Below are positions 1-24,497 of a DNA stretch of 24,497 nt, in pieces. Each line of letters opens with the position of its first letter. The stretch's first letter is position 1. The stretch is from a virus. The position numbers and the translations under genes were made by a program. The DNA lies in the IMG/VR virus record IMGVR_UViG_3300030012_003086, positions 1 through 24,497 of that record; one strand, 5' to 3'. The notes beneath the pieces are model-generated. The model searched no databases, was not told where the DNA came from, and was given only the letters and a program-made list of their open reading frames with translations.

Positions 1-337
1 TGCTATCAAAGCCATGTTCATTATCAAAGTAGTCGCTATATCCTCTACTCCCATCACCAAGAGTCCCTTTACGAATAGTAATTATGCTTCTGCTACTTGG
101 TATATCAACAACATAACCATCAGTTTTGATTCCCATTTCTTCTAATTTATCGTATGCTCTTATTTGCAGATTTCCATGATTGTCTTTCAAATCAACTAAA
201 AAAGAACCATCAGATTCTTTTGGATAGAAATTAGAATACGCTGATGCGTAACCATCTTTAATTGAAGATATTTCCTTTTCAATAAAGTCCTCTAAACTAA
301 TTACTTTCTTTTCTTTTAGTATATCTTGCCAAGTCAT
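1..337 (-). CDS. Partial protein with N-terminal WQDILK tag
   Basis: The gene starts at 337 (ATG behind CAGGTGAGAAGAA, a good SD) and runs off the left edge; 112 residues are visible. It begins MTWQDILKEKK, the same short W-x-x-I-L-K peptide that opens most proteins of this operon, but the following residues do not show the NLDWDEE segment of the large paralog family. The rest is mixed alpha/beta in character (a helix rich in E/K/D, then short beta-like stretches around IRAYDKLEEMGIKTDGYVVDI). I do not recognise a family. It is the most downstream visible gene of the minus-strand operon. A virion or virion-associated role is a guess from context only. Confidence 0.75.
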   Translation of the reverse strand, partial: MTWQDILKEKKVISLEDFIEKEISSIKDGYASAYSNFYPKESDGSFLVDLKDNHGNLQIRAYDKLEEMGIKTDGYVVDIPSSRSIITIRKGTLGDGSRGYSDYFDNEHGFDS

Positions 338-441
338 TTCTTCTCACCTGTAATCAAATCTTTCCTTTGCTTTTGTTCTTCTATGTCTAACTGTTTTGAT
401 TTAGAATCAAACCAACTATCAAGCAAAATACACCGAGTCAT
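334..441 (-). CDS. Small hypothetical protein (35 aa)
   Basis: This short reading frame starts with ATG at 441 and stops in an ATGA overlap with the next gene (start 337), the same coupling seen elsewhere in this operon. It fills most of the otherwise empty 158-bp gap between 337 and 496. The predicted peptide begins MTRCILLDSWFDSKSK and is charged in its second half. No clear SD precedes it and there is no N-terminal W-x-x-I-L-K tag, so it could be a chance frame. Confidence 0.35.
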   Translation of the reverse strand: MTRCILLDSWFDSKSKQLDIEEQKQRKDLITGEKK

Positions 442-495
442 GGAAATGACGAATAGGGCTTTACTTATTAATTTGACTATGTAAATCGCAATACG

Positions 496-996
496 TCATG
501 TTTTGCGAAAGTCTATATCAGCATCTAAATCTTGAGAATATGTGGCAAATCTAAGTTTTCTTCCTTCTTCATAATAATCATCATCAGGGCCACCTTTAGC
601 AAAATATAAAACTTCAACTCTGAATATTTGATATCTAGGGCGAGACTGAGGTTCAAAAACACCATACTTTACCGTATAAAAATATTCAACACCATCAATA
701 TTCATTGTATTACGCCTAAGTTTAGTTTTATTTTTCTTTGCTGATTCTATCTCTTTTATTACGGCACAGGCAACTTCTTCGGGTATGGGAATAAAATTAA
801 AATGACCTTTAGAACTTCTGCTAAACTCATCCACTTTCCTTGCGTAAGGATGACTTTTTGCTTTGTCATAATATTCTTTTAATTTCTTAAGACAATTAGA
901 TTCCTCTTCTTCGGGGACAGTTTCATCATCCCAATCAAGATTAACTAATTGTCTAGAGGACTGTTTTATATTCTTGATAATATTCCACCACATCAT
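496..996 (-). CDS. Tagged tandem-paralog protein, subfamily 2
   Basis: This 166-residue protein belongs to the tandem family of this operon. It opens MMWWNIIKNIKQSSRQ, then NLDWDDETVPEEEE (acidic linker, residues about 18-32), then CLKKLKEYYDKAKSHP (helix), and a conserved PEEVAC segment followed by a helix near residues 70-85. The second half is beta-rich and ends in charged residues. Its start overlaps the stop of the upstream paralog (ATGA-type, 993-996), and its SD (GGGGG) lies inside the last codons of that gene. By the C-S-H-P and PE-VAC pattern it groups with the genes at 1651-2109 and 3991-4419. Function unknown. Confidence 0.85.
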   Translation of the reverse strand: MMWWNIIKNIKQSSRQLVNLDWDDETVPEEEESNCLKKLKEYYDKAKSHPYARKVDEFSRSSKGHFNFIPIPEEVACAVIKEIESAKKNKTKLRRNTMNIDGVEYFYTVKYGVFEPQSRPRYQIFRVEVLYFAKGGPDDDYYEEGRKLRFATYSQDLDADIDFRKT

Positions 997-1646
997 AACA
1001 TCCCCCTAATTTTTTTGGCTATTGTAACACAATCAGTAAACATTTCATGGTGAGTAAGTTCTGACATATCTTCAACAGAAGAAAACGATGGAAGACTAGA
1101 AGCATATTGTTCTGATTCTGTATATTTGGAAGGCCTGCAAAAAAACTTAAAGAATACAAAATTGTCTTTATCCAAATCATCTAAAGTGGTTCTTGCTACA
1201 AATCCATAATCATCATATCTAGTTTTACTAGTATATTTTATTTCTTTGTTTGGACCTAAATTTAATGGGCCTCTTATATCTCTTTTAGATATAGCAGCAC
1301 CTAACGCTTCCTTCATCTTTTCATTGAACATACAGATTTCATCTTCTGGGAATTTATCTATATCTCCAACATCAATTTCAATAGTAACGGCACTTCTAGT
1401 AAACCTATCTTTGCTAGATTTGAAAGGTATTCTTTTATCTATCCATCCGCCACTGTCATATTCATCTGTAAAATTAAGATTAGAAACACTATTAAGAGAA
1501 GAAAGGTATTGATGAACTGCCCTTAATTTCTTTTTACAATCTTCTTCTTCTTGTTCTGAATCGGGAACCATCTCTTCATCCCAATCAAGATTAATCATTT
1601 CTCTAGAGGCTTGTCTAGTTTCTTTGATTATGTTCCACCACCACAT
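993..1646 (-). CDS. Tagged tandem-paralog protein, subfamily 1
   Basis: This 217-residue protein begins MWWWNIIKETRQASRE followed by INLDWDEEMVPD and an acidic stretch, then CKKKLRAVHQYLSS. It is the longer subfamily type: the mid-region carries FPEDEICMFNEKMKEAL (about residues 99-115), matching FSNEEVCTFNEYLKQA and FTEEAACVWLAEFKKV in the genes at 2106 and 2675. The C-terminus is KKIRGML; the codons for RGM (AGG GGG ATG) also form the SD of the next gene, whose ATG overlaps the stop. Its own ATG follows GGAGGTAATCAA, encoded by the C-terminal LDWR codons of the upstream gene. Function unknown; no membrane segment or catalytic motif seen. Confidence 0.87.
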   Translation of the reverse strand: MWWWNIIKETRQASREMINLDWDEEMVPDSEQEEEDCKKKLRAVHQYLSSLNSVSNLNFTDEYDSGGWIDKRIPFKSSKDRFTRSAVTIEIDVGDIDKFPEDEICMFNEKMKEALGAAISKRDIRGPLNLGPNKEIKYTSKTRYDDYGFVARTTLDDLDKDNFVFFKFFCRPSKYTESEQYASSLPSFSSVEDMSELTHHEMFTDCVTIAKKIRGML

Positions 1647-1650
1647 TTGA

Positions 1651-2109
1651 TTACCTCCAATCTAATTCTTTAGGGTCATTTTTACTACTGTATTTGGGGG
1701 TAGTTGTTCCAAAATAAATAGTTTTGTTGCCTGCACCTCTCTTAAAAATAACAAAGAGAAAACTTCTTTCATTCCAAACCATTTGTATTGTATATCCTTC
1801 AAAATCATGAATTATTGAATCAGTTATTATTCTAAGTCTTTCATCCCTAGATGAGTATGGGGTTGTAAATTCGGCATCTGCAATCATCTCTAAAGATTTA
1901 CATGCCACACTTTCCGGCAAATCTTTAATTTTCCAACTGTGAAAATCAGAAAAATAATATTTATGTTGTGTTACCTTTTCATACATTTGTTTTAATCTCT
2001 TAATGCAACTGTCTTCTTCTGCTTCCGGTTGAATTTCTTCATCCCAATCTAAGTTTATCAACTGTCTAGAAGTTTGCTTAGATTCTTTAAGGATATCAAA
2101 CCACATCAT
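1651..2109 (-). CDS. Tagged tandem-paralog protein, subfamily 2
   Basis: The 152-residue product starts MMWFDILKESKQTSRQ, continues LINLDWDEEIQPEAEED, and then CIKRLKQMYEKVTQHKYYF. The LPESVACKSLEMI helix corresponds to PEEVAC and PEAVAC in its closest siblings (496-996 and 3991-4419). The C-terminal half is beta-rich and it ends PKELDWR; TGG AGG TAA at the stop doubles as the SD of the next gene 5 bases away. The start overlaps the upstream stop in an ATGA arrangement, so translation is probably coupled. Function unknown. Confidence 0.87.
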   Translation of the reverse strand: MMWFDILKESKQTSRQLINLDWDEEIQPEAEEDSCIKRLKQMYEKVTQHKYYFSDFHSWKIKDLPESVACKSLEMIADAEFTTPYSSRDERLRIITDSIIHDFEGYTIQMVWNERSFLFVIFKRGAGNKTIYFGTTTPKYSSKNDPKELDWR

Positions 2110-2678
2110 AACATCCCCTTAATTTTTGTAACTAGAGAAACTATTTCATCAGAAATCGTGTCATATTCTTTTCTAAAAGGAAAATATGCTATGTTAAACT
2201 CTAAACTAAAAAAAGAATCTTCTTTCGCAATATACGAAACATCACCATTAAAACCAAGTTTATTAGGAGCGTGGTGAACTCTCGCATAAGAGTGGCCCTT
2301 TTCGTAATTACGCGTAGGAATACGTTCTTTTAGGTCTTTTCCATCAATAATTGCTTGACAGGCCTGTTTTAAATATTCATTAAATGTGCAAACTTCTTCG
2401 TTGGAAAACTTATCAAGAAATCGAAGATGAATAAATATTTGAAACTTAGGACTAAGTCCCGGTTCAAAATTATTAACGAATCTAGTAAGAGAACGTTGTC
2501 CATTATCGTTAGTTTCATTAAACTTAATATCATTAGAAGAACGAATATACTCATAAACTGAAAGAAGTTTCTTTTTACAGTCTTCTTCCTCTTGCATTGG
2601 GACTGCTTCTTCTTCCCAATCTAAGTTTATCATTTCCTTAAACTGTTGTTGGGCTTTAATGATATCCCACCACATCAT
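2106..2678 (-). CDS. Tagged tandem-paralog protein, subfamily 1
   Basis: This is a 190-residue paralog beginning MMWWDIIKAQQQFKEM, then INLDWEEEAVPMQEEED and CKKKLLSVYEYIRSSNDI. Mid-protein it has FSNEEVCTFNEYLKQACQ. It ends VTKIKGML, close to KKIRGML and EKVRGMI in its siblings; this tail contains AAGGGGATG, the SD of the following gene. The tag helix is slightly divergent (AQQQ instead of K-x-K-Q). The start overlaps the stop of the 2675-3286 gene. Function unknown, with no recognisable enzyme motif. Confidence 0.87.
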   Translation of the reverse strand: MMWWDIIKAQQQFKEMINLDWEEEAVPMQEEEDCKKKLLSVYEYIRSSNDIKFNETNDNGQRSLTRFVNNFEPGLSPKFQIFIHLRFLDKFSNEEVCTFNEYLKQACQAIIDGKDLKERIPTRNYEKGHSYARVHHAPNKLGFNGDVSYIAKEDSFFSLEFNIAYFPFRKEYDTISDEIVSLVTKIKGML

Positions 2679-3286
2679 ATCATACCCCTAACTTTTTCTA
2701 AAAAGGCCCTAATGCCGTCTTCTTCAATAGCAGGGGGATAAGGCATCCAATACATACTTATAGAAAATCTAGTATTATTCCCAACTGATGCTCCTGCATC
2801 TAATATTTTTGCACTAAGCATGTGCTGAGTGCCCTTTAGTCTTCCCATTGTTCCTCGACTACTATTTGAGTAAATATCAAATTCGCCTGCGTTTACTCTG
2901 TTACTTGAATTAGGAAGTTCATTTACAGGAGTATCTAAGTGACTAATAGCATGGTCTAATACCTTCTTAAATTCTGCTAACCAAACACATGCTGCTTCTT
3001 CAGTAAAAGAATTCATTCCTCGATGAAATGCAGTAATGTAAAGTGACATGTAAGGGTCTTGTCTTCGACCATGAATATAGTGTTGACCGAAGGCTTCTCC
3101 ATTATCTAAATTAACCGCTTGATATTCAAAAGGCAAATCCTTGCTAGTTTTTAGAAAATCAAATAATTTCTGTAATCTATCTTTACACTTTTCATCTTCT
3201 TCTTCGGGTATTTGTTCTTCATCCCAATCTAGGTTAATTACTTCCTTAGAAGTCTGCTTAATATTTTTCAAAATATCCCACCACAT
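2675..3286 (-). CDS. Tagged tandem-paralog protein, subfamily 1
   Basis: The 203-residue product begins MWWDILKNIKQTSKEV followed by INLDWDEEQIPEEED and CKDRLQKLFDFLKTSKDL. FTEEAACVWLAEFKKVLDHAI corresponds to the conserved E-E-x-C helix of this subfamily. The last residues EKVRGMI carry the next gene's SD (AGGGG). Unlike its neighbours it has no visible SD: the ATG lies only a few bases after the stop of the upstream gene, so it probably depends on coupled reinitiation. Function unknown. Confidence 0.87.
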   Translation of the reverse strand: MWWDILKNIKQTSKEVINLDWDEEQIPEEEDEKCKDRLQKLFDFLKTSKDLPFEYQAVNLDNGEAFGQHYIHGRRQDPYMSLYITAFHRGMNSFTEEAACVWLAEFKKVLDHAISHLDTPVNELPNSSNRVNAGEFDIYSNSSRGTMGRLKGTQHMLSAKILDAGASVGNNTRFSISMYWMPYPPAIEEDGIRAFLEKVRGMI

Positions 3287-3290
3287 ATTA

Positions 3291-3989
3291 TCAAATCCAA
3301 TATTCTGTTTCTATTATTTCTTTGAGTTGTTCAAGGTCTTTTTCTAGCATCACCGGGCTGCCGTTGATTTCGAGTTTAGTAAACCAATAATACCACTGTT
3401 TAGAAAGAGCGTCAATACAGTAGTCTTCTAAATTGGGGTTATTGACATGGTTAATAAGTTCTTTTAAAAATTTACACATTCTTCTCATCCATAGATTTCT
3501 TCCGCCCACAAATCTTCCAACAAATGCTAAAATTTCTTTTGTATTTCCTTTGATTATTCCTATCTCCATTTCGGGTTCACATCTAGCCCATGTTCTAGTA
3601 AGGCCCGAATTCATCAAATATTCAACAGGTCCGAAGCGGTCCTTCACAATAGAAATAAATATATCAAACCAACCTGTTCCTACTTTACTTGGCGTTAATT
3701 CAAAACTAATACTACCGGTAATATCGCCTTTATAATCTATATCTCCATCTGGACCACCTTGCTGAAATTTTTGCTTAATTAAACAAGCCAATTCATTAGA
3801 AATTTTATTTATTGTTGGCCCCTGAATACGATGTGTAACTAAATCCTCATACTTCAATATAATATTATGATATTCCACAAGCCACTTTAAACAGTCTTCA
3901 TCTTCTATGGAAATTGCTTCTTCATCCCAATCTAAATTTACTAATTGCCTAGAGGACTGTTTAGTGTTTTTAACGATATTCCACCACAT
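3291..3989 (-). CDS. Tagged tandem-paralog protein, longest member
   Basis: The chosen start is the ATG at 3989, giving 232 residues beginning MWWNIVKNTKQSSRQ. An in-frame ATG further upstream exists, but the 3989 ATG sits right behind GGAGGTAAC and matches the family N-terminus exactly. The tag is followed by VNLDWDEEAISIEDED and CLKWLVEYHNII, then ISNELACLIKQKF, the family helix. The C-terminal two thirds are unlike the other members, with a Trp- and Arg-rich stretch (GGRNLWMRRMCKFLKEL) and an acidic end. It is a fusion of the shared N-terminal part with a distinct larger domain that I do not recognise. Confidence 0.85.
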   Translation of the reverse strand: MWWNIVKNTKQSSRQLVNLDWDEEAISIEDEDCLKWLVEYHNIILKYEDLVTHRIQGPTINKISNELACLIKQKFQQGGPDGDIDYKGDITGSISFELTPSKVGTGWFDIFISIVKDRFGPVEYLMNSGLTRTWARCEPEMEIGIIKGNTKEILAFVGRFVGGRNLWMRRMCKFLKELINHVNNPNLEDYCIDALSKQWYYWFTKLEINGSPVMLEKDLEQLKEIIETEYWI

Positions 3990-3990
3990 G

Positions 3991-4419
3991 TTACCTCCAA
4001 TCCAATTCTTCAAGTGTGTATTTTTCGTCTTTATTATAGGCATATATTCCAAGCACAGTCCCATGATGGAACGCTTTTTCTCGGAAAATAGTAATACCGA
4101 AACCGGTTATATCATACATAGATACAATGTAATACCCATCTATGAAATCAGACAAGGAAGTGGTATCTTTTCCTAATTGTCTGATAAAGTCTAAAGCCCT
4201 ACATGCCACCGCTTCCGGCATTTCTTTTATCATAGGGTTAGTAAATCTAGTTTCTGTTTCTTTAATAACAGGATGATTTTTTGCTTTCTCAACCACCCTT
4301 CTTAATTCCTTAATGCAGGTATCTTTATCCTTTTCCGGTAATTGTTCTTCATCCCAATTCAAATTCACTATCTCTCTAGAAGTAGTCTTAGACTCCTTCA
4401 AAATAGAACGCCAAGACAA
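3991..4419 (-). CDS. Tagged tandem-paralog protein, TTG start
   Basis: This 142-residue protein begins with a TTG codon at 4419, preceded by AAGGTGATG as SD. The non-ATG start is supported by homology: it places Trp at position 3 (MSWRSILKESKTTSRE) exactly as in the other tagged proteins. It continues IVNLNWDEEQLPEKDKD, CIKELRRVVEKAKNHP and MPEAVACRALDFI, so it is a full subfamily 2 member. It ends EELDWR; the TGGAGGTAA at its stop is the SD for the next gene. It is the first (most upstream) member of the run of seven paralogs. Function unknown. Confidence 0.85.
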   Translation of the reverse strand: MSWRSILKESKTTSREIVNLNWDEEQLPEKDKDTCIKELRRVVEKAKNHPVIKETETRFTNPMIKEMPEAVACRALDFIRQLGKDTTSLSDFIDGYYIVSMYDITGFGITIFREKAFHHGTVLGIYAYNKDEKYTLEELDWR

Positions 4420-4423
4420 AGCA

Positions 4424-5098
4424 TCACCTTCTCAATTGATTAAACCATTCAGACTTAAAAAATTCTGAGAAGTCCTTTCCTTCAAATTTCATATCAGAAA
4501 AGTCGCCTTCTTCATCCGGCACATTAATTGCAGTTCTCTCTTCTCTAAGGTCAGCATCCTCTAATATACCCGAAGCCGCCTCACTATACGCATACATCAT
4601 AACTAAAACCATAATGTATTTTACGAAATTTTTACTCACAGGACTAGATAATATTCCTTTTATTATGCCTTCAAATTCAATATCTAATCCTAAATCTTTA
4701 GAAACGGCATCAACGGCAGAATCAACTATTCCATCTAATATTGATTCAGGAATATCTATATCAGGGGCATCTTCACTATCAAAGTCTATTTCCATCTCAT
4801 CCAATTCTTCTTTTGAAATCTTAATTTCTCTCTTTTGATATTCCTTAAATGCTGCTAGAATTATACCACCGGTAGTTTTAGACGCAATTTCAATTTGAGA
4901 AGATTCGAGAAATGGCCCATCCTCGGCTCGCAAACCTTCTTTCTCCGGGGTTTCTGTTTTGCTAAGAGAGTCTATCATTTCAGTAAGATAGGAATTGGTT
5001 GCTTTGTAAATACCTTTTCCGGTCCCATCAGATAATTTTTCTAAAAGTCTTTCTAGACGCTTATTTCCATGCTGCATTACTTCTCTTATGTCCACCAT
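4424..5098 (-). CDS. Hypothetical protein, possible single membrane segment
   Basis: This 224-residue protein starts at an ATG behind GAGATGAT. It lacks the W-x-x-I-L-K tag. The first 60 residues are charged and helical, residues about 90-120 are very acidic (EELDEMEIDFDSEDAPDID), and there is one hydrophobic stretch around residues 155-180 (FVKYIMVLVMMYAYSEAASG) that may cross a membrane or pack in a helical bundle. The C-terminus is acidic, then ends in FNQLRR, where AGAAGGTGA supplies the SD of the next gene. An integral virion protein or assembly factor is possible, but nothing identifies it. Confidence 0.8.
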   Translation of the reverse strand: MVDIREVMQHGNKRLERLLEKLSDGTGKGIYKATNSYLTEMIDSLSKTETPEKEGLRAEDGPFLESSQIEIASKTTGGIILAAFKEYQKREIKISKEELDEMEIDFDSEDAPDIDIPESILDGIVDSAVDAVSKDLGLDIEFEGIIKGILSSPVSKNFVKYIMVLVMMYAYSEAASGILEDADLREERTAINVPDEEGDFSDMKFEGKDFSEFFKSEWFNQLRR

Positions 5099-5107
5099 TT
5101 TATCATC

Positions 5108-5674
5108 TCAAATTGCGATTTTATCTGTCGCTTTATAATTGTAAACTAAATTACTCCTTACTGCGGCATCTAGATTGGATATTCTTTCGGACTGTTCCAT
5201 ATCTTTTAGACTTTTTTGTATTTGAATAAGATATATTGTCTTAATTTGGTTTGTCAGTTGACTATCCAAATTTGGGTTAAACCCGCTTTGGTCAAAAACA
5301 TCCTGTTTAGCATCAGAAGGGGGTTTTCCTGCCATAGCAGCATACGCTTTTCTTTCTTTATTTCTTTTATCAACATACTGTAAGCCATCATAGAATATAA
5401 TCTTACCATTCTGAATTCCAAAAATATTGTCTTCCCAAATAACAAATTGAGTATTTGGGTATTTTTCAAGAGTTCTCAAATACTCGGTTTTATTTCCTCC
5501 TAATTGAGCGTCATCCATAGAATCAATTTTGTCTATCATAGTTTTGGTGTTTCCATATAAGTCTTTAGATTGTTTAATTTTATTCAAATATTTCTCTGCG
5601 TAAAGGACGGCTAACTCTTCAACAAATTCGTCAATATCCTCATTTACAAATACTTTGAGAATATCTTGCCACAT
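5108..5674 (-). CDS. Tagged hypothetical protein (188 aa)
   Basis: It begins MWQDILKVFVNEDIDEFVEEL, so it has the short operon tag at the extreme N-terminus but not the NLDWDEE segment; the tag leads directly into a different protein. It is mostly helical, with a short beta-like FVIWEDNIFGIQNGKIIFYDG near the middle and a helical C-terminus. The ATG follows TTTGGAGAAATTAAC. The 5' leader (5675-5720) resembles that of the gene starting at 5902. I do not recognise the fold. Confidence 0.8.
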   Translation of the reverse strand: MWQDILKVFVNEDIDEFVEELAVLYAEKYLNKIKQSKDLYGNTKTMIDKIDSMDDAQLGGNKTEYLRTLEKYPNTQFVIWEDNIFGIQNGKIIFYDGLQYVDKRNKERKAYAAMAGKPPSDAKQDVFDQSGFNPNLDSQLTNQIKTIYLIQIQKSLKDMEQSERISNLDAAVRSNLVYNYKATDKIAI

Positions 5675-5720
5675 GTTAATTTCTCCAAAAAATTTTGGCG
5701 GAATTTTTTTTCACATTTGG
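5675..5720 (-). promoter_or_regulatory. 5' leader, copy A
   Basis: On the minus strand this leader reads AAATTCCGCCAAAA, then ATTTTTTGGAGAAA, then TTAACATG at the start codon. The leader of the gene starting at 5902 has AAATTCCACCACATTTTTTG, then AGAAA, and also ends in TTAACATG. The two are clearly related, and this one contains the SD (GGAGA). It also holds a CCAAAATTTTTTGG palindrome-like core. It may be a duplicated promoter or leader, but I see no obvious TATA box. Confidence 0.4.
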
Positions 5721-5902
5721 CTTTGAACCCAAGCCATCGCTTTATCATAACCTGCTCTAATATCTGCTGGCATTTTAGGAACAAGACTTTCTATCTTTGA
5801 TTTAAACTTCTGTGCCTCTTTCGGACCATATTCTAATGCAACTGCCGCTTCCATCATACTCAAGTTTAGTGGTTTTCGTTTCAGTATATCTTCCCAATCC
5901 AT
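5711..5902 (-). CDS. Small tagged protein (63 aa)
   Basis: I place the start at the ATG at 5902, because MDWEDILKRKP then matches the tag seen in neighbouring proteins; an in-frame TTG three codons upstream is less likely. After the tag comes a compact helical sequence (MMEAAVALEYGPKEAQKFKSK, split by a turn) and a C-terminal helix ending AMAWVQSQM. With so little beyond the tag, this protein may be close to a minimal tagged domain. It is the first tagged gene of the minus-strand operon. Confidence 0.75.
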   Translation of the reverse strand: MDWEDILKRKPLNLSMMEAAVALEYGPKEAQKFKSKIESLVPKMPADIRAGYDKAMAWVQSQM

Positions 5903-5995
5903 GTTAATCAACTCGTTTTTCTCAAAAAATGTGGTGGAATTTATTTGGCACTTGCGCCCGGTTTTAAATTTTATGTTTTATATTCCCAGAATAAG
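5903..5995 (-). promoter_or_regulatory. Leader copy B and candidate operon promoter
   Basis: Just upstream of the ATG at 5902, the minus strand carries AAATTCCACC, then ACATTTTTTGAGAAA, related to the leader of the next gene. About 65-85 bases upstream is an AT-rich stretch reading GAATATAAAACATAAAATTT on the minus strand, which could hold a TATA box for the left operon. The distance fits a leader of about 40-60 nt. This is a reading of base composition only. Confidence 0.35.
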
Positions 5996-6029
5996 AATCA
6001 GTGGTTTTAATTATTAGGCTTTTATTTAT

Positions 6030-6272
6030 TTAATTTAAATCTAATTTAGTTTGTTTAGTATCTGTATTAACTTTAGGTATTGTTTCTTGTTCTTTAGATT
6101 TCTTCTTTTTAGGTATTTTCTTAAACTTCCAGTCCTTTAAAGGCTTACCTGTTTGTGCTCCTGCGGTTATTTCTTTAGGTAATTTAGATTGTTTATTTTT
6201 AATTACAGTAAACCAACTTGGAGTATCTGTCATGTGAACAATACTGTGCAAAGTGGCTTCGGTTATAATCAT
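6030..6272 (-). CDS. Lysine-rich hypothetical protein (80 aa)
   Basis: The reading frame gives MIITEATLHSIVHMTDTPSW followed by FTVIKNKQSKLPKEI and a very basic C-terminal half (KKIPKKKKSKEQ, TKQTKLDLN). No SD precedes the ATG at 6272, so it may be leaderless, or translation may start at the internal Met that gives MTDTPSWFTVIK. With that start, W-F-T-V-I-K resembles a divergent form of the W-x-x-I-L-K tag. It lies 127 bases upstream of the first certain gene of the minus operon. A nucleic-acid-binding or packaging role would suit the charge, but is unproven. Confidence 0.5.
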   Translation of the reverse strand: MIITEATLHSIVHMTDTPSWFTVIKNKQSKLPKEITAGAQTGKPLKDWKFKKIPKKKKSKEQETIPKVNTDTKQTKLDLN

Positions 6273-6365
6273 TCTGTTATAGAACAGTAAAATAGGCTCG
6301 GAACTGTTAAAATATGACGATTTAGGCCTTATGCTTTAAAATAGAACAAAATAAAAAATTTGGAA

Positions 6366-6413
6366 CAAAGCCATATGGTTGTAAATTACTTTGTAAACGC
6401 AGGTTTTACAACC
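6366..6413 (+). repeat. CCATATGG-centred structured repeat, copy 1
   Basis: The copy contains CAAAG directly followed by CCATATGG. It then forms a nested structure: outer stem GGTTGTAAA (6377-6385) with TTTACAACC (6405-6413), enclosing a small hairpin TTAC-TTT-GTAA (6386-6396). Compared with copies 4 and 5, the outer stem and the small hairpin keep pairing although their bases differ. It lies in the gap between the genes at 6030-6272 (minus) and 6846-7085 (plus). Confidence 0.75.
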
Positions 6414-6429
6414 CTATATTTCCTATTTG

Positions 6430-6836
6430 GGTTTTTATTGTCTAAAGGGCACTTTGGACAGGGATTGACTGAATAAAGATACGAACAGGTCTTAAGGTGA
6501 ACATATCGAGGTGGTTCTCGCCGATAGTGTGTTTCAAAGCGGTTTAGTCGCTGACTTTGAAACATAACCGGTAAAGTTGAGTTGTTACCGACTTAATTCT
6601 CAATATATGTTGCAGTGGAGGATATAAGAGCATTGACTGTTCAAAAGACCCCTCCCTTATCGGTAATCAATTAAATCCGATATCCCACCCATTATATTCC
6701 CATATGGAGAAACAAAGCCGAAACGGTCAGGTATAATAGGTAAAGTTACAGAAGAGTAGTTTGCTAGCGACGAACTATAACTATCCGAAGACTTAGTAAT
6801 TCCTAGACCCTAGTAGGCGGCGTTTCTTCTTTACAG
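6430..6836 (+). ncRNA. ORF-free, hairpin-rich region: candidate structured RNA
   Basis: No convincing reading frame exists here on either strand, yet the sequence is full of inverted repeats. A 10-bp stem TGTTTCAAAG/CTTTGAAACA (6530-6539 with 6555-6564) encloses AGCG/CGCT. There are also CGAG/CTCG (6507-6520), CGGTAA/TTACCG around 6570-6590, TATCGG/CCGATA around 6658-6683, and AGTT/AACT inside GTTA/TAAC around 6744-6780. It has more G+C than the AT-rich gap near 10.3 kb. It does not match the RNase P, SRP or rRNA motifs I know. It may be a viral noncoding RNA, a long leader for the 6846 gene, or a DNA element. The strand is uncertain. Confidence 0.35.
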
Positions 6837-6845
6837 GTGGTTAAC

Positions 6846-7085
6846 ATGAGAAGAGCACAAAAAAACGGTATTCTGAAAGTAAAGCATAACAATTATCTTC
6901 AAAAAGAAAGAAGAAAAATACTCATAGCGCATAGGCTTCTAATTAGAAAAGAATGGGCAAAGGTTGATTGGTCGGGCAATCAAGAAGAGGCTTTAGCAAA
7001 GTTCAAGGGATATTACCCAATATCTGCCATTAAAAAGGCAGCCAAAATTAAGTGTGGGCCTCGACTACGCTCCTTATGGGAGTGA
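6846..7085 (+). CDS. Small basic hypothetical protein (79 aa)
   Basis: The ATG at 6846 is chosen because CAGGTGG lies 6 bases upstream; an in-frame GTG at 6837 is inside that SD. The protein begins MRRAQKNGILKVKHNNYLQK and is strongly basic over its first 45 residues (KERRKILIAHRLLIRKEWAK). The second half contains FKGYYPISAIKKAAK and ends RLRSLWE. The helical, basic make-up suggests nucleic-acid binding. It is a single-gene unit convergent with the minus-strand pair at 7172-7732. No family recognised. Confidence 0.7.
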   Translation: MRRAQKNGILKVKHNNYLQKERRKILIAHRLLIRKEWAKVDWSGNQEEALAKFKGYYPISAIKKAAKIKCGPRLRSLWE

Positions 7086-7113
7086 TAGTTGGGGTCTTCC
7101 TTGCTTATCAGCC

Positions 7114-7155
7114 CAAAGTGAATCAATACCATATGGTAGTGCTTTGCTGCTAACC
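7114..7155 (+). repeat. CCATATGG-centred repeat, copy 2 (degenerate)
   Basis: CAAAG (7114-7118), ACCATATGGT (7128-7137) and CTTTG (7142-7146) are present in the usual order. The flanking stems are weak: only GGTAG with CTAACC and a GC-TTT-GC core are seen. It lies between the 3' ends of two convergent genes. Confidence 0.6.
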
Positions 7156-7166
7156 CAAGAGTGGGC

Positions 7167-7196
7167 TTGGCTCAAGTTTTGAAACTCTTGAGCCAA
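7167..7196 (-). terminator. Hairpin across the 3' end of 7172-7390
   Basis: A perfect 10-bp inverted repeat TTGGCTCAAG (7167-7176) and CTTGAGCCAA (7187-7196) with a 10-base loop spans the last codons and stop of the minus-strand gene. There is no strong U-run, so it could act as a terminator or as an mRNA 3'-end stabiliser. Confidence 0.5.
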
Positions 7197-7390
7197 ACCC
7201 TGTCATTAGGCCATACTTGTAGGCCAACACTTCTTATAGCCAGCCAATAAGCGTATTTTTTCTCGTTATTGTCTTCTTCATCAATAAGATTAAGTAAAAT
7301 ATTAATTGCTTCTTTGAGGTCCGGTTCGATTACCGATTCAATCATTAACTCATTTATTCTATCTATTCTTTCATCCAAATTACTTATCAT
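7172..7390 (-). CDS. Small acidic protein, partial relative of second paralog family
   Basis: This 72-residue protein starts at an ATG behind AAGGAGATGATTAA, a strong SD that overlaps the end of the upstream gene at 7403. It has DLKEAINILLNLIDEEDNNE and then KYAYWLAIRSVGLQVWP. The second part resembles RDTYWGAIRNLGKKYADFP in the 9582-10091 protein and GEWDTIRNNGKYFDDFP in the 7914-8471 protein. It therefore looks like a short version of that family, keeping only the N-terminal half. It is probably co-transcribed with 7403-7732. Function unknown. Confidence 0.75.
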   Translation of the reverse strand: MISNLDERIDRINELMIESVIEPDLKEAINILLNLIDEEDNNEKKYAYWLAIRSVGLQVWPNDRVWLKSFKT

Positions 7391-7402
7391 TTAATCATCT
7401 CC

Positions 7403-7732
7403 TTAATTCCAACTATACATCGAATAAAAACTATGCCATTTTGGTATTTCTGTCGTTACGCCTGTCCAATAGTCTCCATTTAAAAACCACATATATTGGC
7501 GTTGTTGAATTCTTACCTTTGGTAATGCATTAAGTCGGCTTTTGGTTGTTGCAGTAGTCCATCCACAAGATGAAATAAATAGTCTGTTTTCGTTTGTAAT
7601 AAAAGCGATACAATTCCCATGTAGTAACATCTCTCTTGAACCGTCCTCATATACATTTACTTTGGTATTACCTCGATTAAATCGGTTTCCGTGTAATAGT
7701 GCTTGTGCTGCGTCTCTGCTTATCTTTGACAT
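7403..7732 (-). CDS. Conserved phage-type hypothetical protein
   Basis: The 109-residue product has the pattern of a small protein family I have seen in many tailed phages: an N-terminal helix (MSKISRDAAQALLHGNRF) and then SGNTKV-like beta strands, here NRGNTKVNVYEDGSREMLLH. LHGNCIAFI and a GW-x-T-x-T-T-K-S-R-L-N-A-L-P segment follow, then IQQRQYMWFLNGDYW near the C-terminus. The family function is not known to me. No SD is visible before the ATG. It heads a two-gene minus-strand unit, and repeat copy 3 lies 46 bases upstream of its start. Its presence is one of the better signs that the element is a virus. Confidence 0.85.
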   Translation of the reverse strand: MSKISRDAAQALLHGNRFNRGNTKVNVYEDGSREMLLHGNCIAFITNENRLFISSCGWTTATTKSRLNALPKVRIQQRQYMWFLNGDYWTGVTTEIPKWHSFYSMYSWN

Positions 7733-7777
7733 GTAAATAGGTATTAACGGCAGTATTACTTGGGGAGTTCATTTCAT

Positions 7778-7815
7778 CAACAAAGTTGCTACCATATGGT
7801 AGTATCTTTGTTACT
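7778..7815 (-). repeat. CCATATGG-centred structured repeat, copy 3
   Basis: CAAAG (7781-7785), ACCATATGGT (7791-7800) and CTTTG (7806-7810) form a symmetric 30-bp dyad with 5-base spacers on both sides. On the minus strand a small hairpin CAAC-TTT-GTTG (7778-7788) sits next to the palindrome, as in other copies. On the plus side AGTA and TACT can pair around the CTTTG. It lies upstream of the minus-strand gene starting at 7732. Confidence 0.7.
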
Positions 7816-7830
7816 TGGGTAGGGAGGGCT

Positions 7831-7866
7831 AAAAATGGTTAAAGAAACCATAGGGGGCGAACCCCC
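7831..7866 (-). terminator. Tandem terminator hairpins after 7914-8471
   Basis: Reading the minus strand past the stop at 7914, there is first a GC-rich hairpin (GGGGG 7853-7857 with CCCCC 7862-7866, four-base loop). ATGGTT/AACCAT follows (7835-7840 with 7846-7851), running straight into a T-run. This is a good intrinsic terminator for the minus-strand gene. Confidence 0.65.
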
Positions 7867-7913
7867 CATGATTTCGACTTCCCTGATGGGTGAAACTAGG
7901 CACTACAACCAAA

Positions 7914-8471
7914 TCAAGCCTTTTTGGTCTTCTTAACCGGTTTAGGTTTGATAGGTGGTGGATTAGGTGCATGTAGCGCACCTTCCAATAATGTAGTCCC
8001 TGCGGCATTATCTCGCTTTGCTTTGATTGATGCGTCTAATTCTTTGGTAACTAGAGTAATGATAGTCTCCTTCATTGACTCAAGTGCCCAATAGCCGCCC
8101 TTTCTAGCACTAGGCGTGATAACCAACCTTAGAACTTCCAAAACGCAGTCTTCTAGTTCATTGATGTGGGATTTAGCCACTTCAATATTATGAGACTTCC
8201 ATTTTATTTGCTCATCAGTGTGTGCTATGGAACCCGTCTTAATAACCGGAAAATCATCGAAATACTTTCCGTTATTGCGAATTGTGTCCCATTCGCCTTG
8301 TCGTTCTTTCAATTCGGCGGGTTCGTCACCTTTGATGTCTGTGGCAAAGTCAATAGACATCTTGATGAGCGAAAGCCGCTTCTTCTGCTTCGAGTCCAAT
8401 TGCGTTTCGTCTTGAGCGTCAACCCATGTCTGAATGACAATTAGATGCTTGTTAAAGTTAGCCAACTTCAT
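7914..8471 (-). CDS. Second-family paralog (P1), 185 aa
   Basis: It starts MKLANFNKHLIVIQTWVDA at an ATG behind GAGGTAAAAGC. Three features tie it to the 9582-10091 protein: the MKLxNxN start, the GEWDTIRNNGKYFDDFPVIKTG segment (residues about 65-87), and ITPSARKGGYWALESM (about residues 118-133). Both also end in a proline- and lysine-rich tail (NPPPIKPKPVKKTKK here). The rest is helical. Single-gene unit with its own terminators. Family function unknown; an abundant small structural or DNA-binding protein would fit the layout, but this is inference. Confidence 0.82.
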   Translation of the reverse strand: MKLANFNKHLIVIQTWVDAQDETQLDSKQKKRLSLIKMSIDFATDIKGDEPAELKERQGEWDTIRNNGKYFDDFPVIKTGSIAHTDEQIKWKSHNIEVAKSHINELEDCVLEVLRLVITPSARKGGYWALESMKETIITLVTKELDASIKAKRDNAAGTTLLEGALHAPNPPPIKPKPVKKTKKA

Positions 8472-8515
8472 GCTTTTACCTCATAAAAGGGCATTTAGCA
8501 CACATTAGGGTGCTT

Positions 8516-8582
8516 AACGGCAAAGAACCGTTTGTTACCATATGGTTGTAAACTTCTTTGAAGACGTAGTGCATTTACAACC
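8516..8582 (+). repeat. CCATATGG-centred structured repeat, copy 4
   Basis: CAAAG (8521-8525), ACCATATGGT (8537-8546) and CTTTG (8556-8560). To the right, the outer stem GGTTGTAAA (8544-8552) pairs with TTTACAACC (8574-8582) around CTTC-TTT-GAAG (8553-8563). To the left, AACGG (8516-8520) pairs with CCGTT (8528-8532) around the CAAAG. Both sides of the palindrome thus carry hairpins. It sits between divergent genes. Confidence 0.78.
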
Positions 8583-8625
8583 TTGAAGATTGAATAAGGG
8601 ATTTAATTACTAGGAGACATATTAT

Positions 8626-9357
8626 ATGGTAACTTACAAGAGAAAGGTTGAGTTTATCTATGGCAATAAGATGGATGACTTGACCTTTAGAAAACTAGGA
8701 GCAGAATTACAGAAGAACGGACTAACCATTATCTCTATGTTCAGAGACAATGTTGAATACGGTTTTAAGGAAGTAGTAACAACTAACGTCACTTATGATG
8801 TATTTGTTGCAGATGAAACCGTAGGCAGTTTTAGAGTATCTCAAGACGCAAGGGAAGCCGTTAGAATGCTAGAAAAACTAATCGAAGAAAGACCGATTAA
8901 CTCTAGGCTAGTATCTAATGCAACTAAAAAGAAGCAATGGAAAGAAATCTTTGGTGACATATTAATGGTTGATAAGAGAGTAATTCAATTAGACGGCTCT
9001 CAATCTATCTTTTGGGAAAGAGACATCACCTACCAATTGGAAGATGAAGAGGACGTTAAGATGAACGCTACCTTCAATAACAGTAACAGTGGCATGAAAT
9101 TAACCTTTGAGATAAAATGGTCGCCTGAAAATATTCAAAGAAAAGAAGCCATTGAAGAAAAGATGGTTGATTTGACATTGAATGATATGGCTACAATTCA
9201 GAAAGTAATTGAGAAGAAAATCAAACTCAAAAAGTTTGGTAGTTATGACATCAAAGAACCTACAATTAACTGTAAGTTTGATGCTATGACTCATACCACT
9301 TCAGAGTGTGCGCCGGATATAATCCAAAAAGTGCGTGACGCTAAGAAGGGTCTTTGA
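8626..9357 (+). CDS. Hypothetical protein (243 aa)
   Basis: The ATG at 8626 follows TAGGAGACATATTAT. The protein begins MVTYKRKVEFIYGNKMDDLT and is mixed alpha/beta: alternating strands (LTIISMFRDNVEYGFKEVV, YDVFVADETVGSFRV), a helix around residues 75-90, then further strands with ERDITYQLEDEEDVKMN. The C-terminal third is helical and lysine-rich. I cannot place it in a family and see no catalytic motif. It is a single-gene unit with repeat copy 4 upstream and a terminator hairpin downstream. Confidence 0.8.
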   Translation: MVTYKRKVEFIYGNKMDDLTFRKLGAELQKNGLTIISMFRDNVEYGFKEVVTTNVTYDVFVADETVGSFRVSQDAREAVRMLEKLIEERPINSRLVSNATKKKQWKEIFGDILMVDKRVIQLDGSQSIFWERDITYQLEDEEDVKMNATFNNSNSGMKLTFEIKWSPENIQRKEAIEEKMVDLTLNDMATIQKVIEKKIKLKKFGSYDIKEPTINCKFDAMTHTTSECAPDIIQKVRDAKKGL

Positions 9358-9416
9358 ATTCACGTCTCTCCGTGAAATAAACAAAAAAAACCGGTGTATT
9401 ATCTCCGTGAGTTTTT

Positions 9417-9441
9417 CCTCTAGTTCGGGCTAGGGGTTTTT
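9417..9441 (+). terminator. Terminator after 8626-9357
   Basis: CCTCTAG (9417-9423) pairs with CTAGGGG (9430-9436) with one wobble pair, and is followed by five T. A second small hairpin TTCACG/CGTGAA directly follows the stop codon near 9359-9376. Confidence 0.6.
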
Positions 9442-9448
9442 ATAGCGG

Positions 9449-9508
9449 CAAAGCAGTATCAACCATATGGTTGTTAATCGCTTTGCGAATGTAATGATAT
9501 TAACAACC
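9449..9508 (+). repeat. CCATATGG-centred structured repeat, copy 5
   Basis: CAAAG (9449-9453), ACCATATGGT (9462-9471) and CTTTG (9481-9485). The outer stem GGTTGTTAA (9469-9477) pairs with TTAACAACC (9500-9508) around TCGC-TTT-GCGA (9478-9488). Relative to copies 1 and 4 the outer stem has changed on both arms (TAAA to TTAA, TTTA to TTAA) and the small stem is entirely different but still paired. It precedes the gene at 9582. Confidence 0.78.
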
Positions 9509-9581
9509 CTATACTCCCCAAAGGCATATTATTGCGTCGGGAGAATAGTTAGACGCACTTAACTCACAGTAGGTGATTAAG

Positions 9582-10091
9582 ATGAAGTTAGAAAATTGGA
9601 ACATAAACGCTGCACAGGTTAGCCTGTGGTTGAAGAAAGAAGATAGGCCTGTTAACCCTGCAATTGAACTATCAATTATGCTAGGTAACGATGCCGAGAA
9701 TGACGATGAAAGAGACACTTATTGGGGTGCTATCAGAAATCTAGGTAAGAAATACGCAGATTTCCCGATGGCCCGCCGAGGCAGAGAATCGGACATCCCA
9801 CAAGAAGTAGTCCTCAATGCTACTTCTGTGAAGAACACAGTAATAGATGCCTTTGCCGGTATTTCTGACGCTGATGTTATTCTGTCCGTTATCCTGCCAC
9901 ATGGCCGAACCGGCGGAGCATATGCCTCTATTGAAGATTTGGCTCAAGATATGGGCGACAAAGCATACCGCACATTGCTTAAGGCTTACAATGCAAAGCC
10001 TGAGCAAAGATGGGATGGCTCAATGGATGGCAATGTGCCATTAATGACCCCGCCACCGGTCAAACAAAAAGGAGGCGACGAGGAAGAGTGA
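9582..10091 (+). CDS. Second-family paralog (P2), 169 aa
   Basis: The start is the ATG at 9582, 5 bases after AGGTGA; an in-frame GTG at 9573 is part of that SD, and MKLENWN then aligns with MKLANFN of the 7914-8471 protein. Shared blocks are the acidic ERDTYWGAIRNLGKKYADFP (residues about 46-65), a Gly-rich PHGRTGGAYASIEDLAQ (about 108-124), RWDGSMDGN near the end (RAYSTGVWDGN in the 10834 protein) and a TPPPVKQKGGDEEE tail. No enzymatic motif is visible. Single-gene unit; function unknown. Confidence 0.83.
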   Translation: MKLENWNINAAQVSLWLKKEDRPVNPAIELSIMLGNDAENDDERDTYWGAIRNLGKKYADFPMARRGRESDIPQEVVLNATSVKNTVIDAFAGISDADVILSVILPHGRTGGAYASIEDLAQDMGDKAYRTLLKAYNAKPEQRWDGSMDGNVPLMTPPPVKQKGGDEEE

Positions 10092-10128
10092 GTTTAACTC
10101 ATTCTCCCGTCGCACCCCTTTGGGGGCG
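10089..10128 (+). terminator. Hairpins after 9582-10091
   Basis: A TGAGTTTAACTCA palindrome covers the stop codon (10089-10101). A GC-rich hairpin, CGC-A-CCCC with GGGGGCG and a TTT loop, follows at 10111-10128. There is no T-run, so termination is only a possibility. Confidence 0.4.
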
Positions 10129-10147
10129 GAATTAGAATCCAAATGAG

Positions 10148-10192
10148 GGTTCTATTTCCGTTACACCGCAAAGCGAATATGAACCATATGGT
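10148..10192 (-). repeat. CCATATGG-centred structured repeat, copy 6 (opposite orientation)
   Basis: ACCATATGGT (10183-10192) is present, but here the full hairpin is on the left. The outer stem GGTTC (10148-10152) pairs with GAACC (10181-10185), enclosing CGC-AAA-GCG (10167-10175). On the minus strand this is the same order as in copies 1, 4 and 5, so this copy is inverted. It lies in the large gap after 9582-10091. Confidence 0.68.
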
Positions 10193-10299
10193 ATGGCGAA
10201 AATGACAACGAAAGAGCGGGTTTTTCCTAACCCATATATAAAATAAAGACAAAACAACGGTATCTGTCAAATACCTAAAATATCGTTGCAGTATAACGA

Positions 10300-10545
10300 A
10301 TCTTGTTCAATTGAATGTATAATAATAAATATATTATAATATATTATAGTAATCTAGCCAACACTTCTCATCAAAATTTTGAATGAGAAGATAAATAAAT
10401 CGGGCAAAAAAGAGAGGTTGTGTAACATAAATTATATATTTTTATTATTATTATCATTTATCATTATTATCATAGGGGGAGGGCCTTTCCTAAGATAGTC
10501 TTTACATAAGTCCTTTATTATAGGGCACTTATGTATCATATAGGG
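10300..10545. other. AT-rich, palindrome-rich gap: candidate replication origin
   Basis: The stretch 10311-10352 is almost pure A/T (ATATTATAATATATTATAG core), as is 10426-10478. Between them lies a 27-base near-palindrome, CTTCTCAT and ATGAGAAG around CAAAATTTTG (10364-10390). A 9-bp inverted repeat TACATAAGT/ACTTATGTA is at 10503-10511 with 10527-10535. G-rich purine runs flank this (10482-10490, 10542-10560). There is no reading frame of note. The make-up resembles an origin or a strong regulatory region; it could also just be a degenerate spacer. Confidence 0.35.
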
Positions 10546-10566
10546 AGAGAGAAAGGGAGGCCCCCC

Positions 10567-10671
10567 ATGATAAGAGAAGAGAAGTATTGTTTTTGCAGGT
10601 TTGAAGGGTTTCTGCTAGGGTTGTGTTGCATAACCATTGTTCTCACGTTTGATAAAGATAGTGAGAAGTAA
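10567..10671 (+). CDS. Possible small membrane peptide (34 aa)
   Basis: An ATG at 10567 lies 6 bases after GGGAGG and opens a 34-residue frame. It starts MIREEKYCFCRF, followed by a hydrophobic run EGFLLGLCCITIVLTF (residues about 13-28) and a charged end DKDSEK. One membrane helix with charged ends is a sensible small-protein design, and the SD is good. The G-rich run may instead belong to the nearby palindromic DNA region, so this may be chance. Confidence 0.35.
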   Translation: MIREEKYCFCRFEGFLLGLCCITIVLTFDKDSEK

Positions 10672-10760
10672 CAGTGTTTTGCTAACCTCCGAATAATACG
10701 CATAAATTGGATTTAGATTATTAATACTGTGAGTGAAAAAGGCCCGCAGAATAGCGATTA

Positions 10761-10788
10761 GTCTTCCTTAATATACCCTCAGAAAGAT
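10761..10788 (+). promoter_or_regulatory. Candidate promoter of 10834 gene (duplicated block)
   Basis: The block GTCTTCCTTAATATA, a five-base spacer, then AGAAAGAT recurs at 16853-16880 before the ubiquitin-like gene, with the same spacing and 23 of 28 bases identical. TTAATATA would serve as an archaeal TATA box with a transcript start roughly 25 bases downstream, ahead of the ATG at 10834. Confidence 0.6.
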
Positions 10789-10833
10789 GCAATTTTGCCA
10801 AAAGTGGCAAGCAAAAAATAGGGAGTGAAAAAT

Positions 10834-11310
10834 ATGAATGATGAAGAATGGAATTTGGTAAGAGGACAGGTTGTTGAATATCTAGCAGCCGACGATAGTC
10901 TCAATGATTCGTTGAGGCAAATTGTCAATTTGAATTTGCAGATTGGTGATGGCGACGCTGAAGAAAGAGATGCAGTTTTGGGAGCATTGAAGTCTATCCT
11001 AAAAGGAAGACTAGGTTCACCTTTCGGAAAGAGAGGAAGCAAATCAACAGTGCCAGCACATGTTAGAGTTTCAATTGATACAGTAGGAAATCATGTAAGA
11101 GCAGCCGCTATTGCATATTTCAACAGTAGTCCATACATGCCTTTGATTATTAAAAGACACAGTAAATCCGGTGGAGGCCTTTTCGAGAATGCTGAAGATT
11201 ATGCTGATGTTATTGAAAAGCGTGAAAGGTCCAAACTACAAAGGGCTTATTCTACAGGCGTATGGGATGGAAATCTAGAGAATCTAGGTCCATCTGATGA
11301 AGAAGAGTGA
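10834..11310 (+). CDS. Second-family paralog (P3), 158 aa
   Basis: The ATG at 10834 follows GGGAGTGAAAAAT; an in-frame GTG at 10825 lies in the SD. The protein begins MNDEEWNLVRGQVVEYLAAD. It shares with the 9582-10091 product the acidic AEERDAVLGALKSILKGRL block, the basic RGSKSTVPAHVRVSIDTVGNH region (RGRESDIPQEVVLNATSVKN there), SKSGGGLFENAEDYAD, and an end with YSTGVWDGNLENLG and DEEE. It is transcribed alone, from a promoter block also present before the ubiquitin-like gene, and is closed by a strong hairpin. Function unknown. Confidence 0.83.
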   Translation: MNDEEWNLVRGQVVEYLAADDSLNDSLRQIVNLNLQIGDGDAEERDAVLGALKSILKGRLGSPFGKRGSKSTVPAHVRVSIDTVGNHVRAAAIAYFNSSPYMPLIIKRHSKSGGGLFENAEDYADVIEKRERSKLQRAYSTGVWDGNLENLGPSDEEE

Positions 11311-11357
11311 ATTGTTTCAATAGGCAATTTATTGTATATACCTTAACGGGTAAATTT

Positions 11358-11395
11358 GCCTCCCACCTCTCTTAGGGGAAGTGGGAGGCTTATCT
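11358..11395 (+). terminator. Terminator between convergent genes
   Basis: A perfect 9-bp stem GCCTCCCAC (11358-11366) with GTGGGAGGC (11381-11389) is followed on the plus strand by TTATCTTTCTTT. It ends the 10834 gene and could also stop transcripts of the minus-strand gene at 11410. Confidence 0.75.
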
Positions 11396-11409
11396 TTCTT
11401 TATGTAATA

Positions 11410-11610
11410 TTACTGAACAAATGTTACACCGGTAAAAAATGTGTTACCCTCGGTGGCCTCCTGACCTATACTAGCGGTCCACCCTTCCATTGAGCAAAGG
11501 TGAATACCGCATTGATTTTTACACAGGTCGAGAACGGGTGCGACTAAAGATGTAAGAACAGAAATAAATCTGTTTTGTTCTCCTTGTGTAATACATTCAC
11601 CTTTGCTCAC
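11410..11610 (-). CDS. Possible small protein (66 aa, GTG start)
   Basis: This frame starts at a GTG at 11610, 6 bases from the tRNA gene on the other strand. It gives MSKGECITQGEQNRFISVL, a hydrophobic helix (TSLVAPVLDLCKNQC), GIHLCSMEGWTASIGQEAT and a beta-like end TFFTGVTFVQ. Composition and codon use look like a real protein, it fills an otherwise empty 220-bp stretch, and it abuts a terminator placed properly for a convergent gene. Against it: no separate SD and little room for a promoter. Not a known family. Confidence 0.5.
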   Translation of the reverse strand: MSKGECITQGEQNRFISVLTSLVAPVLDLCKNQCGIHLCSMEGWTASIGQEATEGNTFFTGVTFVQ

Positions 11611-11616
11611 CTATAT

Positions 11617-11777
11617 GGGCTATTGGCGCAGTCAGGCAGCGCAACGGGCTTTTAATGAGGTTTGATAGTTAAAACAAACATGTCACCTCTGATTATCTAG
11701 TCCCCTTGTTCAACTTGGATGAGTTTGTTTCCTCAAAAGAAATCCGTTGGTCGCAGGTTCAAATCCTGCATAGCCCG
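11617..11777 (+). tRNA. tRNA-Lys(UUU) with 87-nt bulge-helix-bulge intron
   Basis: The acceptor stem GGGCTAT/ATAGCCC (11617-11623, 11770-11776) is perfect, and the discriminator is G at 11777 as expected for Lys. The D-stem is GCGC/GCGC, the anticodon stem ACGGG/TCCGT, the anticodon TTT at 11651-11653, and the T-stem GCAGG/CCTGC with loop TTCAAAT. CCA is not encoded. The intron (11655-11741) follows position 37. Both splice sites lie in 3-base bulges (TAA and AAA) separated by a 4-bp helix CTTT/AAAG, and a TGAGG/CCTCA helix leads into the intron. This 3-4-3 form is the substrate of archaeal tRNA-splicing endonuclease. The intron has no reading frame. Confidence 0.93.
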
Positions 11778-11839
11778 TCATATTCAAGTGTATTAGACAC
11801 ATTTCACATTCCCTAACAGGAAAAATAGGAGGAATAAAA

Positions 11840-13270
11840 ATGATAAATGGAACAATAGAACAAAACGCAATATGGGAAGCAATTGAACATGGTGAAGGAC
11901 ATGTAATTGTTAATGCTGGTGCAGGAACCGGTAAGACATTTACAATTGTCGAAGGTGCAAATAGAATTGGTGATAAGAAAGCCGCATTCTTAGCATTTAA
12001 CAAATCAATCGCTACTGAATTACAGAAGAAACTACCGGATGAGGTTGAAGCAAAAACATTTCATGCATTTGGTTTTGCAGCACTGCGAAATGCAGGAATC
12101 AGAACAAAAGTGAATAATTTTAAAGTAAACAATATCATCGGTGAATTGCTAGGTAAGGATTATTTCGTTACACCGCTAAAGAAATTAATATCTCTAGTAA
12201 AGGGTGCTATGTATGATGGAACTAACACAAGCGAAATTAGAAGTTTAATTGATGAATATAATATTCAATTTCAGTCTGAAAGAGAAGAACAACAAGCAAT
12301 TACTTCAATACCTGCAATTCTAAAACAGTGCAGCGAACAGACACATATTATTGATTTTGATGATATGATTTGGCTACCGCTAGTAAATAACTATCCTTTG
12401 CCTCATTACGACATTATGTTTGTTGATGAAGCGCAGGATTTTAATGAAGCACAAAGAGAATTAATCAGCAGATGCGTAAATGGTGGCCGATGTATTATTG
12501 TTGGTGATAAAAATCAAGCAATCTATGGATTTAGAGGTGCTGATAGCAATTCAATCGCTAGATTTGTTGAGAGACTTGAGAATGGCAAGAGAGAAATAAG
12601 CCATTTCTCTTTAACAATTACATGGCGTTGTCCTAAATCGGTTGTTTCTGAAGCGAACCGATATGTGGCAGACTACAAAGCACATACAAATGCTATCGGT
12701 GGCAATGTAGTAGTAAATGCAGCCTTTGTTCCTCTAAGGAATGATATGGTGTTGTGCCGATATAATGCACCTTTAGTGAGTGCATTTTACGATTTAATTA
12801 GTCAAGGTAAATCAGCCTACATTCTAGGCAAAGATATGACTAAGGGCCTAATTGCAGCAGTTGAGAAAATTTCTAAGAATCATCAAATGGGTGTTGAAGA
12901 GTTCTTGAATTTATTTATGACTGATTTTGAATACAATTACAATAAACTTCTAAGACAAGATAAGGAAAATCAGGCCTTTGCATTAGAAGATAAGAAAGAT
13001 TGTATTCTAGTATTTGCTGATAAAGCAACAACCGTTGGTGGAATCATCAGCGAAATTAAGAGAGTATTCGATGGTAATGATGAAGGCGAGATTATGCTTT
13101 CAACAGTCCACAAGGCTAAAGGATTAGAGGCAGATAATGTCTATATTCTAGCAACAAATAGAATGCCTCATCCAAAGGGCGGCAGTGAAGAGAATAACAT
13201 TTGTTATGTGGCTATCACAAGAGCAAAGAAGAATCTATTCTATGTTGGTCCTAAACCGGGAGTGAATTGA
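11840..13270 (+). CDS. UvrD/Rep-like superfamily 1 DNA helicase
   Basis: This 476-residue protein carries the main SF1A motifs in order: Walker A AGAGTGKT (residues 26-33), Ia/Ib FLAFNKSIATELQ and AKTFHAFG (50-78), Walker B VDEAQD (195-200), motif III GDKNQAIYGFRGAD (222-235), TWRCP (261-265), motif V STVHKAKGLE (421-430) and motif VI YVAITRAKK (456-464). It would use ATP to unwind DNA in replication or repair. At 476 residues it is much shorter than bacterial UvrD/PcrA (about 700), with reduced 1B/2B insertions. The ATG follows AGGAGGAATAAAA. It is the first protein gene after the tRNA and heads a long operon. Confidence 0.93.
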   Translation: MINGTIEQNAIWEAIEHGEGHVIVNAGAGTGKTFTIVEGANRIGDKKAAFLAFNKSIATELQKKLPDEVEAKTFHAFGFAALRNAGIRTKVNNFKVNNIIGELLGKDYFVTPLKKLISLVKGAMYDGTNTSEIRSLIDEYNIQFQSEREEQQAITSIPAILKQCSEQTHIIDFDDMIWLPLVNNYPLPHYDIMFVDEAQDFNEAQRELISRCVNGGRCIIVGDKNQAIYGFRGADSNSIARFVERLENGKREISHFSLTITWRCPKSVVSEANRYVADYKAHTNAIGGNVVVNAAFVPLRNDMVLCRYNAPLVSAFYDLISQGKSAYILGKDMTKGLIAAVEKISKNHQMGVEEFLNLFMTDFEYNYNKLLRQDKENQAFALEDKKDCILVFADKATTVGGIISEIKRVFDGNDEGEIMLSTVHKAKGLEADNVYILATNRMPHPKGGSEENNICYVAITRAKKNLFYVGPKPGVN

Positions 13271-13271
13271 A

Positions 13272-14579
13272 ATGTCAGAGTATAGAACAAAAAGAGAATT
13301 GGGCGAAGGCCGATGGGATAAGATTCTCAAAAAGAGAATGGTTGAACTTTCTGTAGCGGATAATTATGATGATGCTAAAGAAGAGTGGATAGCCACAGGA
13401 AGAGTTTGGTGGGGTCATTATCGTAATGATGCTGCTCCTAATTGGGTAACTAATTCTTCTAATGGCCGAGGAAAGTGTCTATGTGGTCACACAGTTGTTT
13501 ATCACTTTGAAATCACAAATACAGAGAATGGTAATGTCGAATGTGTAGGTTCAGACCACATTAACACTTATCTAATTATAAGAGCAATTGCTGAAGAAAA
13601 AAACATTCCTCTAGATGCAATTACTGATGAAGAAATTCAACAGTGGTTAAAGGAAAGAGTTAATTCATTAAAAGCAGTTGCTTGGTGGGAAGAAAATGGT
13701 GAAAACTTTGAGAAGATGTTTAATCGAGTTAAGGAGATTGATTTACATTTTAATGTCAGAAATACAAATGATTGGTATTGGGATGAAGAATGTTCTATGT
13801 CTAGAAGAGTAACTAAGGTTAGAAAGAAAGGTCAAGGTGAATTTGGAACTCCTAGTTACAAAATGGCATCTATTGTTTGGAGATGGAATCATCCCGATAA
13901 TCCTAAGAATCAAAGAGACAAGTATGGTTATCCTAACGAATTGTTGATGAGAGACTTATCTTATCTGTTTGTTACATCTAAACCTTTAATTGAGAAGTTA
14001 GAAAAATACAAACAGACTATTGAAGAAACTAAGGCTAAAGTGGCTCAAAGAAGAAGAGAAGAACAACAAAAAAGAGAACAACGTAGGCTCGAAAGAGAAG
14101 AACGTCATAGGCTTAGACAGGAACAGTGGGAAAGAGAAAGACCTGCTAGAGAAGCAGCAGAGAAGATTAGACAATTAAAGTTAAAGAAAGAAAGAGAAGA
14201 AAGAGAGGCCCGAATATTAGAGGCGCAAAGACTCAAATCTATTGAGAATGAAAGATATCTTGCTGCTCATCACGATGACTTTGAACATATGTGTAGTTAT
14301 TACGGAATGCCTGCATTTGATTCGTCTTTTGGTAGCACACCACAAGAAATTAATTTCTTGGCTGATATTAAGATTCAACTTAGTAGAAGGGAGATGTTGT
14401 CTAATAGGCAAACACAGTGGCTGAAAAATATTCTTCTAACAAAAGTCACTGAAAAACAGATGAATTATTTGGTGTCTTTAGGTTATGAAGATACAGAGTC
14501 ATTTGAAACGATGACAAGAAGACAGGCAAGTAATCTCATTAATAAATTGAAGAGGGAAAGGGATGATTCAATGGATTAA
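13272..14579 (+). CDS. Zinc-motif and coiled-coil protein, possibly nucleic-acid binding
   Basis: The 435-residue protein starts 2 bases after the helicase stop. Residues about 65-100 have NGRGKCLCGHTVVYHFEI, Cys91, then VGSDH, a Cys/His-containing motif (C-x-C-G-H, C, H) that I have seen in uncharacterised phage proteins. Residues about 245-325 form a long, highly charged coiled coil rich in R, E and K. The C-terminus (about 390-430) has TEKQMNYLVSLGYED and MTRRQASNLINKLKRE, the T-E-K-Q...L...G...A-S-x-L-I pattern found at the C-termini of some phage and plasmid DNA-processing proteins. Co-occurrence with the helicase suggests a replication or repair partner. No catalytic domain identified. 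Confidence 0.85.
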   Translation: MSEYRTKRELGEGRWDKILKKRMVELSVADNYDDAKEEWIATGRVWWGHYRNDAAPNWVTNSSNGRGKCLCGHTVVYHFEITNTENGNVECVGSDHINTYLIIRAIAEEKNIPLDAITDEEIQQWLKERVNSLKAVAWWEENGENFEKMFNRVKEIDLHFNVRNTNDWYWDEECSMSRRVTKVRKKGQGEFGTPSYKMASIVWRWNHPDNPKNQRDKYGYPNELLMRDLSYLFVTSKPLIEKLEKYKQTIEETKAKVAQRRREEQQKREQRRLEREERHRLRQEQWERERPAREAAEKIRQLKLKKEREEREARILEAQRLKSIENERYLAAHHDDFEHMCSYYGMPAFDSSFGSTPQEINFLADIKIQLSRREMLSNRQTQWLKNILLTKVTEKQMNYLVSLGYEDTESFETMTRRQASNLINKLKRERDDSMD

Positions 14580-14823
14580 AAAATTCTTTGTGACTGAAAA
14601 AATAGTCTCTAAACCAAAGTGTAGCATTTGTGGATTAGGTGCAAAGTATTACATGTTGATTGAGTTTCAAACTATCAGTCACAAAGAATTGGATGATAAG
14701 ATATTGATTAGTATATGTGGAGGATGTTATGATGAAGTTTATGAGAGATATAATCCCGACAGGGAGCCACCGGTTATACAAGTCGGATTATTTGAATCGC
14801 AGTTGGGATTCAGAACAAAATAG
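14563..14823 (+). CDS. Small zinc-finger protein (86 aa)
   Basis: This gene overlaps the previous one by 17 bases. It begins MIQWIKKFFVTEKIVSKPK and contains CSICGLGAKYYM and, after about 30 residues, ISICGGCYDEVYERY. Two CxxC-type pairs would bind one zinc. The remainder (REPPVIQVGLFESQLGF) is unremarkable. It is likely a small adaptor or nucleic-acid-binding protein; function unknown. Confidence 0.78.
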   Translation: MIQWIKKFFVTEKIVSKPKCSICGLGAKYYMLIEFQTISHKELDDKILISICGGCYDEVYERYNPDREPPVIQVGLFESQLGFRTK

Positions 14824-14908
14824 AATTGCTATTTTTAAGCAGTTAAGGGAGTCGGGTATGTCTCCTTACAAAGCATACCAAATATCAATAAGAAAAATGG
14901 AGAAATAA
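14729..14908 (+). CDS. Possible overlapping small protein (59 aa)
   Basis: This frame is +1 to the end of the 14563-14823 gene and continues to 3 bases before the next ATG. An ATG at 14729 lies 5 bases after GGAGG, although that GGAGG also encodes Gly-Gly of the zinc motif. The part outside the overlap reads RIAIFKQLRESGMSPYKAYQ then ISIRKMEK, a well-formed basic amphipathic helical segment. The gap it fills would otherwise be one of the few empty spaces in the operon. A shorter product from a later start is also possible. Confidence 0.42.
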   Translation: MMKFMRDIIPTGSHRLYKSDYLNRSWDSEQNRIAIFKQLRESGMSPYKAYQISIRKMEK

Positions 14909-14910
14909 AA

Positions 14911-15153
14911 ATGGAAGAAATATTAGAATATTGTGGATATAATTCAGCGTTTAGTATGTTGAGCGACCATATGAAACAAGAAGAATTAATGCAATTGTTA
15001 GAAGATATTGTTGATAGTCCGGCAGATGCACAGGACTATGTTAAAGAAGAAATCGAAAATATAGCGTCAAAAACATATGAATGGGTTGATAGAGATGCTA
15101 TTATTGCTCAAGCAGAAGATATGGAATATGAAAAATATAGGGACGGTGATTGA
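14911..15153 (+). CDS. Small acidic helical protein (80 aa)
   Basis: The product begins MEEILEYCGYNSAFSMLSDH and is acidic and helical throughout, with LMQLLEDIVDSPADAQDYV and a Glu/Asp-rich C-terminus ending EKYRDGD. The ATG follows GGAGAAATAAAA. There is no recognisable domain. It lies inside the helicase operon and abuts the next ATG. Confidence 0.75.
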   Translation: MEEILEYCGYNSAFSMLSDHMKQEELMQLLEDIVDSPADAQDYVKEEIENIASKTYEWVDRDAIIAQAEDMEYEKYRDGD

Positions 15154-15285
15154 ATGGAGAACTGTTGTAAAAAGCCAAGCACTTGTTTAGTAATGACAAT
15201 TGATATTCTTGATAGAACTTATAGTAAACCTATGCGAAAATGTCTCACATGCGGAGCAAAATGGGAAGAAAGGGAGGAACAATAA
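15154..15285 (+). CDS. Tiny zinc-ribbon protein (43 aa)
   Basis: An ATG directly after the previous stop opens a 43-residue frame starting MENCCKKPSTCLVMTIDILD and ending with RKCLTCGAKWEEREEQ. Cys4/Cys5 and Cys30/Cys33 form two pairs like a zinc ribbon. The stop TAATG overlaps the start of the next gene, whose SD (GGGAGG) lies in its last codons. Tight coupling on both sides makes it a likely real gene despite its size. Confidence 0.7.
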   Translation: MENCCKKPSTCLVMTIDILDRTYSKPMRKCLTCGAKWEEREEQ

Positions 15286-15926
15286 TGAATATATTTGCAT
15301 TATCAAGAAATCCATACAAATCAGCAGAAGAAATGATTGACAAACATGTAATTAAAATGCCAACAGAAAGTTGTCAGATGTTGCATACTAACGTTCTTTT
15401 TGCTGATTATGTTAGACATTACGGAGAAGAACCTTCTCTTGCTGAACTGAAGCAATTTCACAAAGATATTGGCTCTAATCTAATGATACCTGCTATGCTT
15501 AATCATCCTTCAACAGTATGGGCTAGGCAAACTGATGATAATGCACGTTGGTTATTTGAACATGCTAAAGCATTATGTGATGAATATACTAATCGTTATG
15601 GTAAAGAGCATGGTTCTGAGGCTAGAATTTATGATATAGCACATGAAATACATGTTCATAGTCATTGGAAGAATGCCTCAGCAGTAACTATTGCTATGGA
15701 TGACAAATACAGATTAGACTACAATAATGATATGGATATGTGGGATTTTGTAAACAAACAATATCAGCATTATTATCTTGAAGGCAAGTGGAAATTTGCT
15801 TCATGGAAAACAGAAGTGCCTAAGTGGTGGCCTAAAAACCACATCAAGAAAAAATGGAATATAGAGTTTGAGGCTATGGAAAGAGCCACCGGACTTAAAA
15901 TGAATAAATACAAAATAGAGGAATAG
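15285..15926 (+). CDS. Conserved phage-type protein (213 aa)
   Basis: The start is the ATG at 15285, 7 bases after GGGAGG; an upstream in-frame ATG at 15240 would overlap the previous gene. The sequence has the pattern of a family common in tailed phages: MNIFALSRNPYKSAEEMIDK, HVIKMPTESCQMLHT, NHPSTVWARQTDDNARWLFE, HAKALCDEYTNRYGKEH, then SAVTIAMDDKYR, YQHYYLEGKWKFASW and a Trp-rich end VPKWWPKNH. Conserved His, Lys, Cys and Trp residues suggest an enzyme; some relatives are labelled as DNA-repair glycosylases, but I would not assert that. It is part of the helicase operon. Confidence 0.8.
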   Translation: MNIFALSRNPYKSAEEMIDKHVIKMPTESCQMLHTNVLFADYVRHYGEEPSLAELKQFHKDIGSNLMIPAMLNHPSTVWARQTDDNARWLFEHAKALCDEYTNRYGKEHGSEARIYDIAHEIHVHSHWKNASAVTIAMDDKYRLDYNNDMDMWDFVNKQYQHYYLEGKWKFASWKTEVPKWWPKNHIKKKWNIEFEAMERATGLKMNKYKIEE

Positions 15927-15928
15927 AA

Positions 15929-16033
15929 ATGCAAGAAAGATGTATGGCATGTGACAAACCCATTAGCAACAAAAGATACTATTGCTATGGTTGTTTCAAA
16001 GGACTAGAAGAAAAGGTGAATAAGGATGTTTAA
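15929..16033 (+). CDS. Tiny zinc-ribbon protein (34 aa)
   Basis: An ATG 2 bases after the previous stop opens a 34-residue frame with MQERCMACDKPISNKRYY, CYGC and FKGLEEKVNKDV. The CxxC-x13-CxxC layout is a compact zinc ribbon. The stop overlaps the next start, and AAGGTG within its last codons can serve as that gene's SD. Probably a real mini-protein; function unknown. Confidence 0.68.
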   Translation: MQERCMACDKPISNKRYYCYGCFKGLEEKVNKDV

Positions 16034-16301
16034 TAGGTTATTTAAAATGAATAGATATAAGAAAGTAAAAATGGTTTCAGTTTGGTATGAGTTTTCCACT
16101 CATTTTTTCCTTGACCATTATGATATTGAAGGTAAAGATATTAGAAAAATGTTCGTTGATGATGGAAAATTGGTGGTGCAATTGTTCAGTGGAGAAACTA
16201 AAAGAATTGACCCTAAAGGAATTACTCTAGAATATGAATTTCCTATCCACATTAAAATGACTGACGAGGATAATAAGGCGGTGTGGACTCATGAGTTGTG
16301 A
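16026..16301 (+). CDS. Hypothetical protein (91 aa)
   Basis: The protein starts MFNRLFKMNRYKKVKMVSVW with a basic N-terminus, then beta-rich stretches (KLVVQLFSGETKRIDPKG, ITLEYEFPIHIKM) and an acidic end. There are no cysteines. The beta-strand pattern with a G-E-T-K turn could be a small barrel, but no family is recognised. It overlaps both neighbours in the operon. Confidence 0.75.
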   Translation: MFNRLFKMNRYKKVKMVSVWYEFSTHFFLDHYDIEGKDIRKMFVDDGKLVVQLFSGETKRIDPKGITLEYEFPIHIKMTDEDNKAVWTHEL

Positions 16302-16596
16302 TAAGTGCGAAGGTAAATTATGGTATTTAGTTCCTAATCATCAACATGATGTAATGGAAAGAATAGAATGCTTGGATTGTATTTCTGAAATGCAATATCA
16401 AGATGATGTAAAAGAAAGATTAAGCAAACTATTAGTGAATGCTAGTCATCAAAAACTAGCACAAATTGTTGCTGAATTGGCAGTAAACGGTATCTGTAAA
16501 GATGATAATGATAATATCACTAGATTTGAAACAGTTATTGCTACTAAGAATTTAGCAGAAGCACTAATGTTAGCAACAGTATATGCAGGTGTATAA
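16291..16596 (+). CDS. Small zinc-finger protein (101 aa)
   Basis: It begins MSCDKCEGKLWYLVPNHQHD and has IECLDCISEMQY around residues 26-37, so two CxxC pairs (3/6 and 28/31) form an N-terminal zinc ribbon. It is followed by a helical domain (VKERLSKLLVNASHQKLAQI, VAELAVNGI, ATKNLAEALMLATVYAGV). The start overlaps the previous gene by 11 bases. It is possibly a small transcription or DNA-binding regulator, by domain layout only. Confidence 0.78.
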   Translation: MSCDKCEGKLWYLVPNHQHDVMERIECLDCISEMQYQDDVKERLSKLLVNASHQKLAQIVAELAVNGICKDDNDNITRFETVIATKNLAEALMLATVYAGV

Positions 16597-16597
16597 T

Positions 16598-16849
16598 ATG
16601 AAACAAACAGTAGAATTTAGAATAATAAATACAAGTGAAATGCCTCCAATAGTTATTTCACAGAACGAAAATGACGAACCAAAAGTGGTATTAAACGAAT
16701 ACCACAAAATTTGGATTAGTTTAAACAGAAAGGTGATTGCCGGTATCATTGAGAATCTTCAAGAGAAGATGGATATGCTCTTGACCGGCTATCTGAAAGA
16801 ACAAAGAGCGTTTGAAAAGGAAGACTTGAGAATGATGGAGGACATCTGA
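16598..16849 (+). CDS. Hypothetical protein (83 aa)
   Basis: The ATG at 16598 follows CAGGTGTATA, whose GGTG is the SD; an in-frame GTG sits upstream in the previous gene. The sequence MKQTVEFRIINTSEMPPIVI then has a beta-like first half and a helical second half (RKVIAGIIENLQEKMDMLLT, LKEQRAFEKEDLRMMEDI). No known family. It is the last gene of the operon before the separate promoter at 16853. Confidence 0.72.
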   Translation: MKQTVEFRIINTSEMPPIVISQNENDEPKVVLNEYHKIWISLNRKVIAGIIENLQEKMDMLLTGYLKEQRAFEKEDLRMMEDI

Positions 16850-16852
16850 AGT

Positions 16853-16880
16853 GTCTTCCTTAATATAGGGTGAGAAAGAT
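16853..16880 (+). promoter_or_regulatory. Candidate promoter of the ubiquitin-like gene
   Basis: GTCTTCCTTAATATA, five bases, AGAAAGAT: the same block as at 10761-10788. TTAATATA (16860-16867) would be the TATA box, putting the transcript start near 16890 and the ATG at 16905 a short leader away. A second copy of the block in front of one other gene suggests shared regulation. Confidence 0.6.
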
Positions 16881-16904
16881 AACAGAATAGGAAGAGTGAT
16901 TAAA

Positions 16905-17114
16905 ATGATTACAGTAAGAATAATGAATGAAACAGGACACACAGAACTGATGCTAGATAGTGCTTCTAGCATTATTGAACAGATTGATACCCATCCGACC
17001 CATTGGTGCTTTATCAATGGTGAAATGGTGGCTAGAGAAGATATTTCAGCAGTTAATTGGGATGACGTTACCTCAGTGGACTTAACCCCTGCTATTGTTG
17101 GAGGAAGCCTTTGA
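16905..17114 (+). CDS. Ubiquitin/ThiS/MoaD-like beta-grasp protein with C-terminal GG-SL
   Basis: The ATG at 16905 (behind GAGTGAT) gives 69 residues that read like the sulfur-carrier/ubiquitin fold: strand ITVRIMNETG, strand TELMLD, helix SSIIEQIDTH, strand HWCFINGEMV (as in the N-G/N-Q strand of ThiS and MoaD), D-D-V turn (53-55) and last strand SVDLTPAIVGG. Gly66-Gly67 match the reactive Gly-Gly of this superfamily, but Ser68-Leu69 follow, so a protease would have to trim the tail before activation. An E1-like enzyme (22784-23344) and a JAB protease (24095-end) are encoded on the same strand. It has its own promoter and terminator, suggesting high or timed expression. A plain ThiS/MoaD sulfur carrier is the alternative. 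Confidence 0.8.
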   Translation: MITVRIMNETGHTELMLDSASSIIEQIDTHPTHWCFINGEMVAREDISAVNWDDVTSVDLTPAIVGGSL

Positions 17115-17142
17115 TTTAGGCTATCTTCTTTCACCCTCTTGG

Positions 17143-17194
17143 GGGGAGTGATTTCGGCTTTTCTTATCTCTCCGAAATTGCTCTCCCCTTTTTT
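17143..17194 (+). terminator. Strong terminator after the ubiquitin-like gene
   Basis: GGGGAGTGATTTCGG (17143-17157) pairs with CCGAAATTGCTCTCCCC (17172-17188), with a small internal bulge, followed directly by six T. This isolates the 16905 gene from the downstream RNR operon. Confidence 0.78.
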
Positions 17195-17199
17195 CAGTG

Positions 17200-17586
17200 A
17201 TGTTAAGCGATTTACTGAATTTTATCCCCGAAGAGGGATTCAAAATATATCTTACAGAAATTAAAGGATGGACTAATTTTAGTCCTTTAGTTAAAGACGG
17301 TTTAGCCGTCATTAAACCCGATTTTTATCCTAGTAATTATGTTATTGCTAGGGGCAAAAATGGATATATTTATGCGTATGGCGACACTCGCATAGAATAC
17401 CGTGATGAAGAATATTCTTCACCGCAGGAATTACTTAAAAAACATGGTGAAAAAGCAATGACTGAATTCAAGAATTGGGTATTTCTTGAAGAAAAAGAAT
17501 GGGTTGTAACTAAAACAGGTTTAGATTGGCAATTTTCCTTTACGACCTTAGATAAATGGCCTAAAAGAACAAAATACAGGTGTTAA
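17200..17586 (+). CDS. Hypothetical protein (128 aa)
   Basis: The ATG at 17200 lies just after the terminator T-run and has no clear SD; an in-frame GTG precedes it. The protein begins MLSDLLNFIPEEGFKIYLTE and is mixed: VKDGLAVIKPDFYPSNYVIA, NGYIYAYGDTRIEYRDEEY and a helix QELLKKHGEKAMTEFKNW, then an aromatic C-terminus ending KYRC. It is adjacent to RNR (2-base gap) and likely co-transcribed. I do not recognise the fold. Confidence 0.75.
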   Translation: MLSDLLNFIPEEGFKIYLTEIKGWTNFSPLVKDGLAVIKPDFYPSNYVIARGKNGYIYAYGDTRIEYRDEEYSSPQELLKKHGEKAMTEFKNWVFLEEKEWVVTKTGLDWQFSFTTLDKWPKRTKYRC

Positions 17587-17588
17587 AG

Positions 17589-19448
17589 ATGAACCAAAAC
17601 AAGAAGATATTATCGGATATTACAGTGCATATGAAATACGCTAAATATATTCCCGAAAAGATGAGAAGAGAAACATGGGAAGAAATTTGTGAAAGAAATA
17701 TGCAGATGCATATTAAAACATATCCACAACTAGAACAAGAAATTAAAGAAGTTTACACTCACTTTGTAATACCAAAGAAAGTATTACCATCAATGCGTTC
17801 AATGCAATTTGCAGGTAAACCTATTGGATTAAGCCCTAATAGAGTTTACAATTGTGCATATTTACCAATAGATTCACATGTAGCGTTTAGTGAATCTATG
17901 TTTTTATTATTAGGAGGAACAGGAGTCGGTTATTCTGTTCAAAGACATCACATTGAAAATTTAAGTGCGATTCATCATCCTAATCCTAACCGACAAAGAA
18001 GATATTTAATTGCTGATTCTATTGAAGGATGGGCTGATTCCATTAAAATTCTAATGGAATGTTATACAGGTGTTAGGACATCGACCCCTATATTTGACTA
18101 TTCAGATATTAGAGAAAAAGGTGCAAGATTAATTACAAGTGGCGGAAAAGCACCGGGGCCACAACCACTAAGAGAATGTTTAGTAAAGATAGAAGGTATC
18201 TTACAGACCATAGATAATAATAGCAAACTAACTTCTATTCAAGCACATGATATAATGTGCCATATTGCTGATGCAGTATTAAGTGGCGGAATTAGAAGGG
18301 CTGCTATGATTAGTTTATTCTCAGCAGATGACCATGAAATGATTGCTTGTAAATCCGGTAATTGGTGGGAGACAAATCCGCAAAGAGGTAGAGCAAACAA
18401 TTCAGCAGTATTACTTCGACATAGAATAACTAAGGAGTTTTTCATGGGATTGTGGGAAAGAATACAGGCTTCCGGTAGTGGTGAACCCGGTATTTACTTC
18501 AACAATGACAAAGATTGGGGAACAAACCCATGTTGTGAAATAGCACTAAGACCATTTCAATTTTGTAATCTTACAGAAGTAAATGCTTCTGATGTAAAAG
18601 ACCAAGCCGATTTAGAACAGAGAGTAAGTGCTGCTTCTTTCTTAGGAACATTACAAGCAGGCTATACCGATTTCCACTATCTTAGGGAAATATGGAGAAA
18701 GAACACAGAAAAGGATGCTCTATTAGGTGTATCTATGACAGGTATCGCTTCTAATATTGTTGAACATCTAGATTTAGAAATGGCAGCAATAGAGGTCAAA
18801 AGAGAAAATAAAAGAGTAGCAGAATTAATTGGAATAAAACCTGCTGCTAGAACAACCTGCGTAAAGCCTGCTGGAACTACTTCTCTTGTATTAGGAACAA
18901 GTAGTGGTATTCATGCATGGCATCATCCTTATTATATTCGTAGATTAAGAGTAGGAAAGAACGAAGCCATCTACAATTATCTTTTAGAGAATCATTCTGA
19001 ATTAGTCGAAGATGAATTTTTTAATCCTACTGCTCAAGCAGTGATTTCAGTTCCACAAAAAGCACCTGAAAATGCTATTGTGAGAAGTGAATCAGTATTT
19101 GATTTATTAGAACGAGTAAAGAACTTCAGCATTCGTTGGGTAAGAACAGGTCACACTGATGGGTTAAATACACATAATGTTTCAGCAACCATTTCTATAA
19201 AAGAAAATGAGTGGGATGAAGTCGGAGATTGGTTATGGAGAAATAGACACTATTACAACGGCCTATCTGTTTTACCTTATGATGGAGGAACATATACTCA
19301 AGCACCGTTCGAGAATAGCGATAAAGATACATATCGTTATTTGACTGAATCATTAACTAATGTTGATTTAAGTCAAATTATTGAATCTCAAGATAATACT
19401 GACCTAAAGGGCGAATTGGCTTGTGCAGGTGGACAGTGCGAAATTTAA
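17589..19448 (+). CDS. Class II (adenosylcobalamin-dependent) ribonucleotide reductase
   Basis: This enzyme reduces ribonucleotides to deoxyribonucleotides for DNA synthesis, using a B12-derived radical. The start at 17589 (AGGTG SD; GTG at 17580 rejected) gives 619 residues. Landmarks match monomeric class II enzymes such as Lactobacillus RTPR: Cys89 (VYNCAYLP) and Cys326 (FQFCNLTEVN) as the buried redox pair, Cys315 and Glu317 in NPCCEI as the thiyl and catalytic residues, PAGTTSLVLGTSSGIH mid-way, and the C-terminal Cys612-x4-Cys617 pair that passes electrons. The spacing Cys315 to Cys326 equals that in RTPR. The usual NPCGE is NPCCE here. At 619 residues it is shorter than RTPR (739). Confidence 0.95.
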   Translation: MNQNKKILSDITVHMKYAKYIPEKMRRETWEEICERNMQMHIKTYPQLEQEIKEVYTHFVIPKKVLPSMRSMQFAGKPIGLSPNRVYNCAYLPIDSHVAFSESMFLLLGGTGVGYSVQRHHIENLSAIHHPNPNRQRRYLIADSIEGWADSIKILMECYTGVRTSTPIFDYSDIREKGARLITSGGKAPGPQPLRECLVKIEGILQTIDNNSKLTSIQAHDIMCHIADAVLSGGIRRAAMISLFSADDHEMIACKSGNWWETNPQRGRANNSAVLLRHRITKEFFMGLWERIQASGSGEPGIYFNNDKDWGTNPCCEIALRPFQFCNLTEVNASDVKDQADLEQRVSAASFLGTLQAGYTDFHYLREIWRKNTEKDALLGVSMTGIASNIVEHLDLEMAAIEVKRENKRVAELIGIKPAARTTCVKPAGTTSLVLGTSSGIHAWHHPYYIRRLRVGKNEAIYNYLLENHSELVEDEFFNPTAQAVISVPQKAPENAIVRSESVFDLLERVKNFSIRWVRTGHTDGLNTHNVSATISIKENEWDEVGDWLWRNRHYYNGLSVLPYDGGTYTQAPFENSDKDTYRYLTESLTNVDLSQIIESQDNTDLKGELACAGGQCEI

Positions 19449-19457
19449 GGTGATTTA

Positions 19458-19817
19458 ATGGCCGAGGTTGCGCTATTAGCGAGACATAACTCTAGAATAT
19501 ACAAAGACTATGAAGAGTGTTTATTGAACTCAATTTGTATTTCTAGGCTACTTTCTCTTAAGAATCAAATCAAACTGAAACATGCTATTTCAGTGTGTGA
19601 TTCTTTAGATGAAGAAGCAGAGAAAAAATTTAGGTTAGTTACAACTCTATTGAATGCGCTTTGGGATATTCCCGAAGCAGTAGATAAAGGGTTCCATGTC
19701 TATTTAAGAGAGCAACAAGAATACAACCGATTAATGTTAGGCTACCACAAAAAAAATTGTGAAAGTCATTGTAATATCTGTTCTTTTCTCAAAGAAAGAG
19801 TGGATTTTTTATGTTAG
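19458..19817 (+). CDS. Hypothetical protein with C-terminal Cys cluster (119 aa)
   Basis: The ATG follows AGGTGATTTA. The first 90 residues are helical (ECLLNSICISRLLSLKNQIK, AEKKFRLVTTLLNALWDIPE). The end holds HKKNCESHCNICSFLKE and a last Cys, a His/Cys cluster that could bind zinc. No enzymatic motif. It lies directly behind the RNR gene, but nothing in the sequence ties it to nucleotide metabolism. Confidence 0.75.
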   Translation: MAEVALLARHNSRIYKDYEECLLNSICISRLLSLKNQIKLKHAISVCDSLDEEAEKKFRLVTTLLNALWDIPEAVDKGFHVYLREQQEYNRLMLGYHKKNCESHCNICSFLKERVDFLC

Positions 19818-19825
19818 GTGATTAA

Positions 19826-19987
19826 ATGAAAGAAAAGAATCCTGAATATGTTAAGAATAAAAGAAAGAATAAGAATACTGCGACCCGTTGCAGGGTCTGT
19901 GGAGGGCAATTGTTAATTGCCGAAGAAATAAATAAAGAAATACACGAAAGATGTGATATTGATAATACTAATATGTATATGATGTGA
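19826..19987 (+). CDS. Tiny CxxC protein (53 aa)
   Basis: An ATG after AGGTGATTAA opens a 53-residue frame: MKEKNPEYVKNKRKNKNTAT, then RCRVCGGQLLIAEEINKEI, HERCDIDNTN and a Met-rich end. CRVCGG and HERC can form a single small zinc site. The SD is identical in style to the genes around it. Real but unassigned. Confidence 0.72.
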   Translation: MKEKNPEYVKNKRKNKNTATRCRVCGGQLLIAEEINKEIHERCDIDNTNMYMM

Positions 19988-19991
19988 TAAT

Positions 19992-21218
19992 ATGGAAAGA
20001 ACAATACAAATAAGAAAACCAAATGATTCTCATGAAAATTGGAAGACCAAAATAAAAATTGAAGGTGTAAATATTACTAATTTAGATATATCTAACCAAA
20101 TTTCTTATGTAAGAACCGCTAAAGACCCGGTTCATCAAGGAATAGTTAATTGGTGGAAAAATCTGTTTAGCAATCGAGGTTCAAGATATTACGGCAGACT
20201 TCCTAAAGAATATGAAATGGTAATTACTATTCAGAAATTACCTATCGTTATCTCTAAGAATAAAACTAGGTATTCTATCAATGGTCAAACTGAATCCGCT
20301 AATACTATTCATAATGTATTAGCAAGAGTGCTTTACAAAAGTATCTTTACTCAAGATGCAGCACAGTTAATGAAATCCATGATGGATTATCTAGCGACTC
20401 CTGAAGAAGTTAAATATTGTTTAGAAAATAGATTACCCTATCATTTCTTTGATGATTTTGATAAAAAGGATTGCAGACTGAATATTATGCAAATAGGCAA
20501 AGAAGAATGTGCAATTGAATTGAGTGATGGTCTTTGGGGCACATTAAGAAATAAAGAATTAATTCATCTATATTCTTTCTATGCTCTAAATAAGAAAAGA
20601 AACACAAAATGGTCTTTCGTTTCACCTCAGAGGTTATTTGAATATACTGTTGGAAGAAAGCCTTCAGAAGCAGAAAGTGTCCTAATGATTGAATTTTTAC
20701 AACAGAATAGAACAAGAGATATTGTTGAAAAGCGGGCATTACAATTAGTAAATGATTTGTTAGCACAACATGGTGAAAGACTGAGAGCAGTTTGGTCAGG
20801 CAAGAATTTACAGACGCTATTCGTAAAAGGTAAGGATTACGATTGGAAATTAGTTTCCGACCCATATAAGAGTAACATACAGATGGTTTCCACATATGTT
20901 TGGCAACCCAGATTTTCCGATTACGACTATGCAGAAGTTCTTGGTAAATATTTGAAAAAACTAAAAGAAACTGAAGATTGGAACTCTAAAAATCCTGAGA
21001 AAGCAAAGACTCTTCCCGAAAGACCTACCAATGAATATTGTTGGAGAGGACCGATATGTATAGATAATATGGCTCCCGATTCTCCAATAGGCGACCAATT
21101 TGGGGCTAGAGCATTAGCGTTACTGAACGACACAATGACAATAAAAATAGTAAATACAATCAAGAGATACTTGACGAATAAAAATGTAAATAGGATTGAT
21201 TTGAATGAAATGCGATGA
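19992..21218 (+). CDS. Hypothetical protein (408 aa)
   Basis: This is the second largest protein of the operon. It begins MERTIQIRKPNDSHENWKTK, has beta-rich N-terminal strands (YEMVITIQKLPIVIS), a helical middle with ANTIHNVLARVLYKS and LMKSMMDYLATPEEV, then LSDGLWGTLRNKEL and WSFVSPQRLFEYTVGRKPSE plus IEFLQQNRTRDIVEKRALQL. The C-terminal part has NEYCWRGPICIDNMAPDSP and GDQFGARALALLNDTM. The pattern feels like a conserved viral protein, but I cannot name it. It overlaps TFB by 14 bases, so a link with transcription is possible but unproven. No E2-like or protease motif is evident. Confidence 0.82.
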   Translation: MERTIQIRKPNDSHENWKTKIKIEGVNITNLDISNQISYVRTAKDPVHQGIVNWWKNLFSNRGSRYYGRLPKEYEMVITIQKLPIVISKNKTRYSINGQTESANTIHNVLARVLYKSIFTQDAAQLMKSMMDYLATPEEVKYCLENRLPYHFFDDFDKKDCRLNIMQIGKEECAIELSDGLWGTLRNKELIHLYSFYALNKKRNTKWSFVSPQRLFEYTVGRKPSEAESVLMIEFLQQNRTRDIVEKRALQLVNDLLAQHGERLRAVWSGKNLQTLFVKGKDYDWKLVSDPYKSNIQMVSTYVWQPRFSDYDYAEVLGKYLKKLKETEDWNSKNPEKAKTLPERPTNEYCWRGPICIDNMAPDSPIGDQFGARALALLNDTMTIKIVNTIKRYLTNKNVNRIDLNEMR

Positions 21219-22059
21219 ATGTAATAGCACAGATAATTATTTTGATGAGCGAATGGGAGAACGTATTTGTTCTAATTGTGGTCTAGTTTTAGTCACTGAG
21301 TCATTTGAAGAAACAACTCACATATTGAATTCAGCAGGTGAAGTGGTTCATTCAAGCGATAATAATAGACTAGGTTCTGTTGTTACCGGTAAAGGTTCTT
21401 ACAAATTCAACAAGTTTGGAAAGAATAGTGTTATGCCAAAAAATATCCAAAATGGAATAATGCATTGTAACATGACTCTTAGTGCAGTAGCACCTCAAAT
21501 TGATGTAAAGGACAGAATAGAACGTGTCTATATTGAATTACAAAGAGCAAACATCATGACATCATATCCTTATGAAGTTAGAGCAGCAGCAATAGTCCAT
21601 TATGTTCTAAGAGAGAATGGCACACCCCATACTTACAACGAAGTAATAAAGGAATATGAATGTAACAGAAAAAAGGTTTCTAGATTATCTAGAAAAATAA
21701 ATCAATTTTATGGCAATAGAGTCATAAGACAAGAAAATCCTTCATTTAGTTTGCTTAAAACATTAAATCTAATTACTAATGATTTGTTGTTTCATAATCA
21801 GGCTAGAAAGGTATTAGCATTATTAGAACCAATAGTCGCTAAATCAGATTATAATAAAGGCAGAGCATATTATTCAGCAATATGTTGGATAGCAAGTAAT
21901 GTATTTGTTAGAAACGATATTACTTCTGTATTAATCTCAGAAGTAACAGAATTTACTCGATGGAATATCCACAAAGAAACTAAATTATTAGTTGGTTTGT
22001 TAGGATTCGATTCAGTTAAAGAATTAAAAGGAAAAGATATAAACAAAATAGGTGAATAA
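21205..22059 (+). CDS. tfb: Transcription initiation factor B (TFB/TFIIB homolog)
   Basis: TFB recruits archaeal RNA polymerase to TATA/TBP promoters. The 284-residue protein has the classic order: zinc ribbon with Cys3, Cys6, Cys22 and Cys25 (NCGLVLV follows), a B-reader/linker region (residues about 35-75, NSAGEVVHSSDNNRLGS), and two cyclin-like repeats (about 95-175, RIERVYIELQRANIMTSYPY; about 185-275, LNLITNDLLFHNQARK). Each repeat ends in a helix-turn-helix-like segment (ITSVLISEVTEFTRWNIHKE in the second). Its length is near normal for archaeal TFB (about 300). It could steer host polymerase to viral promoters, such as the duplicated block at 10761 and 16853. Confidence 0.93.
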   Translation: MKCDECNSTDNYFDERMGERICSNCGLVLVTESFEETTHILNSAGEVVHSSDNNRLGSVVTGKGSYKFNKFGKNSVMPKNIQNGIMHCNMTLSAVAPQIDVKDRIERVYIELQRANIMTSYPYEVRAAAIVHYVLRENGTPHTYNEVIKEYECNRKKVSRLSRKINQFYGNRVIRQENPSFSLLKTLNLITNDLLFHNQARKVLALLEPIVAKSDYNKGRAYYSAICWIASNVFVRNDITSVLISEVTEFTRWNIHKETKLLVGLLGFDSVKELKGKDINKIGE

Positions 22060-22060
22060 A

Positions 22061-22300
22061 ATGAATTTAGATGGAATGGAAACAAGAAAGGGACAGTGTG
22101 CATATTGTAGCAACGATATGGTAACTAGATGTGATAAAACAGATTTACGGATATGCAGAAAACATGCTTGTGTAATACCGGTATCAGAAAAGATTAGTCC
22201 TTCTTTAATACAAGTTGTAGCAAAGAAACATGTCCCAAAGAAGCACACAGATAAGTTAGAAGAATTGGCAAAAAGGCGTGGTGTTAAGTTTGACTTTTGA
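22061..22300 (+). CDS. Small zinc-finger protein (79 aa)
   Basis: The ATG at 22061 follows TAGGTGAATAAA. The product starts MNLDGMETRKGQCAYCSNDM, then CDKTDLRICRKHACVIPVS, and ends in a basic helix EELAKRRGVKFDF. Four or five Cys plus His form a likely zinc site, followed by a lysine-rich region. It lies directly behind TFB and may act in transcription, but that is inferred from position. Confidence 0.77.
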   Translation: MNLDGMETRKGQCAYCSNDMVTRCDKTDLRICRKHACVIPVSEKISPSLIQVVAKKHVPKKHTDKLEELAKRRGVKFDF

Positions 22301-22619
22301 AAAGGAATGGAATAAACTTTCAAAGCGCATTTACAAAATATCTCTTAAGAATGGTTTTTGGAAAGAAGATGGAAGAAATGATGGTGAAGCGATTGCTCTA
22401 ATTCATTCAGAAATTAGTGAAGCATTAGAAGCCATGAGAGATGGTAATCCTATATCTAACAAGATAATGGATTACAACAAAGTCGAAGAAGAATTAGCAG
22501 ACGCAGTAATTCGCATAATGGATTATGCTTTTGGTAAGGATTTAGATGTCGCAGGAGCAGTATTAGCGAAGATAGAATATAATAAGAACCGTGAATTTTT
22601 ACACGGAAAGAAATTTTGA
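22278..22619 (+). CDS. MazG-like nucleoside triphosphate pyrophosphohydrolase
   Basis: This alpha-helical NTP pyrophosphatase has the family signature: LIHSEISEALEAM (Glu45-x2-Glu48) and EEELADAVIRIMDYA (Glu72-x2-Asp75), which bind the Mg ions that hydrolyse NTPs to NMP and PPi. The start is uncertain: GTG at 22278 (113 residues) or GTG at 22281, both overlapping the previous gene; a TTG at 22290 is also possible. It is compact, as in many phage MazG proteins. Such proteins are thought to adjust nucleotide pools or (p)ppGpp during infection; here it sits in the same operon as RNR. Confidence 0.87.
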   Translation: MVLSLTFEKEWNKLSKRIYKISLKNGFWKEDGRNDGEAIALIHSEISEALEAMRDGNPISNKIMDYNKVEEELADAVIRIMDYAFGKDLDVAGAVLAKIEYNKNREFLHGKKF

Positions 22620-22628
22620 AGTGATATT

Positions 22629-22772
22629 ATGCATAAGTTACATAAAGAATATTTAATTGAGTGGGCATCACAATATATTGATGATGTTACTGATTTAGAA
22701 ATAAAAGATGATGTAATTCATCTTTATGTTAGTGGTAAAAGGACAGGTATTATTACCTATCAGAAATTATGA
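22629..22772 (+). CDS. Tiny hypothetical protein (47 aa)
   Basis: The ATG at 22629, a few bases after GAAGTGAT, opens a 47-residue frame. MHKLHKEYLIEWASQYIDDV gives an N-terminal helix, then TDLEIKDDVIHLYVSGKRTG and IITYQKL a beta hairpin. It fills the gap between MazG and the E1-like gene; the next SD (GAGGTGAAAA) starts at its stop codon. Unassigned. Confidence 0.65.
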   Translation: MHKLHKEYLIEWASQYIDDVTDLEIKDDVIHLYVSGKRTGIITYQKL

Positions 22773-22783
22773 GGTGAAAAATA

Positions 22784-23344
22784 ATGAGAAAAATATTGAT
22801 AATAGGAGTAGGCGGAATTGGGTCATTTTTGGTTCAGTTTTTAGATAAAGTAAAACTGTATGATATAACGGTAGCAGACCCCGATAAAGTGGAAGAGAAG
22901 AATATACCCTATCAAAACTTTGGCAATAGTCATATTGGGCATAACAAAGCATCAGTTATGAACAATACTTACTATAAGTCTGTTAATAAGGCAATCCAAT
23001 TTCCTATTCTGAGTGAACAACAAATGAAAGGATATGATTTGGTTATCTGTTGTGTTGATAATTTAGGTGTCAGAAAGACCTTGTATAACACAAGTCTTAA
23101 ATGGCTCGATTTACGAGCACAAGGCAGAAATGCGGCACTTGTGTCACATAAGGCGGAAGCAAACATGTATGATACATTATTAGCAGGACCGGATGGTTCC
23201 TTTAGTTGTCAAGGAGATTCTTGGGATGGAACAAATAAAGGTGTTCAATTTATGCAAATAGCAATTGCAGGAGTTGGCGCACAATGGGTTCAAAGATATT
23301 TCAACGATGAAGAAGTTAAAGATTTCATGGTGATGAACGTATGA
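22784..23344 (+). CDS. E1/ThiF-like ubiquitin-family adenylating enzyme (minimal)
   Basis: The family activates a Gly-Gly protein by adenylating its C-terminus with ATP. The 186-residue product shows the Rossmann start GVGGIG (8-13), ITVADPDKVEEKN (28-40, with Asp32 and Asp34 binding ATP/Mg), NIPYQ (40-44) and HNKASVM (Lys55). ICCVDN (88-93) with Arg97 and a possible catalytic Cys142 in SFSCQGD follow. The usual N-x-x-R-Q arginine is a Tyr (Tyr43), there are no CxxC zinc pairs, and it is shorter than ThiF or MoeB (about 250), so it is a minimal or diverged form. The SD is GAGGTGAAAAATA. Likely partner: the ubiquitin-like protein at 16905. Confidence 0.88.
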   Translation: MRKILIIGVGGIGSFLVQFLDKVKLYDITVADPDKVEEKNIPYQNFGNSHIGHNKASVMNNTYYKSVNKAIQFPILSEQQMKGYDLVICCVDNLGVRKTLYNTSLKWLDLRAQGRNAALVSHKAEANMYDTLLAGPDGSFSCQGDSWDGTNKGVQFMQIAIAGVGAQWVQRYFNDEEVKDFMVMNV

Positions 23345-23571
23345 ATGATGAAATAGATTATTGGTTTGATAGTGATGATATAGGCGATATTATTAATTTT
23401 AATAATAGAGATGGGTCTATTCAAGATGAAAGAGTAGTGATGGTATATTGTTCAATATGCGGCTCTAGATTTACCGGCCCCATTGTTGGTGCTGGTAAAT
23501 TTTTATTAGCACACGAAGCCTTTCATAAGTGGGAATATAGTATAGAACAAAATAAAGAGATGGTGGCTTAA
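23341..23571 (+). CDS. Small Cys2His2 zinc-finger protein (76 aa)
   Basis: The product starts MNDEIDYWFDSDDIGDIINF and contains CSICGSRFTGPIVGAGKF, then LLAHEAFHKWEYS, giving C-x2-C-x17-H-x3-H, a Cys2His2-like zinc finger, with an acidic N-terminus. It overlaps the E1-like gene by 4 bases and the next gene begins directly after its stop. A role as adaptor or substrate-binding partner of the E1/JAB pair is possible but unsupported. Confidence 0.77.
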   Translation: MNDEIDYWFDSDDIGDIINFNNRDGSIQDERVVMVYCSICGSRFTGPIVGAGKFLLAHEAFHKWEYSIEQNKEMVA

Positions 23572-24093
23572 ATGGTTAAAACATGCAGATGGAGTAAAAT
23601 AGAAGAAAATAGATTAATGGAACTTGTAAGGGATGAAGTATCTTGGTTAGATATTTCAGAAGAATTACAGAGAAGTATTCCTGCATCTAAGAAAAGATTC
23701 AAGATGCTTGATGAGGCTAAATTAGAAAAAATAGAGAAAGCAGGCGGCAATAAAGAATTTATTCCAATAAATAATAATAGTTGGGATGCTGAGAAAGACT
23801 TTGATTTATTGGTTAATTTCTATGAATTGAGTATAGATGAAGCAAAAGAAAGATTCGGTTTATCCTACGGAGAAATAGCAGGTCGTCTAGAATATCTTAT
23901 CGAAAGCACAGAACCTGCCCATATTTCGATGCTTATGGAAGCGTCTAAGGCTATCCGGTCTAAGAAGATACACAAGAGCGTTTTAGCGAATAACTCGCCA
24001 AGCATTCAACGTAAACTAAAGAAAATAGATAAACTATCTAAAAAGATAGACAAGTTACATCTATCTATTCTTGAAGAATTAGGAGAGGAATAA
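23572..24093 (+). CDS. Myb/SANT-like DNA-binding protein with coiled coil
   Basis: The 173-residue protein begins MVKTCRWSKIEENRLMELVR, then WLDISEELQRSIPASKKRFK, the Trp-rich three-helix pattern of a Myb/SANT-like domain (residues about 6-45). A second similar repeat follows (SWDAEKDFDLLVNFYELSID, FGLSYGEIAGRLEYL, about 69-108). The C-terminus (about 140-173) is a lysine-leucine coiled coil. It is likely a sequence-specific regulator or genome-organising protein. It lies between the E1-like/zinc-finger genes and the JAB gene. Confidence 0.72.
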   Translation: MVKTCRWSKIEENRLMELVRDEVSWLDISEELQRSIPASKKRFKMLDEAKLEKIEKAGGNKEFIPINNNSWDAEKDFDLLVNFYELSIDEAKERFGLSYGEIAGRLEYLIESTEPAHISMLMEASKAIRSKKIHKSVLANNSPSIQRKLKKIDKLSKKIDKLHLSILEELGEE

Positions 24094-24094
24094 A

Positions 24095-24497
24095 ATGGGA
24101 AGATTGAAAGATAAGTATTTTGATGAAATTAACAATGATGATGATAGCGGCTATGAGGAATTCAAAGCCCTTGAAGAAGCAAGAGACAGAGCAGAGCAAC
24201 ATATTCTGAATGTTTGGGTTGAAGAGGCTAATTTAACTCTTGAATCTATTGGTCTTTCTTGGAAAGATAGACATGAGGTTGATGAATTAGCATACACATC
24301 CATCACATTTCATAATGCAATTTGGCATGCTTCCACAGAAATTCTTCCTAATCTAGAAGTGCAGGTAGTAATTGATAGCCAAAACAATTGTTATGTTACT
24401 ACCGGTTCTCCCGGATATGTTGAGTTTGGTATGCAACCTCCAATAGGAATGAAATTACCTATCAGATGTTGGATTCATACACATCCATTTGGTTCCG
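24095..24497 (+). CDS. JAB/MPN-type metalloprotease (partial at window end)
   Basis: The ATG at 24095 follows GGAGAGGAATAAA. The 134 visible residues are helical at the N-terminus, acidic up to about residue 35, then beta-rich (LEVQVVIDSQNNCYVTTG, LPIRCWIHTHPFGS). H-x-H-P (His128, His130, Pro131) is the zinc-binding start of the JAMM motif; the expected downstream Ser and Asp lie beyond the window edge. The JAMM glutamate may be Glu82 or Glu88, but I cannot tell which. JAMM proteases remove or process ubiquitin-like proteins, which suits the Gly-Gly-Ser-Leu tail of the 16905 protein. The reading frame is open at 24497. Confidence 0.87.
   Translation, partial: MGRLKDKYFDEINNDDDSGYEEFKALEEARDRAEQHILNVWVEEANLTLESIGLSWKDRHEVDELAYTSITFHNAIWHASTEILPNLEVQVVIDSQNNCYVTTGSPGYVEFGMQPPIGMKLPIRCWIHTHPFGS

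Follow-up and report, generated by a model that had tools for sequence, protein, structure and literature searches.

A magrovirus-like virus record encodes a small ubiquitin/ThiS-like modifier, a minimal E1-like enzyme and a JAB/JAMM metalloprotease, and the balance tips slightly towards these being parts of a virus-encoded, reversible ubiquitin-like conjugation system. The window, i.e. the whole stretch of 24,497 bases that was analysed, consists of bases 1-24497 of a 96,522-base (96.5-kb) record; it stops at 24497 because a 10-N gap interrupts the JAB gene there. The initial annotation had proposed this triad from the window and placed all three genes on the same strand. They are present at the following coordinates, together with the neighbouring genes that enter the discussion:

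16583..16849, + strand: orf88, a conserved 88-aa protein with invariant residues, directly upstream of the modifier; tblastn match in 90 loci
16905..17114, + strand: ubiquitin/ThiS-like modifier, 69 aa, ending VGG-SL; predicted beta-grasp, VGG in homologues, no lysine
17100..17105, + strand: codons of the invariant Gly66-Gly67, from the sequence; the Ser-Leu tail is at 17106-17111
17589..19448, + strand: class II (B12) ribonucleotide reductase (RNR), by Pfam; inside the block and dispensable
19992..21218, + strand: orf408, candidate E2-like conjugating enzyme, by its invariant cysteine, predicted fold and constant presence
about 20709-21215, + strand: C-terminal domain of orf408, with the codon of the invariant Cys356 at 21057-21059
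21205..22059, + strand: archaeal transcription factor B (TFB), Zn-ribbon (Pfam Zn_Ribbon_TF, 2.8e-7); in 78/78 loci
22784..23344, + strand: minimal E1-like adenylating enzyme, 186 aa (Pfam ThiF, E = 2.2e-14, over the cut-off)
24095..24497, + strand: JAB/JAMM metalloprotease, N-terminal part, running into HTHPFGS; the gene resumes after the gap

The record encodes TFB, a family B polymerase, a clamp-loader-like AAA ATPase, an ATP-dependent DNA ligase, a chaperonin and a class II RNR. Its head genes are on the strand opposite to the replication and transcription genes, which gives two opposed blocks. Magrovirales are characterized by a family B polymerase, TFB, RFC, a chaperonin, head genes, two opposed blocks and a size of 90-110 kb, and are tailed viruses associated with marine Poseidoniales archaea (PMC12999244, PMC10768690). 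In gene content, layout and size the record fits these ICTV profiles, and on this basis it is magrovirus-like.

The three genes occur as a unit. Wherever the flanking DNA suffices, in 78 of 78 distinct loci, the order is modifier, orf408, TFB, E1, JAB on one strand. The genes in between are often lost: RNR is found in at least 39 of these loci, MazG in 27, orf129 in 46 and orf173 in 39, all of these counts being tblastn lower bounds. Co-occurrence as mere synteny is weakened as an explanation, since intervening genes are missing from half of the loci. The proposal of a triad is thus borne out, in that the genes are real, their catalytic residues are kept and they are never found apart in the 78 loci. 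A pattern scan of cell genomes, in which 84,980 species were represented by a genome each, detects the modifier in two contigs of one bacterial MAG only, although such a scan may miss distant relatives; the two contigs are read as mis-binned virus. Judged by these comparisons, the triad is a property of the virus and not of the cell genomes searched.

The modifier reading frame starts with the ATG at 16905, has its stop codon at 17112-17114 and encodes the C-terminus V-G-G-S-L. Relatives were collected in two IMG/VR scans (the best 80 of 86 and the best 80 of 179 stretches). Ubiquitin-like modifiers have a C-terminal Gly-Gly that is exposed or near the end, and VGG is found at or near the C-terminus in all 84 distinct reading frames from these best matches. 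Its loss in relatives had been named at the outset as a finding that would speak against a modifier. Three of the 84 differ slightly in the residue pattern before VGG, the VGG itself being unchanged. All four glycine codons occur among the 84, which indicates purifying selection on the VGG. Further invariant residues include H30-P31-T32-H33-W34, R44 and W52. The tail that follows VGG is variable in sequence and consists of two residues in 57 reading frames, one in 10 and none in 17. The suggestion that two residues must be removed before activation therefore holds for the window protein with its Ser-Leu tail, but not as a general rule.

AlphaFold2 modelling with 53 modifier sequences predicts the order E2-8 E11-17 H20-28 E33-37 E40-42 H44-49 E57-62, a beta-grasp with a pLDDT of 88.6 and a floppy C-terminal tail. 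The predicted structure contains the beta-beta-alpha-beta-beta fold of ubiquitin-like modifiers. Its best PDB fold matches are nearly all ubiquitin, MoaD, ISG15, SUMO, NEDD8 and ThiS (E about 0.005-0.05), with identities of roughly 5-22%. Model and fold matches thus agree with the beta-grasp that had been read from the sequence, as a prediction. It should be pointed out that fold comparison alone is informative here: searches of Pfam, PHROGs and NCBIfam with the window protein yield nothing significant, the family profile gives chance matches only against PDB sequences, and its matches to ThiS and MoaD sequences are weak or insignificant.

Lysine is absent from the window modifier and makes up 1.1% of residues in the family, vs 8.8% in the other proteins of the genome; none of the 93 other reading frames of the genome is lysine-free. 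This depletion fits a C-terminus that would be prone to self-reaction once activated. E. coli ThiS is likewise lysine-poor, and lysine poverty is therefore a mark of activation, not of conjugation.

In the E1-like protein the columns that are invariant or nearly so are GxGGIG, D32, D34, N40, K55, D92-N93, R97 and C142, the last being the single invariant late cysteine. The residues for adenylation in E1, ThiF and MoeB (GxGGxG, Asp, Lys, Asp-Asn) are thus all present. A profile of 46 sequences matches the PDB structures of UBA5, Cap2, NEDD8 E1, MccB, Uba4 and MoeB. The CxxC zinc site typical of ThiF, MoeB and UbaA is absent in 46/46 sequences, and the protein is shorter than ThiF, MoeB and known conjugation E1s. 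Lacking CxxC and being shorter than ThiF and MoeB, it can be looked at as a minimal adenylation domain.

The 10-N gap inside the JAB gene has GTTCCG on both flanks and is apparently a scaffold join. After the gap the record continues with SAYFSGTD, which completes the JAMM motif, and relatives read HTHPFG-AYFSGTD without a break. Invariant in these relatives are E102, H142, H144, S152 and D155 (numbering of relative L041), i.e. the Glu plus HxH(x7)SxxD of JAMM proteases. A JAB protein with HTHPFGS, as first described from the truncated gene, is therefore present. Pfam Prok-JAB recognizes 38 of the 40 members, the one score given (16.4 bits) being under the curated cut-off of 25 bits, and in PDB the family matches deubiquitinases of the AMSH-like and archaeal Rpn11-like kinds. 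All 16 loci in which nothing follows the Gly-Gly of the modifier retain JAB, so that the protease probably has a job besides trimming.

No E2- or E3-like gene had been recognized in the window. This view needs amendment, since the block itself contains a candidate E2-like protein, orf408, by its invariant cysteine and weak structural matches to E2. An alignment of 63 sequences has 22 invariant positions, including C356, D368, Q369, R373, N379 and D380, with C356 situated within W-GPICIDN. In the predicted model (pLDDT 91.4) the C-terminal part consists of a helix, four strands, the cysteine and helices, and on our reading of the secondary structure this order of elements would be that of E2. 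About 20 of the best 50 PDB structure matches by Foldseek are E2 chains, with weak E-values of 0.7-2.7; they count as one resemblance because they are mostly close relatives of each other. No E2 match has an E-value < 0.6, and the rmsd is about 5-6 A at best. The E2 of African swine fever virus is among the matches in a viral structure library, and structure comparison gives strong matches to three unnamed viral proteins and to nothing else.

At the sequence level, HHalign of the orf408 profile against E2 sequences is insignificant; orf408 matches no sequence in PDB, no Pfam family and, at E <= 1, no phage record; and the Pfam E2 family PF14460 has no match in the 96.5-kb record. The HPN motif before the cysteine is absent from the alignment, and prokaryotic E2-like families can lack this motif (PMC1779556). 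With these findings taken together, we give orf408 about an even chance of being an E2-like carrier.

The following mechanism can be envisaged. JAB would trim the tail of 0-2 residues and expose the Gly-Gly of the modifier. The minimal E1 would then use ATP to adenylate the C-terminal glycine, and the activated modifier would probably be handed to C142 of the E1. Cys356 of orf408 would probably accept it as an E2-like carrier and transfer it onto target lysines, from which JAB could also take the tag off. Adenylation, thioester, E2 role, deconjugation and protein targets are all steps that we infer. Early viral or host proteins of replication and transcription would be likelier targets than virion proteins, because the block is grouped with genes of replication and transcription (TFB, RNR, clamp loader, ligase and chaperonin). 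TFB, the constant neighbour, is a possible substrate or regulator of the system. It is attractive as a substrate since archaeal sampylation, which in Haloferax involves the E1 UbaA and JAMM proteins, controls the transcription factor TBP2 (PMC4895103). Held more tentatively, at less than even odds, is the wider proposal that magroviruses encode in their core genome a complete, self-sufficient cascade (modifier, E1, a new E2 family and JAMM deconjugase), the first in archaeal viruses, which acts on proteins of transcription or replication, whether of the virus or of the host.

The main competitor is a sulfur carrier system like QbsE-QbsC-QbsD or CysO-Mec+, in which the E1 activates the carrier, a thiocarboxylate is loaded, JAB exposes the Gly-Gly or frees the product, and the sulfur goes to a cofactor, a tRNA or a thiolated metabolite. 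The modifier is ThiS-like in predicted fold and in its motif NGEMVARE, which is as in sulfur carriers, and the E1-like protein also matches ThiF and PRTRC ThiF models. Moreover, there are sulfur carriers with a short tail past the Gly-Gly that is removed by a JAMM protease. Operons of ThiS/MoaD, JAB and E1 with sulfur-assimilation genes are known (PMC1779556). However, a Pfam scan of the 96.5-kb record, which covered reading frames of about 70 aa and more, finds no family of sulfur donors or acceptors (rhodanese, PP-loop ATPase, ThiG, MoaE or cysteine synthase), the host being a possible supplier of such enzymes. The E1 also lacks the CxxC site that ThiF and MoeB typically have, and its companions in all 78 loci are orf408 and TFB, not enzymes of sulfur chemistry. 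We consider a sulfur carrier role unlikely, though worth keeping in mind.

A module directed against the host is less probable still. Here the viral modifier and E1 would compete with a SAMP-like pathway of the host, or JAB would reverse it, and no specific targets would be tagged. The viral triad does mirror archaeal sampylation (PMC4895103), but merely reversing host tags needs no dedicated and highly conserved modifier and E1. That the 69-residue product works by itself, as an inhibitor or as a structural protein of beta-grasp fold (e.g. PinA-like), and has no relation to E1 and JAB is very improbable, and this idea was set aside: 29 of 53 modifier members match Pfam PinA, but weakly (best E = 1.4e-4), the match in the window protein spans residues 7-54 and excludes the invariant Gly-Gly tail, and the link to E1 and JAB is constant in the 78 loci.

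Prokaryotic ubiquitin-like systems are known mostly from defence or cell housekeeping. A widespread group of ocean archaeal viruses that carries modifier, E1, JAB and a candidate transfer enzyme in each genome that could be checked suggests a protein-tagging pathway of the viruses' own. As a core, constant feature of viruses that rank among the most abundant in the ocean, such a system would demonstrate that archaeal viruses run protein tagging of their own; if true, conjugation by these genes would offer a testable mechanism of host takeover in uncultured viruses and would bear on the origin of ubiquitin cascades. Modifier, E1 and JAB, all small proteins, can be expressed, so that activation and trimming are accessible in vitro without a cultured host. 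Among the papers searched, none joins magroviruses with ubiquitin; earlier mention is possible in Philosof 2017 and Prabhu 2025, two magrovirus papers that the ICTV profiles cite.

Several known systems invite comparison. In QbsE/QbsC/QbsD and CysO/Mec+, a carrier ending near Gly-Gly is combined with an E1 and a JAMM protease; unlike these, the viral record has no sulfur-using enzyme that was found, and its E1 has no zinc site. A likeness to PRTRC clusters, CBASS Cap2/Cap3 and Bil had been noted initially, and it stands as a comparison but not as membership, by profile scores. The viral E1 is similar to the E1 portion of Cap2 and other E1-E2 fusions, and a JAMM deconjugase is common to both the viral block and CBASS or Bil/BUB. 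In contrast to CBASS and Bil, the viral block has no E2-E1 fusion, a nucleotide cyclase was not seen, the modifier has no match and the genes are virus-borne; with PADLOC, matches are confined to the E1 domain and fall on parts of models for E1-E2 fusions.

In Haloferax, as far as we know, no E2 takes part in sampylation. The SAMP/UbaA/HvJAMM system shares the archaeal setting, Gly-Gly modifier, E1 and JAMM protease, and has TBP2 as a known target (PMC4895103). It differs in that UbaA is a full-length MoeB-like E1 and the SAMPs are cellular, whereas the viral E1 is minimal.

PRTRC-type operons contain Ub-like, JAB, E1-like and E2-like proteins, the last without the classical His, and an alpha-helical protein (cf. 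Iyer et al. 2006, row 6d). The viral E1 matches the PRTRC ThiF model TIGR03736 at 47 bits vs a cut-off of 145, and the other three proteins (modifier, JAB, orf408) fit none of the PRTRC models, which argues against membership. Four functional classes are nevertheless in common with the viral block if orf408 is an E2.

A cluster in the order Ubl-like, 481 aa, JAB, E1 was observed in another virus (L031). The crAss-like phages (crAss001 gp79-gp76 and relatives), whose hosts are bacterial, have a cassette in the order Ubl, gp78, JAB, E1, of which E1 and JAB are annotated as thiamine biosynthesis and metalloprotease only. The modifier and the ~400-aa protein of this cassette have no detectable relation to their magrovirus-like counterparts. 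Its E1 (HHalign E 6e-17) and JAB (4e-7), however, are homologous to the viral proteins described here, and the cassette likewise combines a Ubl-like gene with a ~400-aa protein that has a conserved cysteine, amid replication genes.

The JAB gene, which begins at window position 24095, is interrupted directly past window position 24497 by a gap of 10 Ns (L002:4499-4508, in the continuation of the same virus record), and the hexamer GTTCCG is found on either side of it. The gap appears to be a scaffold join; a frameshift was rejected as a reading.

Many proteins of the window and its relatives, including the JAB protein and those encoded at 9573-10091 and 10825-11310, end in EEE at the C-terminus, and the GAGGAG codons at these gene ends probably double as a ribosome-binding site for the gene that follows. 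A gene family is also present:

496-4419, - strand: about seven tandem paralogues with a common N-terminus (like M-WW-I(I/L)K--RQ--NLDWDEE) and divergent bodies

Homologues of the 69-aa modifier (16905-17114) show weak matches to the profile of T4 PinA, a Lon inhibitor (29 of 53; best E 1.4e-4). The magrovirus modifier gene is found as well on two contigs (L114, L115) of the MAG Altibacter sp. EAC109, a bacterial bin.

JAB and E1/ThiF-like genes also lie near one another in other viruses:

L031, a different virus, 2552-5959: consecutive ORFs for a 75-aa ubiquitin-like (Ubl-like) protein, a 481-aa protein containing PHHYFFNCLGQ, JAB and E1
L215, virus Rctr197k from a DAMO enrichment, 3952-4350 and 7001-7624: JAB-like motif AHTHPWNGDAWPSGTD, with a ThiF-like gene ~2.7 kb away

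In crAss-like phages (L112, L113, L209-L214), a single cluster encodes a Ubl-like protein, a ~400-aa protein with a conserved HSH and a cysteine in PCLG-GPI, a JAB protein with the motif HSHNNM-TFFSGTD, and E1. Existing annotation assigns this cluster to thiamine biosynthesis and metalloprotease; it looks like a PRTRC-like conjugation cassette.
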